Below, piece by piece: positions 1-57,122 of a DNA stretch of 57,122 nt. Within the stretch, counting starts at the first letter, position 1. Each line of letters starts with the position of its first letter. This DNA is from a virus, in the IMG/VR virus record IMGVR_UViG_3300005537_000315, positions 1 through 57,122 of that record; one strand, 5' to 3'. A program made the position numbers and the translations under genes. The notes under the pieces were generated by a model. The model was not told the origin of the DNA. It did not search any database and saw nothing but the letters and a program-made list of their open reading frames with translations.

Positions 1-474
1 GGGCAGCGTGCCCCATTTCCAAAGGTCTTGGGCCTCAATGTAATTGACCCACCACGGGCGAGGTAATGACCCGTACACGTCTATGTTCTCTCGTTCATCG
101 CGCTCGACGTGCATCACTTTGTAATCAGAATCTTTTCCAAACAGATAGTCCCACGTCAGCCCAGCGCCACTGCGATTCATGTCGAATACGGCGTATGACG
201 CTCCTTCCAGCGTCGCTTGAGCGGTCTTGTGATGATCGAGAATTCGAAACGACTTCGCAGCCGCAGCCAAACGGTCGTTTTGTTCCCTAGTGCGGAACGA
301 AAAATCCGTCATAAGGACGTCGTTATTCCAGCTTCTGTTGGTGAAGGCAGCAATCTTATCGTCGGTTAAACCGTGATCGAGAAAAATCACCTCAGCCTTT
401 GGATATCGGCGACGTGCTATCAAAGCGGCGGTGAAACCGTCAGGACAGTGCCCGTGAGAGAAAATGATATCCAT
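1..474 (-). CDS. DHH family phosphoesterase (3' end outside window)
   Basis: The reading frame starts at 474 and runs off the left edge, giving 158 residues. It begins [20 protein letters not shown], with the Asp-rich first motif of DHH phosphoesterases (HCPDG), and ILDHHKTAQ near residue 77 is the DHH motif that binds the catalytic metals. Family members hydrolyse phosphodiester bonds in short oligonucleotides or cyclic dinucleotides; the substrate here is unknown. Its ATG overlaps the stop of the upstream MazG-like gene as TAATG, so the two are translationally coupled. The DHHA1 half is not visible. Role by inference: nucleotide recycling or nanoRNase activity during infection. Confidence 0.85.
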   Translation of the reverse strand, partial: MDIIFSHGHCPDGFTAALIARRRYPKAEVIFLDHGLTDDKIAAFTNRSWNNDVLMTDFSFRTREQNDRLAAAAKSFRILDHHKTAQATLEGASYAVFDMNRSGAGLTWDYLFGKDSDYKVMHVERDERENIDVYGSLPRPWWVNYIEAQDLWKWGTLP

Positions 475-749
475 TAAATTGTCTTTCCTCCGTGCATGTA
501 GGGTCGGCCTTCGTTGTAATTCATTTTCTCGATTACCGCCGCTCGAAGGTCGATTCCGAGAATCCCCGCAAGATCCAGCGATTCGGCTAGTTCACTCACG
601 GCCAGCATCAGCTTGGTGGGAATTACGTACTCCAGCGGCACTTCTTTATCTTTTTCGTGAAAACCCTTTGACTCAGAGTTGTCCCCGGCTGACTGCATGT
701 CGGCGATAGTCAAGCCGCCGCCCTTCAGCAAGAAAGTATTAACGCCCAT
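474..749 (-). CDS. MazG-like pyrophosphohydrolase, apparently internally shortened
   Basis: 91 residues. The N-terminal half ([17 protein letters not shown], then [12 protein letters not shown]) and the C-terminal half (LAGILGIDL, then [15 protein letters not shown]) both resemble phage MazG-like NTP pyrophosphohydrolases. In that family about 35 residues, including the second metal-binding helix (ExxD type), normally separate these parts; here they are fused directly. The protein may therefore be catalytically impaired or a minimal variant. It overlaps the groES stop by 11 bases and couples by TAATG to the DHH gene. A second, better preserved MazG-like gene lies at 2003-2356. Confidence 0.6.
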
Positions 750-1038
750 CTTCGCTCTCCAACACCGCCTGAATTTCCTCTTCGCGAAGAATCAGCAGTT
801 CCTGATTGTCAATCTTAATCTCGGTGCCGCTATACTTTCCAAAAAGAATGCGGTCGCCAGCCTTTACGTCGAGAGGAACCAGCGTGCCATTTTCGCGGCG
901 GCCTGTACCTGTGGCTATAACTTCGCCTTCTTGCGGCTTTTCTTTTGCGACCTCGGGAATAAAGAGACCATTTCTCATCGTCTCCGATTCCTCGATACGC
1001 TTCACGACTACTCGATCATGTAAGGGCCTGATTTTCAT
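739..1038 (-). CDS. groES: GroES co-chaperonin
   Basis: 99 residues, the usual GroES length. The N-terminus [17 protein letters not shown] is typical. The mobile loop that contacts GroEL is around residues 20-30 ([11 protein letters not shown], where cellular proteins have GGIVLP). [13 protein letters not shown] and the C-terminal core [19 protein letters not shown] are canonical. GroES caps the GroEL folding chamber. No GroEL gene is in the window, so it presumably works with host GroEL, as T4 gp31 does, to fold large phage proteins such as the capsid protein. It sits among nucleotide-metabolism genes in the minus-strand operon. Confidence 0.95.
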
Positions 1039-1047
1039 TCTGATCTC

Positions 1048-1332
1048 CTATTTAATAGCCGGAACACTTTCAATCCGGCGAATTCTCATCGTATTATCCG
1101 GTGGAAGCACAACTCGAAACTTGATATAACTCGGGTCAGGACAATCGCACAAGTCCTCCACCAAAATCTGAACACCGTCGCAGCACGGACAATTAGCAAT
1201 CAACGCTCGGCTCTTGCCGCCGCTTTTGTGTCCGCCACAAATGCAGTCTTCCGGTTTCCCAGTCGGCGGCGTGAAGTTCTCCGGCTTCGCGAAGAGGTGG
1301 ATATGCTTTCCGATAATATCTTCGTGCGCCAC
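1048..1332 (-). CDS. Cysteine-rich hypothetical protein
   Basis: 94 residues, family not recognised. Cysteine clusters at CICGGH (about residue 30), CPCCDG (about 48) and CDCPD (about 62) suggest a bound zinc. A basic, Ser/Gly-rich stretch lies between the first two. The start overlaps the upstream stop as TAATG, placing it in the same transcript as groES and the 224-residue gene upstream. Nothing supports a specific function. Confidence 0.7.
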   Translation of the reverse strand: MAHEDIIGKHIHLFAKPENFTPPTGKPEDCICGGHKSGGKSRALIANCPCCDGVQILVEDLCDCPDPSYIKFRVVLPPDNTMRIRRIESVPAIK

Positions 1333-2006
1333 TAACGACCTCGATTGATTCTTCGACTTTCGCGCTGCTGCTTCCTGATTCTCTTCGCTTCTGCCTCGTT
1401 GCGGTTGCGCAACGTGTTGACCGCCATGCGACGGGCTTCCAGCATCTGGGCCTCTTCTGTTGTGAATCGTTCCTTATTTACGTATGGCATTAACTGGCGC
1501 GTGATCTCGACAAGATGCAACCCGACCGGACTCGGGCGGCGCTTCTTGCGTTTCTTAGCGAAAAACGCAGCGCCAAGGATCGCCTTAGGCGTTCCCTTCT
1601 GCCCAGGCAGCGGGACAGTGGCGTATTGAATCGACAATTCACCAGTCTCCAAATCTTCGTCGACCCACATCTGCTTGAAGACCTGTTTGCAGTCCCTGGC
1701 TAACGGCAGAAGAGTCACAGTCTTTTTGCCGTTCTCGTCGAAGTGCTCGCGATAAACCACGTCGACCTTGCGATGGCGACGGTTGCACACGCGGCAGTTT
1801 ATCATCTTTCCGAGTTCGGAGTTACGGCCTGAGAAAGAACGGTTCGTGATGCTTTCTAACGCGGATGCCGCTGCGGCGAGAGCCTCGGGCGACGCCTTGA
1901 ATTCTGTTCCAGACGCGTCTGTGACGTTTTCGCTTATCACATCGAACGTGCCATTATTTTCAGGGCTAGCGCCGGATACATGCGCCTGTTTTTGTTCGTC
2001 TATCAT
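1332..2006 (-). CDS. Hypothetical protein with CxxC zinc-knuckle-like motif
   Basis: 224 residues. The low-complexity N-terminus (about 65 residues) is followed by a basic domain with MINCRVCNRRHRKVDVVYR near residue 68 and a strongly basic C-terminal tail (RIRKQQRESRRINRGR). The CxxC pair and basic tail suggest nucleic-acid binding, but no known family is recognised. It is coupled by TAATG to the gene downstream and overlaps the MazG-like gene upstream by four bases. Confidence 0.7.
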   Translation of the reverse strand: MIDEQKQAHVSGASPENNGTFDVISENVTDASGTEFKASPEALAAAASALESITNRSFSGRNSELGKMINCRVCNRRHRKVDVVYREHFDENGKKTVTLLPLARDCKQVFKQMWVDEDLETGELSIQYATVPLPGQKGTPKAILGAAFFAKKRKKRRPSPVGLHLVEITRQLMPYVNKERFTTEEAQMLEARRMAVNTLRNRNEAEAKRIRKQQRESRRINRGR

Positions 2007-2356
2007 ATCGTCCAGTCTCCGTCGATCTCTCCGAGTGACCTAGAGAAGGCAAGGTATTTGTTCATCTTCTCGATCTTTTTCGCCTTAATGTCATCGTAAT
2101 CGAAGCCCGTTGGAGGAGGAGCCAACTGACCCGCGTCTTCGAGTAGTTCGCAAATGATCGTCATATCGATCAACTCATTGACTAGTCGCTGACGATTGGT
2201 CAAGCCAGCTTCTCCGCTAGGAGGGGCGACGCCGTCTTTAACTTCGTTTCCTTTTTGAACTTGGTCTGCGCCGTATTGAACCTGCTTCAGCGCTCGTTGT
2301 GCTACCTCAGCGCATTCTTCAGCCAACTTGTTCAATAGAAACTGCTCGCGCCTCAC
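2003..2356 (-). CDS. MazG-like NTP pyrophosphohydrolase
   Basis: 117 residues. LLNKLAEECAEVAQRALK at the N-terminus carries the EExxE-type metal-binding helix, and LVNELIDMTIICELLED near residue 60 carries the paired ExxD helix (NELID). KKIEKMNKYLAFSRSLG follows. This is the all-alpha NTP-PPase architecture that hydrolyses nucleoside triphosphates to monophosphates. Role by inference: pool sanitation or (p)ppGpp control during infection. A Pro/Gly-rich insertion sits between the helices. It overlaps both neighbours by four bases (ATGA). Confidence 0.75.
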   Translation of the reverse strand: MRREQFLLNKLAEECAEVAQRALKQVQYGADQVQKGNEVKDGVAPPSGEAGLTNRQRLVNELIDMTIICELLEDAGQLAPPPTGFDYDDIKAKKIEKMNKYLAFSRSLGEIDGDWTI

Positions 2357-3060
2357 ATCGCCCTCCCATAATCTACGCTTCGACCGTCAAGATTCCACCA
2401 CCAGCTTTTGTTCTTCGTACCGTCTTTGAAAGTGATTGATCCCGGTGGATATCCGATTCGTGTATCGTTCGGCTCCGGTCTCCCAGGTTTCACGATTTCG
2501 ACTTTCTGCGTTTCGGGATTGATTGCTTTAAGTTCTGCTCCAAACTCACCCAGTTCTTCTTGGATCATTGTCCTGTACTCTTCGATTCGCTGGGCAGCAT
2601 ATTTCAGGTTGTCGATGTAAGCACGAATGATGTGCTTTTTCTCAATGGTAGGGACGCGAGGCGTTTTGGCTCGCGTATTCCAACGATATTTTTTATTCTT
2701 TGGATCAACCGAAACGCTAGACAGCAGAACGATGTCATTGTTGTAGCTCGGAATCTCGCGAGGTTCCTTAACTTTACCTGTGCCGCCACACTCTCCGCAT
2801 ACGATCAAGGTCTTCTTTTCAACCTCGGTCTTTTTCGAACAAAGGGAGCAGTCGACTTCCGCTTCCACGGCCTTCACGGACGTGATGACCCAAGAGGCCT
2901 CGTTTCGCTTCACGAGTTCATTGGCGTACGCGTAATCGACCAGCTTTTTGCAGCGGCATGGAGGGGCTGGAGGCTCGGCGAGGCGCTTCGCTACCAGTTC
3001 CTGACCCATGCAGCCGGAGTGCATTTTGACTTTTCTCGACATGAGGTGGGCTATTTCCAC
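2353..3060 (-). CDS. Zinc-finger hypothetical protein
   Basis: 235 residues with a GTG start at 3060; an alternative ATG lies at 3042 (MSRKVKMHSG). CSLCSKK and CGECGGTGKV around residues 70-100 form a DnaJ-like CxxC/CxxCxGxG zinc-binding pair, and PCRCKK lies near residue 36. The C-terminal half is predicted to be mixed helix and strand, ending in a Trp-rich segment (KSWWWNLDG). Family unknown; DNA or protein binding is plausible. The gap to the upstream HTH gene is only five bases. Confidence 0.7.
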   Translation of the reverse strand: MEIAHLMSRKVKMHSGCMGQELVAKRLAEPPAPPCRCKKLVDYAYANELVKRNEASWVITSVKAVEAEVDCSLCSKKTEVEKKTLIVCGECGGTGKVKEPREIPSYNNDIVLLSSVSVDPKNKKYRWNTRAKTPRVPTIEKKHIIRAYIDNLKYAAQRIEEYRTMIQEELGEFGAELKAINPETQKVEIVKPGRPEPNDTRIGYPPGSITFKDGTKNKSWWWNLDGRSVDYGRAM

Positions 3061-3065
3061 TAAAA

Positions 3066-3455
3066 CTACTGAACCAGGGCACGGCTTTTCTTAGGGCGGC
3101 CTCTTTTTGCCCCTAATGCGCCTGTGCCGTTAGCCCTTAACCCTTTGGAAACACGGAAGATACTACGCACTACGAAGTGAACTTTTGTCGTAGTTGAGCC
3201 AATCTCTTCGGCCACTTGAGACTCTGTATACCCCATACGGAAATACAGGTGGATCACTGCCCCCCATCGCGCTGCCCCCTCGTGTTGCTTTTTGTCCGAA
3301 GCCATTTTAGGGAAACTACGCAGCAACAGGTCTCGAACCTTTCGGTCGTTAAATGCCCAAGACGGTGCTTTTCGTTTATACGAGCGTGCGTGTACAATCC
3401 TGTGAGCGCCGACAAACGAATCGCTTTGATCTATGACATTCTTTAGTTTTCGCAT
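3066..3455 (-). CDS. Helix-turn-helix DNA-binding protein, sigma-region-4-like
   Basis: 129 residues. DRKVRDLLLRSFPKM is followed by WGAVIHLYFRMGYTESQVAEEIG, with a helix-turn-helix around residues 72-98 (YTESQVAEEIGSTTTKVHFV) like region 4 of sigma factors. A basic tail (AKRGRPKKSRALVQ) ends the protein. Homologous small HTH proteins are common in phages. Likely role: transcription regulator of this gene block. It overlaps the gene upstream by 13 bases. Confidence 0.75.
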   Translation of the reverse strand: MRKLKNVIDQSDSFVGAHRIVHARSYKRKAPSWAFNDRKVRDLLLRSFPKMASDKKQHEGAARWGAVIHLYFRMGYTESQVAEEIGSTTTKVHFVVRSIFRVSKGLRANGTGALGAKRGRPKKSRALVQ

Positions 3456-3724
3456 CGACCGTCAGACCTCAAAATTTTAAGGATTTCTTCTTTGTTCTCG
3501 TGTCCGTCCAACGCTTTCTCGGCGTCTTTGAGGCGTTTGCTTTTCGCCTTTTGCGCACCTTTCAAAATAGACCTATCGAATTTCTTGTCGGGCAACGATC
3601 CGCGCCAATATGCGAGTGGATCGGTGCCCCCGAGAGTGTCATCAAACTGTTGCTCTTGAAAAAAATCCTCTTGCTCCGCTGGCGGACAAATGATGACCGC
3701 CACTTTCTTAGCCGGATCATTCAT
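3443..3724 (-). CDS. Small hypothetical protein
   Basis: 93 residues from the ATG at 3724 (MNDPAKKVAVIICPPAEQED), chosen because GGTG-type ribosome-binding bases precede it and it overlaps the exonuclease stop by only 8 bases; ATGs at 3730 and 3739 are possible. A short hydrophobic strand is followed by charged helices. No family recognised. Its position directly after the PD-(D/E)XK nuclease suggests co-expression with recombination genes. Confidence 0.65.
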   Translation of the reverse strand: MNDPAKKVAVIICPPAEQEDFFQEQQFDDTLGGTDPLAYWRGSLPDKKFDRSILKGAQKAKSKRLKDAEKALDGHENKEEILKILRSDGRCEN

Positions 3725-4919
3725 CAGCATCACCGCCATAGTCTGAGAACAAATCATCGAAGTCATCCCCTGTTTTGGTGAAATTTTGATTGCGAAACAT
3801 TTCGTCCTTTTGAACGAAAGCGCGGAAGTAAGGATCGGATGTGTTATCACTTGGATAGCGAATACCGAAACGATTCTCCCACACTCCTCGAATGCGCGAG
3901 TTCACGATATTGATGATCTGACGGCCCGCAATTTCACCTGCATCGTTCGCAGATTCGATGGTCACGAATCCAGCGTTGAATTGCAGGCGCTGCTTAGTCA
4001 GAAAATTAACATGGACAAGCGCCCCAAACTTTGACAGCCACTCGTCGCGACGGGCCTTGGCGACCTTCGTTTGTTCTAACTTGCCGTCTTCCTTGCGGCC
4101 CTGGATGCGTTCCATTTCAGCAATCATAGACTCGTTGGCGAGCACGACTATGTTCTCGCCTTCGGCTGCCGCCACAATAGCCTCTTGTCCAGCCACAAAG
4201 GCTCCCGCTGGCTCAAGGAAAGTTACAAGCGACCCTTTCTCAATCTTGTGGCCTTTCTTCACAAACCACAGGAGGGCGACGTCGCGAATTCCCGTGTGCC
4301 AAGAGTAGCGGCGTAACTGAGTGTCGTGTGCCGACATTCCGTACTGTTCAGGAAAATTGTTGCCTGCCGTTTTGATATCAATTACCACTGGTCGAAACGG
4401 GCCATATTCGGGACGCCAGTTGACCTTTGGCAGCATTGGATGATTCGGATCAACGTAAGCGATAATGTCAACCTTGCCGCCATCTTCGATGCCGCCGTAA
4501 TTCGGGTCTCCTGGGAACACTTCCTTATAAAACTCTTTTTGAAATAACGTTTGACCGCCGAGAGGAATCGGCAGACTCGGCTGGCGTACGATGTACAACT
4601 TCACCATCTCGACGCCTGTCTTGTAAAGCGTGGCCCAGTCCTTCTCTACTTTCGTATACGTCAGTTCCTTATTTCCCGCATGCTCACGCCACTTTTCTAT
4701 GAAGTGATTGACTGCGCCTTCACCGTTGTGCTCATGATGCCACTGAATCGCCTCTTCTAAAGCGCGGCCAAATAGGAATCGAGCCTTCGTTTCACGCTCT
4801 TTCCATCCTTCTACCTTCATCAAGTAGTACTTCAGAGGGCAGTGGTCGAAGACATTCCCGGCACTGTAGCTGTGTTTTCGCCATTCTTGGCCTTTTTGAT
4901 TTATGTATAAATATGCCAT
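3717..4919 (-). CDS. PD-(D/E)XK nuclease, Cas4/RecB-like exonuclease
   Basis: 400 residues. The nuclease motif is visible as GGIEDGGKVDIIAYVD (about residues 139-155, metal-binding Asp) and RPVVIDIKTAG (about residues 178-188, the IDIKT catalytic D-x-K pair), followed by QLRRYSW, the QxxxY helix typical of Cas4/RecB nucleases. Such phage enzymes resect DNA ends. An annealing-protein candidate lies at 8384-9775, which is the usual partner in phage single-strand annealing recombination. The gene is followed after one base by a free-standing HNH gene. Confidence 0.85.
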   Translation of the reverse strand: MAYLYINQKGQEWRKHSYSAGNVFDHCPLKYYLMKVEGWKERETKARFLFGRALEEAIQWHHEHNGEGAVNHFIEKWREHAGNKELTYTKVEKDWATLYKTGVEMVKLYIVRQPSLPIPLGGQTLFQKEFYKEVFPGDPNYGGIEDGGKVDIIAYVDPNHPMLPKVNWRPEYGPFRPVVIDIKTAGNNFPEQYGMSAHDTQLRRYSWHTGIRDVALLWFVKKGHKIEKGSLVTFLEPAGAFVAGQEAIVAAAEGENIVVLANESMIAEMERIQGRKEDGKLEQTKVAKARRDEWLSKFGALVHVNFLTKQRLQFNAGFVTIESANDAGEIAGRQIINIVNSRIRGVWENRFGIRYPSDNTSDPYFRAFVQKDEMFRNQNFTKTGDDFDDLFSDYGGDADE

Positions 4920-4920
4920 T

Positions 4921-5409
4921 TTAGCCTTTCACTTGCGCTCTGCGTCTTACGATTTCTCGTAAAACAGGAGCAAGCAGCATCATTTCTTCATAAGATAGAT
5001 CGTGCATCTTTTTCTGGTTACAGCTTCTACAGCATGGAACGACATTGAAGCCAACGTGCCCGATTTCATTATTCATGCAATCTAGCCCCGCTCCGTATAA
5101 GTTCAGAGGCCCGAAGCAGTAATGACAAATGCCGTCTTGAATCAACGCCGTATAAAACTCTAACGACCACAGAGGGTCTTTGCGTGAAATTTTTTCTTTT
5201 CTCAAAGCGACTTTTAGAACGCTGTGTCGCCCTCGAAACGTTCTGCGATACGCAAGCTTCTCCTCCTTATGAATCAAGTACTGCTCTCTTCCTCGTTTTC
5301 TATGCAGAACGACATTGCCGTGGTATCGTTTGTTCGACTTCTTTAAGATACGTTTCCGATTCTTGCGATAGTATCTCTTTTTCTGCTCGGATTTTTGAGT
5401 CGAGTACAT
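4921..5409 (-). CDS. HNH endonuclease (free-standing, homing type)
   Basis: 162 residues from the ATG at 5409, one base after the preceding stop. A very basic N-terminal region (KKRYYRKNRKRILKKSNKRY) precedes the HNH fold. CHYCFGPLNLYG (about residue 98), DCMNNEIGH, then VPCCRSCNQKK give the two zinc-knuckle CxxC pairs around the betabetaalpha-metal core. The histidine of the core is less obvious than in its neighbours. It lies in tandem with another HNH gene and interrupts the spacing between helicase and exonuclease genes, as expected for a homing element. Confidence 0.75.
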   Translation of the reverse strand: MYSTQKSEQKKRYYRKNRKRILKKSNKRYHGNVVLHRKRGREQYLIHKEEKLAYRRTFRGRHSVLKVALRKEKISRKDPLWSLEFYTALIQDGICHYCFGPLNLYGAGLDCMNNEIGHVGFNVVPCCRSCNQKKMHDLSYEEMMLLAPVLREIVRRRAQVKG

Positions 5410-5410
5410 T

Positions 5411-6169
5411 TTATGCTGCCTTTTTCTCCTCGACCCGCAAGTCGGCCCCGCATTCCCGGCACTCATCGCCGCCTGGATTGTACTTACCGCACTGCTCGCA
5501 CTTCGTGAATTCCTTCTTGAGTTCCATAAGTTCCTTTCTTAGTCGCATATTTTCGTTCTTCAAATCTAAAGGGTTGCAACCTGGGCAAGCAAAACCACGA
5601 ACTTCTCCCGTCTCGTGGTCATGATCACAATGAGGCGTTTTACCCAAACCTAGGTTGTTCCAATCGAGGGCCTTTCCACAAAACACGCATGGTTGATCCA
5701 TTAATGGGCGAATTGTAGAATGCGGTATGTCGAGTCTGATTGGAGCGTATCCACGTTTTTGTTTTTTCCTATCACCAGAATTAGAAGCATAAAGTATCGT
5801 CTGAACACGACAAAGCCAGCCGCCTGTTCTTGCAACCGCGAAGACATTCGATCCATCGCTGCGCTCAGGAAGCATCCCTGAACACCCACACGAAAATGTA
5901 TGAACATTGCCCGATCTTTGTGCATAAAAAGAACTTATCTTTTGACCGTGTTCCTGCCTAATCCGCAGGCCCCGACAGTCTCGACATTCCCCTCTGTTTT
6001 TTAGCCACATATTCAGAGAAGTATTTGCGCTGATCAATCGAATCCCGCACCCAGAACAAGTTCCGTTCGAACAGCGACAGAGGTGTCCTGCGTGCGCCGT
6101 GCAAAAACCTCGATTAGCGCCGCTTCTCGCTTTCGGCATTGGCTTGCCACATGTCCGATGCTTGCTCAT
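5411..6169 (-). CDS. HNH / endonuclease VII-like protein with zinc ribbons
   Basis: 252 residues. The N-terminus has several Cys pairs (CRCSNGTCSGCG, CRDCRG). The nuclease core is PCVFCGKALDW, then HCDHDHETGEVRGFACPGCN (about residues 182-201), the DHDH...RG..C..CN signature of recombination endonuclease VII and related HNH enzymes. A short coiled coil follows, and a C-terminal zinc ribbon (CEQCGKY, CRECG). It overlaps the UvrD gene by four bases. Homing nuclease is more likely than resolvase, given the many similar genes here. Confidence 0.8.
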   Translation of the reverse strand: MSKHRTCGKPMPKARSGANRGFCTAHAGHLCRCSNGTCSGCGIRLISANTSLNMWLKNRGECRDCRGLRIRQEHGQKISSFYAQRSGNVHTFSCGCSGMLPERSDGSNVFAVARTGGWLCRVQTILYASNSGDRKKQKRGYAPIRLDIPHSTIRPLMDQPCVFCGKALDWNNLGLGKTPHCDHDHETGEVRGFACPGCNPLDLKNENMRLRKELMELKKEFTKCEQCGKYNPGGDECRECGADLRVEEKKAA

Positions 6170-7881
6170 ACCAGTCCTAGTGCCAATTCAGCGGCGCTGG
6201 CCTTGTGTCTTGTAGATTCAGCGGCGCGACGCAGCTTCTCGCCGCCAAGGTCTTTGTACTCGTCTGATTCGTCCGAGAACACGGCGACGTCGGCCAGCAG
6301 CGTCGGGTCTAAGAATTCGCTGCGCGGGCCGTCGTAGCTGATTTGCAAACGGTCAGCAGCGCGACTAGCCGCTACAAAGAAGATGCGCTTTTCTTCCGTG
6401 ATCTCGCCATCTGTGTGCGGCATTTTGCCTTGCCTACAACCGATGACGAAGACGTTTTTCCATTCTCGACCTTTGGCTTGGTGAACTGTGGTGAGGGCGA
6501 GGGTAGGATTTTCGGCTCTGCGATCATAACCGGGAGACTTGGCCGCTTCGCATGCGTAAGTGATTCGATTAAGCCATTTGAGGAATTCGCTAACAGTGCC
6601 GCGACTAGTGCTGAGTTTGACGAAATCATTAAGATTTTCAACGGGCGGTTTTTCATTCGGCCCTCCTGTGTTGCGATAAACGTGAGTCAGATTGTGCTGG
6701 GTCATCGCCTGCGTCAGAACTTCGTGTGCGGGACGGGTATCCGATTTCAGCGGCTTGACCAAATCTATCAAGTGCTTTACTTCGGTTGTCTGCCACAAAT
6801 CTTTCTTCCCAAGGATCATCGACTTGATCCCTTTCGACATAGCCCAGCGCTGCGCCGTTCGCAATTGACGATTCGTTCTAGCTATAATCGCGGTGTTATT
6901 CGGGTCTGTGATCTGATTCATGATGCGAAAGCACTCAGAGTCCTCGTTGTCGTACTTTACGATCTTGGGCTTTTCTCCTTCTTGTCGCATGGATCGCATG
7001 TGACTGGCAAGTCCATTGTCGACGGGGAGAATTTTCTTGAGGAAGCTGACGATAGCTCCTGTGCTGCGGTAATTTGCTCCAAGATATAATGTACGGCTGC
7101 CTGGGAAATGATTGGTAAAGTTCGAAAGGTTTCCAGCCACAGCACTGCGCCATTCGTAGATGAGTTGATTTTCGTCTCCCACCACGAATATGTTCCCGCC
7201 ATAGATAAGTTGGAGCAGCCTGAACTGAACCACGTCGGTGTCTTGACACTCATCGACACAAATGTACTTCCTAATCCACCTCGAACGAACGGCATCGTTG
7301 GTCTCCAAAAGCTTCACCGTCTCGCGCATTAGCGAATCGAAATCCAGCCAGCCTTGCTGACGGCACTCGACCTCGTAGTCGCGATACGCGGTGGCGTAAA
7401 AAAATCCGCCTTTCTTGTCGTAGTACATGTCTTGCATCGCTTGCTCAGGCGATACATTCGACGACTTCCACTCGGCTATGCGATCCCTTAACGAATTGAA
7501 CGTCGTGATTGCCGGATATCGCTTGATTAGGTCTTTCAGCAACTGAAAGTCCTGGCCGTATTTTGGAAGGATGAACTCGTTTGCTTGAAAAGGCAGATTG
7601 AGTCTTTCCTTCTGGATCAAGTCGAGGGCGAACGAGTGGAACGTGCGAAAGACTTCTTTCGCGCCGAATAAACCGACGCGCTCCACCATGTTCTTCGCCG
7701 CTTCAGACGTGAACGTCAGATTTAGAATGTTCTCGGGGCGAATACAATGCGTCGAGATCATGCGGACATAACGGTTCGTCAAGACGGTCGTCTTGCCCGT
7801 GCCGGGGCCTGCGATCACCACGACGTTGCCTTGTATCGCTTCGGCGGCGGCTTCTTGTTCTGTGTTTAGCGGTACGATCAT
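6166..7881 (-). CDS. UvrD/PcrA-like superfamily 1 DNA helicase
   Basis: 571 residues. Motifs in order: Q motif LNTEQEAAAEAIQG; Walker A AGPGTGKTTVLTNR (about residue 24); Walker B/motif II VDECQDTD (about 210); motif III VGDENQLIYEWR; motif IV NYRST; motif V LTTVHQAKGREWKNVFV; motif VI EEKRIFFVAASRA. This is a complete 3'-5' ATP-dependent DNA translocase, shorter than the roughly 720-residue cellular UvrD, which is usual for phages. Probable role in replication or recombination. Its ATG overlaps as TAATG with the stop of the restored frame of the preceding gene. Confidence 0.95.
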   Translation of the reverse strand: MIVPLNTEQEAAAEAIQGNVVVIAGPGTGKTTVLTNRYVRMISTHCIRPENILNLTFTSEAAKNMVERVGLFGAKEVFRTFHSFALDLIQKERLNLPFQANEFILPKYGQDFQLLKDLIKRYPAITTFNSLRDRIAEWKSSNVSPEQAMQDMYYDKKGGFFYATAYRDYEVECRQQGWLDFDSLMRETVKLLETNDAVRSRWIRKYICVDECQDTDVVQFRLLQLIYGGNIFVVGDENQLIYEWRSAVAGNLSNFTNHFPGSRTLYLGANYRSTGAIVSFLKKILPVDNGLASHMRSMRQEGEKPKIVKYDNEDSECFRIMNQITDPNNTAIIARTNRQLRTAQRWAMSKGIKSMILGKKDLWQTTEVKHLIDLVKPLKSDTRPAHEVLTQAMTQHNLTHVYRNTGGPNEKPPVENLNDFVKLSTSRGTVSEFLKWLNRITYACEAAKSPGYDRRAENPTLALTTVHQAKGREWKNVFVIGCRQGKMPHTDGEITEEKRIFFVAASRAADRLQISYDGPRSEFLDPTLLADVAVFSDESDEYKDLGGEKLRRAAESTRHKASAAELALGLV

Positions 7882-8208
7882 TATGTCAGAATCACTGCCT
7901 TCAAATAGCTCTTTCCTTCATTGTCGGGTTGAAAGGCTTCTACGAGCACGATTTTCTTGTAAAGAGCATAAGCCATTCCTAAATCGAAATGCGATGACGT
8001 CCCAGAACACATGAACTTCGTCTGCTTTTATCATAGCGTCGCGGTGCATTGTGTTAATGACTTTTCCAGTCGGATCATCCTGCGGGACATCATCAGGCGG
8101 ATAATGAACGTCGTGCCCGTTCAATTTTAAGAAATTGACGTAGCCGCGCATTCGTTCTATAACAACGGGATCGGCGTTACGAACTGGACAAATAATGTAA
8201 ATTCTCAT
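7881..8208 (-). pseudogene. Nucleoside 2-deoxyribosyltransferase-like protein with frameshift
   Basis: The frame from 8208 reads MRIYIICPVRNADPV...DAMIKADEVHVFWD, typical of the nucleoside 2-deoxyribosyltransferase/DUF4406 fold, then degenerates. After skipping one base near 7995-8001 the next frame gives SSHFDLGMAYALYKKIVLVE, the canonical family C-terminus. It ends in a TAA that overlaps the UvrD ATG as TAATG, the spacing used throughout this operon. So the intact gene was about 109 residues. The cause may be a real mutation, programmed frameshifting or a sequencing error. As read, it stops early at 7918. Confidence 0.75.
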
Positions 8209-8387
8209 TTTCCCCTCGCATTCTGGTTCACGAACTCGATGTAGCTCAAGTGCTTTTTTCTCTCGCCTTCATGGTCGTTCAAAATGGCATCCATGTACCC
8301 GAGTGGAAACCGAAAAACGAACCCACATCCTTTTAGATGCGACGGGCCGCTGTAAAGACAGCCTGGGCAAAAGATAGGAATCGTCAT
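8205..8387 (-). CDS. Small CxxC hypothetical protein
   Basis: 60 residues with FCPGCLYSG at the N-terminus and another Cys at residue 21, a possible zinc knuckle. It is held between its neighbours by ATGA overlaps at both ends, which supports translation. Function unknown. Confidence 0.6.
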   Translation of the reverse strand: MTIPIFCPGCLYSGPSHLKGCGFVFRFPLGYMDAILNDHEGERKKHLSYIEFVNQNARGK

Positions 8388-9775
8388 TTCGCACCGATCA
8401 CGTCGTTGATGTATTTCACGAGACCCTTGTCGCTGTTGCGCTCGCGGAAAGACTTCATCCCTTCGAAGAATTCATCCCAGTCTTCCACGGTCATTTGCTG
8501 CGTCGGTTTGCCTGCCATGCGCTCAGCGTAGACGCGCAATTTTGCGCTCGGGCCACCAACGCCTGGGCTGGGCACCATGCCAGCACCAGGGAGGATAACG
8601 TTCGAGTATTCGCGCAAACGCTCGCGGTACAAAGTCTCTTGTTCCTTAGACGGCTTGCCGGGAAAATCGGTTACAGGCGCTGGCTGCGGCGGCGCGAGAA
8701 TCGGTTGATGCGGCGTAGGCGGTGCTGGGAGAGTCATTGTCATGTGTTCTGGGTGCGGCACGGCGGTTACCACAGAAGCTAACGGTAACGCAACAGGATT
8801 TACTTGCGTTGGCACAGCAGGATTTGCTTGTACTGATACAACAGGATTCGCTTGTTTAGACTCACAAACCAAAGCGCTGTTAATCATCCTGTGCACGCTG
8901 AGAGGCAAGCCGCAGTCGATGCACTTGACTGGGGGCGTCGGCTCGACTTCAACGAGCGCGGGGATTTCAACGTTTGCTGAAACCTGCTCTGGGGCTGAAA
9001 TGTCGACGGTGTTCTTCTTGCGTGCGCGTCGCTTCTTAGGCTCTGCGGGAGCCTCTGAAGGACTAGGCAAAGCAGGTAAGGTCTCAGGTGCTATCGACAG
9101 CGGTGCGAGGCTAGGAGCCACGCTGGGCTGCACAGTGGCGGCCTCTAGGGCCTTACGGCTAATCTCAGCGGCTTCGGCTTGGGCCTGGGCGATACTGTCG
9201 GCGGCGACGCGCTCCTTCGGGTCTACCATCTTGCCGGGGGCTGTGCTAGGCGTCGGTAGGCTCGGAGTGAATATCGGGGCCGGGGCCACGGCGGCCAAAT
9301 CGGCAGGGCTGGCTTTGACTTCCACGGGGTCGGTCACTTCAGTGTAGTCGAGGATGCCTAGGCCGCAAAACTTGAGAGTCAAGCGCCTGCCAGCGCGAGT
9401 CTCGGCAGTCGACACAGCGGCGGCCAGTTTCTCGCCTTTAAGACCTTCAGTCGAATGCGCTCCTACGGCGATCTCTTCGCGACCAGTCGCGTCCTTGCCC
9501 TTAGCCGTGAACGAAACGTAGCCTGGGCCGTCGTGTTGCGCCATTTCCGTGATGCTAATCTTACGACGGTCACGCAGAACGTCCGTGGTTCCGCGACGTG
9601 CGTATAGCTGGCGGCGACGGAGACTCGTGTCGGGGTCCGTCATCCACAATACATCGAACCAGTTCATCGACGGATCGAGGCCGAAATATGCCGAAACGTC
9701 GACCTTGTATTTTTCGATGGTAGCGTCGTCCAAGCCTTCGAGATTGTAAATGATCTTAAACGTAGTTGTGCTCAT
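8384..9775 (-). CDS. Single-strand annealing protein candidate (RecT/Rad52-like)
   Basis: 463 residues from the ATG at 9775, preceded by GGAGA at good spacing. Residues 75-165 contain ISITEMAQHDGPGYVSFTAK and AAVSTAETRAGRRLTLKFCG followed by LGILDYTEV. The TRAxRRxTLxxCGLG pattern matches phage proteins annotated as RecT/Rad52-type annealing proteins. The next 200 residues are Pro/Ala-rich and disordered, with a zinc-like CIDCGLPLSVH knuckle around residue 292. The partner exonuclease candidate is at 3717-4919. The family call is from memory of the motif, so moderate. A TTGACA -35 lies upstream. Confidence 0.55.
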   Translation of the reverse strand: MSTTTFKIIYNLEGLDDATIEKYKVDVSAYFGLDPSMNWFDVLWMTDPDTSLRRRQLYARRGTTDVLRDRRKISITEMAQHDGPGYVSFTAKGKDATGREEIAVGAHSTEGLKGEKLAAAVSTAETRAGRRLTLKFCGLGILDYTEVTDPVEVKASPADLAAVAPAPIFTPSLPTPSTAPGKMVDPKERVAADSIAQAQAEAAEISRKALEAATVQPSVAPSLAPLSIAPETLPALPSPSEAPAEPKKRRARKKNTVDISAPEQVSANVEIPALVEVEPTPPVKCIDCGLPLSVHRMINSALVCESKQANPVVSVQANPAVPTQVNPVALPLASVVTAVPHPEHMTMTLPAPPTPHQPILAPPQPAPVTDFPGKPSKEQETLYRERLREYSNVILPGAGMVPSPGVGGPSAKLRVYAERMAGKPTQQMTVEDWDEFFEGMKSFRERNSDKGLVKYINDVIGAK

Positions 9776-9783
9776 GGTTCTCC

Positions 9784-9812
9784 ACCCTATCATACTTTCG
9801 GATTTCTGTCAA
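9784..9812 (-). promoter_or_regulatory. Candidate sigma70-like promoter for the annealing-protein gene
   Basis: TTGACA at 9807-9812 and a weak TAGGGT -10 at 9784-9789, 17 bp apart, directly upstream of the 9775 start. A TATGAT at 9790-9795 is nearer to consensus but badly spaced. Confidence 0.45.
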
Positions 9813-10261
9813 GAGGGTAATATCGAAACCCCTCTAAATTCAACTATCGGCGCAACGTCCGAGATCGGCTGTACCATTCTACGACGCTTCCACCGAGGAG
9901 CAAGACTAAATACGGCAGGTCTCATCGTTTGTTCCACCACGACGTCACCATTCTCTCCTGCACGATGTGCTAAAAAGCCTTCCATACGAGCGCGTTTCGC
10001 CATAAGCTGTAGCTGAACCTCTTCAGGAACTTTGGAGAAAAAGTTCGGATGCAACATCATCCGCGCTAAGCGATTAAGCGATTTCTTAGCGTCCCGGCGA
10101 TTGTATGCGTTGCCGATGTGCCAGCCTTCACAATATTTACACGGATACGCGTTGATCTTGGCGTAAGGATTTTTAAACTGCATCCTCCACGCCGACATTA
10201 GCGCCGCGTATGACGTGTCGCACCGCACTTTACGACGACAGTTTTCAAGACTCCCGCTCAT
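9809..10261 (-). CDS. Hypothetical protein with CxxC motif
   Basis: 150 residues, basic. AYPCKYCEGWHIGNAYN (about residues 39-55) matches a short Cys-His motif seen in many small phage proteins. The rest is helical and charged. It overlaps the 73-residue gene upstream by 17 bases. The family function is unknown. Confidence 0.65.
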   Translation of the reverse strand: MSGSLENCRRKVRCDTSYAALMSAWRMQFKNPYAKINAYPCKYCEGWHIGNAYNRRDAKKSLNRLARMMLHPNFFSKVPEEVQLQLMAKRARMEGFLAHRAGENGDVVVEQTMRPAVFSLAPRWKRRRMVQPISDVAPIVEFRGVSILPS

Positions 10262-10466
10262 TCTGTTTTTTCCTAATGTCGTCCATCATCACCTTCACCG
10301 TTTCATACGGAGTTTGGCGAATCATTTCCGTTTCCCAATGCATGAATCTATCGATCTCTTCTTGAGTAAAAAGATCGAATTTCTTGATGTCCTCATCCGT
10401 AAGTTCAACCTCGGCGGGTTGTGCGCCGAAAGCAATCCTCGGGTCTGTTCCGCCATTGTTGTTCAT
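10245..10466 (-). CDS. Small acidic hypothetical protein
   Basis: 73 residues, Asp/Glu-rich and probably helical (LTDEDIKKFDLFTQEEIDRF). It overlaps the HNH gene upstream by four bases and the next gene by 17. No family recognised. Confidence 0.6.
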   Translation of the reverse strand: MNNNGGTDPRIAFGAQPAEVELTDEDIKKFDLFTQEEIDRFMHWETEMIRQTPYETVKVMMDDIRKKQNERES

Positions 10467-10903
10467 TTGTTCCTCGTTATCTTGCTTATGTCTCTACGAA
10501 GTTTAGGATTGTGCGGACAATACCCATGAAATCCTAAAGACATATTGCAATTATAGCAGGCGGGCTGATATCGCTTAGGAAATTTCTGTTTAACAATCAG
10601 ACGATAAAGAGAGCCTGAATTCAATTTTTTACCGAGTCTTTTTCTCTCTTCTGCCCCATCATTTTTGACATGGTCGAATGACAGGAATTCAAAACGAGTC
10701 TCTCCACAACAAAAACACTTGTGCCCATATCCATCGAGAGCCGCCTTTTTGAGCCTACGAAGATACCCACAATATCGAGCAGCACAATCTACACACGTCA
10801 GCTTACCTTTGCGATTTGCTGGCTGAACACCGCACATTGAACACAGTCCTGCTTTTTTCCAGCGTCGACGAATTTCTTTCTGGTATTCTTTGCTTGATGA
10901 CAT
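10463..10903 (-). CDS. HNH endonuclease (free-standing)
   Basis: 146 residues. Zinc knuckle CSMCGVQPANRKGKLTCVDC (residues 21-40), then CFCCGETRFEFLSFDHVKND (about 63-82, carrying the catalytic-site histidine) and ACYNCNMSLGFHGYCPH (about 115-131). The C-terminal CNMSLG..GYCPH block is shared with the plus-strand HNH at 41368-41793, so the two are paralogues. It lies next to the polymerase C-terminal gene, one base away, consistent with homing into replication genes. Confidence 0.85.
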   Translation of the reverse strand: MSSSKEYQKEIRRRWKKAGLCSMCGVQPANRKGKLTCVDCAARYCGYLRRLKKAALDGYGHKCFCCGETRFEFLSFDHVKNDGAEERKRLGKKLNSGSLYRLIVKQKFPKRYQPACYNCNMSLGFHGYCPHNPKLRRDISKITRNK

Positions 10904-10904
10904 A

Positions 10905-11999
10905 CTATTTCCTGTAAAACGACCCTTCGAATCCGTCCGCTCCTAAAAGCAGCCCCGGTGCCCAATCAATGGGCGTGCTCATAATCTCGATCATTTCTTC
11001 TAGACCAAGACTAAACGGGTCTTTTGGCGTCAGCGTGATCCCTTCGTCGTGAACGTGGCCCACGCACGGCATATCACGCTCTTCGAAGTCCAGCAGCTTG
11101 ACAGCTAGAACGTCTCTCGCGAACCCTTGGACAATATTCTCGAAAATCTTTCCCCCATGAGTGTCGACGACGTCCCAATCTCCTTTCAAGTTCTCTTGGT
11201 GGTAATGCAGCGCTGGACGAGAAACGGGATTGCCATCCTTGTTTGTCCACGGCATTTCTTTTTCCGCGACGAACGCGTCCATATAGTGCAGCTTGCGTCC
11301 GCTCGGCAAGTGAATGCGCATCATCGGCTGACGACCTGCGATATTCAAACGGTCGATTAAAATACACCCGTTGGGACCGACGCGACGCTTTGTGTTCACC
11401 GCTTCGGGCTGCATCACGTCCAGCACGGCCTCTTCTAGCTGAACCCAGATTCCTTTCGGCTCACCGTTATATCCGTTGCCGCAGATTTCTCCGTACGATT
11501 TGCGAAAGACGTCGGTGACCATGTGGGCGTCTTTCATTTCCATATCGACGCCTTGACCGTAAGCAAATCCCCACAAGCCTGTTCTGATGCGGTCGTAAAT
11601 TCTCGGGCACGCGCATTTTGGCGATTTCTTTTTGGCCTCGGAGCACCCCTCTGCGTGCTCGACGTATGATGCCGTCCCGTTGCCCCATCCGCCGCCGCCC
11701 ATACGATAAATCGATCCCAACACGCCAATCTTTCCAAACTGGCGCTTGATTTTTGCTTCGGCCTTCGCCTGTTTCCCGTTAACGCCTTCTTTGTCAAGAA
11801 ACAGTCTTTCGTACGTGTACTGCGGATAAATCTTCGTTGCAAACGCGATGTATGAATCCTTCCCGTTACGACGGTACTTTCCCAAAGGATCGGTGTATGG
11901 ACGAAACACTTCGTGCAGCGAATGGCACTGAGCCACATAGGCTCCGACCCTGGTTTCGATTGCGTTCAGGTCGCATACGTTTAGGCGTTGCTCAGTCAT
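10905..11999 (-). CDS. Family A DNA polymerase, C-terminal part (motifs A, B, C)
   Basis: 364 residues. Motif A is at the very start (VCDLNAIETRVGAYVAQC, Asp metal ligand). Motif B is around KAEAKIKRQFGKIGVLGSIYRMGG, and motif C is GHVHDEG near residue 318 (second catalytic Asp). It holds palm and fingers but no thumb or exonuclease, which are encoded at 12549-13790. An HNH gene sits between the two parts and its stop overlaps this ATG. A Cys cluster (CSEAKKKSPKCAC) is an insertion. Probably both chains assemble into one enzyme. The first residues MTEQ may be derived from the insertion. Confidence 0.9.
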   Translation of the reverse strand: MTEQRLNVCDLNAIETRVGAYVAQCHSLHEVFRPYTDPLGKYRRNGKDSYIAFATKIYPQYTYERLFLDKEGVNGKQAKAEAKIKRQFGKIGVLGSIYRMGGGGWGNGTASYVEHAEGCSEAKKKSPKCACPRIYDRIRTGLWGFAYGQGVDMEMKDAHMVTDVFRKSYGEICGNGYNGEPKGIWVQLEEAVLDVMQPEAVNTKRRVGPNGCILIDRLNIAGRQPMMRIHLPSGRKLHYMDAFVAEKEMPWTNKDGNPVSRPALHYHQENLKGDWDVVDTHGGKIFENIVQGFARDVLAVKLLDFEERDMPCVGHVHDEGITLTPKDPFSLGLEEMIEIMSTPIDWAPGLLLGADGFEGSFYRK

Positions 12000-12556
12000 A
12001 AACAGATCCTTTTGAGAAAGTCGCTAACTAACTTATCGCACGTTTCGGGAAAAAAGTTTTTAAAGAAGCGCAATCGTTGCCCTGGAGTGAGCTTCGAGAT
12101 CATGCCTTCCGCATGATTGCACGACGGATGACAAAAACCAAAAACGTAGCCTGTCTTGTGATCGTGATGAAGATGTGGGGTTCTCTTTGTTTTCCAGTCC
12201 AGCACTCCTCCGCAACCTACACAGAACTTACTCGTTTTCATAAGATGCAAAAGTTTTTCCGGTGATATGTTCGGTATAACGTGCCCTCTTCGCTTTGCCT
12301 GTGTGTTAAACAACAGCAGCCTATTTTTCGCGAAACTAAAAGGCAAACATTTAAAACACCACACGCGACGAATGCCGTGTGCGCAAATGCTGCCGCCACC
12401 GCAGTCTTTGCATCCGCTTCTTTGCTTTTTGTGCTGGCACGTTTGGCTTCCGCCGCACTCAACGCATTGAATTTTTATTTTCTTATGTTCACAAGTTGCA
12501 GAGCCGCCACATTCGACACAGCGGCTCTTTCTTCTACCGTGCTTGCATTCACTCAT
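11996..12556 (-). CDS. HNH endonuclease inserted within the DNA polymerase gene
   Basis: 186 residues from the ATG at 12556 (MSECKHGRRKSRC), with GGGAG upstream. Tandem knuckles CxxCGGSxTCxHKK repeat three times, a nucleic-acid-binding array. The nuclease core is CVGCGGVLDWKTKRTPHLHH followed by DHKTGYVFGFCHPSCNHA. It overlaps the polymerase N-terminal gene by 8 bases and the C-terminal gene by 4, so there is no room for an intron. This is intronless homing that splits the host gene, as known for MobE-type insertions in T4-like phages. Confidence 0.9.
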   Translation of the reverse strand: MSECKHGRRKSRCVECGGSATCEHKKIKIQCVECGGSQTCQHKKQRSGCKDCGGGSICAHGIRRVWCFKCLPFSFAKNRLLLFNTQAKRRGHVIPNISPEKLLHLMKTSKFCVGCGGVLDWKTKRTPHLHHDHKTGYVFGFCHPSCNHAEGMISKLTPGQRLRFFKNFFPETCDKLVSDFLKRICL

Positions 12557-13790
12557 GCTGTGCACTCCCAGGAGCGACGAAAACCGTTCTGATTACAGAT
12601 TTAATCACTTCAAGAACGTTTCCATACTTTTCAACAATTCCTTGGTAGTCTCTTCTGTAAATCAATCTGCGTGCATCTTTAAGGGTGTCTATGTCTTCAA
12701 AATCAGCGCCTTTAACCTTTTTTGGTTGAGAAGGCCGAGGCATATTGTGCAATTGAACGGATGATCCTGACCATCGTCCGCATCTACTGCTGCCTAGATA
12801 TATAAATTGATTTCTTAAACGCCCATCGGGACATAAATGTCTCTTTACGGCATCAAGTTTGGTGTAGCTGGTTGATCCAGCCGACAACCTCTCTTCTAGA
12901 ACCGCTCGGCATTCCGGTGTCATCGTGTACTGTATGTCGCCTAGAGCGGCTTCGACGAACGCTTTATTCAGCGTGTTGTACGGATAACCACGACTGCGTA
13001 CCCACGGTAATAGTTGATCACGAGAGTTTGAATTTTCCAAACCTGTGATGGCGTTTTGTTTTTCTAACGCGATACGTTTCGCTTCCGTCGCGATCCACAA
13101 CGCGGCTTCGACAAACTCAAGATCAACAGGCATGCCTCGATCATTAACGTTTTGATCGAACAACCACACGCGACGCTCAAAATCAGACATCGGCCACGCT
13201 TGCAGAATTTCTTCGCGGCGAAGCAGTTCTTCCTCGGCATCCACGTCTCGCATGCAATACGCGCCAAATTGCGACCACTCCGCAGGATGAGAATTCCAAT
13301 CGTTGAAATATGTGCGAGGGTCGGGATTTTTCTTGGTTTTCTTTTCGACTATGGGTTCACAGAAGAGATTAATGAGGGCTGCGCCGCGCTTATCTTTGGC
13401 TAGGTGCACGGGAACGTCTAGGATAGAGCACATCGACTCCAAGTCAGGAGGCAAGCACAAATAGCGGCCCGCCACCTGGGGGTCGATGAATCTATCCGGG
13501 GCAATCTTTTTGCCTAGCTGAAACCATAGAACATAGCGCTCGAACGCGCTGTTAAACGCTTCGATCTGCACGTTCGGATCGTCCAGAGCGTCGTTAAGGT
13601 CTTTAGGCATCGGGCCTTCATGCGGCATCCACAAACGACGACACGGCCCTGTGTCGCCTGGGAGTTTGTAGCCCTGCATCAAAACCGAGGTGGTCGGGTG
13701 CGTCATATAATTAAATAAGCCGACACCCGTGCTGCCGCCGATTAAGACGTGGCTACGTGTTTCGAAGTCCGTTTTAAGAACTTGAGTCAT
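12549..13790 (-). CDS. Family A DNA polymerase, N-terminal part (3'-5' exonuclease and thumb)
   Basis: 413 residues. The N-terminus KTDFETRS is exonuclease motif I (DxE), EAFNSAFERYVL resembles motif II, and YCMRDVDAEEEL carries the YxxxD motif III. Then come the thumb and palm start, with LGSSRCGRWSGSSVQLHNMP (the RxxSxxPNxQN-like stretch of Pol I) and VIKSVIRTVFVAPGSAQHE at the end. In uninterrupted polymerases FxAPxG is followed at once by motif A, which here begins the separate gene at 10905-11999. Its start overlaps the primase gene by 17 bases. Confidence 0.9.
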   Translation of the reverse strand: MTQVLKTDFETRSHVLIGGSTGVGLFNYMTHPTTSVLMQGYKLPGDTGPCRRLWMPHEGPMPKDLNDALDDPNVQIEAFNSAFERYVLWFQLGKKIAPDRFIDPQVAGRYLCLPPDLESMCSILDVPVHLAKDKRGAALINLFCEPIVEKKTKKNPDPRTYFNDWNSHPAEWSQFGAYCMRDVDAEEELLRREEILQAWPMSDFERRVWLFDQNVNDRGMPVDLEFVEAALWIATEAKRIALEKQNAITGLENSNSRDQLLPWVRSRGYPYNTLNKAFVEAALGDIQYTMTPECRAVLEERLSAGSTSYTKLDAVKRHLCPDGRLRNQFIYLGSSRCGRWSGSSVQLHNMPRPSQPKKVKGADFEDIDTLKDARRLIYRRDYQGIVEKYGNVLEVIKSVIRTVFVAPGSAQHE

Positions 13791-15852
13791 CCGATTCCAT
13801 TCTGATCAAAATCTGTACTCTGCGCGGGTCTGTTCTGCCGCCCGTGCCTAGCACTCGAACGATACCCGCTTTCTGCAACCCGTAAAACGCCTGACTCCAA
13901 GCCGTTGTGCCCTCGCGATCAGCGTGGCACACGCGCTTCAACTCACGTTCAAGCAGTTCACCTTTCTTCATTTCTAGTGCCTGTCGGATTCGTAATTGTA
14001 GCGCAGCTTCTCGATTCTTGGCATCGTAAGTTCTTAGAAACTGCTTGACCTTGATCTCGTAACGAACGATATCGCAGCCACGGTCTATACACTCGTCGTC
14101 AATAATCGATATTCCCAAGTCTACGGCGATAGCCAAAGCCCACTTAACGGCGCGGCTAACATAGCGATCTCCGAGAGGCACCAACGCTTGTAGCTTCGTA
14201 TTGTTCCAGTTTTCTACTTCGAACACGCCTTGCTGAATTGCGCGGTCGATCAACTGTCGAGTCTGCGTAGCATTTTCGAAAATATTTACTTCCTCTTTTA
14301 TTCTACGCTCAGGGAGAACCTCGGGTTCAAGAAGAAACATAGTACGGTCGTTCAAGCCCGTATCATTGCCGTTCAGTCGAGACCACAGGTCTTGAAATGT
14401 CTCAGTCGTACAGCAAGTGATCAAACTTACGCAGTACGACCCTGGATCAAGCGAAAACTTTTCTTTCGCGTGCTTCACCGAGTTTCCAAATTTTTTCGAT
14501 TCATACAAAGTCAACAACTGAGACGATAACGTGCTTCCATCAACGCCAGCCTTCTTAATCAACTGCGAAAGTTCATCGTAAAAAATCAAGGCGTTTTTGC
14601 AGTTTGTTCTCTGCATATCGATGCCCAGACCTTCCGCAGAGCCGGGTGTCCACACGATAGTCTTGCCGTCTGCGGTCTTCAAGCCGCCGTCGTGAGACAA
14701 GCAGCCGATGTAATTGAAGTAGCTCATCGCGTCTTCCACGCACGATGATTTGTTTGTCAAACCGCGCTTTCCGATCACGACTAGATACTGGCTCATGTTC
14801 AAGGCTTTTTGCGCAAACTGCCCTTTCAGTTGAACCTTGGTGCCAAGATAGTTCGACATCGTCGCCATCGCAGGCAGCCACATGAAATAATCGATGCGGC
14901 TGTTGTGCTTGCAAACAGGCTTTACTAAATTCTCGTACAGCGACGTGTTTGAGAAAACGTAAGTCGGAAACTGCGGATACTCCGCGTCTTCGAAAACAGG
15001 AACTTCGATGTCTTCCGCAGCCGAGACAATGTTTTCATCTGGGCGCTGATTCAATTGCAGCGCCATCGACGCGGCTGGATTCGGCTCGTAGCGCTCAAAC
15101 GAACGTGCTACTTGACGAACTTTTGTTTCGTCGATTGGCGGCTCGCAATTCGCGTGTACCAACCCAATGAGTGTTTGTTCGAGAGTAGGAATATCCATTC
15201 CCATCTCGCGCAGACGACCTGCTTGCGAAACCAGCCAACCATGAATGTATCCATGTGGCACTAGACCGCGTTCGCTTCTCGGCTCAGCACCGCCTTTGGC
15301 TACCACGGGTTTTTTCTCGGTGCGCTGGTCTATCAACCACTGCACAAACCAATCCGGCGCGTGCACAGGAGCCACGCCAGGAGTCAAGCAAACGTACGGC
15401 TGCCCAGAGTCTGGATGGATCGATCCCGCAGCCACGACGTATTGATTACGAACGCGGACAGAAAAGTCGCCGCCGCGCACATAGGTCTGGGGCAGATTGC
15501 CCATCTCAAGAGCGAGCGGCGTGTTGCGAAAGTAAACGTGTCCGCGCCCCATGCGTGAACGCACGAGATACGTCTTTACTTCACCTAGCAGATTGTGCCC
15601 CGTGTCGGCCTGGATGCGGTCAAACACACGAGGGTCGTCGGCTTCAAAAAAGAATATGCCGTCTGATGCGCCGCTCGCTACCGCACCGCAGTTAATGTCG
15701 CCGTACATTCGATCCCAGATTTCAATTTGTTGTGGGTCGGTGGTCGCAGAGGTGGGCCAGTCTGGAAGGAATGCGGCCTTCGAGTTTGCTCTGATAGGAG
15801 TGACAGGAATACCTAAAGCCGCTGTCGGAAGCGCTATGTCGCGAAAACTCAT
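13774..15852 (-). CDS. Primase-polymerase / helicase-like replication protein
   Basis: 692 residues from the ATG at 15852 (MSFRDIALPTAALGIPVTPI), preceded by AAGGGGAA. Residues 1-190 are the prim-pol (AEP) domain: PVTPIRANSKAAFLPDWP, FFFEADDP (metal-binding acidic pair), VYFRNTPL, RVRNQYVVAAGSIHP. The C-terminal half resembles DUF3987-type helicase domains: VVIGKRGLTNKSS near residue 360 is a Walker-A-like loop, ALIFYDELSQLIKK is Walker B, and SLITCCTTE follows. It probably primes and unwinds DNA for the split polymerase downstream. It has its own promoter. Confidence 0.85.
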   Translation of the reverse strand: MSFRDIALPTAALGIPVTPIRANSKAAFLPDWPTSATTDPQQIEIWDRMYGDINCGAVASGASDGIFFFEADDPRVFDRIQADTGHNLLGEVKTYLVRSRMGRGHVYFRNTPLALEMGNLPQTYVRGGDFSVRVRNQYVVAAGSIHPDSGQPYVCLTPGVAPVHAPDWFVQWLIDQRTEKKPVVAKGGAEPRSERGLVPHGYIHGWLVSQAGRLREMGMDIPTLEQTLIGLVHANCEPPIDETKVRQVARSFERYEPNPAASMALQLNQRPDENIVSAAEDIEVPVFEDAEYPQFPTYVFSNTSLYENLVKPVCKHNSRIDYFMWLPAMATMSNYLGTKVQLKGQFAQKALNMSQYLVVIGKRGLTNKSSCVEDAMSYFNYIGCLSHDGGLKTADGKTIVWTPGSAEGLGIDMQRTNCKNALIFYDELSQLIKKAGVDGSTLSSQLLTLYESKKFGNSVKHAKEKFSLDPGSYCVSLITCCTTETFQDLWSRLNGNDTGLNDRTMFLLEPEVLPERRIKEEVNIFENATQTRQLIDRAIQQGVFEVENWNNTKLQALVPLGDRYVSRAVKWALAIAVDLGISIIDDECIDRGCDIVRYEIKVKQFLRTYDAKNREAALQLRIRQALEMKKGELLERELKRVCHADREGTTAWSQAFYGLQKAGIVRVLGTGGRTDPRRVQILIRMESDDSSS

Positions 15853-15864
15853 TGTTCCCCTTCG

Positions 15865-15893
15865 TGTATACCACGAATCGGCAAAAAAGTCAA
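15865..15893 (-). promoter_or_regulatory. Sigma70-like promoter for the primase gene
   Basis: TTGACT (15888-15893), 17 bp, TATACA (15865-15870), then the ribosome-binding site and ATG at 15852. The -35 box directly follows the hairpin at 15895-15914. Confidence 0.8.
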
Positions 15894-15914
15894 GGGGGAG
15901 TTCTCTCACTCCCC
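15883..15914 (-). terminator. Terminator-like hairpin after the SSB-like gene
   Basis: Transcript orientation: GGGGAGT, loop GAGAGA, ACTCCCC (15895-15914), followed after six bases by a run of six T. It would end the transcript of the genes upstream. The T-run overlaps the primase promoter. Confidence 0.6.
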
Positions 15915-15954
15915 AGTCACACCACTTTGAGCAGGTGTCGCTGCCGAGGGAAAA

Positions 15955-16620
15955 TTAGAAGGGACGGGTCGGGTCTGCTGGCGCTCCAAGATTGACGGTG
16001 TTACCCGCCTTGCTTTGGGCTGCCAGGAAAGCCGCGATCTGTTCCGGCGTTGGCTGCGCCACAGGTGCTGCCGCAGGTAATGTGGCGGCTGCTGCGGCTT
16101 GTGGCGTCGCGTATGTCTGAACAGGCTGGCCGTTCGGTCCTGCTACGGTCTTGGCGCGGTTCTTGAAGCGCACGTAGCCTTGCGGAACCGGAGGCGGCGC
16201 AGGCATCCCTGGAGGGATCGGGCCGATGCCGTCAACGTTGGCAAATGGATCGTTAACGTCCTTCGGGTTCGGCGCGTGAACGACGACAATGATGCTGGAA
16301 CGACCGAGAACCAATCCTTCAAGTTGCTCGGTTGAGGTGATGACTGGGGGTGCTTGCCCCAGAATCTGAGTTAGACGCTTTGGCAATTCGGCCTTCGCGC
16401 CCATGTTGGCATTCAATTGAAGAGTTGCTTCAATCGCCTTGCCGCCTTCCTTGCTGAGATACAACTGTCCGTTCAAGTGAGCCAGCACCCAGTGGAAGCG
16501 TAGACGATCTTTCGTGCCGTATTGCGTTTGCACTTGCGGCAGATCAACGACGTCCACCAACGTTGCCAAATACATTCCGGGCGCGGGGCGCTCGAATTTT
16601 GCTCCTTGTGCGATTTGCAT
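15955..16620 (-). CDS. SSB-like single-stranded DNA-binding protein candidate
   Basis: 221 residues. GMYLATLVDVVDLPQVQTQY and the following strand pattern (RLRFHWVLAHLNGQLYLSKE) resemble OB-fold phage proteins found in replication modules. The C-terminal 80 residues are Pro/Ala/Gln-rich and disordered and end in DPTRPF, reminiscent of the flexible tail of SSB proteins, although it is not strongly acidic. Position between primase and proofreading exonuclease supports a replication role. Identification is by pattern and context only. Confidence 0.5.
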   Translation of the reverse strand: MQIAQGAKFERPAPGMYLATLVDVVDLPQVQTQYGTKDRLRFHWVLAHLNGQLYLSKEGGKAIEATLQLNANMGAKAELPKRLTQILGQAPPVITSTEQLEGLVLGRSSIIVVVHAPNPKDVNDPFANVDGIGPIPPGMPAPPPVPQGYVRFKNRAKTVAGPNGQPVQTYATPQAAAAATLPAAAPVAQPTPEQIAAFLAAQSKAGNTVNLGAPADPTRPF

Positions 16621-17091
16621 TTATTTCTCCTTTTTAAGTCTTTCGACTTTTAGTTTTAGTCCTTCGACTTGTCTTTCGAGTCCTTTGATTCGGTGTTTTT
16701 GTCTCCCTAAAATCTTAATCAGTTGTTGATACGTTTGATTTCTTGGAGATGTCCACACTAAATTGCCAGGAACGAAACCTTTTTTGTGATCAATAACGTG
16801 TAGTGTACTTCCAGTTGGCCTTCTTCCTAAATTTGCTATTATCCAATCAGCACCAGCTTTTAAAGACCCGTTCTTCTTTGGATTCCAGCCATCGAAAAAA
16901 GGCATGCCTTTGTAGTTTCTGTTTTTAGGGTTTTTCTTATCAAAAATCCTATGGTAGTGTCCCTGAACCGAAGTGTGCTCTATGTTCTTTTCTCGCCATT
17001 TGGCTTTATACAGTTTTCTCTCTTCTTTGTGCTCTTCGTAATATTTACGGGCTTGTTTTCTCCTCTTAATCAGATGCCCTCTTTTAGTCAC
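16621..17091 (-). CDS. HNH endonuclease (free-standing)
   Basis: 156 residues, very basic. LHVIDHKKGFVPGNLVWTSP (about residues 98-117) is a compact HNH core with DH, a later Asn and no zinc knuckles, so it is of a different type from its neighbours. N-terminal KKRRKQARKYYEEHKEE-like basic helices and a C-terminal Leu/Lys heptad coiled coil flank it. It starts 8 bases inside the exonuclease gene end and ends one base before the SSB-like gene. Confidence 0.75.
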   Translation of the reverse strand: MTKRGHLIKRRKQARKYYEEHKEERKLYKAKWREKNIEHTSVQGHYHRIFDKKNPKNRNYKGMPFFDGWNPKKNGSLKAGADWIIANLGRRPTGSTLHVIDHKKGFVPGNLVWTSPRNQTYQQLIKILGRQKHRIKGLERQVEGLKLKVERLKKEK

Positions 17092-17833
17092 GTAGGTTCT
17101 CCAGCAGAAAATCCTTCGTGATAGAGATGTCGAACGGCACGCTGGATTTCAGCTTGTCGAAGTCGCACTCTTTCACGCCCTGCCACCACACACGAAAGTC
17201 TGGATTCCAGCGGAAACCCGCTTTCTTCGCGACTTTGTTTGTGGCCTTGCTATTCGCTTGATGACTCAAGACAACGAATGTCGGAGATATAGCTCGCGCC
17301 ATAATTCCGTCAAGGTCGTGCCAGAGAATCAATCGAAGCACCGCTTTGGTGTCATCGAGGGCGCAATGCTTGTCGTAAGTGAAGCTTACGTCTCGACCTG
17401 TTTTGGGGTCTCGCGCGTTGGCACACATTTTGACGAGGGCCTCCCCTTTGACGCCGGGAATGTCCGTCATCGTGTCAACGCCGATTTTCTCAGGCAGAGC
17501 GAGGCCGAGGCGCTTGGCGGTGTTCCTTAAAAGAGGAAGGTCGAACCACGTTATATTGTGACCTATCACCGCGTCGGCTGCGCTAAAATATTCGGCACAT
17601 GCCTCAACCGCGTCTGTCTGAGTGTACCCAAATCTATTCACCATATCTTGATCAATCCTGCTAATCTCGGCGGCCTCGCCTTCAATCACCTTGTCGGTGT
17701 CGGTCACCAAGAAGCTGGTTTGCTCAAGAATTCGTTCGCGTCCTGTTGAATACAGCGCCAACCCGACTTCGCGAATACGATCTTCGTTCGGGTTAGTTCC
17801 GGTCGATTCAAAATCGAAGGACGCTAAAATCAT
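17084..17833 (-). CDS. DnaQ-like (DEDD) 3'-5' exonuclease
   Basis: 249 residues. Exo I is ASFDFESTGTNPNEDRIREVG (catalytic Asp-Glu at residues 7-9). Exo II is GHNITWFDLPLL (about residue 92). Exo III is HCALDDTKAVLRL (about residue 156), giving DEDDh. The C-terminal 70 residues (VVLSHQANSKATNKVAKKAGF) are a separate small domain also found in other exonucleases. A stand-alone proofreading or end-trimming exonuclease beside the replication genes. ATGA overlap with the next gene upstream. Confidence 0.9.
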   Translation of the reverse strand: MILASFDFESTGTNPNEDRIREVGLALYSTGRERILEQTSFLVTDTDKVIEGEAAEISRIDQDMVNRFGYTQTDAVEACAEYFSAADAVIGHNITWFDLPLLRNTAKRLGLALPEKIGVDTMTDIPGVKGEALVKMCANARDPKTGRDVSFTYDKHCALDDTKAVLRLILWHDLDGIMARAISPTFVVLSHQANSKATNKVAKKAGFRWNPDFRVWWQGVKECDFDKLKSSVPFDISITKDFLLENLRD

Positions 17834-18186
17834 TGAATTGTTACATCCTTTCCGCTCGGCACAATCGATTTGCCTTCGGCTTCACTGTACACAGGAACCT
17901 CGCCTGCGAGAAGTTGCACTCGATACGACAAGTGAGTGATCATGTGCAATGGCACCGTGATCCACTGATCGAGTTTTCCGATTTGTCGTTTGTTCGGGTC
18001 GCGATAGGCTTTCATGGCACCAGAGCCTGCAATATCCGCCATCCGGTCATCGATGAAACTGTTTAGTTGGGCATCGGAATCCGCGTCGACATTGAACACT
18101 TGTACGATTTCTTTAGGAAGACTTCCGTCTGGCGGCATCCTCCAAAGATCGATGTGGCCTACAATGCTGACGCGGTATCCCGGCAT
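17830..18186 (-). CDS. Hypothetical protein
   Basis: 118 residues beginning MPGYRVSIVGHIDLWRMPPDG. It is predicted to be alpha/beta and ends at the exonuclease start with a four-base overlap. No known family recognised. Confidence 0.65.
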   Translation of the reverse strand: MPGYRVSIVGHIDLWRMPPDGSLPKEIVQVFNVDADSDAQLNSFIDDRMADIAGSGAMKAYRDPNKRQIGKLDQWITVPLHMITHLSYRVQLLAGEVPVYSEAEGKSIVPSGKDVTIQ

Positions 18187-18190
18187 GACT

Positions 18191-18583
18191 TTATCCCTGG
18201 ACGAGAACCGGGCCGCCCGTGCCTGTTTTCAAATTGGCATCCGATTGACGCGCCGCGTCTGCCGCTGCTGCCGCTGCCTTCACTGCCGCTGGCGTTGCGT
18301 TATCGATGATGCGCTTCTGCTCGGGAGGGTTATGAACGCCACTCTTGATCTGTTCGATCTCGCAGATGTCGCCGCAGTATAAAAACTCGCGGCCATCTTG
18401 GGTCTTGACAAATCGAATACTCGCCAACCAAAGATTGTTCTTCTTGATTTCCTCGACGGCGACTTTGTCCATAGCATTGTAACTCGCTTCGTTTGTGCAG
18501 CCGGGGCGGTCACATTTAACGATTGACGTAGCAGCCGAAGGTCTTTCCTGTCCTACCACCTGAGTGATGATATTCGTGATCAT
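18191..18583 (-). CDS. Hypothetical protein with Cys pairs and Ala-rich tail
   Basis: 130 residues. VKCDRPGCTNEASYN near residue 23 and YCGDICEIEQ near residue 69 give four cysteines able to bind zinc (similar short domains occur in many actinophage and soil phage proteins). An Ala-rich helix and disordered tail follow. Function unknown. Confidence 0.65.
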   Translation of the reverse strand: MITNIITQVVGQERPSAATSIVKCDRPGCTNEASYNAMDKVAVEEIKKNNLWLASIRFVKTQDGREFLYCGDICEIEQIKSGVHNPPEQKRIIDNATPAAVKAAAAAADAARQSDANLKTGTGGPVLVQG

Positions 18584-18599
18584 TCTTTATGCTCCTGTA

Positions 18600-19184
18600 T
18601 TAGATAGACCAATCAAAAACATCTTGTGGCCTACACAATTTGTTGAATCGTGAGAGATAGAGGAGTTTGTTCTGATGGAACGTCCTCTCCGTGATAATCA
18701 CGTCGGCAGCTTTCTCGTCGTCAGACCACTTGAACGTGAATTCTTTTGTCGGCATCAATTGTGCCTTTTCCGCGTATAGCATCCAGTTATCGACCGCTTT
18801 GATACAAGGTGGCTCATGCGGATCGAGTCCGTATTTAACGTAAATCAAATCCTGAATCACCTTCTCAACTTTTCGATACTCTAAACCAACGGGTGTGAAG
18901 TGCTTCAAAGGACGATTGACGTCGCTTATATAACTTTCACTGGCGTCGTGCAATAAAAATTTAAGCGCGTGTTCTCTATCGCTGGCGCAAGTGCAGTCTT
19001 CTGGACGAATAAAGCTACCCAGATACTCGTGCTGCGTCACAGGGTACGGAAATTTGCAATGTCCCGTGAATCGATTCATCTGACTTCCTGCGTGTGCGAT
19101 ATCCTCAATACAAATCATATCCATTATCGGACTGAGAATATCGAACATCTTGCCAGTGAACGTCTGAATCGTAGCTTGACTCAT
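18600..19184 (-). CDS. HD-domain phosphohydrolase (YfbR/DatZ-like superfamily)
   Basis: 194 residues. FTGKMFDILSPIMDMICIED followed by IAHAGSQMNRFTGHC starts the fold. Metal-binding residues are His in VTQHEYLG, the HD pair in KFLLHDASESYISDV (about residue 79) and Asp in IKAVDNWMLYAE (about residue 139). Relatives are 5'-deoxynucleotidases and phage dNTP triphosphohydrolases. It probably adjusts dNTP pools. With MazG-like proteins and a family A polymerase it resembles the accessory set of 2-aminoadenine phages, but no PurZ gene is in the window, so that is not claimed. Confidence 0.85.
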   Translation of the reverse strand: MSQATIQTFTGKMFDILSPIMDMICIEDIAHAGSQMNRFTGHCKFPYPVTQHEYLGSFIRPEDCTCASDREHALKFLLHDASESYISDVNRPLKHFTPVGLEYRKVEKVIQDLIYVKYGLDPHEPPCIKAVDNWMLYAEKAQLMPTKEFTFKWSDDEKAADVIITERTFHQNKLLYLSRFNKLCRPQDVFDWSI

Positions 19185-19185
19185 T

Positions 19186-19485
19186 TTATCCCTTCGCTAC
19201 TTTCTCCTCATAATGGCGCGGTGCAAATTGGCCGTTTGCTCTGAGGTTCTCCAAGGCCGAGATAGCGAGACCCGCGACCTTGATTAATTTCTGTTCTGCT
19301 TCGCTTGGCGGCGTTTTCATCTTGGCCGCATCGCCAGCATACATGACGATGTAGGCGACCCAATCGTTTAGTGTGTTTTTAGAATCGAACTCGGTGCCCC
19401 ACTTCTCACGAGAGTATTCAAGTTCTTTTTCAATGTCTCGATATAGATTGAGACGAACAGCCTGCCGTTCTTGTTCAAATGCCAT
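19186..19485 (-). CDS. Hypothetical phage protein (MazG-like fold possible)
   Basis: 99 residues, all-helical. REKWGTEFDSKNTLNDWVAY, KVAGLAISALENLRANG and FAPRHYE are conserved in a family of short phage and bacterial proteins of unknown function. It overlaps the dNMP kinase gene by 11 bases, so is likely part of the nucleotide-metabolism group. Confidence 0.7.
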   Translation of the reverse strand: MAFEQERQAVRLNLYRDIEKELEYSREKWGTEFDSKNTLNDWVAYIVMYAGDAAKMKTPPSEAEQKLIKVAGLAISALENLRANGQFAPRHYEEKVAKG

Positions 19486-20167
19486 GTAAGCCTCTCAAAT
19501 ATTCAACGTACGTGATCGCTAGCTCTCCAGTCAACGCCGCGTGCCCGTCCGAGTTAACGATCTTCAAATCCCACGCCCAACTGTCCAACGCTGTTTCGGA
19601 TATGTGATTCGCTGGGCGATCCGGCGCGACAAAAAGTGAACCGTCCGCGTTCAACCGCGTAACGTTGAAGGTGTACCCGCCCAAGTCCTTAACTGCTTGA
19701 GCCTCGTTCGGGAAGCGCGTGTCGGTGATCAAGGCCACGTCGGGGTTTTCTTTTTTGATTTGCGCGACGGTTTTATCTACCCAATAGTTCTCGCCAAAAC
19801 ATACGCGACGAAGGTCAGTGCCCCACCACTGAAGTAATGCGCCCCATTTACCGTACGGGGCAGCACCGCTCTTCGGAAGCGTCGGGGCTTCTAACACCCA
19901 TTTAGGAAGCCCGAATGGAATACCATCGACGAACACCGCGCCTTTTTCACGAAGTGCGTCTATTCCGCCAGCTTCCGCTATTGCGCCATTAGCCTCGGCG
20001 TACAACGCGTCGGCCCACTTGTAGATTTTGGCGTTAATGATCTTGGAGCCGATCTGCCCGTGCTTGTGAAACAGCTTCGCGTGCCTTTCGTAGTAATCCC
20101 GAACCGCCTCGCCTGCGGTGTCTTTCCCGTGCCTCGCTTTATTTCCAAACCCAATGACCAGTGTCAT
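19475..20167 (-). CDS. Deoxynucleoside monophosphate kinase-like protein
   Basis: 230 residues. P-loop GFGNKARHGKDTAGEAVRDYY (residues 6 onward) is the variant Walker A of phage dNMP kinases (T4 gp1 type). WGTDLRRVCFGENYWVDK and ALITDTRFPNEAQAVKDLGG carry the acceptor-binding and Asp-Arg residues typical of the family. It would phosphorylate dNMPs to dNDPs for phage DNA synthesis. Its ATG is overlapped by the TGA of the restored frame of the preceding small gene. Confidence 0.85.
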   Translation of the reverse strand: MTLVIGFGNKARHGKDTAGEAVRDYYERHAKLFHKHGQIGSKIINAKIYKWADALYAEANGAIAEAGGIDALREKGAVFVDGIPFGLPKWVLEAPTLPKSGAAPYGKWGALLQWWGTDLRRVCFGENYWVDKTVAQIKKENPDVALITDTRFPNEAQAVKDLGGYTFNVTRLNADGSLFVAPDRPANHISETALDSWAWDLKIVNSDGHAALTGELAITYVEYLRGLHGI

Positions 20168-20344
20168 TCAAACACTCCCGTTATGCGAATTTCTTCATCC
20201 AGTACGTCGCCTTGGAGCCTCATCAAGCTGCGATTTCGACATCTGCTTTGCCTTTTGTAGCCCCTCTTCTAAAGAGTCTGCGGGAATCTGGGCCTCGTAA
20301 AGACCTTCGATCTTGTAGTGAACTGTGACTTTTTTCTGCTTCAT
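20164..20344 (-). pseudogene. Small hypothetical gene with apparent frameshift
   Basis: From the ATG at 20344 (ATGA overlap with the gene upstream) the frame reads MKQKKVTVHYKIEGLYEAQI and continues to a stop at 20195. Skipping one base around 20221-20227 gives MRLQGDVLDEEIRITGVFE, which ends in a TGA overlapping the next ATG exactly. The coding character of the second frame and the exact overlap argue for a disrupted 59-residue gene. Function unknown. Confidence 0.6.
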
Positions 20345-20622
20345 CGAATACTCCCTAGTTCGTGTTCCCTGATTTTGTTTACGACGTACTTTTCGATGGT
20401 CAGAACCCCAACTTGATCCCACGCCATCTCACGCACTTCGTTGCGTAGCTTCTCCCGAAAACCGATGCTCACGAAATTCGATCCAGCTGTGTCGATACGC
20501 TTGTAAATCTCGGCCAGCTTCGCTCGCGCCCATTCCTGAGTGCCGCGCTTAGGCTGATTTGCCTGTGGCTCCTGGGGTTGCTCGTCTTTCGGGACGATTG
20601 GTTTGTCAAACAAATGGCCCAC
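20341..20622 (-). CDS. Hypothetical protein
   Basis: 93 residues with a Pro/Gln-rich start (KDEQPQEPQANQPKRG) and a helical C-terminus. It sits one base from the metallophosphoesterase gene and overlaps the next gene. No family recognised. Confidence 0.6.
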   Translation of the reverse strand: MGHLFDKPIVPKDEQPQEPQANQPKRGTQEWARAKLAEIYKRIDTAGSNFVSIGFREKLRNEVREMAWDQVGVLTIEKYVVNKIREHELGSIR

Positions 20623-22284
20623 TTATGCCTTCCACTTCCCCGCGTATTGCGTGATGATCGCACGCTTCCCGTTCTTGTACGTCAGAATGTTGCTGTGACT
20701 TTGAGAATTCGGCCCCTTCATGTAGTCCCAACGGCACTTTGCCAAGGTTCCGGCCACGTACAGCCCGTCGTATATCCCAGCGCTATGAGTGTGCGCCGTA
20801 TTAGCGCGGCGAGCCATTTTCGATAGGTTCTCAGGCGTTCCGAATCGACCCGATGGCCCCAGATGTCCGTGCATGCCGCATTCGATCTTACCACCAGCGA
20901 TCTTGTAAGATTCGTCGGCAATCAAAAACTTCGCCGGAGCCTTATATCCGCCGACTTCTCGCAAAGCATATTCGAGAACGTTAATGTCTCGCACCATTTT
21001 TGGATTCGCAGTGCGAGCACGCGACTGTTCATCGGTTACGCCGTTGCGAATCTGCCCGTACAGATACGCTTGCAGCTTCAAAAAGACCTCAGTATTGGGC
21101 GGGTCTTTTCGATAGTCATACTCGCGGAGCCAGCGCTTCAACCACACGTCATCGTGGTTCGAGTCGACGATCACGGTCTTAACGTCTGGGCGATCAAAAG
21201 CAGCCATGATTTTCGCAGTGTCGACTAATTCATTGTCCAGTTTGTGATAACCGCGAAGCCAAGTGTGAAACTTCTCGTGATTCGTTTGGTATCGGCGCTG
21301 ATGCGGATTAACCGCCGCGCCTTCCATAACATCATGCAAAAACTGAACACGAGGACGAAGTGAATCCAGCATGTTCAAAGATAAACGAACAGCCTCTTCA
21401 TCTGCGAACGTGCCGTGAAGGTCGCCATACGTGATAGCCTCGACCGATTCGTTCTTGCTTACAATATTTCCGCCTTGCGCGAGAATATTCAAATCCTGAA
21501 TCGTGTCGGTACCCTGGTCGTAGTTCAACTGTCGAACGAACCAGTTACCATCGCTGTTCACCTCGACAAGCAAACCACCATAGATGTGGTGAAACTCGGC
21601 CTTGAGTCCTTCGCGTTTTTGAATGTAGTTCTTCTGCGTCACCGTGCCTGTGGTGTAGCTCAGCTTCACACCTTCGCCTTGCATCGTCGGCAGGCTGCGC
21701 ATTGCCAGCTTCGCGTGAGGGAAAATAGCAGACTTGCGTCCCGAGTACGCCTCGAAGCCCGCTAGCGGGTTCACCGCTGTGGGCAGCGTGTTCATCTCGC
21801 CGCACCACACGAGGCCATTAGCTAGCTCGATTCGCCTATCCGCAAAATACGGAGATACATTTGGATCATACCAAAGCAGTCTTCCGGTAGGCTTATGTTT
21901 GCCGCGCTTGACACTCAGTTGGCCGTACGCGTTCTGGTTATAAGTGTACGTGCCAATCAAGATTCGTGCGTTGTAATACTTCGCCAAGGCCTTCAGGTTG
22001 GCCCACACTTCGTCGTGCACTTTGGTGTTGTTCTGCGCAGACGACAGGATGTAGCGGTACACCTCGCCGCTTGGAGGCAGAGGCAGCTTTTCGGTTTCAG
22101 TTCCTAGGATCGTTCCGCCTGATAATGGCTTGCCCATCAGCCCTGTGTTCGCCAGCTTGCGGCGCACAGAGGAACGACTGATGCCCAGTTCCTTCGCCGT
22201 CTTTCTAATGTTGCCTTTGTTACTGTTGAATACCGCAGACACTTCGTCCACGGTCAGCCTATCGGCCTTCGGTACGTTGCTCAT
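20623..22284 (-). CDS. Metallophosphoesterase with N-terminal HTH, T5 A1-like
   Basis: 553 residues. Residues 20-48 (NIRKTAKELGISRSSVRRKL) form a Fis-type helix-turn-helix. Calcineurin-like phosphoesterase motifs follow: YGDLHG (about 284), SNHDD (about 375), ECGMHGHLG (about 475) and AHTHSAGIYDG (about 505). Length and layout recall bacteriophage T5 A1 (about 556 residues), needed for host DNA degradation and second-step DNA transfer. That link is from memory and needs a search. A DNA-binding metallonuclease acting early in infection is a reasonable inference. Confidence 0.75.
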   Translation of the reverse strand: MSNVPKADRLTVDEVSAVFNSNKGNIRKTAKELGISRSSVRRKLANTGLMGKPLSGGTILGTETEKLPLPPSGEVYRYILSSAQNNTKVHDEVWANLKALAKYYNARILIGTYTYNQNAYGQLSVKRGKHKPTGRLLWYDPNVSPYFADRRIELANGLVWCGEMNTLPTAVNPLAGFEAYSGRKSAIFPHAKLAMRSLPTMQGEGVKLSYTTGTVTQKNYIQKREGLKAEFHHIYGGLLVEVNSDGNWFVRQLNYDQGTDTIQDLNILAQGGNIVSKNESVEAITYGDLHGTFADEEAVRLSLNMLDSLRPRVQFLHDVMEGAAVNPHQRRYQTNHEKFHTWLRGYHKLDNELVDTAKIMAAFDRPDVKTVIVDSNHDDVWLKRWLREYDYRKDPPNTEVFLKLQAYLYGQIRNGVTDEQSRARTANPKMVRDINVLEYALREVGGYKAPAKFLIADESYKIAGGKIECGMHGHLGPSGRFGTPENLSKMARRANTAHTHSAGIYDGLYVAGTLAKCRWDYMKGPNSQSHSNILTYKNGKRAIITQYAGKWKA

Positions 22285-22295
22285 ATTCCCTCTGT

Positions 22296-23009
22296 TTATC
22301 GATGTAAGCCGTAGCCAATGACAGCACTGATGATCGCGATAAGGATATTGCGCTTCCTTGCTTGTGCTTTCACGTCTTTGATCTCGGCGTCTTTCGTTAC
22401 GATTGTTTGCTTACAGGTGTCATTATCAGACGTGTGGGCCTTTTTCTCATCCTCGAACTTCGTTTGATTGTTCGTAGCGATTTGCATCTCCGCAGTGAGT
22501 GAGGCTTTCAAATCTGTATTGTCCTTCGACAACACCGGAACTTGTATGAGTGCGTCAACCGACTTTTGTGCGAGCGGCAGCGGCACATCGAAATCGCCGT
22601 TCGTGCTGATTGTCGGCGCGGCCTCGTTTGCTGCTGCTCCCCACTTAGTGGCTAACTGAGATGGCGGGAGAGTCTTGATGTCCTGACGATCTTTAAATAG
22701 CTGTGCATCACGAGCCACGATGGACGCACTTAGGCCTGTCAGTTGCGTTTGGAGATTCGCGTTTTGCTGTGTGAGCGTGTCGATCTGCTTCTGTGTCGTG
22801 GCCTGTGTTTGCTCATTCGCTTTTTGCATCTGAGCCAATAGCGCCATGTCTTCGACGTGTTGATCGTGTGCTCTGCGTGCAAGAATGCTCTCTATACCAT
22901 AGATCGAACCTATTACCAATACGCCAACAGCTAGCAAAAGGAAGAGGTGGTGTCTGGCCCAGTCAATGTCCCTGGTTACGACGTTTTGAACCTGTGTGTC
23001 TGTGCTCAT
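22296..23009 (-). CDS. Membrane-anchored coiled-coil protein
   Basis: 237 residues from the ATG at 23009 (MSTDTQVQNV); an upstream in-frame start at 23030 is less likely. A transmembrane helix (LFLLLAVGVLVIGSIYGIES) is followed by a Gln-rich coiled coil (KANEQTQATTQKQIDTLTQQ), a Pro/Ala spacer, a second helix region and a C-terminal hydrophobic helix (ILIAIISAVIGYGLHR). Possible lysis or envelope function; not assigned. Its leader contains one copy of the repeat found around the adjacent HNH gene. Confidence 0.7.
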   Translation of the reverse strand: MSTDTQVQNVVTRDIDWARHHLFLLLAVGVLVIGSIYGIESILARRAHDQHVEDMALLAQMQKANEQTQATTQKQIDTLTQQNANLQTQLTGLSASIVARDAQLFKDRQDIKTLPPSQLATKWGAAANEAAPTISTNGDFDVPLPLAQKSVDALIQVPVLSKDNTDLKASLTAEMQIATNNQTKFEDEKKAHTSDNDTCKQTIVTKDAEIKDVKAQARKRNILIAIISAVIGYGLHR

Positions 23010-23027
23010 TTTTGGTTTGCTACCTTC

Positions 23028-23056
23028 CACTAAAACAGCTATTGTATGGCACGAAT
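23028..23056. repeat. Direct repeat flanking the HNH gene (copy 1)
   Basis: Plus-strand CACTAAAACAG followed by TATGGCACGAA. It pairs with the copy at 23467-23500; a third, inverted copy (GTGCCATG, then CTGTTTTAGTG) lies at 31789-31815. In this copy the TATGGCACGAA part codes for the HNH C-terminus. Confidence 0.7.
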
Positions 23057-23473
23057 TTTCTTTCGCTTTTCTTTCTCTATTCGTCTCAACATGAGACGGT
23101 GCTTCTTGGTGTTGACCTTGCCGGGATAGCCGTAGTGGGCGTAACCGAGAGCGGTCGTCGCCGGGGGCGTCTGCACGTAGGCCAGGAGATTGCGAACGAA
23201 TTCAACGAAGGACACAGACTCTTGCCTGTGCATGCCTAGGCGAACCCAGGCATTTTCTAGCTTGCCTAGGATCGGGTTACACTGCGAACAAAGAAGTCCT
23301 CGGAACAGCCCGTCTAAGTGAGAGTGATCGGTAGCTAAGCGCTTACCTGTATGGCACGGTCGACCGCACAACGCGCAAACGCCGCGTTGATACGTGTTGA
23401 CAGTTTCCCATTTTTCGATGGTCAGCTTAAAGCCATCCATCAAACGCTTGGCGCGTGCTTTATCGTTCTCCAT
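23039..23473 (-). CDS. HNH endonuclease, recombination endonuclease VII type
   Basis: 144 residues. GVCALCGRPCHTGKRLATDH then SHLDGLFRGLLCSQCNPILG is the canonical endonuclease VII/HNH core with two CxxC knuckles and the DH pair. A Lys/Arg-rich C-terminus (KKHRLMLRRIEKEKRKKIRAIQ in two parts) binds DNA. The gene is bracketed by near-direct repeats sharing CACTAAAACAG and TATGGCACGA (23033 and 23470 on the plus strand), suggesting a recent insertion. Confidence 0.9.
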   Translation of the reverse strand: MENDKARAKRLMDGFKLTIEKWETVNTYQRGVCALCGRPCHTGKRLATDHSHLDGLFRGLLCSQCNPILGKLENAWVRLGMHRQESVSFVEFVRNLLAYVQTPPATTALGYAHYGYPGKVNTKKHRLMLRRIEKEKRKKIRAIQ

Positions 23474-23500
23474 GTCACTAAAACAGGAAAACTATGGCAC
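23467..23500. repeat. Direct repeat flanking the HNH gene (copy 2)
   Basis: Plus-strand CACTAAAACAG and TATGGCACGA again, just upstream of the HNH start in the direction of transcription. Confidence 0.7.
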
Positions 23501-23788
23501 GATTTTTATCCCGGCGTACCCCCATCGTAAAATCTGTTTTGTCGAATGCTCACGCGGCCACTCAAACGAAATTCTCTGAACCAAAATTTGTCTCGCGCCA
23601 AGGTTCTAGTACGTCTCGCGCGACAAATAGTTAATGAAGCCCCAACCATACATAGCGCGGATGTTGCGAATAATCTCCACCTCTGGTCCGTCATCGGCTG
23701 GATCGTATGCACACTCATTCCCCGCAGGCGATTTGTAAAACGCCGTCGCGTGCCCACTTGTGTTACTGAAGTCTAGTCGTTCGTACAT
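23492..23788 (-). CDS. Hypothetical protein, 60 residues, with in-frame amber and coding-like extension
   Basis: MYERLDFSNTSGHATAFYKS to NYLSRETY, 60 residues, with a good AAGGAG site before the 23788 ATG. It stops at TAG (23606-23608). The same frame continues for 37 residues without another stop (SFEWPREHSTKQILRWGY, then AGIKIVP) to TAG at 23492-23494, and the extension looks coding. Either a nonsense mutation cut a 98-residue protein, or the amber codon is read through at some rate. Function unknown. Confidence 0.55.
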
Positions 23789-23791
23789 TTG

Positions 23792-23947
23792 TCAATTCTC
23801 CTTAACACATTCTTGACATGCGTCGCGCAGCACGCCATTCTTGTCAGGCTTCTGATACCCCGCGATGCGCTCGGGGTGATCTTCGTCTGGCCTTTTCTTG
23901 CAAAAGAAACACACATCTTCCCCGTAGGGACCTAGGTCTTCTGACAT
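23792..23947 (-). CDS. Small zinc-knuckle protein
   Basis: 51 residues, MSEDLGPYGEDVCFFCKKRP and later DACQECVKEN: two CxxC pairs, a likely zinc site. AAAGGAA precedes the ATG at 23947. It ends two bases before the start context of the next gene, so the two are co-transcribed, probably from the promoter at 24073-24100. Confidence 0.65.
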   Translation of the reverse strand: MSEDLGPYGEDVCFFCKKRPDEDHPERIAGYQKPDKNGVLRDACQECVKEN

Positions 23948-24072
23948 GACATTCCTTTCCACGGCACGATCCGGCCACCTTCAAAAGTCACAGGCGCGAT
24001 ACCACACGACTTTAGAAAATCATTGTTTTGGCGATAGCTGCGTTGCTCATTTGGTGGTGCCTCCTATTCATG
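23948..24072 (-). other. Leader region with a possible degraded small gene
   Basis: Between the promoter at 24073 and the 23947 start. A GGAGG and ATG are present (ATG at about 24049) but that frame ends after 12 codons. A neighbouring frame reads SYRQNNDFLKSCGIAPVTFE and GGRIVPWKGMS, which looks coding but has no start. One missing base would join them. Confidence 0.4.
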
Positions 24073-24100
24073 AGTATACGCCTATCCTAAGAGAATGCAA
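24073..24100 (-). promoter_or_regulatory. Sigma70-like promoter
   Basis: TTGCAT (24095-24100), 16 bp, TATACT (24073-24078), minus strand. The conserved 21-base repeat ends immediately upstream of the -35 box, as at 29679 and 28958. Confidence 0.7.
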
Positions 24101-24102
24101 TA

Positions 24103-24123
24103 GTACGAATGGCCTAGTACTTT
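24103..24123 (-). repeat. Promoter-associated repeat, copy A
   Basis: 21 bases beginning GTACGAATGGCCTAGTAC on the plus strand, identical to 29709-29729. AGTAC and GTACT at its ends form an inverted repeat, as expected for a regulator binding site next to the -35 box. It also contains the stop codon of the 24114-24239 gene. Confidence 0.75.
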
Positions 24124-24239
24124 CTCTCCGGGGGCTTTGGGGCGCGTCGGTCAGACTGGCTGGCTATGACGCACAGAAACAGGCCAAATAAGCCTATAAC
24201 AAGCCCTAGAAATGCTGCGACCGTGATTAAAGTCTTCAT
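24114..24239 (-). CDS. Single-span membrane peptide
   Basis: 41 residues: MKTLITVAAFLGLVIGLFGL then FLCVIASQSDRR and a basic, Pro-rich end. One transmembrane helix. Its ATG overlaps the upstream TGA (ATGA). Too short for family assignment. Confidence 0.65.
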   Translation of the reverse strand: MKTLITVAAFLGLVIGLFGLFLCVIASQSDRRAPKPPERKY

Positions 24240-24640
24240 TCCTCGTTCCCCTCTTTCTTGTGCTTCCTAGGAATAAGACCTACATTGCGCACACCATAAC
24301 GATCCATGCCACAGCGTAGGTACAGCTTAGGACCTTCGTTGTACGGTCTGCACAACACGAGAGCATCGTCAGACAGAGGCGCGGGATGACTACCCTCTAT
24401 CGGCTCAATTGTATAAGCGATGCGTACGTCCTGAGCCTCCATCACGTAACGACCAACAGAATCACGATGGTCAAGCTTGAAAACAACCTGCTCGCCTACG
24501 TGAGCCTCTTGCGCCGAGGCGGGTTTCAAATACCAAATAGCCCAGCCTGAAAAGCCAAACAGCACAGCATAGGAACAAATTGTCAGTCGAACGATCCCTT
24601 TGATTTGTTTTTGCGTTAATCCGGGTACGCGAATTTTCAT
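24236..24640 (-). CDS. Membrane-anchored or secreted hypothetical protein
   Basis: 134 residues. A basic N-terminus (MKIRVPGLTQKQIKGIVRL) is followed by a hydrophobic helix (ICSYAVLFGFSGWAIWYL) and ASAQEAHVG, a possible signal-peptidase site. The rest is beta-rich with two Cys (VLCRPYNEG, LRCGMDR). Periplasmic or envelope role possible. Overlaps its neighbours by four bases each. Confidence 0.65.
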   Translation of the reverse strand: MKIRVPGLTQKQIKGIVRLTICSYAVLFGFSGWAIWYLKPASAQEAHVGEQVVFKLDHRDSVGRYVMEAQDVRIAYTIEPIEGSHPAPLSDDALVLCRPYNEGPKLYLRCGMDRYGVRNVGLIPRKHKKEGNEE

Positions 24641-24867
24641 AAAATCACCTCTCCTCGTGTGTCAGCGTAAAACTGATTCGTACTACGTGTAGCGTCCTTC
24701 GCTCCTACAATCCTGACAGCACACTCAGGACAATAAGGGCCATTTAGTGGCGTGCTATCTTTTTCGATAAACCAGTCGCTCCCGTTGTCCTCTGCGCTGC
24801 ATCCTCGACATCGCAGAACACGAAAGCGCTTGATAGCTTCGCGCCACGATATGAGAACCATCCGCAT
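24637..24867 (-). CDS. Zinc-finger hypothetical protein
   Basis: 76 residues with RCRGCSAEDNGSDWF and YCPECAVRIVG, two CxxC pairs about 25 residues apart. The ATG follows the stop of the restored L7/L12-like frame directly (TAA ATG). Function unknown. Confidence 0.65.
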   Translation of the reverse strand: MRMVLISWREAIKRFRVLRCRGCSAEDNGSDWFIEKDSTPLNGPYCPECAVRIVGAKDATRSTNQFYADTRGEVIL

Positions 24868-25286
24868 TTAAATAATCCCCTGCCCGTAATCCGGCGAAGT
24901 CGTGAAGTTGTCAACGTAATCCTTAGACTCCTTTAAACCCATCGCCGTAGCCGCACGGCTTTTATGGCGTTGATTTTATTTCCCGTCGCCAATTCGCGGG
25001 CAACAATTTCGTTAACCTCTCGGCGGTTGGCACGGTTCTTCAAAGCGTACGCGAGACGATCAAATCCCACGGCAACAATTTCGTTAACCTCTTGACGGTT
25101 GGCAAGGTTCTTCAAAGCGTACGCGAGACGATCAAATCCCACGGCGTCATTTTCAAAAGCCTTGGCAAGATACCGCGAGGCAACTTGATTAGCGACACTC
25201 CTGTATTCTTCCGCCGCAGCTTCTACGGCGAGAAGCAATTCATCGCGTTCCTGCTTGGTGATCTTTAGTGTAAAAAGTTTGTCCAT
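24868..25286 (-). pseudogene. L7/L12 C-terminal-domain-like protein with tandem duplication and frameshift
   Basis: The frame from 25286 reads MDKLFTLKITKQERDELLLA through two 24-residue copies of AVGFDRLAYALKN(L/R)ANR, then TGNKINAIKAVR, and stops at 24933. One missing base near 24948-24953 (GG for GGG is enough) restores TAMGLKESKDYVDNF and a TAA at 24868, directly before the next ATG. GNKINAIKAVR..TxMGLKESKDYVD closely resembles the C-terminal domain of ribosomal protein L7/L12, which recruits translation factors. This domain also occurs on small phage proteins. Confidence 0.65.
25001..25144 (-). repeat. Tandem 72-bp duplication inside a gene
   Basis: Two adjacent 72-bp copies (25001-25072 and 25073-25144), each beginning CAACAATTTCGTTAACCTCT on the plus strand, differing at only a few bases. 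The unit encodes 24 residues in frame. Confidence 0.95.
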
Positions 25287-25305
25287 GTTTTCTCCTTGAA
25301 AAATT

Positions 25306-26622
25306 TTAGCCCCAGGCTACTGTCTTGAGAAACTTTTTCAAATCCACCGCTTCTTTTTGTGCGACCTTCTTGGCGGCTACTTCTTCCGCCGTTGGTTGCA
25401 CCGTCGCGCGAGTAATCATGGTCTGCTTGACTTCGTCGCGAACTTCATGTCGCTTTACGGAAGCTTTGAACGGTGCCACCGTCTGGCCTTGTTCCCAGCC
25501 CATATCGTTCGATGCGAAGTAGGCCAGAACGTTGTTGCCTTGCTTCATTTTGTAAAAGTGTGTCACGCCAAAATCTGATTCGTACGTGTTGGTGTAGACC
25601 ACGAGTACATTCTCGAAAATCATGCGCTCGCCAACCACGCCGACGAACTCAGAATTCTTGTCAGACTCGATCCGGGCATTGCGGCGAATAGTGCGTTCTT
25701 TCTCTCGGGAATAAGCACTGATTGCGGAGACCGCGTATCCGAATTCCTTAGAACGAATAGCCGTTGTGCGAGACAGAAGAGACAGGTTGTACAAGTAGTC
25801 GTCTGTCGTGTTCGCGTCGATTGTGCCCAGCCATTCCATCGTCTCGGCGACTAGGGCTTTATCCTCTTCGCTCACCGTCAGCTTATGTTCGAAATTTTCG
25901 CGAGTCTTGGGGCCACCAAACATCCAATCTCGTGTGCGCTGCGCCGTCGAAGTTTTGTCGAACTCACGCGCCGACTTCCCAGACAGCCAGCCATATTGAC
26001 GGATAGCAGATGCGCCGATTTCGAGCACTTCAGACATCAAGTAGCGATCCAGCGCAGAAGAGCCGCCACCGCCAAAACCTTCATCCTCTGCCATCCCCAT
26101 CAAATCATCCGCGTCGATCAAAATCTGTGCTAGTTCTGCGAGAGTCTCGGGATTCGTCAGTCCCAGATAATACGCGAGACAGTTGCGACCGATTTGGCGA
26201 AAACCATTTTCGTTCGCAATCACGAACGTTTCAAGACGGCGACGGTGCGTCTTGCAGTGGTCACAGTAATTGTCTGCGTTGCGGAAGTGCTCAGGAATAC
26301 TGCCCTCGAATCCAGGAACTTGACGCATGACATTGCCCAAGAGATTACCGTTTTCATCGAACGCAGGCGACAGCACAGCGGCAAACTCATACCCGTTGAT
26401 CTTGGGGCGACCTTCAGACCGGAGAGTCACAGAGTAGATGCGGCGCACCACTTTGACATATTCGTCGAACTCATTCAGCTTGCTATGCGTTTCCTCGCGG
26501 TACTCACCAACCGTCATCACAGGCGCGGCAATTTTGGCGCGATTGCAGCGGCGCGTCAGCCTGTCCATTTGCACCCGTAGCTTATCGAGATTCTGCTCGG
26601 GAACTTGGTAGGTGTTTTCCAT
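25306..26622 (-). CDS. Conserved phage protein with zinc knuckle and OB-like C-terminal domain
   Basis: 438 residues. YCDHCKTHRRRLETFVIANE (about residues 118-137) is a CxxC knuckle, followed by QIGRNCLAYYLG. The C-terminal GVTHFYKMKQGNNVLAYFAS, KASVKRHEVRDEVKQTMITR pattern is a beta-rich domain that looks like an OB fold. Similar proteins occur in large phages and are unassigned. The -10 box of its promoter lies 7 bases before the ATG, so the mRNA may be leaderless. Confidence 0.75.
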   Translation of the reverse strand: MENTYQVPEQNLDKLRVQMDRLTRRCNRAKIAAPVMTVGEYREETHSKLNEFDEYVKVVRRIYSVTLRSEGRPKINGYEFAAVLSPAFDENGNLLGNVMRQVPGFEGSIPEHFRNADNYCDHCKTHRRRLETFVIANENGFRQIGRNCLAYYLGLTNPETLAELAQILIDADDLMGMAEDEGFGGGGSSALDRYLMSEVLEIGASAIRQYGWLSGKSAREFDKTSTAQRTRDWMFGGPKTRENFEHKLTVSEEDKALVAETMEWLGTIDANTTDDYLYNLSLLSRTTAIRSKEFGYAVSAISAYSREKERTIRRNARIESDKNSEFVGVVGERMIFENVLVVYTNTYESDFGVTHFYKMKQGNNVLAYFASNDMGWEQGQTVAPFKASVKRHEVRDEVKQTMITRATVQPTAEEVAAKKVAQKEAVDLKKFLKTVAWG

Positions 26623-26628
26623 GCCCTT

Positions 26629-26656
26629 AGTCTACGCTTATCCTCGCCAGTGTCAA
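26629..26656 (-). promoter_or_regulatory. Sigma70-like promoter
   Basis: TTGACA (26651-26656), 16 bp, TAGACT (26629-26634) on the minus strand. The expected start falls at or next to the ATG of the 438-residue gene. Confidence 0.75.
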
Positions 26657-26669
26657 CAACAAAAAAGTA

Positions 26670-26903
26670 CTAGGACTCTAGCTCTGTCATCGCTTCAAAC
26701 GTTCGTACTAGGTCTGAAACATCAGCCTCGGGTAACTCATCTACGGTCGGCCACATTTCAGGTTTAGTACTGGTAATCACCTGAATCATTTTGTCGATTC
26801 TATCCATTGGTATCCTTTGCATTTCTAAATTTTGTCGAGCCTCCTGCCGCCTGGGCAAATACTGCCTGGGGTGTGGATTTTTGCGTCCTGGGCCTTCAGT
26901 CAT
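26670..26903 (-). CDS. Small hypothetical protein
   Basis: 77 residues from 26903, but the better-supported start is the ATG at 26807 (MDRIDKMIQVITSTKPEMWP, 45 residues), which has AAAGGA at correct spacing. The longer N-terminus is Pro/Arg-rich and may be part of the 3' end of the structured RNA upstream. The C-terminus is acidic and helical. No family. Confidence 0.5.
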   Translation of the reverse strand: MTEGPGRKNPHPRQYLPRRQEARQNLEMQRIPMDRIDKMIQVITSTKPEMWPTVDELPEADVSDLVRTFEAMTELES

Positions 26904-26904
26904 G

Positions 26905-27403
26905 CTGCCTACCTTTCGAGTAGGCCACCTAGCTCCCCTTCACCTTCGCAGGTCGTTTCTAAGGCAGTGATAACGGCTCGGTCGAACCCTTTGCCCTGAT
27001 TCACGCTGGCTCACAGCCCGTGTTCCCATTGTGACGACTGTGCATTTCTGCCTTTTGCGTCACGGGTAACGTTTTCTCGGGTGACATGCCTCTGCGCTCA
27101 GTCGCCGTGGTTCTCTACTACTTCCGACGAACTCACATCGAGTGTGAGCGCTTGCCGGAAAATCGGTTTTGGTGAGTAGCCCGAGGTAGGCGCGGATGAG
27201 TCGCCTCGTTCTCAGTGTTATGCTCCCCCCGCCAGGATTCGAACCTAGGTCTTCCGCGTAGTGTTTGCAAGTGTCTAGGGCACTTTGGTGAAGACCTAGA
27301 AGCTTCACCGCATCACGTACGGACGTTCTAAACCGCTAAACTACGGGGGGCCAGTTTGAATGGCTCCCTAACACTCCTGAGCCACTCACCAAAACCAATT
27401 TAC
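26905..27403 (-). ncRNA. Large structured RNA with embedded tRNA-like domain
   Basis: About 500 bases without convincing ORFs, directly behind a strong promoter. Helices seen in transcript order: outer 13-bp stem (27384-27396 with 27165-27177, GGTTTTGGTGAGT paired with ACTCACCAAAACC), extended by wobble pairs; AGTGTTA with TAACACT (27369-27375 with 27214-27220); a tRNA-like cloverleaf at 27225-27350; then TTCCG...CGGAA enclosing CTCACA-CTCGA-TGTGAG; an 8-bp GGCGACTG/CAGTCGTC stem enclosing GTCAC/GTGAC; CACG-GGCT-GTG-AGCC-CGTG; and GCCTAC-TCGAAAG-GTAGGC. Known analogues by style are the phage-borne GOLLD and ROOL RNAs, large ornate RNAs often next to or containing tRNAs. Membership is not shown. 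The 3' end is uncertain. Confidence 0.75.
27225..27350 (-). ncRNA. tRNA-like domain with kissing hairpins in the anticodon arm
   Basis: Acceptor stem CCCCCCG/CGGGGGG; D arm GTTT...GAAC; T arm CTAGG-TTCGAAT-CCTGG, all canonical; discriminator A followed by GCA rather than CCA. The anticodon stem TCCGT/GCGGA opens not into 7 bases but into 61, holding two hairpins: GGTGAAG/CTTCACC with loop CTTCTAGGT (27287-27309) and AAGTG/CACTT with loop CCCTAGA (27269-27285). TCTAGG and CCTAGA in the loops are perfectly complementary, so a 6-bp loop-loop contact is expected. There is no usable anticodon, so it is not a decoding tRNA unless an intron is removed. Confidence 0.8.
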
Positions 27404-27409
27404 AAATTC

Positions 27410-27438
27410 AGCTTACATGAAACACAAAACCTTGTCAA
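27410..27438 (-). promoter_or_regulatory. Strong sigma70-like promoter for the structured RNA
   Basis: TTGACA (27433-27438), 17 bp, TAAGCT (27410-27415). The predicted start, about 27403, is seven bases before the outer helix of the RNA. The -35 box overlaps the stop of the 27435-27587 gene. Confidence 0.85.
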
Positions 27439-27587
27439 GCACTTTTTTCAATTTTTTCGTCTTCGGGCTTTTGCCACAAGTTCTCAAGGTTTTGTTGAAA
27501 ACGCTTCTCTTCCTCTTCGACGCGACGGCTTGCCTGAAGTTCAAAATACCTATCAATCCAATCCAGAATTTTATTAAACGGCCACAT
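27435..27587 (-). CDS. Small charged helical protein
   Basis: 50 residues: MWPFNKILDWIDRYFELQAS followed by a Glu/Arg/Gln-rich amphipathic helix. GGGAGGAAG precedes the ATG and its ATG overlaps the upstream stop (TAATG). Function unknown. Confidence 0.65.
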   Translation of the reverse strand: MWPFNKILDWIDRYFELQASRRVEEEEKRFQQNLENLWQKPEDEKIEKSA

Positions 27588-27802
27588 TACCGCTTCCTCC
27601 CTTTGTTCTGTGCTTCTCGACTAGCTCGGCACGCATCGCAGCGCGTCCTACGTTCTGCCTTGCGTGTGCAGCATCGAAGGCACCAAAGTTTTTCCTGGGG
27701 GCCTCCGTTCAAAGCTTGGACGCGCAAACGCTCGTTATCGTCCCTGAATCCTGCACGTCGAAAACGCGTTGGCAAGGCGAGGGTCACAACCCGCGTCTCC
27801 AT
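27587..27802 (-). CDS. Small zinc-ribbon protein
   Basis: 71 residues, basic. LWCLRCCTRKAERRTRCDAC is a compact four-Cys zinc ribbon near residues 40-58, followed by a basic tail (RASREAQNKGRKR). Probably nucleic-acid binding. Overlaps the upstream gene by 19 bases. Confidence 0.6.
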   Translation of the reverse strand: METRVVTLALPTRFRRAGFRDDNERLRVQALNGGPQEKLWCLRCCTRKAERRTRCDACRASREAQNKGRKR

Positions 27803-27978
27803 GTTCCCATAAGCTGATTCGCGATTGCACCAAAAAATTCGCTGCCCAGGTAACCCTGCACGTACAGTCCAGCTTTCACGGCGTGAAGCGCTGCCTCGTC
27901 GAGAAGCATAATCAGCTTACACAAATTCTGGCGCTCCTCTTCGGTCTTCGGTATATTGACTGCCATTCCTATTTGCAT
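27784..27978 (-). CDS. Small hypothetical protein
   Basis: 64 residues, helical: MQIGMAVNIPKTEEERQNLC then LIMLLDEAALHAVKAGLYVQ. Start overlaps the upstream gene's stop by one base. No family recognised. Confidence 0.55.
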   Translation of the reverse strand: MQIGMAVNIPKTEEERQNLCKLIMLLDEAALHAVKAGLYVQGYLGSEFFGAIANQLMGTWRRGL

Positions 27979-28172
27979 TATGGTTTTCCTCCTTCCTTCA
28001 TTGAAAAGAACTTATCAGGGACGCAGGTCGCCGTATCGCTACAATAAAACGCCTTGTATGGTGTGCCTTCGATGTCGGCATACATCAGCCCGGAATTCTT
28101 GCGCGATCCGCACGCGAGGCACTGCACGATACAAGGTATCGAGTCCGGGCTGTCCATCGGAATTAAGAGCAT
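27978..28172 (-). CDS. Zinc-finger hypothetical protein
   Basis: 64 residues from the ATG at 28172 (MLLIPMDSPDSIPCIVQCLA), chosen because GGAG precedes it and the overlap with the upstream gene is then only 10 bases; the frame is open to 28238. CIVQCLACGSRKNSG and FYCSDTATCV supply a likely zinc site. Function unknown. Confidence 0.6.
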   Translation of the reverse strand: MLLIPMDSPDSIPCIVQCLACGSRKNSGLMYADIEGTPYKAFYCSDTATCVPDKFFSMKEGGKP

Positions 28173-28351
28173 ATTCTCCAGCCTTCTTGACGCATGCGCG
28201 TCACGTCCTGTTTCCAACACGTTTGTAGCCATTCGCAAAAAATATCGAAGTGTGCGTACGATATTACCAATACCCGCAAGCCTGTGGGCAGTTTATACGT
28301 GCCTATCCATCTTCTGTCTTCCTTCTTAATCGTGACCCGCATTCGTAACAT
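28163..28351 (-). CDS. Small hypothetical protein
   Basis: 62 residues, basic and aromatic (MLRMRVTIKKEDRRWIGTYK...FDIFCEWLQTCW). It begins right after the TAA of the upstream gene. No family. Confidence 0.5.
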   Translation of the reverse strand: MLRMRVTIKKEDRRWIGTYKLPTGLRVLVISYAHFDIFCEWLQTCWKQDVTRMRQEGWRICS

Positions 28352-28489
28352 TTAGCGTACCGCCCTCCGGTAGAACTGAATAAGAAACAGACCGACGCGG
28401 CCAATTATCCAGCCGCGTGCTTGCAGCCGCTCGGCTTGCTTGAGTCCCTTGAGAGTGCTCGTGTCAACTGTACGGTATTCAATCCTCAC
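28352..28489 (-). CDS. Small hypothetical protein, GTG start
   Basis: 45 residues: (M)RIEYRTVDTSTLKGLKQAE, GWIIGRVGLFLIQFYRR. The GTG at 28489 overlaps the upstream TGA (GTGA). The pattern YRTVD...KGLKxAExLxxxGW resembles short proteins seen in many phages. Function unknown. Confidence 0.6.
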   Translation of the reverse strand: MRIEYRTVDTSTLKGLKQAERLQARGWIIGRVGLFLIQFYRRAVR

Positions 28490-28917
28490 GATTGCGCCTC
28501 CGTGTTGCGAACTCGAATTGTCTGATACGCGAGCATATTCTTCCGTGCCTCGCCGATAGCCTCACGAATCATATCGTGAAAATAAGAGCCACAGCGACCG
28601 AGACTACCAGGAGTCAGCTTCTGGCGCTTCTCGCGACGCGCGTACTTGGCATTCTGTACACCACACTCGCGGTGATTCATGAAGTCTTCAAGCGATTTGT
28701 ATATGCAGCCTCCCAAGTAATCGGTGCCTACTTCGTGGCCTTGAAAGAAAACGCGCACACGAGCCACAAACGCCATTAGCTCGCCGGATTGCAGTCCTTT
28801 AAGCGTGCTGCCGTCTTCGTCAAAAGACAAGTCTAGGTCGTTCTCCTCAAGCGCGTCGCAGACGACCTTGAAGTTTTTCGTGTTGAACTCCCGCATGGTG
28901 CCAATTTTGTGACTCAT
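28486..28917 (-). CDS. Conserved hypothetical phage/plasmid protein
   Basis: 143 residues. CIYKSLEDFMNHRECGVQNA and LGRCGSYFHDMIREAIGEAR are strongly conserved in a family found in phages and plasmids, function unknown. GAGGAG precedes the ATG at 28917. Transcribed from the promoter at 28958-28985. Confidence 0.75.
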   Translation of the reverse strand: MSHKIGTMREFNTKNFKVVCDALEENDLDLSFDEDGSTLKGLQSGELMAFVARVRVFFQGHEVGTDYLGGCIYKSLEDFMNHRECGVQNAKYARREKRQKLTPGSLGRCGSYFHDMIREAIGEARKNMLAYQTIRVRNTEAQS

Positions 28918-28957
28918 TTTTTATCTCCTCGCTCGCCCTTTGGGCTTGCGTGATACC

Positions 28958-28985
28958 ATCATACGCTTCTGAGTACCGAAGTCAA
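28958..28985 (-). promoter_or_regulatory. Sigma70-like promoter with upstream repeat
   Basis: TTGACT (28980-28985), 16 bp, TATGAT (28958-28963), minus strand. Upstream lies a shortened form of the repeat (GTACGAATG then TACTAC, 28988-29001). Confidence 0.85.
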
Positions 28986-28998
28986 TGGTACGAATGTA

Positions 28999-29085
28999 CT
29001 ACCTTCTGAATCCAAACGTGCGGGTATCGTCGCGCACTTCCCATGAGCAGACCTGACAGGTGCCGAGGTGTGTGGCTTTGGTCAT
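28999..29085 (-). CDS. Very small CxxC protein, possibly truncated
   Basis: 28 residues: MTKATHLGTCQVCSWEVRDD and TRTFGFRR. The start MTKATHLGTCQVC matches the N-terminus of longer small phage zinc-knuckle proteins, but the remainder is short and unlike them, so it may be a truncated copy. ATGA overlap with the upstream gene; the stop lies in the promoter repeat. Confidence 0.5.
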   Translation of the reverse strand: MTKATHLGTCQVCSWEVRDDTRTFGFRR

Positions 29086-29330
29086 TGCGCCGCCTTGACA
29101 TCAGGACACTGAGCCGTTTGTGACCCTTGACATACGTGGCAATACGTCTTCTTTGGCTCGACGTGAAAAACTTCGGCGTTGACTGAGCCGACTTTGTGCT
29201 GTGTCCCGCGCTCGTCCTCATACCCTCGCGCCGACATCTTGGTGCAGCGCAGATAAAAACTGTTGTACATGGGCTTGGCGTCGTTGAGCCAGTCGAACGT
29301 GTCGCCTACTTTCAAGTCGCGAAATTTCAT
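29082..29330 (-). CDS. Conserved small phage protein
   Basis: 82 residues from the ATG at 29330: MKFRDLKVGDTFDWLNDAKP, then FYLRCTKMSARGYEDERG and a C-terminal CHVCQG knuckle. GGAGGA precedes the start and it overlaps the upstream gene by four bases. The MKFRDLxxGDTFDW family is frequent in phages; function unknown. Confidence 0.7.
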   Translation of the reverse strand: MKFRDLKVGDTFDWLNDAKPMYNSFYLRCTKMSARGYEDERGTQHKVGSVNAEVFHVEPKKTYCHVCQGSQTAQCPDVKAAQ

Positions 29331-29659
29331 GCTGTCCTCCGGTTGTCGAATCGACCGTGACGAAAGCGGTCGCGAAACAGAACAGAGCCATCGAACTCGG
29401 GGTCGTTTACGTCGCCAGCGATTTTCTTTTTGTCTGGCGTGCCATAGCCCTTGATGCCATAGATGATGCCTGTTGAAATTTCCACCATCCATGCTCCTGA
29501 TCCGCCGACGTCTAAGCGGATGTACTTCGCGCCTTCATGCGTGTGCTTCTGTTCCTGGGTGTCGAACGTAGCCATGAGGTTGGTGTATCCGCGACGTACG
29601 AAGTCTTGACGGTGCGCTTCGTGCCACTGTGAGAGAATCTGATTGAGTCGCTCGGTCAT
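29327..29659 (-). CDS. Conserved hypothetical protein
   Basis: 110 residues from the ATG at 29659 (MTERLNQILSQWHEAHRQDF), with AGGAGA upstream. The second half, KYIRLDVGGSGAWMVEISTG followed by IIYGIKGYG, is a compact beta-rich domain common in phages and plasmids. Function unknown. Transcribed from the promoter at 29679-29706. Confidence 0.7.
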   Translation of the reverse strand: MTERLNQILSQWHEAHRQDFVRRGYTNLMATFDTQEQKHTHEGAKYIRLDVGGSGAWMVEISTGIIYGIKGYGTPDKKKIAGDVNDPEFDGSVLFRDRFRHGRFDNRRTA

Positions 29660-29678
29660 GGTGTTTTCTCCTGCCACC

Positions 29679-29706
29679 ATCATACTCCAGCGAGTTTAGA
29701 AGTCAA
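29679..29706 (-). promoter_or_regulatory. Sigma70-like promoter with upstream repeat
   Basis: TTGACT (29701-29706), 16 bp, TATGAT (29679-29684), minus strand, with the 21-base repeat directly upstream. Confidence 0.85.
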
Positions 29707-29708
29707 TG

Positions 29709-29729
29709 GTACGAATGGCCTAGTACTTT
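29709..29729 (-). repeat. Promoter-associated repeat, copy B
   Basis: Identical 21 bases to 24103-24123, at the same distance (two bases or fewer) from the -35 box. Likely activator or repressor site. Confidence 0.75.
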
Positions 29730-29739
29730 AGGCTTCCCT

Positions 29740-29946
29740 TTATTGCACCTCTTCAATCTCTTCGAAGTTTGCCACGCGTTCGACGATGCGCAAAGTGGCC
29801 TTCTCTGCGGCTTGGTCTGATTCGTCATTGCTAGTCTCGCTAAAGTAAATGGCGCGACCGAGCAGAGTGTTTAAATCGTCGGCTACTTCGTTCTTCCATT
29901 GTTCATCGTGTTCAGTGCTAAACATCGTGTGAATTGTGGTTTTCAT
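29740..29946 (-). CDS. Small acidic hypothetical protein
   Basis: 68 residues: MKTTIHTMFSTEHDEQWKNE, helical and acidic. AAGGAGA precedes the start. Own promoter at 29965-29993. No family recognised. Confidence 0.6.
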   Translation of the reverse strand: MKTTIHTMFSTEHDEQWKNEVADDLNTLLGRAIYFSETSNDESDQAAEKATLRIVERVANFEEIEEVQ

Positions 29947-29964
29947 TTTTGTCTCCTTGTGCGT

Positions 29965-29993
29965 AGTGTGACAAATCTCGAATTGAATGTCAA
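29965..29993 (-). promoter_or_regulatory. Sigma70-like promoter
   Basis: TTGACA (29988-29993), 17 bp, CACACT (29965-29970), minus strand, before the 29946 start. Confidence 0.6.
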
Positions 29994-30053
29994 GAAGAAA
30001 CTACGAGCGACTCAAAACTTCCGTACACAATCCAGCCAATGGGTGTAGGTTGC

Positions 30054-30318
30054 TCATGAGAACAGCGCCACGAATTCAGACCACTGAATGATGAGCGAAT
30101 CGGCAGCGCGTCGATACGTACGCTTGCGGTCTTCTTTCAGTCGAGACCACGTCGCGTCATCATAACCTGACAGCTTCTTGGCGATGGTCTCCTGTGTTGG
30201 CCGGGTCGCCGACACTGGGAAGGTAGGCGTAAGGCGAGCGTCTAATTCTTTCACCCACCCTGCGGCCGTCGCGGACAAAGTCCTCAAGCTTTTCGTAATC
30301 GTGGTAGAAGTCGGCCAT
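30054..30318 (-). pseudogene. Small hypothetical gene with apparent frameshift
   Basis: The ATG at 30318 overlaps the upstream stop (TGATG) and reads MADFYHDYEKLEDFVRDGRR. A second frame, one base on, reads WVKELDARLTPTFPVSATRP to KRTYRRAADSLIIQWSEFVA and stops at 30054. Both parts look coding; joining them needs one base skipped in the G-rich stretch near 30255-30270. The joined product would be about 87 residues of unknown function. Confidence 0.55.
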
Positions 30319-30755
30319 CAGGCTTTCATCCTTTCTAAGATGTGCTGAGCCAGAATCGGCATCTCGCGCTCTAACATCTCAACCACAGTGGCTGCCTTAA
30401 TCACCTCTCCATTCGGGGATTTCCATTCCCCTGTCGGCTTCTCTTTGGCATTGACTAGCACCTTGCCTTGCCAGTCGTAAAAGCTTTTCAATATGTCAAC
30501 CGAGGTATGCTCGTAGACTTCCACGTCGTAATAAGGATTCTCCAAAGTGAATGGCTTGAGCACGCCTGCCCTGATTTTCTTCTGCTCGTGGTATATCTGC
30601 CTACGGCGATCCGACTCACAAACACGACACACACGTTGTCCATCACCGCGAACGCGCACGTTCGGGTTACCTTCGGCCATCGAGTGACCTTTACGACACG
30701 TCGTATAAATACCGTGGCGGCGCTCGGGCTGCCTCGTCTCGCTAAACTTTGTCAC
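30318..30755 (-). CDS. Zinc-finger protein, possibly HNH-derived
   Basis: 145 residues. TTCRKGHSMAEGNPNVRVRG then QRVCRVCESDRRRQIYHEQK is the N-terminal C..GH..CxxC finger often fused to phage HNH proteins, but the catalytic DH/N residues are not evident in the remaining sequence (VEVYEHTSVDILKSFYDWQG). It may be a DNA-binding remnant or a regulator. First gene of the left arm. Confidence 0.6.
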   Translation of the reverse strand: MTKFSETRQPERRHGIYTTCRKGHSMAEGNPNVRVRGDGQRVCRVCESDRRRQIYHEQKKIRAGVLKPFTLENPYYDVEVYEHTSVDILKSFYDWQGKVLVNAKEKPTGEWKSPNGEVIKAATVVEMLEREMPILAQHILERMKA

Positions 30756-30776
30756 TGTGCTGTCCTCCAGCCTGGG

Positions 30777-30805
30777 AGCCTATCACAAACACCTGAAGAA
30801 GTCAA
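30777..30805 (-). promoter_or_regulatory. Sigma70-like promoter, leftmost-arm transcript
   Basis: TTGACT (30800-30805), 17 bp, TAGGCT (30777-30782), minus strand, before the 30755 start. Confidence 0.75.
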
Positions 30806-30904
30806 GAGTTTTTTGACGTTATTGTCGGTGATTCGCGGTGAACACGGTGACGAACGAGGAGTACTACACAGAGAAAACAGCCAACACGAGCGCACGCCAA
30901 GTTA

Positions 30905-31160
30905 ACCATAATCTGAGCATATTTAATAACTCTTTTATTATCATATAGTTACAAGATAAAACATAAGTTGGACATACAGAAATAGGACAAAACGAACAAT
31001 TAAAGACTCTGCGTGTAGTACGTCTCGTTCATCACCGCGACCACCGACAATCACCGTCAATCGCTACTAAAACGAAGTGTCACCAATTGTTTGGTGTTCG
31101 CTATTTATTCTCTGCACCAAAGTTTTGGTGGTGTCAAGATTGACACAGTGTCACACTAGC
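30905..31160. other. AT-rich stretch and hairpin cluster, origin candidate
   Basis: 30905-31010 is clearly AT-rich (for example TTTAATAACTCTTTTATTAT). It is followed by closely set palindromes: CACCAA-TTGT-TTGGTG (31081-31096), CACCAAA-GT-TTTGGTG (31117-31132), GTGTCAA-GA-TTGACAC and TGACAC-A-GTGTCA (31133-31153). No ORF with support. Typical ingredients of a replication origin; not proven. Confidence 0.5.
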
Positions 31161-31165
31161 GATCC

Positions 31166-31285
31166 TGAGACAGCCGAAAAGCGAGCGTATCAGATTGAGA
31201 CGATGAGATTTGAGACGTCTTACGAGCTTGAGACACAGACTAGTCGACTTGAGACGTCACGTCAGGACGCGACAAATAGTGAGAC
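31166..31285. repeat. Six TGAGAC direct repeats (iteron-like)
   Basis: Exact TGAGAC at 31166, 31196, 31211, 31229, 31250 and 31280, all in the same orientation, most preceded by T or C. The spacings of 30, 15, 18, 21 and 30 bases are irregular. The same hexamer is the half-site of the four palindromes further right. Confidence 0.8.
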
Positions 31286-31880
31286 AAGCACGTAACTCCA
31301 ACAAAATAAAGGGTATATAAGTTTCGTGAATTGGAAACAAGGCAACGGGTCATCCAGGCGAGAGGTGCGCGAGTGCAATAATTACACAAAATCACGCAAT
31401 AATTTTCGCTTTTTGTTCTACGATGGAGAATAATTAGTTCTCCAGCGCTTCGCAAACCCGCGCAAGTTGTTGATTCGGCGTGAGTTAAGCTTCGCAATCG
31501 TATTCTGCAACGCGCAACGCAGGCAGCAACCGATCCGCGCTGAGGTCGCGCAACGCAACGAGGCGAACCTTGGGCGAAGCAATTGCTGTTGAAAACAAAG
31601 GAGTTAGCCTTTGGTCGTTCAGTTGCTCCCCTAGCAATTCGGTCGCCAAAGTTCAATGGGGCCGGGGGGTGGCGGGTCGTACCCGCCCCCGACGCCTTGA
31701 GGCTCAGGCCGACGTCGACGTGGCTCACCCGCACCTTTCCCTAACAGTGACCGTCACGCCAGAAGTCCCCTGTTATCAACTATTTAAAATCGGTGCCATG
31801 CTTCATCTGTTTTAGTGGAGGGCTACAACCCTCCTGGCAGTACTGCGACCTCCCTGTCGATACCAACGCAAACTCGCAAA
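31286..31880. other. Intergenic region without supported genes
   Basis: Holds GGAGAA-TAATTAG-TTCTCC (about 31424-31443), a strong GC hairpin GGCGGGT-CGT-ACCCGCC (31672-31688), GGAGGG-CTACAA-CCCTCC (31817-31834) and a third, inverted copy of the repeat around the 23-kb HNH gene (31789-31815). ORFs here on both strands show no coding character. Confidence 0.5.
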
Positions 31881-31886
31881 TGCCTC

Positions 31887-32027
31887 GTCTCAAAATGAGA
31901 TGAGAAACAGGGATTTCTCGACACAGGCCAGTCGTACTCGCCCCAGGGGCGTCTCATTGTGAGACGACCTCAACGTGGCTCATCTCAATCTGAGACGGGT
32001 GGGACACGTCACGTCTCAAAATGAGAC
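31887..32027. promoter_or_regulatory. Four operator-like palindromes GTCTCA-N3-TGAGAC
   Basis: Copies at 31887-31901, 31951-31965, 31982-31996 and 32013-32027. Two are perfect, two have one changed base. The last three are spaced 31 bases apart, three helical turns, which suits cooperative binding of a dimeric repressor just ahead of the first right-arm gene at 32066. Confidence 0.8.
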
Positions 32028-32065
32028 AGTAGTCTCGTGGTGAATCAAAGAATAGGTGTCTACAA

Positions 32066-32332
32066 ATGGTTCCTGATCCGATTTTTATCGAAGACGGCGA
32101 CACGATTGTTGTGATTGCGAAGACTTTTGGCCCGACAGTATCTGATTCAGCCGATGCGCACCCGTACGTCTCTAAAGCTTATCGCGTTGTTGCTGATCGT
32201 TCTGGGCCTACCTTGGCTCTTGTACCGCTCGGCGAGAGAGCGACTCGGGTGTCTCAAGTTGAGATTGACCAGTTCGAAGCGCGGAAGAATCGCGAGAGTG
32301 TCGTCCAAAATAATGTAACGAGTGGATCGTGA
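32066..32332 (+). CDS. Hypothetical protein, first right-arm gene
   Basis: 88 residues: MVPDPIFIEDGDTIVVIAKT, beta-rich start, then RVVADRSGPTLALVPLGERA and a charged tail. Overlaps the next gene by four bases. Under probable control of the palindromes upstream. No family recognised. Confidence 0.55.
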   Translation: MVPDPIFIEDGDTIVVIAKTFGPTVSDSADAHPYVSKAYRVVADRSGPTLALVPLGERATRVSQVEIDQFEARKNRESVVQNNVTSGS

Positions 32333-32628
32333 ATCGCCGATCATTTCTAAAGTGGCTTGGTATTGGAGTTTCCGCCGCAGTGGCGGTCGCCCCCAGGGCC
32401 GTCGAAGCGGTGTGCAGTTGTACGCGTGGCTCAAAGCCACTAATAGGCACCGCTGAAGAGTGGTGTGACATTCATGGAACCCCGCTCGTCGAATGCAGTC
32501 CTGTCGTTAAGAACTATTACGAGTACGCCAGCTTTTCTGAGTTCGCGAATTGCGAAGCCATTGATGAGTGCGTCATGAAAGTGGCTGAAGAGTTGGGTCG
32601 CTCCGCAGGTGAAGCAGCAGGCTGGTGA
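32329..32628 (+). CDS. Exported protein with twin-arginine signal
   Basis: 99 residues. MNRRSFLKWLGIGVSAAVAV then APRAVEAVC: an RRSFLK twin-arginine motif, a hydrophobic core and an Ala-rich cleavage region, the Tat export signature. The mature part has six cysteines (CSCTRG, CDIHG, CSP, CEAIDEC) and may be a folded, disulphide or metal-bound domain, which would explain use of Tat. Function unknown. ATGA overlap with the gene before. Confidence 0.7.
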   Translation: MNRRSFLKWLGIGVSAAVAVAPRAVEAVCSCTRGSKPLIGTAEEWCDIHGTPLVECSPVVKNYYEYASFSEFANCEAIDECVMKVAEELGRSAGEAAGW

Positions 32629-32631
32629 TCC

Positions 32632-32826
32632 GTGCCATTTTATTACATGCCTGTGGACTGGAGCGCTCCCGAGAAGGGACTGCTTTACACGAACGAAGAG
32701 TTTAACAAAAGGATCGCAGCGAACGTTGAGGCGCTAGGTCTTCAACCAGGAACCAACGAATACGCGATCATCAACGATACCCAGTTTTTCCTACTGGACA
32801 AGTTGTTCAACGGAGCGCCGAACTAA
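32632..32826 (+). CDS. Small hypothetical protein, GTG start
   Basis: 64 residues: MPFYYMPVDWSAPEKGLLYT, then NEEFNKRIAANVEALGLQPG and a hydrophobic end. GTG at 32632 is used because the ATG at 32647 lacks a ribosome site. Three bases after the preceding stop. No family. Confidence 0.55.
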   Translation: MPFYYMPVDWSAPEKGLLYTNEEFNKRIAANVEALGLQPGTNEYAIINDTQFFLLDKLFNGAPN

Positions 32827-32840
32827 GGCGAGGAGATTTC

Positions 32841-33113
32841 ATGGCATCGACAGTCACAGGAAGTTTGGGCGCAGCGAACAACGGTGCGATTGTCAGTGCC
32901 ATCAAGTTGCTGAACAACGTTCCCGCTGGTGTCATAACGTCCGACGTGGTAGCGAGCGGAAACTTTTCTCTAAGCGGACTCGCCGCTGGTACGTATTAAA
33001 TCAAGGCCGTGCTTGCCAACGGAAACATTTCTAGGCAGGCGGGTTCCGACATCACTAACGTTTTGTTCGTGAACACGATCACGGTCGACGGATCGACGAC
33101 TTACAAACTGTAA
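32841..33113 (+). pseudogene. Ig-like/carboxypeptidase-regulatory-like protein with in-frame TAA
   Basis: ATG at 32841 with AGGAGA upstream: MASTVTGSLGAANNGAIVSA to NFSLSGLAAGTY, then TAA (32997-32999), then IKAVLANGNISRQAGSDITN to TITVDGSTTYKL and TAA at 33111. LSGLAAGTYxIKAVL is typical of beta-sandwich repeat domains, so the stop interrupts one domain. A single changed codon (for example ACA or GAA to TAA) explains it. As read, it makes a 52-residue fragment. Confidence 0.6.
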
Positions 33114-33176
33114 GCGGATCGAGTCCATAAATTTTGTAAGCAGTACTACAACTTAATCTGTGTCTAGGAGAAACTT

Positions 33177-33449
33177 ATGTCCCAAGTCGCTTCTCAGGCC
33201 CTTAGTCTTAATGTTGCTGCTGTGCCCGTATTGCAGATTACAACCACGTCCTTACCGGATGCCGTTGAATTTTCTGCTTACTCTCAGCAGCTTCAAGCAA
33301 CTGGTGGAACGGCACCGTACTTCTGGTCTTTGGCTTCTGGCGCGTTGCCAGCGGGTTTGTCGTTATCTCAGAACGGTACTTTGCAAGGTATTCCGACAGC
33401 GTCGGGGCCGTTCAATTTCACGGTTCACGTTCAAGATTCTGGTGCTTAA
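33177..33449 (+). CDS. Putative Ig (He_PIG-like) domain protein
   Basis: 90 residues. FSAYSQQLQATGGTAPYFWS, LASGALPAGLSLSQNGTLQG, PTASGPFNFTVHVQDSGA is the classic YSxxLxATGGTAPYxWS...LPxGLSLSxxGxLxGxP pattern of cadherin-like putative Ig domains. In phages such domains decorate capsids or tails and bind surfaces weakly. AGGAGAA precedes the ATG. Confidence 0.85.
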   Translation: MSQVASQALSLNVAAVPVLQITTTSLPDAVEFSAYSQQLQATGGTAPYFWSLASGALPAGLSLSQNGTLQGIPTASGPFNFTVHVQDSGA

Positions 33450-33498
33450 TGCAGGCTAGCAAAGCCCTGACATTAAGAGTTGTAAAAAAGAAACATCC

Positions 33499-33519
33499 GA
33501 GGGGGATTAAGTCCCCCTC
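33499..33519 (+). terminator. Hairpin after the Ig-like gene
   Basis: GAGGGGGA-TTAAG-TCCCCCTC, an 8-bp perfect stem. No T-run follows, so it may be an mRNA-stabilising or attenuating structure rather than a terminator. Confidence 0.5.
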
Positions 33520-33564
33520 ACTAATTCCGTCGTGGTTGAGAAAACTAATCGTAGGAAAAAATAA

Positions 33565-33741
33565 GTGAGTCTTAAAAACATTGTCCATCGCGAAGTGAAG
33601 GATGGCCGCGAGCACATCACGTTCAAGACCGACACGCACGAGCACACGTACTCGTTCGACAAGCGACAACAGAAGAGTTTGAAAAACGGCGCTGATCCAT
33701 CCGACCTGAAAGGCCGACTGGAGAAATCGAAGAAACTGTAA
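33565..33741 (+). CDS. Small hypothetical protein, GTG start
   Basis: 58 residues: (M)SLKNIVHREVKDGREHITFK, then TDTHEHTYSFDKRQQKSLKN, highly charged. AGGAAA precedes the GTG at 33565. Its TAA overlaps the next ATG (TAATG), so it is coupled to the glycosyltransferase. Confidence 0.6.
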   Translation: MSLKNIVHREVKDGREHITFKTDTHEHTYSFDKRQQKSLKNGADPSDLKGRLEKSKKL

Positions 33742-34454
33742 TGAGAGTTCTTGTTGGCATCTTGGCTTGTGAAAAAGACAGATGGGCGCACGACAGCGTC
33801 CTTCAGATGTGGGTGCCAAACAACGTAGACAACTGGGAACATGCGGGGCACGTAGCCACTTTCAGATTTTTCGTTGGCGCTGGCCGCAAAGAATATTCTA
33901 ACGAATTCATCAACACAGAAGTGGCCGACGAAAACGGAACTGGAAAAACAAGGCGTATGATAAAGTACGCTCTCGACAAAGGCTTCGATTATTTGTTCAA
34001 GTGCGACGTAGACACATTTGTTCGAGTTTGCAGCCTTCTAGAATCTGGATTTGAAAAGCATAATTGGCTTGGTGGTTACGGTAGCAAAGACATCGGCCCG
34101 TACGGCGGCAGCGGTTATTGGCTCAGCAGGAAAGCGATGGGTCAATTACAAGACGACGTAGAAGACGCCCGTACGCCAAGACCTTGGGATGAAGATCGTT
34201 GGGTCGGAGCCAATTTGATTTACAAGGGTTTATCTCCAGATTTAGACGAAAGGTATGACTCGGTTGGGGAGCCGCACAACATCAGGGAAGATTTTATAAC
34301 GTCCCATTTGTATGCTAGACGTGGCTCGTATTCTGGCCCGATAGCACCACCCCCAGTGCTTCTTTCTTCAAACGACAGATTGCAATTGATGCATGAGTAT
34401 CATCAAAGATTCAAGGAGATAAGACGAGCACAACTTATTCCGCAGAGTCACTAG
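33741..34454 (+). CDS. Glycosyltransferase (GT31/Fringe-like)
   Basis: 237 residues. MRVLVGILACEKDRWAHDSV starts the Rossmann fold. GFDYLFKCDVDTFVRV (about residue 90) holds the DxD metal and sugar-nucleotide motif. GGYGSKDIGPYGGSGYWLSR followed by KAM and PWDEDRWVGANL matches galactosyltransferase/Fringe enzymes. Phage enzymes of this kind glycosylate DNA bases, virion proteins or host surface sugars; the target cannot be told here. It lies among small virion-like genes. Confidence 0.8.
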   Translation: MRVLVGILACEKDRWAHDSVLQMWVPNNVDNWEHAGHVATFRFFVGAGRKEYSNEFINTEVADENGTGKTRRMIKYALDKGFDYLFKCDVDTFVRVCSLLESGFEKHNWLGGYGSKDIGPYGGSGYWLSRKAMGQLQDDVEDARTPRPWDEDRWVGANLIYKGLSPDLDERYDSVGEPHNIREDFITSHLYARRGSYSGPIAPPPVLLSSNDRLQLMHEYHQRFKEIRRAQLIPQSH

Positions 34455-34456
34455 GG

Positions 34457-34837
34457 TTGGCGTCTGGTTCAGCTTTCTTCGGGTACGTTAAAAATCTTTT
34501 CGTTGATACGACAGAAGTACATGTGCCGTTGATTGGTTCCGGTTTGGATACACCTTTGGTTCTTTATGATGTGACTAGTGTCGGCGGGCATCTTCTTGTT
34601 CGTCTAACGTCTCCGCTAGATAGCAACATCACTGGCAATCTCAAAGTTTACGTAAAGAATTTAACCACCTCGGGGATTTTGGGATACATTAACATCGGGG
34701 CTGGCGGACAAGAAGGGTATGTCAACACTTCTTCTGTTGCCGTTAACAACGGCGATCAAGTGGCTCTAGTGATTGTATCTACGGCTGGAAGCGGATTCGT
34801 TCCGTTTTTGTCTTGGGAAATTGGAGAGAGCGAATAA
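34457..34837 (+). CDS. Hypothetical beta-rich protein, probable TTG start
   Basis: 126 residues starting at TTG (34457), two bases after the previous stop; no ATG is available. The sequence is rich in beta strands (HVPLIGSGLDTPLVLYDVTS, GYINIGAGGQEGYVNTSSVA) like phage head-decoration or tail-associated proteins. Its family is not recognised. Confidence 0.6.
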   Translation: MASGSAFFGYVKNLFVDTTEVHVPLIGSGLDTPLVLYDVTSVGGHLLVRLTSPLDSNITGNLKVYVKNLTTSGILGYINIGAGGQEGYVNTSSVAVNNGDQVALVIVSTAGSGFVPFLSWEIGESE

Positions 34838-34848
34838 GCGAGTTAATT

Positions 34849-35145
34849 ATGGCGAAAGCGAACAACCCCGATGCGTCCTTGAAGAAGGACATGAAAGCGT
34901 TTGACGCTGCAAGTGAAGGCACTCGCGGAGGCAAGAGCGCAGGCGAGACGGCCACGCTTCGCAGCGGCAACCTCCCGAAGGCTGAAGCCGTGCGTGAAGC
35001 GAAATGTGATGAAGGCGCAGCCGTTCGTTGCGCTCAGAAACAGAACACGAGTGATGGCGGCGAATATCCGAAGCACCGCAATGTGATTCCGAACAAGAGC
35101 GATGAGTCGCTTGTTGTAACGGCGGTGGCGAAAGTCAAGGAGTAA
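34849..35145 (+). CDS. Hypothetical protein
   Basis: 98 residues from the ATG at 34849: MAKANNPDASLKKDMKAFDA, then charged, Ala/Gly-rich sequence with two Cys. Little predicted structure. Eleven bases after the previous stop. No family. Confidence 0.55.
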   Translation: MAKANNPDASLKKDMKAFDAASEGTRGGKSAGETATLRSGNLPKAEAVREAKCDEGAAVRCAQKQNTSDGGEYPKHRNVIPNKSDESLVVTAVAKVKE

Positions 35146-35148
35146 GCC

Positions 35149-35379
35149 GTGCCCTGGATGAAGGTGACGGTCGGCATGAAAGACGGTGATCAACCCGTCG
35201 AGAGCATAGTCAACACCGACACGATCATTCGTTTCCAATCGTCGACCGGGGGAACGTGGATCAAGTTTGTTGATGGATCGAATCTCGAAGTCCTCGATCC
35301 GATAGACGAAATTACCGAGGCCGTACTGAAGGCCGACGCTAAGAAGGCAAATAATGGTCTACCAACTAACCAGCGATGA
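35149..35379 (+). CDS. Small hypothetical protein
   Basis: 76 residues with GTG start at 35149 (alternative ATG at 35158, MKVTVGMKDG). ESIVNTDTIIRFQSSTGGTW then IKFVDGSNLEVLDPIDEI is a compact beta hairpin-rich fold. Overlaps the next gene by 26 bases. Confidence 0.6.
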   Translation: MPWMKVTVGMKDGDQPVESIVNTDTIIRFQSSTGGTWIKFVDGSNLEVLDPIDEITEAVLKADAKKANNGLPTNQR

Positions 35380-35557
35380 CTTGATTCTGGTTATGGGCGG
35401 ACACGCGAAGCCAGGATTTGGATCGCAGCGACACTTACCAATTTTCCGAGGCGAAGACGGCGTAGAATATGTGAGTCTCAACGGACAAACACTGACGCCG
35501 ATTTCAAATCTACAAACGGATCGATACACACGTCGAGAAAACGTGCAAAGGGGATAA
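35354..35557 (+). CDS. Small hypothetical protein
   Basis: 67 residues: MVYQLTSDDLILVMGGHAKP to LPIFRGEDGVEYVSLNGQTL. Overlaps the gene before; the next gene starts two bases after its stop. No family. Confidence 0.5.
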   Translation: MVYQLTSDDLILVMGGHAKPGFGSQRHLPIFRGEDGVEYVSLNGQTLTPISNLQTDRYTRRENVQRG

Positions 35558-35559
35558 CA

Positions 35560-35802
35560 ATGTTCGTAGCACTCGCAGTTGTGGCAGCCGCAGCAGGCTT
35601 GCTTGATATTGGCTACATGTTCGGCGCTCGCGCTAAGGCGAAGGCCGTTCAGATTGAGCAAGAAGCGAAGCAACTTTACGTTAAGGCCCATAGCAAAGTC
35701 AGCGTAAAGCTGGCTGCTGTCAAGGCAGAAGTTGCAAAGCTGGAAGCGGAAGCCAAGGCCGAAGAGAAGGCCGTGGTCGCACGCATCAAGTCTCTTCTGT
35801 AA
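35560..35802 (+). CDS. Membrane-anchored coiled-coil protein
   Basis: 80 residues. A hydrophobic start MFVALAVVAAAAGLLDIGYM is followed by a Lys/Glu/Ala heptad-like helix. One membrane span with a long helical cytoplasmic or periplasmic tail. Possibly a small lysis or assembly protein; not assigned. Confidence 0.65.
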   Translation: MFVALAVVAAAAGLLDIGYMFGARAKAKAVQIEQEAKQLYVKAHSKVSVKLAAVKAEVAKLEAEAKAEEKAVVARIKSLL

Positions 35803-35809
35803 AAAGTTC

Positions 35810-35839
35810 TTGACAAGTCGCCATCTTTCGTAGTAAGAT
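35810..35839 (+). promoter_or_regulatory. Sigma70-like promoter for the tRNA array
   Basis: TTGACA (35810-35815), 18 bp, TAAGAT (35834-35839), 13 bases before tRNA-His. Confidence 0.75.
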
Positions 35840-35851
35840 GTTTGTGTCTAC

Positions 35852-35928
35852 GGCGGATGAGGCGAAACAGGTGACGCGCTCGACTGTGAATCGGGCTAGA
35901 GTGGGTTCGAGTCCCATCGTCCGCCCCA
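35852..35928 (+). tRNA. tRNA-His (GTG)
   Basis: Acceptor GCGGATG/CGTCCGC with extra G-1 opposite discriminator C, the identity pair of tRNA-His. Anticodon loop CTGTGAA. T loop TTCGAGT. CCA encoded. First gene of the array. Confidence 0.95.
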
Positions 35929-35950
35929 AAACATTTTTGAAGAAAGCTCT

Positions 35951-35979
35951 TGACAGAATTCCAAATCCATGATAGGCTT
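35951..35979 (+). promoter_or_regulatory. Sigma70-like promoter
   Basis: TTGACA (35951-35956), 17 bp, TAGGCT (35974-35979), upstream of the 36002 gene and the following tRNAs. Confidence 0.75.
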
Positions 35980-36001
35980 CTTTTGAGAGTGAGGGCTGCT
36001 C

Positions 36002-36148
36002 ATGAAAAAGATTGCAGTCACGGATTCGTTGAAAGACCTGAAGTTGAAGGTCGGTGATAAAGTGGAGTTGTTCAAGAGGGTCTGGCAGTACGGCGAAACG
36101 ACCGATAAGAACGGCAAGGTCTCATCGCGCTATCTCGACCCGCTCTAA
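36002..36148 (+). CDS. Small hypothetical protein
   Basis: 48 residues: MKKIAVTDSLKDLKLKVGDK, VELFKRVWQYGETTDKNGKV, SSRYLDPL. Basic, probably a small beta barrel. Own promoter just upstream. Between two tRNA loci. Function unknown. Confidence 0.6.
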   Translation: MKKIAVTDSLKDLKLKVGDKVELFKRVWQYGETTDKNGKVSSRYLDPL

Positions 36149-36154
36149 AGTTTT

Positions 36155-36211
36155 TACGAGTTCTCAACTGGCGGCCCTTGCTGGAGGTTTAAATCCTTCA
36201 ACCCCGACCAA
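36155..36211 (+). tRNA. tRNA relic
   Basis: A T arm (GGAGG-TTTAAAT-CCTTC) and a 3' end CCCCGACCA are recognisable, but the total length is under 60 bases and no anticodon arm can be folded. Looks like a deleted tRNA. Confidence 0.45.
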
Positions 36212-36215
36212 TTTT

Positions 36216-36353
36216 ATGATTTGTCAACGTTGTCATCAAGAAAAAGCAACAGTCGTGCCTCGTCTCAACCCGTACGATGAAGATGTACGTGGGGAACAGA
36301 ACGAAGAGATTCTTTGCGACGGATGCTACGACGCGTTGTGTGACGAGATTTAA
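36216..36353 (+). CDS. Small zinc-ribbon protein
   Basis: 45 residues: MICQRCHQEKATVVPRLNPY to EILCDGCYDALCDEI. Two CxxC pairs, CQRC and CDGC, form a zinc ribbon. No Shine-Dalgarno site: the ATG follows the CCA of the relic tRNA by four bases, so translation may depend on tRNA processing. Confidence 0.6.
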   Translation: MICQRCHQEKATVVPRLNPYDEDVRGEQNEEILCDGCYDALCDEI

Positions 36354-36354
36354 T

Positions 36355-36439
36355 CCGCTGCTGGTGGAACGGCAGACACGTCAGTCTTAGAAACTGATGC
36401 CCTTGTGGCGTGGGAGTTCGAATCTCTCGCGGCGGACCA
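36355..36439 (+). tRNA. tRNA-Leu (TAG)
   Basis: Acceptor CCGCTGC/GCGGCGG, anticodon stem TCAGT/ACTGA with loop CTTAGAA, long variable arm, T loop TTCGAAT, encoded CCA. Confidence 0.9.
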
Positions 36440-36445
36440 AGTTTT

Positions 36446-36531
36446 GCGCGTGTGGCGGAATGGCATACGCAGGGGACTTAAAACCCCCGGCCCGAAAGGG
36501 ATTGTGAGTTCGACTCTCGCCTAGCGCACCA
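36446..36531 (+). tRNA. tRNA-Leu (TAA)
   Basis: Loop CTTAAAA, long variable arm, T loop TTCGACT, encoded CCA. The acceptor stem GCGCGTG/CTAGCGC has two mismatches (positions 5-6), so it may be poorly functional. Confidence 0.8.
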
Positions 36532-36539
36532 AGTTTTAC

Positions 36540-36732
36540 GAGCGTGATTGGCAGACGTGCCAGTCCTCGGCCATCGACGGATGGTTTGAGTTTAAGCCCA
36601 GCACGCAACACTGGCTGGCAGATCAGACGGAGACCTTGGTTCGAATCCAAGTTGGTTCAATGAGCGTGGTCGGCCTTGCATGAGGCGCGTCTCGAACCTG
36701 TCGTCTAGAGGATAGGACGCCGTCAAAAATTT
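36540..36732 (+). tRNA. Cluster of degenerate tRNA fragments
   Basis: Contains GCGTG/CACGC acceptor-like ends with AACA instead of CCA (36543-36615), a T arm CTTGG-TTCGAAT-CCAAG without an anticodon arm (36635-36660), and a 5' half similar to tRNA-Glu (GTCTAGAGGATAGGACGCCG, about 36704-36723). None folds as a full tRNA. Confidence 0.5.
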
Positions 36733-36807
36733 AGCCCTGTCGTTCAACGGACAGGACACACGGCTTCTACCCGTGTAATCTCGGTTCGAATCCGAGTGGG
36801 GCTACCA
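36733..36807 (+). tRNA. tRNA-Arg (TCT)
   Basis: Acceptor AGCCCTG/TGGGGCT, stem CACGG/CCGTG with loop CTTCTAC, T loop TTCGAAT, CCA encoded. Confidence 0.9.
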
Positions 36808-36820
36808 ATCTTCCCGTGTC

Positions 36821-36966
36821 GTGGGATACGTCGGCACATATCATGATTCGCTACGCGTTGTTCCGTGGCGAGAGGAAACAGACTTTCTCGATCCGTCTCT
36901 TTGGAATCGCATATACGGATCGAACGACGCGATACGGCAACACGAAGAGCGCGTCGTTGGTTTTAA
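36821..36966 (+). pseudogene. Possible gene fragment between tRNAs
   Basis: GTG at 36821 opens a coding-like frame (MGYVGTYHDSLRVVPWREET, DFLDPSLWNRIYGSNDAIRQ) that runs into tRNA-Arg(ACG) and beyond. Probably a gene truncated by tRNA insertion. Family unknown. Confidence 0.4.
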
Positions 36967-36968
36967 GT

Positions 36969-37043
36969 GGACTGTTCGTTCAACGGATAGGATAGTGGTC
37001 TACGAAACCACGGATAGAGGTTCGAATCCTCTACGGTCTACCA
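36969..37043 (+). tRNA. tRNA-Arg (ACG)
   Basis: Acceptor GGACTGT/ACGGTCT, stem GTGGT/ACCAC with loop CTACGAA, T loop TTCGAAT, CCA encoded. A34 would need deamination to inosine by the host enzyme. Confidence 0.9.
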
Positions 37044-37049
37044 GATTTT

Positions 37050-37124
37050 GCACCTGTCGTTCAATGTACAGGACTCGGCCCTCCGAAGGCCGTGATCTGG
37101 GTTAGATTCCCAGTGGGTGCTCCA
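37050..37124 (+). tRNA. tRNA-Arg (CCG)
   Basis: Acceptor GCACCTG/TGGGTGC, stem CGGCC/GGCCG with loop CTCCGAA, CCA encoded. T loop is TTAGATT: the near-invariant C56 is A, which should weaken the elbow contact with G19. Confidence 0.85.
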
Positions 37125-37144
37125 GGTTTGATGCATCAAGGGAA

Positions 37145-37186
37145 GGGATGCCCTAACACCCCAACCCACTCTTTAGGGAGAGTGAG
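37145..37186 (+). promoter_or_regulatory. Kissing-loop leader of HNH gene (element A)
   Basis: First loop CCCTAA (37151-37156) is complementary to TTAGGG (37173-37178), the loop of CACTCT/AGAGTG (37167-37184), which carries the GGGAG ribosome site. The first stem is weak in this copy. The ATG follows at 37187. Confidence 0.7.
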
Positions 37187-37567
37187 ATGAAAATCTGTAG
37201 TCGATGTATTTTGTCGAAACACGAGAAAGATTTTTATACCCAAAGCGGCAGGTCGACAAAAATGTCTTGGTGTAAGGCCTGTTTGAAAGATTACAGGTCT
37301 GAGACTCAACTCGCTAATAAAAAGAGGGCAGTTGAATTATTGGGTGGGAAATGCGTTCGCTGTGGGTATTCGAAATGTTTGGGTGCCTTAGAATTTCATC
37401 ACGTAAACCCAGCAGACAAGTCCACGTACACGGGACTTAAAAACAGAAGTTGGAACACGATATCGGAAGAAATTAAAAAGTGTATTCTTCTATGTGCTAA
37501 TTGTCACAGAGAAGAGGAAGAGAAATTAAGGCCACGTAGCGCAGCGGACAGCGCAACTCTTTCCTAA
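37187..37567 (+). CDS. HNH endonuclease
   Basis: 126 residues. CSRCILSKHEKDFYTQSGRS with CKAC is an N-terminal knuckle. The core is CVRCGYSKCLGALEFHHVNP (about residues 54-73) and CILLCANCHREEEEK (about 100-114), a standard HNH. The frame continues 38 bases into tRNA-Arg(CCT) and stops inside it, so the 3' end of the ORF uses tRNA sequence. Located between two tRNA-Arg genes. Confidence 0.85.
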   Translation: MKICSRCILSKHEKDFYTQSGRSTKMSWCKACLKDYRSETQLANKKRAVELLGGKCVRCGYSKCLGALEFHHVNPADKSTYTGLKNRSWNTISEEIKKCILLCANCHREEEEKLRPRSAADSATLS

Positions 37568-37605
37568 AGAGTGGGTCGTGAGTTCGAATCTCACCGAGGC
37601 CTCCA
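37530..37605 (+). tRNA. tRNA-Arg (CCT)
   Basis: Acceptor GGCCACG/CGAGGCC (one A-A mismatch), stem ACTCT/AGAGT with loop TTCCTAA, T loop TTCGAAT, CCA encoded. Overlaps the HNH ORF. Confidence 0.9.
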
Positions 37606-37611
37606 GATTTG

Positions 37612-37707
37612 AGCGGTGGGTAGCGAGTGGCTAACCAGTGATTCGGGCCGGAGTAGGGCGTGAAACTCGCCAACGTGTCGCGCAGCGGACAAGGCTCAGG
37701 CGCTCAA
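37612..37707 (+). ncRNA. tRNA-sized structured RNA or tRNA relic
   Basis: Ends pair as TTGAGCG/CGCTCAA over about 92 bases, but no T loop, no anticodon loop and no CCA can be identified. Could be a decayed Ser-type tRNA. Confidence 0.4.
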
Positions 37708-37718
37708 AAAGTTTACGT

Positions 37719-37805
37719 GCCTTTGTGGTGGAACAGGCAGACGCGCCGCACTCAAAACGCGGTGGGCTAACGCCCGTGTCAGTTCGAGTCTGACCAGAGG
37801 CACCA
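37719..37805 (+). tRNA. tRNA-Leu (CAA)
   Basis: Acceptor GCCTTTG/CAGAGGC, loop CTCAAAA on stem CCGCA/CGCGG (one A-C mismatch), long variable arm, T loop TTCGAGT, CCA encoded. Confidence 0.9.
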
Positions 37806-37811
37806 AAGTTT

Positions 37812-37886
37812 GCACAGATCGACAAGTGGCTAAGTCAATCGTCTGCAAAACGATTACCGTGAGTTCGAATCTCACTCTGTGCTCCA
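37812..37886 (+). tRNA. tRNA-Cys (GCA)
   Basis: Acceptor GCACAGA/TCTGTGC, stem ATCGT/ACGAT with loop CTGCAAA, T loop TTCGAAT, CCA encoded. Confidence 0.95.
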
Positions 37887-37889
37887 AGT

Positions 37890-38208
37890 TGGTTGTCCAG
37901 ATGTTCGCGAAGGTCCGATCCCTTCGAGGAAGTTCAGGACACGAGTCAACACCGTGCCGTGGAAGTTGCGGGACGCGTAAGCGTACGGGTAAGCCTCGGT
38001 AGTGGACTGGGTAACGCACTCGAAAGAGTCGAGCACCAGCACCACTCATTGGAGCCGAGACAATCCACACGAGTGCAACTGCAAATAGGCGCAGAGGACT
38101 TTGTTGGCGTTCAGTGACAGCGCGGGTAGCAGGCTTCGCCTTCGGGCGACTAGAGAGGAATGAACGTCACCGCGTAAGCGGAAACAGAATCCTGGCTACG
38201 GACGACCA
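37890..38208 (+). ncRNA. rnpB: RNase P RNA
   Basis: About 319 bases. The two ends pair perfectly as helix P1 (TGGTTGTCC at 37890 with GGACGACCA at 38200). Universally conserved pieces occur in the right order: GAGGAAGTTCAGGAC (CR-I, cf. GAGGAAAGUCC of E. coli), GGGTAA repeats, GCAAATAGGCG (cf. CCAAAUAGG), GCGGGTAGCAGGC (cf. CCGGGUAGGCUGC), TAGAGAGGAATGAACG (cf. UAGAUGAAUGAC) and AAACAGAATCCTGGCTA (CR-V, cf. GACAGAACCCGGCUUA). It lies inside the tRNA array in the same orientation, which fits 5' processing of the phage tRNAs, presumably with the host protein subunit. Confidence 0.88.
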
Positions 38209-38213
38209 AAGTG

Positions 38214-38582
38214 ATGGGCAAGAAAGAAGATCAAGCTAAGTGGTATAGAAACCACCGAGAAAAGCACATGGAAAACTGTGCTGCTCGAAAAGCAGAACAG
38301 ATTGTTCGAAATCAGCAAATGATTATCGACTATTTGTTGCAGCATCCTTGCCTCGATTGTGGTGAAACAGATATAATGGTTCTTCAATTTGACCACGTTC
38401 GCGGAGAGAAGAGAGACGACATGAGTCGTTTGCTTTCGTTCTCAGAGAAAACGGTTCGTGAAGAAATTGAGAAATGTGAAGTACGTTGTGCTAATTGTCA
38501 TCAAAGAAAGACGGCAGAACGAAAACAAAGCTATAAGGTTCTATGGGTCGCAGGTGTTAGCGGCAACATTCCTCCCTCTTAA
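38214..38582 (+). CDS. HNH endonuclease
   Basis: 122 residues from the ATG at 38214 (GTG at 38211 also possible), five bases after RNase P RNA and without a clear ribosome site. HPCLDCGETDIMVLQFDHVR (about residues 45-64) and KCEVRCANCHQRKTAE (about 84-99) give the HNH core. The frame ends 38 bases inside tRNA-Lys(CTT), the same arrangement as the HNH at 37187. Confidence 0.85.
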   Translation: MGKKEDQAKWYRNHREKHMENCAARKAEQIVRNQQMIIDYLLQHPCLDCGETDIMVLQFDHVRGEKRDDMSRLLSFSEKTVREEIEKCEVRCANCHQRKTAERKQSYKVLWVAGVSGNIPPS

Positions 38583-38620
38583 GGAGCGAGTTCCGAGTTC
38601 AAGTCTCGGGCAACCCACCA
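38545..38620 (+). tRNA. tRNA-Lys (CTT)
   Basis: Acceptor GGGTCGC/GCAACCC (one mismatch), anticodon loop CTCTTAA, T arm CCGAG-TTCAAGT-CTCGG, CCA encoded. Overlaps the HNH ORF. Confidence 0.85.
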
Positions 38621-38680
38621 AGTTTTGTCAACTTATAGGTTGACGTTTGACAACTGTTTGTCAACTTATAAGTGTACAGT

Positions 38681-38755
38681 GGGCTGCGGATGCGAGCGGC
38701 AGCAATGGGGCCTTTTAAGCCCAATGTCCGAGTTCGAGCCTCGGGCGGCCCACCA
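38681..38755 (+). tRNA. tRNA-Lys (TTT)
   Basis: Acceptor GGGCTGC/GCGGCCC, loop CTTTTAA, T loop TTCGAGC, CCA encoded. Preceded by a short repeat, TGTCAACTTATA twice. Confidence 0.9.
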
Positions 38756-38763
38756 AAAGTTTT

Positions 38764-38839
38764 AGCCGACTAGCAAACTGGTCGTATGCGCCTCTCCTAC
38801 AAAGAGGTGGGCACGGTTCGATTCCGTGGTTGGCTACCA
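38764..38839 (+). tRNA. tRNA-Val (TAC)
   Basis: Acceptor AGCCGAC/GTTGGCT, stem CCTCT/AGAGG with loop CCTACAA, T loop TTCGATT, CCA encoded. Confidence 0.95.
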
Positions 38840-38844
38840 AGTTC

Positions 38845-38926
38845 TGTGGGAAGAGTGACGGGATGTCCCAGATCGTATGCTGGGGTGCTGCCCCGTAATG
38901 GGTAACCATCCCCCGTCTTCTCAGCC
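38845..38926 (+). ncRNA. Structured RNA in the tRNA array
   Basis: Outer stem pairs GAAGA and ACGGGATG with CATCCC and GTCTTC; inner hairpins CCCAG-ATCGTATG-CTGGG and ATGG-GTAA-CCAT (GNRA-like loop). tRNA-sized but no T loop, anticodon or CCA. Function unknown. Confidence 0.45.
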
Positions 38927-38929
38927 TTT

Positions 38930-39019
38930 AGTCGGTAGCATGGGTATGCAGCGCGGCCTTATAAACCGCGAGCACCCGATTAGTGCGCCGAGTCGGTTCG
39001 AGTCCGACACCGACTACCA
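38930..39019 (+). tRNA. Class II tRNA with apparent anticodon TAT
   Basis: Acceptor AGTCGGT/ACCGACT, D stem GCA/TGC, anticodon loop CTTATAA on CGCGG/CCGCG, long variable arm GCAC-CCGATTA-GTGC, T loop TTCGAGT, CCA encoded. UAU would read the Ile codon AUA, yet the long variable arm is typical of Leu, Ser or Tyr tRNAs, so the charged amino acid is uncertain. Confidence 0.8.
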
Positions 39020-39026
39020 AGTTTGT

Positions 39027-39100
39027 GGGGTTATCGTTTAGTGGCAGGACGCTCGGTTCTCAGCCGAATAGCCGGGGTTCGAATCCCCGTAGCCCTACCA
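39027..39100 (+). tRNA. tRNA-Glu (CTC)
   Basis: Acceptor GGGGTTA/TAGCCCT, loop TTCTCAG, T loop TTCGAAT, CCA encoded. Confidence 0.9.
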
Positions 39101-39109
39101 AGTTTCAGC

Positions 39110-39185
39110 GGAGTTATCAGCTAGCGGCCTAGGCTGCCACCCTTTCAAGGTGGTCACATCGGTTCGAATCCGATTAGCTCTGCCA
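39110..39185 (+). tRNA. tRNA-Glu (TTC)
   Basis: Acceptor GGAGTTA/TAGCTCT, discriminator G, stem CCACC/GGTGG with loop CTTTCAA, T loop TTCGAAT, CCA encoded. Confidence 0.9.
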
Positions 39186-39200
39186 ATTTTAGGAGTGAAC

Positions 39201-39296
39201 ATGAGCGGACAGCTTGCAGTTATTTTCGGAGCGATTGCCGCAGCGGTGGCACTCGTGGTATACTTGCTGAACAAGTACGTGACGAAGAGCAAGTAA
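39201..39296 (+). CDS. Membrane peptide
   Basis: 31 residues: MSGQLAVIFGAIAAAVALVV and YLLNKYVTKSK, one transmembrane helix with a basic tail. AGGAG precedes the ATG. Coupled to the next gene by TAATG. Confidence 0.65.
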   Translation: MSGQLAVIFGAIAAAVALVVYLLNKYVTKSK

Positions 39297-39442
39297 TGAG
39301 TTTTCAAGATTGGTTAGAGAAGCATCCGAAGATTCAAAACGTTGTTGAGTTTTTTGTTTTCATCGCGGAAGTGACCGCGTCGCCGTTCATCGACTTGTAT
39401 AATCGAGTCGCCGTGAAGTTCGGCTGGAAGGTCTATCAGTAA
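39296..39442 (+). CDS. Small amphipathic protein
   Basis: 48 residues: MSFQDWLEKHPKIQNVVEFF, VFIAEVTASPFIDLYNRVAV, KFGWKVYQ. Aromatic and amphipathic, possibly membrane associated with the 31-residue peptide before it. Confidence 0.6.
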   Translation: MSFQDWLEKHPKIQNVVEFFVFIAEVTASPFIDLYNRVAVKFGWKVYQ

Positions 39443-39452
39443 AAGTTTTCGT

Positions 39453-39528
39453 GGGCAGTTAGTAGCAACTGGGAAAACGCCTCGCTTGCACCGAGGAGTT
39501 GAGGGTTCGAATCCGTCACCGTCCACCA
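39453..39528 (+). tRNA. tRNA-Ala (TGC)
   Basis: Acceptor GGGCAGT/ACCGTCC (one mismatch), stem CCTCG/CGAGG with loop CTTGCAC, T loop TTCGAAT, CCA encoded. The first position lacks the G3-U70 pattern except as G3-T70 in the stem, consistent with Ala. Confidence 0.85.
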
Positions 39529-39538
39529 AATTTTATGT

Positions 39539-39612
39539 AGTCGGTTCGTTCAACGGTAGGACCGTTGCCTGATTAGCGACTGATGAGGGTTCGATTCCTT
39601 CACCGACTACCA
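39539..39612 (+). tRNA. tRNA-Ile (GAT)
   Basis: Acceptor AGTCGGT/ACCGACT, stem GTTGC/GCGAC with loop CTGATTA, T loop TTCGATT, CCA encoded. Confidence 0.92.
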
Positions 39613-39629
39613 AGTTTTTAGGAGAAGAG

Positions 39630-39830
39630 ATGGCCGCAAATTCAAACATTCCAGCAGTGAACGCAAAGAATCTTGCGCTGTCAAACGATACGGCGCTGGA
39701 TGTGAAAGCGATTGAATTGGAAGATACGGAGATCGTGAAGGCATTGGTGGCTAACCCGAATCGCCCTGACGCTGGAAAGCTGAACGCAAGACGCGGCTCG
39801 ATAGCAACGGCCAAAAAGAATCACGAATAA
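39630..39830 (+). CDS. Small hypothetical protein
   Basis: 66 residues: MAANSNIPAVNAKNLALSND to RRGSIATAKKNHE. AGGAGA precedes the ATG. Ala/Asn-rich, helical. No family recognised. Confidence 0.6.
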   Translation: MAANSNIPAVNAKNLALSNDTALDVKAIELEDTEIVKALVANPNRPDAGKLNARRGSIATAKKNHE

Positions 39831-39843
39831 GAAAGATTTTAAT

Positions 39844-39921
39844 TGCGGGTTAGCACTTCTGGTGAAGTCACCTGTCTCATAAGCAGGTCTAGGCTGGGTT
39901 CGATTCCCGCATCCGCAACCA
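39844..39921 (+). tRNA. tRNA-Met (CAT)
   Basis: Acceptor TGCGGGT/ATCCGCA, stem CCTGT/GCAGG with loop CTCATAA, T loop TTCGATT, CCA encoded. The T1-A72 pair excludes an initiator; Ile2 (lysidine) cannot be excluded. Confidence 0.88.
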
Positions 39922-40096
39922 TCTTGACACATCGGTTTCGCTGGTGAGACGCTAAGGTCGTCGACGACCAAGCTGGCGAGACTTTATCGGTTGAAGCGCG
40001 GGTTGCTTATAACAATCTGGGCATTCATAGCCTGACCAGCCCTCATTGAAAAGGCGTTCGGTTCGAAACGTTTTCCTTGGGGAATACAGTTTTTGA
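39922..40096 (+). other. Non-coding stretch in the tRNA array
   Basis: Contains a perfect 14-base palindrome, GGTCGTCGACGACC (39957-39970), and a T-arm-like CGGTTCGAAACG near 40057. No complete tRNA or supported ORF. Confidence 0.4.
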
Positions 40097-40170
40097 GCGG
40101 GTGTGGTGTAACGGTAGCACCTCATTATTCCAAGTTGAGTGTCGGGGTTCGAGTCCCCGTACCCGCTCCA
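40097..40170 (+). tRNA. tRNA-Gly (TCC)
   Basis: Acceptor GCGGGTG/TACCCGC, loop ATTCCAA on a stem with one T-T mismatch, T loop TTCGAGT, CCA encoded. Confidence 0.88.
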
Positions 40171-40257
40171 AGTTCGAACGCACACGTTCCTTGCCGTCGT
40201 ACGGCGGTTGTGTGGTAACCAGTTGAAGAGGACGATAACACTGGTGTAAATTTCTGA

Positions 40258-40331
40258 GCGAGTTTGGCGTAGTGGTAGCGTGGAACCTTGCCAAGGTTCA
40301 GGCGCGGTTTCGATTACCGCAATTCGCTCCA
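40258..40331 (+). tRNA. tRNA-Gly (GCC)
   Basis: Acceptor GCGAGTT/AATTCGC, stem GAACC/GGTTC with loop TTGCCAA, T loop TTCGATT, CCA encoded. Confidence 0.93.
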
Positions 40332-40339
40332 AGTTTTGA

Positions 40340-40415
40340 GCATGGTTCGTCTAGCGGTTTAGGACATCCGGCTTGTACCCGGAGAACGTAAGTTCGAATC
40401 TTACACTTTGCTCCA
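40340..40415 (+). tRNA. tRNA-Thr (TGT)
   Basis: Acceptor GCATGGT/ACTTTGC (one mismatch), stem TCCGG/CCGGA with loop CTTGTAC, T loop TTCGAAT, CCA encoded. Confidence 0.9.
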
Positions 40416-40423
40416 AGGTTTAT

Positions 40424-40672
40424 ATGCCCAACGAATTTCTTTACTCCATAGCCCATAAGGCTCGTAAAGGCCCAAAGATAACGATGGGCAAAGGCATGCA
40501 GAGAGTTGAAACGCCTGACCCGATGCGCGGCGTGACTGATCCAGCGAAGTTGTTGAAGTCGGACACCCAGCGCATAGATAGGAACGTCGGCACTCCTGAT
40601 TTGATGTGGCAGAGGTCTCCCGCGACAGGGTCTTCGTCCGATGCAGCGGGACTGGAAATAAAAAAGATTTGA
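40424..40672 (+). CDS. Hypothetical protein between tRNA-Thr genes
   Basis: 82 residues: MPNEFLYSIAHKARKGPKIT, then PDPMRGVTDPAKLLKSDTQR and a flexible end. Starts nine bases after a CCA without a ribosome site; its TGA is directly followed by tRNA-Thr(CGT). No family. Confidence 0.6.
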   Translation: MPNEFLYSIAHKARKGPKITMGKGMQRVETPDPMRGVTDPAKLLKSDTQRIDRNVGTPDLMWQRSPATGSSSDAAGLEIKKI

Positions 40673-40746
40673 GCACTGTTGATCTAATGGCATGATGCGG
40701 CCCTCGTAGCGCCGACGCCGTGGTTCGATTCCACGACGGTGCTCCA
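40673..40746 (+). tRNA. tRNA-Thr (CGT)
   Basis: Acceptor GCACTGT/ACGGTGC, loop CTCGTAG on CGGCC/CGCCG (one mismatch), T loop TTCGATT, CCA encoded. Confidence 0.88.
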
Positions 40747-40753
40747 AGTTTGA

Positions 40754-40827
40754 GCAGGGATGATGTAATGGTAGCCTAGTTCCTTGGTAAGGAACCTGTC
40801 CGGGTTCGAGTCCCGGTTTCTGCTCCA
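40754..40827 (+). tRNA. tRNA-Thr (GGT)
   Basis: Acceptor GCAGGGA/TTTCTGC, stem GTTCC/GGAAC with loop TTGGTAA, T loop TTCGAGT, CCA encoded. Confidence 0.93.
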
Positions 40828-40835
40828 AATTTTAC

Positions 40836-40923
40836 GGAGAGGTTCGGTAGCGGCAAACTAGGCAGGCTGTAACCCTGCCGTCCCTTGCGGACTTCCAAGG
40901 TTCGAGTCCTTGTCTCTCCACCA
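40836..40923 (+). tRNA. tRNA-Tyr (GTA)
   Basis: Acceptor GGAGAGG/TCTCTCC, stem GCAGG/CCTGC with loop CTGTAAC, long variable arm, T loop TTCGAGT, CCA encoded. Confidence 0.95.
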
Positions 40924-40931
40924 GTTTCTAC

Positions 40932-41047
40932 GGGGGTGTGTGAGTAGCTCTCACATCCGTAGCGAGCAGAGTGCGACGCGATCTCGGCAGAGATCGAACG
41001 GCACGTAACGATCTGACTGCACGATGCGGATTGCTGCATCCCCACCG
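40932..41047 (+). ncRNA. tRNA-like structured RNA with CCG end
   Basis: Ends pair as GGGGGTG/CATCCCC followed by ACCG, like an acceptor stem with an altered CCA. Inside are TGTGAG-TAGCT-CTCACA and GATCTC-GGCA-GAGATC and a longer GTGC/GCAC helix, 116 bases in all. There is no T loop or anticodon. It may be a tRNA relic with an insertion or a separate small RNA. Confidence 0.5.
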
Positions 41048-41061
41048 ATTTAGTTTTCTGT

Positions 41062-41136
41062 TGTAGGTTCGTCTAACGGTAAGACGGGGCACTGTTAATG
41101 CCTACGATGAAGGTTCGAATCCTTTGCCTACAGCCA
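41062..41136 (+). tRNA. tRNA-Asn (GTT), copy 1
   Basis: Acceptor TGTAGGT/GCCTACA, discriminator G, stem GGGCA/TGCCT with loop CTGTTAA, T loop TTCGAAT, CCA encoded. Confidence 0.93.
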
Positions 41137-41145
41137 ATTTTCTTT

Positions 41146-41220
41146 TCACGATTAGCTCCAACGTAGAGCGGCTCCCTGTTAAGGAGAAGGTTCTTGGTTC
41201 AAGTCCAAGATCGTGAGCCA
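41146..41220 (+). tRNA. tRNA-Asn (GTT), copy 2
   Basis: Acceptor TCACGAT/ATCGTGA, discriminator G, loop CTGTTAA, T arm TCTTGG-TTCAAGT-CCAAGA, CCA encoded. Body unlike copy 1, so of separate origin. Confidence 0.88.
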
Positions 41221-41228
41221 TTTTCAGC

Positions 41229-41304
41229 AGGGAAGTCGTATAGCGGCCATTACGTACGTCTCCAAAACGTTAAGACGGGAGTTCGAGTCTCTCCTCCCCT
41301 GCCA
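41229..41304 (+). tRNA. tRNA-Trp (CCA)
   Basis: Acceptor AGGGAAG/CTCCCCT (one mismatch), discriminator G, loop CTCCAAA, T loop TTCGAGT, CCA encoded. Confidence 0.9.
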
Positions 41305-41324
41305 TTTTGAACGTTCAATTGGGT

Positions 41325-41367
41325 GGGCGACGCCGACACGTCGCCCCTCGCCTTGTCGGAGGCCGAG
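41325..41367 (+). promoter_or_regulatory. Kissing-loop leader of HNH gene (element E)
   Basis: GGGCGACG/CGTCGCCC with loop CCGACA (41333-41338); second hairpin 41347-41367 with loop TGTCGG (41354-41359), fully complementary. The GGAGG ribosome site lies in the second hairpin; ATG at 41368. Confidence 0.85.
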
Positions 41368-41793
41368 ATGAACCTGTGTCAAGTAGAAGGCTGCAATAGA
41401 GAAGTTGGTTTTCATTTAAGAAAGACCTGCTCCCAAGAGCACAAGGCCCTATACAGGCAGCAATTTGACCGTGGGCGATATGCTCGGCTGAGAGATAAAG
41501 TCTTAGAACACTACGGCAAAAAGTGCGTTTGTTGCGGTGAGACTAGAAAAGAATTTTTGGCTCTCGATCATAAAAATGGTGAAGGTCAAAAACATAGAAG
41601 AGAGTTAGGTGGCGGTGCCTTTAGAATGTATCGATGGGCGGTCAGAAACGGCTATCCTGATACATTTCAAATTCTTTGCCATAATTGTAATATGGCACTT
41701 GGATGTTGTGGCTATTGTCCGCATCAAAAAGAAAAGACCGAACAGAGGGCTTCTACAGAAGGCGGTCATTCGGACGGTAGTGCTCTGAACTGA
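41368..41793 (+). CDS. HNH endonuclease
   Basis: 141 residues from the ATG at 41368 (MNLCQVEGCNREVGFHLRKT). The core is CVCCGETRKEFLALDHKNGE (about residues 53-72) and ILCHNCNMALGCCGYCPHQK (about 108-127). The C-terminal block matches the minus-strand HNH at 10463, so the two are paralogues. Lies between tRNA-Trp and the serine protease, with its own kissing-loop leader. Confidence 0.9.
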   Translation: MNLCQVEGCNREVGFHLRKTCSQEHKALYRQQFDRGRYARLRDKVLEHYGKKCVCCGETRKEFLALDHKNGEGQKHRRELGGGAFRMYRWAVRNGYPDTFQILCHNCNMALGCCGYCPHQKEKTEQRASTEGGHSDGSALN

Positions 41794-41814
41794 GCCGTTC
41801 GTAAAGGTGCCCTT

Positions 41815-42651
41815 ATGAGACGTGTGCTGTCTGTGCTTTTAGCGATGGTTCTTTCTGTTGCGCCTGCGTTTGCAAACGTCAAAGATTTGAAAGGCTTTGA
41901 CAAGAAGGTTTACGACGGCGCTCTTGCGTTGTACGCGAGTTCGCACGACCTGGGCATTCGTGATCGTTTTATTTGCACGGTTCAAGTCATCAGTAAAGCT
42001 GGCGACCGAGGCTACTATTTGTTGGGCGCAGGACATTGCACCCCGGCGAATCCCGATTTGCCGAAAGACATGGAGTTCTCAGTCGCCGAAGATATCAACG
42101 GGTCGTTAACTCCCGTGACGTTGCTTCAATCAGCGATGAACGAACCGCTTGATTACGCTGAGTATTATTTGCGCACCGACAAGAAGTATCCAGTCACGCC
42201 GCTCGGAGACGAGGGCGATGCTCGCATCGGCGACCAAACGATTGACGTCAACTTCAGTCTTGCTCTAGGCAAGTTCGCAAGTAACGGTCGCGTCTCTTCT
42301 AAAGTAGCTCAAAGCGGAGAGATGAAAGGGTTTTTCGGCGTCGACGAATTCGATTCTCATGGCGCATCTGGAAGTTCGGTTGTCGACAAGCGCACGAAGA
42401 AAGTCATCGGTATCGTGATCGCTGGTGTGGATGGCGCTACGGTTTCTACCTGGGTCGAGCCGATATCAGTGATTAAGAAAGAGCTAGCAAGGGTGACCTT
42501 GCCTCGTTCAACAAAACCGTACGTTCGTTCGAAGTCCCCAGTATCCGTGCCTAGTGTGGACGACAGCATGCCTAAGCTGCCAGTGGGTACGCCAGAAACG
42601 GCCCCTGCTATCGGCGTGGTGGCTGATCAAAACAAGCACTATGATGAGTGA
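41815..42651 (+). CDS. Secreted trypsin-like serine protease
   Basis: 278 residues. MRRVLSVLLAMVLSVAPAFA is a signal peptide with an A-x-A site at residues 18-20. The catalytic triad is visible: His in LLGAGHCTP (about residue 74), Asp in EPLDYAEYYL (about 113) and Ser in HGASGSSVVD (about 185, GxSGSS). This is the chymotrypsin/trypsin fold, known from DegP-type and secreted bacterial proteases. A Pro-rich C-terminus follows. An exported protease in a phage is unusual; it might act on envelope or superinfecting-phage proteins. Confidence 0.85.
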   Translation: MRRVLSVLLAMVLSVAPAFANVKDLKGFDKKVYDGALALYASSHDLGIRDRFICTVQVISKAGDRGYYLLGAGHCTPANPDLPKDMEFSVAEDINGSLTPVTLLQSAMNEPLDYAEYYLRTDKKYPVTPLGDEGDARIGDQTIDVNFSLALGKFASNGRVSSKVAQSGEMKGFFGVDEFDSHGASGSSVVDKRTKKVIGIVIAGVDGATVSTWVEPISVIKKELARVTLPRSTKPYVRSKSPVSVPSVDDSMPKLPVGTPETAPAIGVVADQNKHYDE

Positions 42652-42835
42652 TTATCGTGAGATGAGAAAGTGGCGCAGGCTAGCGATTGCGTCCTTCTTA
42701 GCGTTCTTGTTTACTGGCTTGGTCAGCATGTGGCAGAATCATGTGATTCAAGTTCAACGCAAACAGATATTCGAACTTTGGGACGCGTATCAAAGTGTTG
42801 CGCACGGTTGTGGCGACAAGAATTTTGTTCTATAA
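42644..42835 (+). CDS. Small membrane protein
   Basis: 63 residues from ATG at 42644: MSDYREMRKWRRLAIASFLA, FLFTGLVSMWQNHVIQVQRK, one transmembrane helix with a basic N-terminal side. Overlaps the protease stop by eight bases, so the two are probably linked. Function unknown. Confidence 0.65.
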   Translation: MSDYREMRKWRRLAIASFLAFLFTGLVSMWQNHVIQVQRKQIFELWDAYQSVAHGCGDKNFVL

Positions 42836-42839
42836 TTTT

Positions 42840-42926
42840 GGATCAGTGGCGAAATTGGTAGACGCAATAGTTTGCTAAACTATCAACCGAAAGGTTGTGG
42901 GGGTTCGAGTCCCTCCTGATCCGCCA
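42840..42926 (+). tRNA. tRNA-Ser (GCT)
   Basis: Acceptor GGATCAG/CTGATCC, discriminator G, stem ATAGT/ACTAT with loop TTGCTAA, long variable arm, T loop TTCGAGT, CCA encoded. Confidence 0.95.
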
Positions 42927-42930
42927 GTTT

Positions 42931-43021
42931 GGAGAGCAGCACTGAATGGTCGGTACTCGTCTCGAAAACGATGACGCGTTCGAAAGGGCGCGACAGAGTT
43001 CGATTCTCTGGCTCTCCTCCA
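42931..43021 (+). tRNA. tRNA-Ser (CGA)
   Basis: Acceptor GGAGAGC/GCTCTCC, loop CTCGAAA, long variable arm, T loop TTCGATT, CCA encoded with discriminator T (G is usual for Ser). Confidence 0.9.
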
Positions 43022-43032
43022 GTTTTGTGTTA

Positions 43033-43123
43033 GGAAGGCGGCGAGCGATGGCGTTCATCCGTCTTGAAAACGGCGACACGTTCGAGAGGGCGTGACTCGG
43101 TTCGATTCCGGGGCCTTCCTCCA
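43033..43123 (+). tRNA. tRNA-Ser (TGA)
   Basis: Acceptor GGAAGGC/GCCTTCC, loop CTTGAAA, long variable arm, T loop TTCGATT, CCA encoded. Closely similar to the tRNA-Ser(CGA) before it, a probable duplication. Confidence 0.92.
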
Positions 43124-43124
43124 T

Positions 43125-43198
43125 CCTCGCTTGGTGTAGTGGTTGCACTCCTGTTTGAAACACATGAAGTCGTGGTTCGATTCCACGGGCGAGGGCCA
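43125..43198 (+). tRNA. tRNA-Phe (GAA)
   Basis: Acceptor CCTCGCT/GGCGAGG, loop TTGAAAC on a stem with mismatches, T loop TTCGATT, CCA encoded. Confidence 0.82.
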
Positions 43199-43201
43199 TT
43201 T

Positions 43202-43272
43202 TCTGAACCGTCGATAATCGTCATTAAGGACAACGCGAAAGTGCACGGTGCAACTCCGTCGATGGCTCCAAT
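43202..43272 (+). tRNA. tRNA relic with CCA end
   Basis: Ends ACCGTCG/CGATGGC and TCCA look like an acceptor; an ACGG-TGCAACT-CCGT hairpin sits where the T arm should be but lacks the TTC motif; no anticodon arm. Probably decayed. Confidence 0.45.
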
Positions 43273-43279
43273 TTTCTGT

Positions 43280-43355
43280 TGGAAGATAGTGTAATTGGTA
43301 GCACGGCTGACTTTGAATCAGTCAGGTGAAAGTTCGAGTCCTTCTCCTCCAACCA
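43280..43355 (+). tRNA. tRNA-Gln (TTG)
   Basis: Acceptor TGGAAGA/TCCTCCA (one mismatch), loop CTTTGAA on GCTGA/TCAGT, T loop TTCGAGT, CCA encoded. Confidence 0.9.
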
Positions 43356-43360
43356 AGTTT

Positions 43361-43609
43361 ATGCAGAAATCACATGAAGTAGCAAAGCAATTGTTGCAGT
43401 CATTGAAGAACGTGCCTTGCAAGGATTGCGGAATACAATACCCGCACTACGTGATGGAATTTGATCACCTTATTCCACGCAACGGCAGTCTAACGATTGC
43501 AGCCCTTTCTCAGAAGGTCGGTCTGAAAAAACTTCTTGAATTGGTTTCTCAGTGCGAAGTAGTTTGTGCGAACTGCCACAAAATCCGTACGTATTTTCGT
43601 CGTAAATAA
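43361..43609 (+). CDS. HNH endonuclease (short)
   Basis: 82 residues: PCKDCGIQYPHYVMEFDHLI (about 20-39) and QCEVVCANCHKIRTYFRRK at the end, a minimal HNH with DH and CxxCH. It resembles the core of the HNH at 38214. Starts five bases after a tRNA CCA and has no ribosome site. Confidence 0.8.
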   Translation: MQKSHEVAKQLLQSLKNVPCKDCGIQYPHYVMEFDHLIPRNGSLTIAALSQKVGLKKLLELVSQCEVVCANCHKIRTYFRRK

Positions 43610-43613
43610 GTTT

Positions 43614-43708
43614 TTGCCGCTGATCCGGTAGTCAGTAAGGCTCTGCCTAGGTAACAGCCAGGACTGATGAAAAGTGATCCCTTCGCCCTTGTGGGGGCGG
43701 CAACGTTT
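43614..43708 (+). ncRNA. tRNA-sized structured RNA
   Basis: Ends pair TTGCCGC/GCGGCAA; inside AGTC/GACT and GGCT/AGCC stack on a hairpin with loop CTGCCTAGGTAAC. No T loop or CCA. Another relic or a separate small RNA. Confidence 0.45.
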
Positions 43709-43714
43709 TTCTGT

Positions 43715-43789
43715 TGGGATGTCTTTCAATCGGTAGGAAGCGCGGCTCTGAACCGCGTAATAGTGGTTCGAGTCCACTCGCCCCAACCA
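43715..43789 (+). tRNA. tRNA-Gln (CTG)
   Basis: Acceptor TGGGATG/CGCCCCA (one mismatch), stem CGCGG/CCGCG with loop CTCTGAA, T loop TTCGAGT, CCA encoded. Last tRNA of the array. Confidence 0.93.
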
Positions 43790-43805
43790 AAATATTTTGT
43801 TCAAC

Positions 43806-43834
43806 GAAACCCCCTCGCAAAGGGGGTTTTGTGT
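43806..43834 (+). terminator. Rho-independent terminator closing the tRNA array
   Basis: AACCCCCT-CGCAA-AGGGGGTTTTGTGT: a 6-8 bp GC stem followed by a T-rich tail. Confidence 0.85.
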
Positions 43835-43870
43835 ATTAGACTGTTAGCCGCGTCGCGGCAAGGAAAAAAC

Positions 43871-44215
43871 ATGGCAGCCACTTTACAAGCAATGCTGGGT
43901 CGTCTTCAAGGGACTTCCTGGGCCACCGCGCTAGCGAATAACGTTCAGGCGTTGGACATGATTCAAATCGTCGATCACAGTGGCAACATTCTTGTGAACG
44001 TCGATCAAAACGGCGTGGTCAATAAGCCAGCGTCTAGCCCGACGAACGGAACGCACTATGGCCCGTATTACACCCGTTTGACTAGCTCGGCTTCTCTTGC
44101 AGCGATCTTCGCTGACGCATTCAGTGACTTCGATAATTCCGATATTCTTCAGTTGATCTCTCCTACTGGCGGTTCAATTCTCAAGTGGATTGACAATCAG
44201 GGCGTTTCTCACTAA
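43871..44215 (+). CDS. Hypothetical virion-type protein
   Basis: 114 residues from the ATG at 43871 (MAATLQAMLGRLQGTSWATA), AAGGAA upstream. MIQIVDHSGNILVNVDQNGV looks like a short phage structural repeat. First gene after the terminator of the tRNA array. Family not recognised. Confidence 0.6.
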   Translation: MAATLQAMLGRLQGTSWATALANNVQALDMIQIVDHSGNILVNVDQNGVVNKPASSPTNGTHYGPYYTRLTSSASLAAIFADAFSDFDNSDILQLISPTGGSILKWIDNQGVSH

Positions 44216-44234
44216 CTAGTCCTGCGGGGGTTCC

Positions 44235-44330
44235 ATGTGGGAACGTCGCTGTCCGAGATGTGGCGCGACTTTGAGAAAGAAAAACCCTTGGGACGTAGTA
44301 GTGTGCGTATGTAAGTGGGTGTGGAAGTGA
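44235..44330 (+). CDS. 31-residue zinc-ribbon peptide
   Basis: MWERRCPRCGATLRKKNPWD then VVVCVCKWVWK. CPRCG and CVC give four cysteines for one zinc. Ends in GTGA overlapping the next start. Similar peptides are common in phages. Confidence 0.55.
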   Translation: MWERRCPRCGATLRKKNPWDVVVCVCKWVWK

Positions 44331-44638
44331 ATAAGGTTAAGAAACTCGAACTCGAAATTCAAAAGCTGAAGGATTTAGTTCTTCAGCTTCAGTCGCAAGT
44401 CATTATGCTGCAAGCACGCGACACGACGATCTTGATGCCACCGATTACGGTGCCACCTATTCAAACAACACCATCGATTCCCGTTCCAACAACGTGGTCG
44501 CCATTTGGCCCGTTTATTGGTGATACTCCGCCAATGTGGCAGGGAACACAGAAGCCAACAATTATCTGTGGTGAGGTGATCTCTGGTAACAGCACCAACA
44601 GTGCCAATAACACCCAGGTTAGTCGTTGCATTAAATAA
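44327..44638 (+). CDS. Coiled-coil protein with Pro/Thr-rich tail
   Basis: 103 residues from the GTG at 44327 (GTGA overlap): MNKVKKLELEIQKLKDLVLQ is a leucine-heptad coiled coil; then TTILMPPITVPPIQTTPSIP, an extended Pro/Thr segment. Possibly a short fibre or trimeric decoration protein. Confidence 0.6.
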   Translation: MNKVKKLELEIQKLKDLVLQLQSQVIMLQARDTTILMPPITVPPIQTTPSIPVPTTWSPFGPFIGDTPPMWQGTQKPTIICGEVISGNSTNSANNTQVSRCIK

Positions 44639-44644
44639 AAGTTT

Positions 44645-44659
44645 CCCCGCGACGCGGGG
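44645..44659 (+). terminator. GC hairpin after the coiled-coil gene
   Basis: CCCCGC-GAC-GCGGGG without a T-run; attenuator or stabiliser rather than a proven terminator. Confidence 0.35.
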
Positions 44660-44767
44660 GATGAATGGTATTGCTAGACGCGAGAGCGTCAATCCAAAGC
44701 GATCCCATAAAAGCGGTCTCCGATTTGTGATCCGAGTCGGATATCGTACACTAAAAGGAAAGCACTC

Positions 44768-45403
44768 ATGTTTTTAATTCAAGACTTCGGCGTGAACGGG
44801 CAATTCCCGTCATCCGTAGGCGGAACTGGAACGGCGATTAAATATTTCGGTCGCAACGCCGCGTTCGCAGCAGGTGCAACGTGGACTAACCCAGCAACTC
44901 CGTCGTCGAGCAACGCTAACGGCGCGTTGATCGTTCCAGCAGACAACAAGCTGAACGGCCAGTTGATTGAAGTCGTAGCGAGCGGCGCATTCTTGCCTTC
45001 TTCGGCGATCACCTCGTCGGAAACGGTCAAGGTTGAGTTGTACGCGGTAACTGGTTCATTCGCCAGCCCGACCTACACTTTGCTAGCTGACATCAACGGC
45101 GGATTCGCTCCGGGCGTTGACGGCATCTGGTACAACTACGCGTTCGATGTTTGCCTACAGGGCAACAACGACAGCGGCATCGTCGGCGGCTTCTACACCT
45201 CGCTTGTCAACAACACTGTTGAGCGCAATAACGTTGCGTTGCAGAACTCGTTGACTGGCATTGTGTTCGGCTCATCGAGCGGCGCTTCGAACCAGCTTCC
45301 TGGTGCGTTGGGCGGCCCGTTCGGCTTGGTTGTTGGCGTGACCTTCAGCCAGAGCGACGCAGGCAACAAGGCAAAGCTGTACGAATTCTCGATCAGCGCC
45401 TAA
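44768..45403 (+). CDS. Probable virion protein (unknown family)
   Basis: 211 residues, Gly/Ser/Asn-rich and beta-rich: FGRNAAFAAGATWTNPATPS, KVELYAVTGSFASPTYTLLA, GIVFGSSSGASNQLPGALGG. Composition and place next to structural genes suggest a capsid decoration or tail protein. AAGGAAA precedes the ATG; a terminator follows. Confidence 0.6.
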   Translation: MFLIQDFGVNGQFPSSVGGTGTAIKYFGRNAAFAAGATWTNPATPSSSNANGALIVPADNKLNGQLIEVVASGAFLPSSAITSSETVKVELYAVTGSFASPTYTLLADINGGFAPGVDGIWYNYAFDVCLQGNNDSGIVGGFYTSLVNNTVERNNVALQNSLTGIVFGSSSGASNQLPGALGGPFGLVVGVTFSQSDAGNKAKLYEFSISA

Positions 45404-45409
45404 AACCAT

Positions 45410-45437
45410 CGGGGGTCGGAGATGGCCCCCATTTTAT
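45410..45437 (+). terminator. Rho-independent terminator
   Basis: GGGGG...CCCCC stem around TCGGAGATGG followed by ATTTTATT. Confidence 0.7.
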
Positions 45438-45545
45438 TCTGAGTGGTAGTGAGAGCCTCATGCGTGAGGCGCACCCCCAGAAGACCGTGTGGAATCCACA
45501 GCCTAGGACGGTAATAGCCCGACCTACATTTTTCCCAGGGACATC

Positions 45546-45827
45546 ATGCTCAACCCAGGTCAGTTGACTATAGGTGAGTTGAGTTCCGCTGTAAAAGACT
45601 ACGGAATTTTTATCACGGTGGTTGTCGTCGGCTGGAAAAGTCGAGCCGCAATTCAACCGTGCATCGATTTCGTTAAGAAAGTCAGCGACTTCATTGATAA
45701 GGTCGACGCTCGTTTCATGAGAGCCGATAAACACATGTCGCTCATGGAAGCCAACATGAGTACTTTGTTGAACAATCATCTATCGCACTTAAAGTCTGAC
45801 GCGGAGCCAACCAAAAAGTCGGAGTAA
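45546..45827 (+). CDS. Membrane-associated protein, holin-like candidate
   Basis: 93 residues. A hydrophobic helix near the N-terminus (YGIFITVVVVGWKSR) and an amphipathic helix (CIDFVKKVSDFIDKVDARFM), with a charged C-terminus. The one-span layout is compatible with a small holin or spanin-like protein, but no lysozyme gene is nearby, so it is only a candidate. Confidence 0.6.
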   Translation: MLNPGQLTIGELSSAVKDYGIFITVVVVGWKSRAAIQPCIDFVKKVSDFIDKVDARFMRADKHMSLMEANMSTLLNNHLSHLKSDAEPTKKSE

Positions 45828-45856
45828 GTTTTTGTGGCCGTAAGGCTGCGAGGTTT

Positions 45857-45900
45857 GGGTGGTGCCTCTATCACCGCCCTTACTCTATAGAGGAGAGTAA
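45857..45900 (+). promoter_or_regulatory. Kissing-loop leader of HNH gene (element B)
   Basis: GGGTGGTG/CACCGCCC, loop CCTCTAT (45865-45871); TTACTCT/AGAGTAA, loop ATAGAGG (45887-45893). The loops are complementary over all seven bases. The second hairpin ends at the base before the ATG and holds the ribosome site. Confidence 0.88.
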
Positions 45901-46320
45901 ATGCCGTACAAAAATAAGGCAGAAAGAAACGCGCACGCTCGTCGGTGGAGAAGAAAGCATCCAGAAGTGAGTAGGCGTTGGAGAAAGAACAACCTACTTC
46001 AAAACAGAAATATTCAATTAGAAGATACAGCCAAACGCAGATATGGACTGACTCGTAAAGAACAGAGGGTACTTCACGAGAAAGTTTGTGATATTTGTGG
46101 AAAACGCGCTAAGAAAATGTGCGTAGACCATTCTGTCCCTAAAACCCATCGCGGGGTTTTGTGTCAGCAGTGTAATACGCGTTTAGGCTGGTTAGAAAAA
46201 CACGCAGATGTAATTTTGAGTTACATCAAGAGAGGGCCTTGTGCCTGCTGTATCACAAAAACAAGCAATCGCCATGCGTATCGCAGAGCACGAGCCAGAA
46301 AAGCTATACGAAAGAAATAA
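45901..46320 (+). CDS. HNH endonuclease, endonuclease VII type
   Basis: 139 residues. Basic N-terminus, then VCDICGKRAKKMCVDHSVPK (about residues 62-81) and THRGVLCQQCNTRLGWLEKH (about 82-101), the endonuclease VII core with DH and RG.LC..CN. The last 27 residues (79 bases) overlap the start of the DUF3008-like gene, so the HNH has been placed directly on a structural-region gene. Confidence 0.9.
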   Translation: MPYKNKAERNAHARRWRRKHPEVSRRWRKNNLLQNRNIQLEDTAKRRYGLTRKEQRVLHEKVCDICGKRAKKMCVDHSVPKTHRGVLCQQCNTRLGWLEKHADVILSYIKRGPCACCITKTSNRHAYRRARARKAIRKK

Positions 46321-46432
46321 AGGCATGGCGGACATGAGCCACAAGCAATTGCACGAATTTGCTTCAACTCCCAATAAGGGCTTACCCACGTACGCTCACG
46401 CGCATAAGGCACGACAGGCTCATGGCGGATAA
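46241..46432 (+). CDS. Small DUF3008-like phage protein
   Basis: 63 residues, GTG start at 46241: MPAVSQKQAIAMRIAEHEPE then MADMSHKQLHEFASTPNKGL. MPAVSxKQ...MSxxQLxEFAxT...LP is typical of a short phage protein family of unknown function found near head genes. Overlaps the HNH gene by 80 bases. Confidence 0.65.
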   Translation: MPAVSQKQAIAMRIAEHEPEKLYERNKGMADMSHKQLHEFASTPNKGLPTYAHAHKARQAHGG

Positions 46433-47045
46433 ACTGGTACAAATCAAATCCGTTATTGGTGTGCAGAGATGGGCGCTGGCCTTCGTCGGCGGTAAAGATA
46501 CAGGCAATCAGCCGAAGTCGTGTTTCAATTGTCCGTTTCTATACATAAACCAGAAGCGATGCCAGATTCACGGCCCGGACATTGTTATTGATCGAGCCAT
46601 GAAGGACGGAGAAGCCTATACGCCCGTGTGCGTTTACCAGCGTGGTGGGACTCCTCTCGCGGTTGCAGATAGCGAAGTGGTCTATAACGTCAACACGCTA
46701 GGCGACAAGGCGGCGGATCAGACTGGATTGGAATGGGCTAAGAGTCCTACTGGAACCAACTGCGGTGGATTTAAGCAGGGCGCTCCTTGCAAGCATTTCG
46801 TTTCAACAGACGACAAGGGGAAAGACGGCATTTGTCTTCTTATGTCTGAGAAACAAGATGAAGCCAGCGACGCCATGTCGGAGCACAAAGGCCGAGGCGT
46901 CGATTGGGACGACTGCTGTGACGGGCACGAAGGCGAAAACATCTCCTGGCGAGAAGCACAGAAACTCATGCCGTCACACGATAAAGAACAAGAAGAGGAT
47001 TTTGGCGGCGGCTACAAATACCGTCGCGGCGAAAAGAAACCATGA
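46422..47045 (+). CDS. Cysteine-rich hypothetical protein
   Basis: 207 residues from ATG at 46422 (MADKLVQIKSVIGVQRWALA). Cys pairs occur in SCFNCPFLYINQKRCQIHG, NCGGFKQGAPCKHFV and WDDCCDGHEG, ten cysteines in all, as in Fe-S or zinc proteins. Similar short Cys-rich proteins are seen in phage head regions. Function unknown. Overlaps both neighbours. Confidence 0.6.
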   Translation: MADKLVQIKSVIGVQRWALAFVGGKDTGNQPKSCFNCPFLYINQKRCQIHGPDIVIDRAMKDGEAYTPVCVYQRGGTPLAVADSEVVYNVNTLGDKAADQTGLEWAKSPTGTNCGGFKQGAPCKHFVSTDDKGKDGICLLMSEKQDEASDAMSEHKGRGVDWDDCCDGHEGENISWREAQKLMPSHDKEQEEDFGGGYKYRRGEKKP

Positions 47046-47674
47046 AGAGGATCGTCGCATTTTTCGTCAGACACGGTGAGACCGATCTGAATGATCCCCC
47101 AGACGGCGGCAAAGAAAGATTTCGCGGCGACGCGGATGTTCTTCTGAACGACAGCGGCAAGAAACAGGCAGAAGCGCTTGTTCCTTTATTCAACGCCAGG
47201 GACTTCAGTGCAGCGTTTCACAGCGGCATGCAAAGGACTGCGCAAACTCTAGAGCCTTTGATGAAGGCCAAGGGAATGGAAGCGCACGAGATCGAGGGCT
47301 TGAACAGTCTTAACACTGGTGACTTCACGGGCATGCCGAAGAGTGAAGAGAACAAAGAAAAACTAGAGTACTACCGAAAGAATCCGAGTGTACGAATCCC
47401 CGGTGGCGAGAGCGTGAATGAGTTTCGAAAGCGAGTTGATCCTCGTTTGATGAGGATTATTCGACTGGGAGAAGAATCGGGTAAGCCGACCATTAGCGCT
47501 ATGCACGGCTCGATCATGAAAGAATTGTCTCGCCTGTTGTGTGGCGGGGATTACAAAGCGGCCAGAGTCGATCCGGGCGGCGTAGTCGCCGTTTATAAAG
47601 ACTCAGACGGCTACAGCGCCGTTCCGATTTTGAGAGAAAGTCTCGTAGACGAAGATGTTGAGCCAGGAAGTTGA
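47042..47674 (+). CDS. Histidine phosphatase (phosphoglycerate mutase-like)
   Basis: 210 residues. FFVRHGETDLNDPPDGG carries the RHG catalytic motif (His 11). Arg in SGMQRTAQTLEPL, Glu in EGLNSLNTGDFTG and the second His in ISAMHGSIMKELSRL complete the active site. Members dephosphorylate small molecules or proteins. Finding one inside the head-gene region is uncommon; it may be carried along with the structural genes or modify host signalling. ATGA overlap with the previous gene. Confidence 0.88.
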   Translation: MKRIVAFFVRHGETDLNDPPDGGKERFRGDADVLLNDSGKKQAEALVPLFNARDFSAAFHSGMQRTAQTLEPLMKAKGMEAHEIEGLNSLNTGDFTGMPKSEENKEKLEYYRKNPSVRIPGGESVNEFRKRVDPRLMRIIRLGEESGKPTISAMHGSIMKELSRLLCGGDYKAARVDPGGVVAVYKDSDGYSAVPILRESLVDEDVEPGS

Positions 47675-47687
47675 TAAAGGACACACC

Positions 47688-47948
47688 ATGAAACACGCAG
47701 GACACGGCTTTACGCACACCGAGATCGAGATTCATAACGACGGCAGTGCGACGATGGAACATCATCACGAGAAGGGCGCGGATTTTAACAAGCGATACTC
47801 TAAGCCCGACCTCGACGGTATTCACGACGGCCTAGAAGAAAACCTTCGCGTCGATCCTGACAAAGAGGATGAGGACGAAGAGGCCGCTGAAGAAAAGGTT
47901 CACCCTAGCATTCACGAAGAAGTAAAGAAGATTGCCAAGGGAGAGTAA
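47688..47948 (+). CDS. His/Asp-rich small protein, paralogue 1
   Basis: 86 residues from ATG at 47688: MKHAGHGFTHTEIEIHNDGS, then KPDLDGIHDGLEENLRVDPD and an acidic tail. The motif DLDGxHDxLxxxxxxP recurs in the next gene, so the two are paralogues. Common in phages beside terminase genes; function unknown. Confidence 0.65.
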   Translation: MKHAGHGFTHTEIEIHNDGSATMEHHHEKGADFNKRYSKPDLDGIHDGLEENLRVDPDKEDEDEEAAEEKVHPSIHEEVKKIAKGE

Positions 47949-47949
47949 A

Positions 47950-48219
47950 ATGGCGAAAAAGAAGCTACACAAGATTCGCATCGATCATCACAAAGACGGC
48001 AGCCACACTAAGACCCGTCACTACAAGCATGAAGACGGCTCGATGTCGTCAGAGAGTTCTGCACACCACGATCTAGATGGTGTTCACGATTCGTTGCAAG
48101 ACCACATGGGTATGCCTAACCCAGGTGAGATGGAAGCAGACGGCGGCCAGCACGGGGTTCCAGCGGCGCAAGCAGGCCCAGCGGGTTTGCCGATGCCGTC
48201 TCCAGCGGCAGGAGCATAG
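47950..48219 (+). CDS. His/Asp-rich small protein, paralogue 2
   Basis: 89 residues from ATG at 47950: MAKKKLHKIRIDHHKDGSHT, then HHDLDGVHDSLQDHMGMPNP and a Pro/Ala/Gly-rich end. Tandem duplicate of the gene before it. Confidence 0.65.
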   Translation: MAKKKLHKIRIDHHKDGSHTKTRHYKHEDGSMSSESSAHHDLDGVHDSLQDHMGMPNPGEMEADGGQHGVPAAQAGPAGLPMPSPAAGA

Positions 48220-48244
48220 CAAATTTGTAGTACTGCAATAGGCG

Positions 48245-48287
48245 GGGCGTGCCCTACACACGCCCTGTTATCCTGTAGGGGGATATC
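48245..48287 (+). promoter_or_regulatory. Kissing-loop leader of HNH gene (element D)
   Basis: GGGCGTG/CACGCCC, loop CCCTACA (48252-48258); TATCC/GGATA, loop TGTAGGG (48274-48280), complementary over seven bases and including the ribosome site. ATG at 48288. Confidence 0.88.
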
Positions 48288-48824
48288 ATGCCGAGAAGAG
48301 GACAGATAAATCCTGCAATCAGAGATGAAGCAGGTAAAATTATTCCGTGGAAAAAGCGAAATAAAGAAGCGGCTAACGTAGCAGAGCGAGATCGTAGACG
48401 TAAAAGCCGAAATAGGATTCGTAAAGAGAATCGACTTTGGCGAGAACGGAATCCATTTGCCACCGCTGCCCTCGTCGCCAATGGCCGTGCTAAGAAATGG
48501 CACGCCGTTTCTACTCTTACAAAAGAAGAGTGGAGAATCGTTGTAGAGAAGCGTGGTTTTCTGTGTCATCTTTGCGGAGGACAAGTCTCGTTAGAGATCG
48601 GAAGTCCGTTTAGGTTGAGTCTTGACCATATTATACCGCTGTCAAGAGGCGGTGCAAACGTTAAAGAGAACGTTGCCCCCGCTCACAATCACTGTAATCA
48701 AAAGCGCTCAGACATGACGTTGAGTGAGTTCGACGAGTGGTTGGATAAAGTTTATGCGGCCCGGAGAATAAATCGTGGAGAAAGCAAAAAACCCCTCACT
48801 TTACAGGGCCATCCATCATCTTAG
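48288..48824 (+). CDS. HNH endonuclease, classical type
   Basis: 178 residues. Basic N-terminal half (WKKRNKEAANVAERDRRRKS), then FLCHLCGGQVSLEIGSPFRL, SLDHIIPLSRGGANVKENVA and PAHNHCNQKRSDMTL: CxxC, DH, RGG, N, HxxC as in McrA-like HNH nucleases. Its last 50 bases overlap the 48775 gene. Confidence 0.92.
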   Translation: MPRRGQINPAIRDEAGKIIPWKKRNKEAANVAERDRRRKSRNRIRKENRLWRERNPFATAALVANGRAKKWHAVSTLTKEEWRIVVEKRGFLCHLCGGQVSLEIGSPFRLSLDHIIPLSRGGANVKENVAPAHNHCNQKRSDMTLSEFDEWLDKVYAARRINRGESKKPLTLQGHPSS

Positions 48825-48969
48825 AAAAGGCGGTTTGCATCGCGCTCTTGGTGTTCCAGAAGGCGAAAACATACCGCAGGAAAAAGTCGAAGCGGCAACG
48901 CATTCGTCTAATCCACACGTTGTTCACATGGCGAATTTTGCCAAGACGCTGAAGGGATTCAAGAAGTAA
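48775..48969 (+). CDS. Small phage protein beside terminase
   Basis: 64 residues with GTG start at 48775: MEKAKNPSLYRAIHHLRKGG, LHRALGVPEGENIPQEKVEA. The LHxxLGVPxGExIPxxKxxxA pattern is frequent in short phage proteins just upstream of terminase. Function unknown. Overlaps the HNH gene. Confidence 0.65.
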   Translation: MEKAKNPSLYRAIHHLRKGGLHRALGVPEGENIPQEKVEAATHSSNPHVVHMANFAKTLKGFKK

Positions 48970-48983
48970 AAACGCAGGCACGC

Positions 48984-49259
48984 ATGTCTCTTCTTTCAAG
49001 AGCGCTTGATGACAAAGACAGTTCTGTAAATGCTGCGCATCTGACCGCGTTCATTCTAGTCATCGCCTCGATTTGCTGGGTGACATACTTGGTCCTTAGA
49101 AACGGAGCAATGCCGGATTTGTCGGGCATAGCGTATCTTCTAGGCGGAAGTGGGGCGATGAACGTTTGCTCAAAGGCAGAGTCTATCATCGCCAAGTTTA
49201 AGAAACAGCCCAACGACAATCCAGCGCCGCGCATCATACCGACACCGACGCCTGATTAG
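48984..49259 (+). CDS. Small membrane protein
   Basis: 91 residues: MSLLSRALDDKDSSVNAAHL, TAFILVIASICWVTYLVLRN (transmembrane), a second weaker hydrophobic segment (GIAYLLGGSGAMNV) and a Pro-rich tail. Resembles phage proteins sometimes called holins or connector-associated, unproven. Confidence 0.6.
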   Translation: MSLLSRALDDKDSSVNAAHLTAFILVIASICWVTYLVLRNGAMPDLSGIAYLLGGSGAMNVCSKAESIIAKFKKQPNDNPAPRIIPTPTPD

Positions 49260-49275
49260 TTGCAAGGATAATCGT

Positions 49276-49551
49276 ATGCCAAACGACGCAGTATCAGACG
49301 CATTGAACAGCGCAAAAGACACGTTGGCGAAAGCGAACAGGTTTACAGAATCAGTCGAAGGAAACTCGACATCTTCGTTCGCGCCAAAGAAGCCAGAAGC
49401 GCCGCATGTTCCACAGGCTCGCGCTCCCAAAGCGCCGTCGTATAGTTTGGCTCATCAAGCTAAAGCCCTGGTGAGTGGTTTCGGAAACGTCGCCGAGGGC
49501 TTGAAGAATCGACAAGAGAACGTGAAGCAGTACGCAGACGCGCAGAAGTAG
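49276..49551 (+). CDS. Hypothetical head-region protein
   Basis: 91 residues: MPNDAVSDALNSAKDTLAKA, Pro-rich centre, helical C-terminus (VSGFGNVAEGLKNRQENVKQ). Just upstream of terminase. No family recognised. Confidence 0.55.
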   Translation: MPNDAVSDALNSAKDTLAKANRFTESVEGNSTSSFAPKKPEAPHVPQARAPKAPSYSLAHQAKALVSGFGNVAEGLKNRQENVKQYADAQK

Positions 49552-49587
49552 GCCCGCCAATCTAATAGGGCCAAGGACAATATTGAA

Positions 49588-51879
49588 ATGGCTCTATCAG
49601 CAGCAGAACGTAAAAGGAATCAGAGGGCGAGGGAGAAGCAGGAACGCGAAAAACTCGCGGCTCTTCAACCCGCAAGACCGACCGAGGAACAAATAACGAA
49701 TCGGTTGTCTCAACACGTCCGTGATTTGGAATGGGCGCAAGAGCAAGATGCGCTCGGGCTTTTCTATAAGAGTGAATGCCGACCGCTGGTTCAGCTTTTG
49801 GCGACCTACGAAGGCGCGAACATCAACGAGAAAGAACTAGAGGAAGAAGACGAGCCTCTCGAAAAGAAAAAGCGCGAGACAAAAAACAAGCAACGTCGTC
49901 CTAATCCGTCTGTAGACGCGGTGTCTATTCGCGCTGTTGAGTTGGTCGATAGCGGCATCACCGTTAAGATTGATCCTGATCAGTGGGAATATGAAACCCT
50001 GTCGGGACAAAAAGTCAATCTTCGTAAGCTGTACGAAGTGGACGAGGTGGTTTCATTTCGTCGCTGGCTAGACCTTCGCGACAAAGCCCGAAAGGATTTG
50101 TTCTGGCTATGCAGTCTTGTGAACATGAGAATGTTTCACAAGGCCCATCAGATGATCTGCGACATGTTCGTGCAGAAGAATTTTGACGGGTTGTTTTTTC
50201 CAAGTTTCTCCCGCGCAGATTTGCCTGTGATGTTTGACAAGCAGGTACGCGTAGCCCAAGACGGCAAGACGCCGACGAAGACGATGATGTTGTTTGCGCC
50301 CCGCTCGGGACGTAAATCGACTATTGACGGAATCGACGCAGTGCAGTGGATGTTGAATTGTCCTGACGTTCGTATTCTTATTGCTACGGCTTTTCGTGCT
50401 CTGGCTAAGCAGCTATTTGGCGAAATCAAAGGCTATTTTTATCTGCCCGTAAATGGCGAGCCTTCATCATTTCAGATTTTGTTTCCCGAGTATGTGCTGT
50501 ATGGTCGCGCAGGCGAATCGGATTCGTCGTTAAAATGTCCAGCCGCAATTCACAAGTCAAAAGACGCGCATGTTTGGAAGACGTCTATGGAATCGTCGTT
50601 TACGGGTATGCGCTGCGATATCCGAAAACTGGACGACGTCGTTGATTATTCGAACTCGAATACAGAAGAACTTCGACAAACGCTAGTTGGTAAAATCAAC
50701 AGCACTGGTGATATCGTCGAGGGCTGGGGCTTCACAGACGTAGTCGGCACGCGCTACTTTACCAAAGACTGGTACGGCACGCGCATGAACAGGGACGCAG
50801 ATAATAACGACCCAGAACCGTATTCGTTTTTGTCGATTTCAGCTTGGACTCCTAAACCACAGTACCGCGCCCTTTACGAGCAGTTGCTGAAAGAGCCGAA
50901 CGGCATGTTCAAGGTCACCGAAGAAATGGTTGACCTGTGGTGGCCGGAGAGCAAGAGCCACAACTTTAAAGCGCTGATGAGAAAGCTGAAAGAAAAGAAG
51001 GAAATTTCTTTCAAGAACCAGCAGCTTAACATCGCAACAGACCCGAAAGAAATCGATCTGTATATCAATCAGTTCGATCTCGATACGCTACGTGCTCATC
51101 AGTACGACCGCACGGCAGCGCCCCAGAACATGGAGATCATCCAGACCTGGGACATCGCGTACAGCGAGCACAGCCGCACGTCGGACTATTCAGTCGGCGT
51201 AACGCTGGGCATCTACAAAAACAAAAATAACGAATATTGCGTGGTCGTAATCGAAGTATTTCTTGATAAGTGGAAGGCGTCGGAATTGGCGTCTAACATG
51301 ATCAAGTACTACGAGAAGCACCGACCGAAGTGCGTCTACATCGAGAACTCGAATGGCGTGAACTTCTTGATGGAGAACATTAAGAACTACGCCAAGTTGC
51401 GCGGCTCGGACATTTTCTCCAATGTTCGACAGCGCCCAGTATCAAACAAGCCGAACGCAAAACGTGAGCGCATCAAGGACGCCGAATTCTTGTTGGGTCA
51501 CGACCGCTTGTGGTTTGTTAGCGGGCACTGGATCGACGAGACGTACAAGCAATTAACCGAATATACGGGCGGAAAGAGCACGACGTATCGTAAGGACGAT
51601 ATCCCAGACGCTCTATCACTGGGAATCACATCGCACTTACCATCAACGGCGTTGCAGCACAACCCCGACCCGAAAGACGTGGAGAAGGAACACGAACAGC
51701 GTCAAGCCAAGGCGGCAAAAGATGCCGCGTACAATCGCATGTTCGGTAGTAATTCTCCGACAAAACCATCAGGTGGTGCGCCACCAGCGGCAGCGCCAGC
51801 ACAACCGCCAGTTAACCCTAGAGCGGAGCAATTGAAGAAATTACTCGGCAAAATCCTGCCGCCTGGAATGAGGTACTAA
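49588..51879 (+). CDS. terL: Terminase large subunit
   Basis: 763 residues. ATPase domain: MLFAPRSGRKSTIDGIDAVQ (Walker A-like, about residues 230-249), followed by RILIATAFRALAKQLFGEI; MRCDIRKLDDVVDYSNS is in the Walker B/coupling area. Nuclease domain (RNase H-like): IQTWDIAYSEHSRTSDYSVG (first Asp, about 515), VYIENSNGVNF (Glu/Asn strand, about 580) and KDDIPDALSLG (about 670, last Asp pair). Extra N-terminal basic 100 residues. It packages phage DNA into proheads through the portal encoded next. Confidence 0.95.
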   Translation: MALSAAERKRNQRAREKQEREKLAALQPARPTEEQITNRLSQHVRDLEWAQEQDALGLFYKSECRPLVQLLATYEGANINEKELEEEDEPLEKKKRETKNKQRRPNPSVDAVSIRAVELVDSGITVKIDPDQWEYETLSGQKVNLRKLYEVDEVVSFRRWLDLRDKARKDLFWLCSLVNMRMFHKAHQMICDMFVQKNFDGLFFPSFSRADLPVMFDKQVRVAQDGKTPTKTMMLFAPRSGRKSTIDGIDAVQWMLNCPDVRILIATAFRALAKQLFGEIKGYFYLPVNGEPSSFQILFPEYVLYGRAGESDSSLKCPAAIHKSKDAHVWKTSMESSFTGMRCDIRKLDDVVDYSNSNTEELRQTLVGKINSTGDIVEGWGFTDVVGTRYFTKDWYGTRMNRDADNNDPEPYSFLSISAWTPKPQYRALYEQLLKEPNGMFKVTEEMVDLWWPESKSHNFKALMRKLKEKKEISFKNQQLNIATDPKEIDLYINQFDLDTLRAHQYDRTAAPQNMEIIQTWDIAYSEHSRTSDYSVGVTLGIYKNKNNEYCVVVIEVFLDKWKASELASNMIKYYEKHRPKCVYIENSNGVNFLMENIKNYAKLRGSDIFSNVRQRPVSNKPNAKRERIKDAEFLLGHDRLWFVSGHWIDETYKQLTEYTGGKSTTYRKDDIPDALSLGITSHLPSTALQHNPDPKDVEKEHEQRQAKAAKDAAYNRMFGSNSPTKPSGGAPPAAAPAQPPVNPRAEQLKKLLGKILPPGMRY

Positions 51880-51883
51880 CCGC

Positions 51884-54010
51884 ATGTCATTGGACGCGCA
51901 GGAACAGAGGATCGAGCAAAAGCTGCACGACCTCTACATTGACCCGTCCGCCGAAATAACCAGGGACGACATAGCGGTCTCAGACGAGACCGATGTGCTT
52001 CAGTTTAAGGATTCGGCAGCAGTCAAGTTGGTTATCGACGACGTAGCCGAGGCCGACAACTATATCAATATTCAGCAGTGGTCGAACGGCTGGACGATGG
52101 CCGACTTGTTGTATCAGTCGCCAGCGACTCAGTCAGCGTTTGACGGCGGAAACGTCGGCAACGCTTCGGTACCAAAGTACATGGTATCGAATCACATTTC
52201 GTCAATTGTTCCCAAGGTTATGGGGGGTCTCTTCTATGAAGACCCTCCGTTCTCGCTTCGTCCTCGTCCATCAGTGACACAGGACATGGTGAGATCAAAA
52301 ACGGCGATCTTTGCCGCGCAATTGGGCGCGATGCGCTTCGAGGAAGAGGTAGAGCGTACGCTTGAACAGGCCGCATTGTTGGGCACTGGTATCATGAAGT
52401 ACGGCTACGTTGAGTACAACAAGAGGATGCGTCGTTACAAGAGGAAGGGCGAGCGTCAGGCTCTTGAACAGCCAGACGGCACGATCAAGTTGATCGACAC
52501 CCCCGACTCAGACGATTACGAAGTCGAGTTTTACAACAAGAAAATCTCGCATCCGTGGATCAAGTGGACGGACATTCGTACCGTTCTCGTGAACCCAGGA
52601 TGTCGTGTCGGAGACATTCGCCGCGCGGGTTGGGTCGTGTATCGCGATTACGCGACATACGCGGACTTAGATCAGCTACGTGGCGTGGATGGCTACAACA
52701 TCCCAGATGAGTCTGTTTTGAAACAGATTTTCTTTGGTGAGAAGCCAACATCCGGCCCAGATAATATTACCATGACGTTGCCAGAAGGCATGATGGGATA
52801 CATCCAGCATGCACTTCCGCGCAGCTACAAGACATCAGCGGACCCGACAAAGGCTCCGATTGAAATCTTGGAACGTTGGGACGACGAGAAGGTCATCGTT
52901 ATTCTTTCGTTCAATGGTCGCAACATTCTTATTCGCAATGAAGAGAATCCGTACGGAAGAATTCCGTTCTTCTCGTTCAACTGGCGCAACATCCCAGATT
53001 GTTTTTATGGACAGGGGTTGGGCCTGCTAATCGGAAGTGAACAGATCGTGGAACAAGGCGTAACAAACCTTGCACTCGATCTTCTTGCTTATGGTTTGCA
53101 GCCGACCGCAGTTCGTAAGAAAGGGTTCAACACGTTAAGCCAAGACGTCAGATGGCGTCAGGGCGGCATCATCGATGTGGAAGAGGACGTCGACAAGGCG
53201 TTCAAGTTCCTTCAGATGCCTCAAGTCCCAGGCGAGGCGTGGCAGTTCATCGCACAAGCACAGCAGTCGGGTGCATCCACTTCGGGCGCAAACGAGCAAG
53301 TAATTCAGGGCGCAGGTGCCGCTGGTGTTCGTACCACGGGCATGCGTTCAGGGACGGGTGCAGCGGCGGTCATTCAGGCCAACGCATCGCGTCTTGACGG
53401 CCCAACAGGCCGTTTTGTTCGTCAAGTGTTCGAGCCGTGGTTGTACCAGATGGACGAACTAAACAACTTGTTGTTGCCGACTTCGGTCATCCGCGACATG
53501 TTGGGTGACGAACTCGGCGAACCGAACTTGATTGACCACATGGATTTCCGTGAGGCCAACATCGAGTATGAAGTCCTTGCAGGCGCTAAGCTTGGTGCCA
53601 AGAAAGAAATGGCCCAGGCACTTCCGATCATCATCCAGTTGTTGAACAACCCAACGTTCGTGCAAAACGCGAACGACGCGGGATATGAGTTCGACGCGGT
53701 GGCGATCTTCAAGGCTTTCACGGACGCAGCGGGTTGGAAGTTCAGCCAGTCGTTCTTGAAGCCGATGACACCAGAGCGAAAGGCTCAGCATCAAGCGAAC
53801 TCGCCAGCAGCATTGCAGGCGAATCAGCAGAAGTTCATGCAACAGCAGTCGGAACGTCAGTTCGCGCATGAACAGCAAATTGAGCAAGCGAAGCAGTTGG
53901 GCAAGGCGGGCAATGAGGCGTTCCGTCAAGCCATTGAAAAATCAACAGCCCCAGAGTTGGTTACAGGGCAGCCGGGAAATGAATCGTTTGGGTCTACAAC
54001 AGCGTTGTAG
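51884..54010 (+). CDS. Portal protein
   Basis: 708 residues. LYQSPATQSAFDGGNVGNAS and VSNHISSIVPKVMGGLFYED are typical of the portal clip/stem-entry region; VIEDVD-like WRQGGIIDVEEDVDKAFKFL, and GVTNLALDLLAYGLQPTAVR mark the crown side. A Gln-rich helical C-terminus (QQKFMQQQSERQFAHEQQIE) follows. Twelve copies form the vertex ring through which DNA enters. Position directly after terminase supports the call. Confidence 0.9.
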   Translation: MSLDAQEQRIEQKLHDLYIDPSAEITRDDIAVSDETDVLQFKDSAAVKLVIDDVAEADNYINIQQWSNGWTMADLLYQSPATQSAFDGGNVGNASVPKYMVSNHISSIVPKVMGGLFYEDPPFSLRPRPSVTQDMVRSKTAIFAAQLGAMRFEEEVERTLEQAALLGTGIMKYGYVEYNKRMRRYKRKGERQALEQPDGTIKLIDTPDSDDYEVEFYNKKISHPWIKWTDIRTVLVNPGCRVGDIRRAGWVVYRDYATYADLDQLRGVDGYNIPDESVLKQIFFGEKPTSGPDNITMTLPEGMMGYIQHALPRSYKTSADPTKAPIEILERWDDEKVIVILSFNGRNILIRNEENPYGRIPFFSFNWRNIPDCFYGQGLGLLIGSEQIVEQGVTNLALDLLAYGLQPTAVRKKGFNTLSQDVRWRQGGIIDVEEDVDKAFKFLQMPQVPGEAWQFIAQAQQSGASTSGANEQVIQGAGAAGVRTTGMRSGTGAAAVIQANASRLDGPTGRFVRQVFEPWLYQMDELNNLLLPTSVIRDMLGDELGEPNLIDHMDFREANIEYEVLAGAKLGAKKEMAQALPIIIQLLNNPTFVQNANDAGYEFDAVAIFKAFTDAAGWKFSQSFLKPMTPERKAQHQANSPAALQANQQKFMQQQSERQFAHEQQIEQAKQLGKAGNEAFRQAIEKSTAPELVTGQPGNESFGSTTAL

Positions 54011-54025
54011 AAACTAAACAGGGTT

Positions 54026-54072
54026 GAGGGGTGCCTTTACCACCCCTCGATCATCTCTGTAAAGGAGGGATG
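54026..54072 (+). promoter_or_regulatory. Kissing-loop leader of HNH gene (element C)
   Basis: GAGGGGTG/CACCCCTC, perfect, loop CCTTTAC (54034-54040); second hairpin ATCATCTC/GGGATGAT with GTAAAGG (54059-54065) in its loop, complementary over seven bases. Here the start codon itself lies in the second stem. Confidence 0.88.
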
Positions 54073-54486
54073 ATGACTGCGAAAGAAAACAAAGAATACC
54101 ACAAAAGAAAATCCAGCGAGTGGGAAAAGAAGCACAAGCGATGGCGTACTGCTAAACGAAAAAAGTATATAAGAGAAAGGTACGAATCTGGCGATCAGAT
54201 GAAAGTAGCCAGAAAACATAGGTACGGAATGACGCACGAGGATTATAAAAAACGCGTCAAAAAACAAAATAATCGATGCGCTGTTTGTCGTAGAAAAGAA
54301 CGACACATCAATCCGTACACGGGAAAAAGGCAGGCTCTCGCCGTCGACCACGATCATAGAACTAATCGTGTTCGTGCCTTGCTTTGCGCTGATTGCAATC
54401 GCGGCATCGGCCTGTTTAATGAAAATCCAGTTTTGTTGTTACGGGTAATCAAATATCTGAAGAAACACAAGAGAGTCCAATGGTGA
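54073..54486 (+). CDS. HNH endonuclease, endonuclease VII type
   Basis: 137 residues from ATG at 54073. Basic helices, then RCAVCRRKERHINPYTGKRQ and ALAVDHDHRTNRVRALLCAD plus CNRGIGL: canonical endonuclease VII core (DHDH..R.LLC..CN). It lies between portal and the next head gene and overlaps the latter by seven bases. Confidence 0.92.
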   Translation: MTAKENKEYHKRKSSEWEKKHKRWRTAKRKKYIRERYESGDQMKVARKHRYGMTHEDYKKRVKKQNNRCAVCRRKERHINPYTGKRQALAVDHDHRTNRVRALLCADCNRGIGLFNENPVLLLRVIKYLKKHKRVQW

Positions 54487-54941
54487 ATAAGAAACCTGAA
54501 AAGGAAGCACAGTCAATTTTAAGTCCAGACATGACGCAAGGCGAAAAGGTCTTAGTGGCTCAGACCGTTATGACCCCTGGCTGGAAAGTCATAGTCAAGA
54601 TGGCAAATGACGCATGTGCAAGATTCACTCAGGACGTTATCAAAGTCGACCCAGAAAGTCTCGATGCGGAGCATGTCGTTTCCGAAAGGCAGCGACGTGC
54701 TCGTATCGCCATCGAATTTTCAGACCTCCTAATGAGGTCAGTCTATGCGCACGCGGATTCGATCCGACACGTAGACAGGAAAGAAGAGGAAGAGGCCGTG
54801 AGCCGCGTCGCTGAGATGTTTGGAATTCACCCAGCCGCTCCTTCCGATAAAGGGAAAGCACCAATAGACGCAATCACGCGCACATTCGGAATTCACCCAT
54901 CACGACCAAAGGCCAAGAAATCCCCTGCCGAGGGGAAGTAG
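54480..54941 (+). CDS. Head-region hypothetical protein with repeated motif
   Basis: 153 residues. Helical N-terminal part (GEKVLVAQTVMTPGWKVIVK) and two copies of a MFGIHPAAPSDK / TFGIHPSRPKAK motif in the tail. Similar small proteins lie between portal and scaffold in other phages. Function unknown. Confidence 0.6.
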   Translation: MVNKKPEKEAQSILSPDMTQGEKVLVAQTVMTPGWKVIVKMANDACARFTQDVIKVDPESLDAEHVVSERQRRARIAIEFSDLLMRSVYAHADSIRHVDRKEEEEAVSRVAEMFGIHPAAPSDKGKAPIDAITRTFGIHPSRPKAKKSPAEGK

Positions 54942-54970
54942 TACGAATCGAATTTTTGGAGAAATGAATC

Positions 54971-56314
54971 ATGAGACTATTGACTATCGAGCAGATCAAC
55001 CTTGATTGGTTGAAATCTGCCAATCTCGAAGAACTAAAGAACGCGATGCGTTCCGGTGGTGCCGTATTGGGCGCTGTCAACGCGTTGCTTCAAACTCCCG
55101 AAGGCAAGAAAATTGCCTACGAGATGATGAACGATCCCGACTACGTGCCGTTCTCGCAGCGCCAACCCGACTCGGAAGAGGCCGCACAGATCGCAGCAGA
55201 TGAAGCCGAAGCCGCTCGTCAAGCCGCCGTATCAGAGGCTGCTCGTCAGGCCGATGAGTTGGCTGCGAATCAGCCAGAATCAGTCGAGGCCGTAGCGGAA
55301 ACTCCTACGGTTGAGGAAAAGAAAAAGTACGCCATCGATTATCAAGTGACGGATGAGGACTCAGGGCGTCCTATCGGACGCGCCACGCACTTCGAGTTTT
55401 TTGGGACTGAAGTCGAAGCACTACGTGTCTTCGTTGAGAAATTGAAAGCGGCGCACATTAACGCCGTCCGATACGCTGAGCGTATCAAATCCAACAGATT
55501 TAAGCAGTCCGCTGCCGCGCTGGAAGCAACAGAGCGCAGCGTGGCCGCGAACGCAGCCCAAGCAGAGAGTGATCGTCTCGCTACTGAAGCCGCGAAGGAA
55601 CAAGACCCAGCCAAGATGCAGGAAGCCGTTAAGAAAGCAACGGCTGCCCAGCGCGACGCTGATATTGCCCGTAAAGCCAGTCTCGAACACGGGCGCATCA
55701 TCGCCGCTACTTGGATGGAAGATCACAAACACGATTTTCTACCGTGCGATGCCTCGACGAACATCATGGGCGATTATCTAAAGGCCAACAATTTGGTCCT
55801 TTCCTATGACAATCTCGAAAAGACATTTGCAGCGGTAAAACACCAGTTGCCACCTGTAAAGGATGGACAACAAGGTGCAGCAACTGATGTAACAACATCT
55901 GCTGTCACTGTGGACAATTCCCAGTCGGCAGCCGCAGCAGCTTCCGCCGCGCCAGCGTCGTCAATCACGCCGCCCGTGGCCGCAGCAGCCGCGCCAGAAA
56001 CAACTAGCCAGTCGTCAGTGGCACCTCCCGCATCGACGACCACGGCACAGGCTTCTACGCCTGCCGCGTCTAATCAGACACCAGCGGCCCGTAAGCCTGC
56101 GGTCAACGGTGGATTGCAACCCGGACAGCTAAGTGCACAGCGCCCGAGTGCGTCGACAACGACGCAGCAAGACCCCGCAGCGACCCGTGCCCAACTACTC
56201 CGAGAAATCGGCAAGATGAACCCCGCAATTTATCGCAAGAAGCTCGCAACGGACAAAAATTTCCGTGAGAGATTGATTGCAGCGGGAATTCAGGTAGTAG
56301 GACACCGCTCGTAA
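54971..56314 (+). CDS. Probable scaffold or head-assembly protein
   Basis: 447 residues. Long Ala/Glu/Gln-rich helices (AAQIAADEAEAARQAAVSEA), a compact middle domain (YAIDYQVTDEDSGRPIGRAT) and a disordered Ala/Ser/Thr/Pro-rich C-terminus ending in a small basic helix domain (REIGKMNPAIYRKKLATDKN). Place between portal and capsid genes and the helical, low-complexity makeup are those of scaffolds. Sequence family not recognised. Confidence 0.55.
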   Translation: MRLLTIEQINLDWLKSANLEELKNAMRSGGAVLGAVNALLQTPEGKKIAYEMMNDPDYVPFSQRQPDSEEAAQIAADEAEAARQAAVSEAARQADELAANQPESVEAVAETPTVEEKKKYAIDYQVTDEDSGRPIGRATHFEFFGTEVEALRVFVEKLKAAHINAVRYAERIKSNRFKQSAAALEATERSVAANAAQAESDRLATEAAKEQDPAKMQEAVKKATAAQRDADIARKASLEHGRIIAATWMEDHKHDFLPCDASTNIMGDYLKANNLVLSYDNLEKTFAAVKHQLPPVKDGQQGAATDVTTSAVTVDNSQSAAAAASAAPASSITPPVAAAAAPETTSQSSVAPPASTTTAQASTPAASNQTPAARKPAVNGGLQPGQLSAQRPSASTTTQQDPAATRAQLLREIGKMNPAIYRKKLATDKNFRERLIAAGIQVVGHRS

Positions 56315-56354
56315 AACAGCGTAACAGTCAGAGGTCTTAGATGGATATGATCCG

Positions 56355-57122
56355 ATGAGCGGGCCAACACCATCAGCTTCAAACGTAGGAAACGTACTCA
56401 CCGCGCAGGCGATCCTTTTCGACAAGGAATTGATCCCGAACCTAAAGGGTGAGACCGATGCATTTGTGACCGTCGCTGAACGTCGTGTTCAGGGACTTCA
56501 CATGGGCATCAACCGTCAGTTCTTCCAGTACAACACCTTGGTTGGTGACACTGCGCAAGCTGCTGACGGAAACGTGGGCGCTCCTGAAGTCGTGAGCCAG
56601 ATCACTGCACCTGCAACCGTGGGTGAGTGGAACAACTACACGAACTTCTCGGCGTTCGCAATTGCGGCGTCGATTGACGAATTGGTAGGCAACTCGGCAG
56701 TTGAGTTGGGCTATCAAGCAGGTCAGTCGATCAGCGAGTTGTACAGCGCGGTTGCTGACTCGGCTTCGACAGTCGACGGCAACGTGAGCCAGAACGGGTT
56801 GCTTTCTTCGCCTTTCACGCTAGACCTAGCCACGGTTCGTGAAATGAAGCAGCAGCTTGTGTCGATTGACGTACTGCCTTGCAAGAAGGGCATGTACTAC
56901 GGGGTTATCAGCCCGAACGTGTTGGGAGACATCTACAACGCAACGACTGTTAACAACTCGATCATCGACAACTGGAAGCACACGGAAAGTGGACAGAAGA
57001 AGTTCGACGAAATGGCTGGCAGCGACCAGACCAAGGAAATCGTTCTTCCTGGCACGAACATCCTCTTCCGTCAGACCCCGTTCGTGACCAAGACCGCCAA
57101 CTTCAGCGGCACCAAGACTGGT
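56355..57122 (+). CDS. Major capsid protein (3' end outside window)
   Basis: 256 residues up to the right edge, starting MSGPTPSASNVGNVLTAQAI. LFDKELIPNLKGETDAFVTV, RRVQGLHMGINRQFFQYNTL and GEWNNYTNFSAFAIAASIDE, together with KKGMYYGVISPNVLGDIYNA, look like an N4 gp56/HK97-fold capsid protein. It follows portal and scaffold as expected. The family call is from pattern. Confidence 0.8.
   Translation, partial: MSGPTPSASNVGNVLTAQAILFDKELIPNLKGETDAFVTVAERRVQGLHMGINRQFFQYNTLVGDTAQAADGNVGAPEVVSQITAPATVGEWNNYTNFSAFAIAASIDELVGNSAVELGYQAGQSISELYSAVADSASTVDGNVSQNGLLSSPFTLDLATVREMKQQLVSIDVLPCKKGMYYGVISPNVLGDIYNATTVNNSIIDNWKHTESGQKKFDEMAGSDQTKEIVLPGTNILFRQTPFVTKTANFSGTKTG

Follow-up and report, generated by a model that had tools for sequence, protein, structure and literature searches.

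A promoter-driven phage non-coding RNA with a tRNA-like core interrupted in its anticodon loop

Introduction

What kind of RNA would be made from a stretch of about 500 nt that has a promoter, a tRNA-like fold and no good ORF? The question is raised by the minus strand of a phage genome (27403-26905), where an earlier note had seen an ornate transcript built around a tRNA fold and had suggested a member of the GOLLD or ROOL families of large phage RNAs, or a new class. The analysis described here partly confirms that observation and partly supports its interpretation. It supports a non-coding RNA that is driven by a promoter and has a tRNA-like core; the element is real and unusual, and it is not a recognised member of GOLLD or ROOL.

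The phage genome and the promoter of the element

The window, i.e. the whole stretch of DNA that was analysed (57,122 nt), is a 57-kb record of a tailed phage which, judged from its proteins, is distant kin of the T5-like and roseophage-type phages. Among the proteins recognised are an A1 DNA-transfer protein, a deoxynucleotide phosphatase, a primase, a UvrD-like helicase, a terminase, a portal protein and a split DNA polymerase, the last seemingly distributed over ORFs 17084-17833, 12549-13790 and 10905-11999 (-) with other ORFs in between. No RNA-repair or tRNA-processing gene, and no RNA ligase of the RtcB or T4 type, was recognised among the phage proteins scanned. A 117-aa ORF (24933-25286) contains an internal in-frame tandem duplication of 72 bp (24999-25145). 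The phage also carries 32 ordinary tRNA genes on the plus strand (35853-43789), with isotypes for every amino acid except Asp and Pro. Where does the RNA element lie relative to this array? It is solitary, on the opposite strand, about 8.5 kb from the start of the array and among small early-type ORFs, near the place (~31-32 kb) where the GC skew changes sign. The stretch 30810-32030 contains this skew switch, an inverted repeat of 65 nt (75%; 30810-30874 / 31008-31072) and, at 31885-32027, repeated GTCTCAnnnTGAGAC-type palindromes; it is possibly an origin or operator region.

The promoter that had been read as TTGACA-17-TAAGCT is indeed present (Table 1) and places the predicted transcription start at about 27403. 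Is it a chance match? The pattern TTGAC[A/T]-16/18-TAnnnT has 11 sites in the window, that of the element among them, against 2.2 expected in random sequence, and many of the 11 stand directly upstream of tRNAs (e.g. tRNA-His) or small ORFs. The promoter of the RNA element belongs to the phage's own promoter set. Over 34 nt that include its -35 box, the sequence shares 91% identity with the A2 promoter of Vibrio phage Pontus, TTGACA-17-TATAAT, in which the -10 box is perfect. The TAAGCT of the element matches the sigma-70 consensus at only three of six positions. Two further minus-strand promoters, at 28985 and 29706, precede small ORFs and have a common upstream box, ATTCGTACCATTGACTTC, which suggests one regulator for both.

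Coding potential and distribution of the folding signal

Does the region encode a protein? Its codon usage is non-coding in all six frames (-0.23 to 0.02 bits per codon, compared with 0.26 to 0.35 for real genes), in line with the earlier view that there is no good ORF, and an 82-aa ORF inside it is ruled out as a gene by the same measure. The structure is distributed less evenly than had been thought. The 5' domain is more stable than its shuffles (z -3.0), whereas the 264 nt at 27143-26880 fold at z -0.16 (-81.0; shuffles -80.2) and z is -2.1 for all 522 nt together. The ornate fold described for ~500 nt thus holds for the first ~245 nt and not for the 3' half, and the claim that at least nine helices over this length are special is not borne out. 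Folding energy alone is weak evidence, because about 5% of ordinary 260-nt windows of the phage genome lie at z -3.1 or lower; the z value of the 5' domain is supporting evidence only. A complementarity of 8 nt between 27184-27191 and 26907-26914 was discarded, being at chance level for such a length.

No terminator was found between the element and the downstream ORF. This ORF matched no family; in its 77-aa form it has a weak coding signal (0.005 bits per codon), and its second possible start, ATG 26807, has AAAGG ahead.

Table 1. Coordinates of the element, its neighbours and the gaps read in related loci
Feature	Position	Strand	Basis or remark
Promoter TTGACA-17-TAAGCT	27410..27438	-	Promoter-pattern scan; similarity to Pontus A2 promoter
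Clamp helix P1, 5' arm	27381..27401	-	Starts within ~2 nt of predicted start
Clamp helix P1, 3' arm	27160..27180	-	
Helix P2, 5' arm AGUGUUA	27369..27375	-	
Helix P2, 3' arm UAACACU	27214..27220	-	Directly behind tRNA 3' end
tRNA-like core, anticodon loop interrupted	27224..27350	-	Rfam tRNA; ARAGORN with introns allowed
Acceptor stem	27344-27350/27225-27231	-	
D arm	27325-27341	-	
Anticodon stem	27319-27323/27253-27257	-	
61-nt insert replacing anticodon loop	27258..27318	-	Predicted Y-shaped extension of anticodon stem
Insert hairpin H1, 7 bp, loop CUUCUAGGU	27287..27309	-	
Insert hairpin H2, 5 bp, loop CCCUAGA	27269..27285	-	
T arm	27232-27248	-	
Discriminator A	27224	-	Then GCA at 27223-27221 where CCA expected
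3' part	26905..27159	-	Non-coding by codon usage; folding signal no better than shuffles
Local hairpins in 3' part	27122-27160, 26907-26926	-	
Downstream ORF	26670..26903	-	77 aa from ATG 26903, or 45 aa from ATG 26807
Gaps in RcXuper, DSS3P8, DSS3_MAL1 loci	L005 3936-4796, L006 3085-4331, L007 3970-4862		

A tRNA-like core and what replaces its anticodon loop

The Rfam tRNA model (RF00005) matches 27350-27224 at 46.5 bits (E 8.5e-7; gathering cut-off 29). ARAGORN misses the core without introns and returns all four arms when introns are allowed, with 7 pairs in the acceptor stem, 4 in the D stem, 5 in the anticodon stem and 5 in the T stem. The T-loop is standard (TTCGAAT) and the D-loop reads AGCGGTTTA. 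The inner tRNA fold proposed before is upheld by these arms and this score; what had escaped attention is the interruption of its anticodon loop. Could such a molecule decode? A functional elongator tRNA has a 7-nt anticodon loop with U33 and a readable anticodon. The core instead carries 61 nt at the site of this loop (ARAGORN's split gives 54 nt), and no excision of the insert restores U33, since position 33 is always C by the ARAGORN split, by the fold and by inspection. The core ends in A-GCA, whereas all the other tRNAs of the window (32/32) have an encoded CCA at the 3' end; CCA could still be added after trimming. Because of the 61-nt loop replacement, the lack of U33 and the lack of an encoded CCA, the core is tRNA-derived yet not a decoding tRNA. 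From which tRNA might it come? Inspected by eye, the anticodon arm has a 3' half, ACGCGGAAGAC, that seems to resemble tRNA-Asp; this is no more than a lead. Phage records yielded no close tRNA relative, and in IMG/VR the T-arm/acceptor sequence of the core is unique.

With the cloverleaf held, the insert is predicted to prolong the anticodon stem into a three-way junction with two hairpins, whose loops are complementary (CUAGG in H1 and CCUAG in H2). This fold is calculated at -43.2 kcal/mol and the real insert beats 970 of 1000 shuffled inserts, and the insert is moderately more stable than its shuffles (z about -2). A 3% tail makes for a modest folding signal in these predictions. The free minimum lies 3.7 kcal/mol lower, at -46.9 kcal/mol (both energies omit the tertiary contacts of the tRNA elbow and the loop-loop pairing). 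There the insert pairs with the variable and T-stem region, which by calculation disrupts the anticodon and T stems of the core. Is the insert designed as a fold switch? This idea is not supported, as 771 of 1000 shuffled inserts have an equal or larger gap. The insert also holds a partly inverted copy of the tRNA's 3' half (27245-27263 vs 27281-27299, 15/19 nt).

The clamp around the core

The two arms of helix P1, 21 nt long and 90% complementary, form ~23 bp in the duplex fold, so that the outer stem reported earlier is present and its length, given as 13 bp, was understated. A second helix, P2, is located between this clamp and the core. How exceptional is it for a tRNA of this phage to be enclosed in this manner? 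The leader/trailer duplex of the element is calculated at -50.7 kcal/mol, compared with a mean of -23.3 kcal/mol (sd 5.1, best -32.3) for the 32 other tRNAs. On these modelled energies, the clamp is the strongest evidence for the element being more than a stray tRNA.

Relatives and known families

Does the element occur elsewhere? The sole relative found is contig IMGVR_UViG_3300027857_000042. It shows no difference over the region and one mismatch in a 12-kb stretch, and may be of the same population as the window phage. A DNA search of phages and plasmids with 11-base words returned the promoter similarity only. Scanning IMG/VR with five patterns (tRNA and 3' half) recovered the identical contig and otherwise chance matches in unrelated sequence, and among 84,980 genomes scanned for a tRNA carrying an insert of similar size there were chance combinations only. 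Loci of related phages were reached through the annealing-like protein, A1 and terminase, and the RNA was in none of them; the related terminases have 47-90% amino-acid identity, and their contigs are short or lack a match to the RNA. In RcXuper, DSS3P8 and DSS3_MAL1, the homologue of the annealing-like gene is preceded by ~0.9-1.2 kb of unannotated, non-coding DNA; when read, these gaps showed no similarity to the RNA. In another related locus, L003, a tRNA-Phe (5619-5691) immediately precedes the homologue of the 438-aa gene, and an apparent second, shortened tRNA-like sequence (~5808-5876) overlaps the start of that homologue; no clamp was found around the tRNA beside the homologous gene in this locus.

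Which known systems does the element resemble? In tmRNA, a large insert occupies the anticodon region of a tRNA-like domain, and the element is similar to it in its acceptor and T arms and in having a structured insert for the anticodon loop. It differs from tmRNA by its full D stem, and there was neither a tmRNA call by ARAGORN nor a tmRNA match in Rfam (gathering score; E <= 5). The insert matched no group I or other intron family in Rfam either (E <= 5).

The membership in GOLLD or ROOL that the earlier note had raised is not supported by the Rfam models. GOLLD (RF02032) gave no match at the gathering score, at E <= 5 with permissive filters or at E <= 10, in searches that lacked a strong positive control. 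ROOL (RF03087) gave none at the gathering score, E <= 5 or E <= 10; the control of the dedicated ROOL search matched nowhere, so this negative rests mainly on the Rfam scans (gathering, E <= 5). The comparison with GOLLD is sensible as an analogy, because some of these large phage-encoded non-coding RNAs bear phage tRNAs in their linker region (PMC12286853). GOLLD and ROOL, both phage-encoded, are also often found near phage tRNA islands (PMC12286853). Our element has its tRNA-like part in the 5' part of the RNA, but this tRNA is interrupted and non-decoding, the surrounding RNA has no GOLLD match, the element is shorter and its 3' part lacks a folding signal. From ROOL it is set apart by the absence of a model match. 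A third likeness is to phage tRNAs whose anticodon-loop changes evade tRNA-attacking defences, as described in PMC10264068 and PMC11555353. They too are phage-made with an altered anticodon loop; their loops, however, are described as carrying mutations (PMC10264068, PMC11555353), whereas here 61 structured nt have taken the place of the loop and a ~23-bp clamp encloses the tRNA.

How can the element be explained?

We tentatively favour, without calling it probable, a stable early phage non-coding RNA in which a captured tRNA has become a non-decoding tRNA mimic held in a clamp. Transcription would start at ~27403, early in infection to judge by the position of the element. The first ~20 nt would fold back onto 27160-27180, creating the ~23-bp clamp and closing a domain of ~245 nt. 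Inside the clamp, the tRNA fold would keep its elbow and acceptor arm intact, while the branched structured insert in place of the anticodon loop and the lack of an encoded CCA would prevent decoding. The cloverleaf would have to form in the cell and would stay in the precursor rather than being cut out. What could such a molecule be for? Its shape suggests that it could bait, or be a scaffold for, an enzyme that binds tRNAs, a candidate target being a tRNA-attacking host defence nuclease; alternatively, it may be a handle that stabilises the RNA. By analogy, the loop-altered phage tRNAs make the bait or scaffold role plausible (PMC10264068, PMC11555353). The element is not visibly decayed, because its four stems and the D-loop and T-loop consensus are intact; simple decay is at odds with the preserved stems and the clamp, and decoding with the missing anticodon loop, U33 and CCA. 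The reading also draws support from the significant tRNA homology, the folding of the insert as a prolonged anticodon arm, the lack of a coding signal and the solitary position on the strand opposite to the array. Several observations count against the mimic: the alternative fold lower by 3.7 kcal/mol, the modest signal of the insert, a -10 box with 3/6 matches, the lack of a homologue beyond the identical contig and the lack of a recognised RNA-repair or tRNA-processing gene among the proteins scanned.

Is the element instead a tRNA gene, perhaps Asp-like, recently disrupted by an insertion of 54-61 nt, that is, a pseudogene in which the inverted repeat is incidental or a relic? We regard this as somewhat unlikely. 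It would fit with the lack of U33 under any excision and of CCA, with a partly inverted 15/19-nt copy of the tRNA 3' half in the insert, as template switching could make, and with an otherwise nearly complete tRNA set in which Asp and Pro are absent. Yet the stems and invariant positions are all undecayed, the clamp is unmatched among the phage's other tRNAs, the element lies apart from the array under a promoter of its own and an identical copy exists in a second contig, though possibly from the same population.

Might the RNA be a long structured 5' leader that controls, for example through a cloverleaf/hairpin switch, the ORF starting at 26903/26807 and perhaps also the gene of the annealing protein that follows? 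Element and ORF share a strand, no terminator was found between them, ATG 26903 lies right next to the last hairpin (26907-26926) and the competing folds are only 3.7 kcal/mol apart. This reading is nonetheless improbable, as a separate promoter, at 26656, serves the larger downstream gene, the coding signal of the 77-aa ORF is weak and, by the shuffling given above, the alternative fold looks no more designed than it does with shuffled inserts.

An unrecognised large phage RNA family acting like GOLLD or ROOL, i.e. forming a homo-oligomeric RNA cage whose linker holds the tRNA, would suit a tRNA-like element in the 5' part of a non-coding unit, in a phage with 32 other tRNAs, and has precedents in the linker tRNAs of GOLLD and in the tRNA islands near both families (PMC12286853). 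Self-complementary CUAG in the loops of the insert could also pair between molecules. We nevertheless judge a cage decidedly improbable: neither model matches, GOLLD has a universally conserved 3' part whereas the 3' folding signal here is at z -0.16, and the element is shorter than many GOLLD members (>800 nt).

Finally, it is hardly credible that the RNA is the precursor of a working tRNA from which a genuine intron is spliced out, even though the insert sits at the anticodon loop, since 54-61 nt are too short for a self-splicing group I intron (whose catalytic core takes about 200 nt or more), no intron family matches, the promoters of the phage are bacterial and bacteria are not known to have a tRNA splicing endonuclease, no joining of the halves yields U33 by inspection, and neither type of RNA ligase was recognised among the proteins scanned.

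Implications

Does the element represent a new kind of RNA, in which a former tRNA gene supplies the core of a non-coding RNA with a long helical clamp, a Y-shaped module of two complementary loops stands in for the anticodon loop, and the whole acts as a non-decoding tRNA mimic? We consider this possible but doubtful. The reasons for the large tRNA sets of phages, and for the tRNAs inside some giant phage RNAs, are still debated. If the mimic were true, the element would be a natural test case for phage tRNA shapes serving as baits or structural modules, not as decoders.
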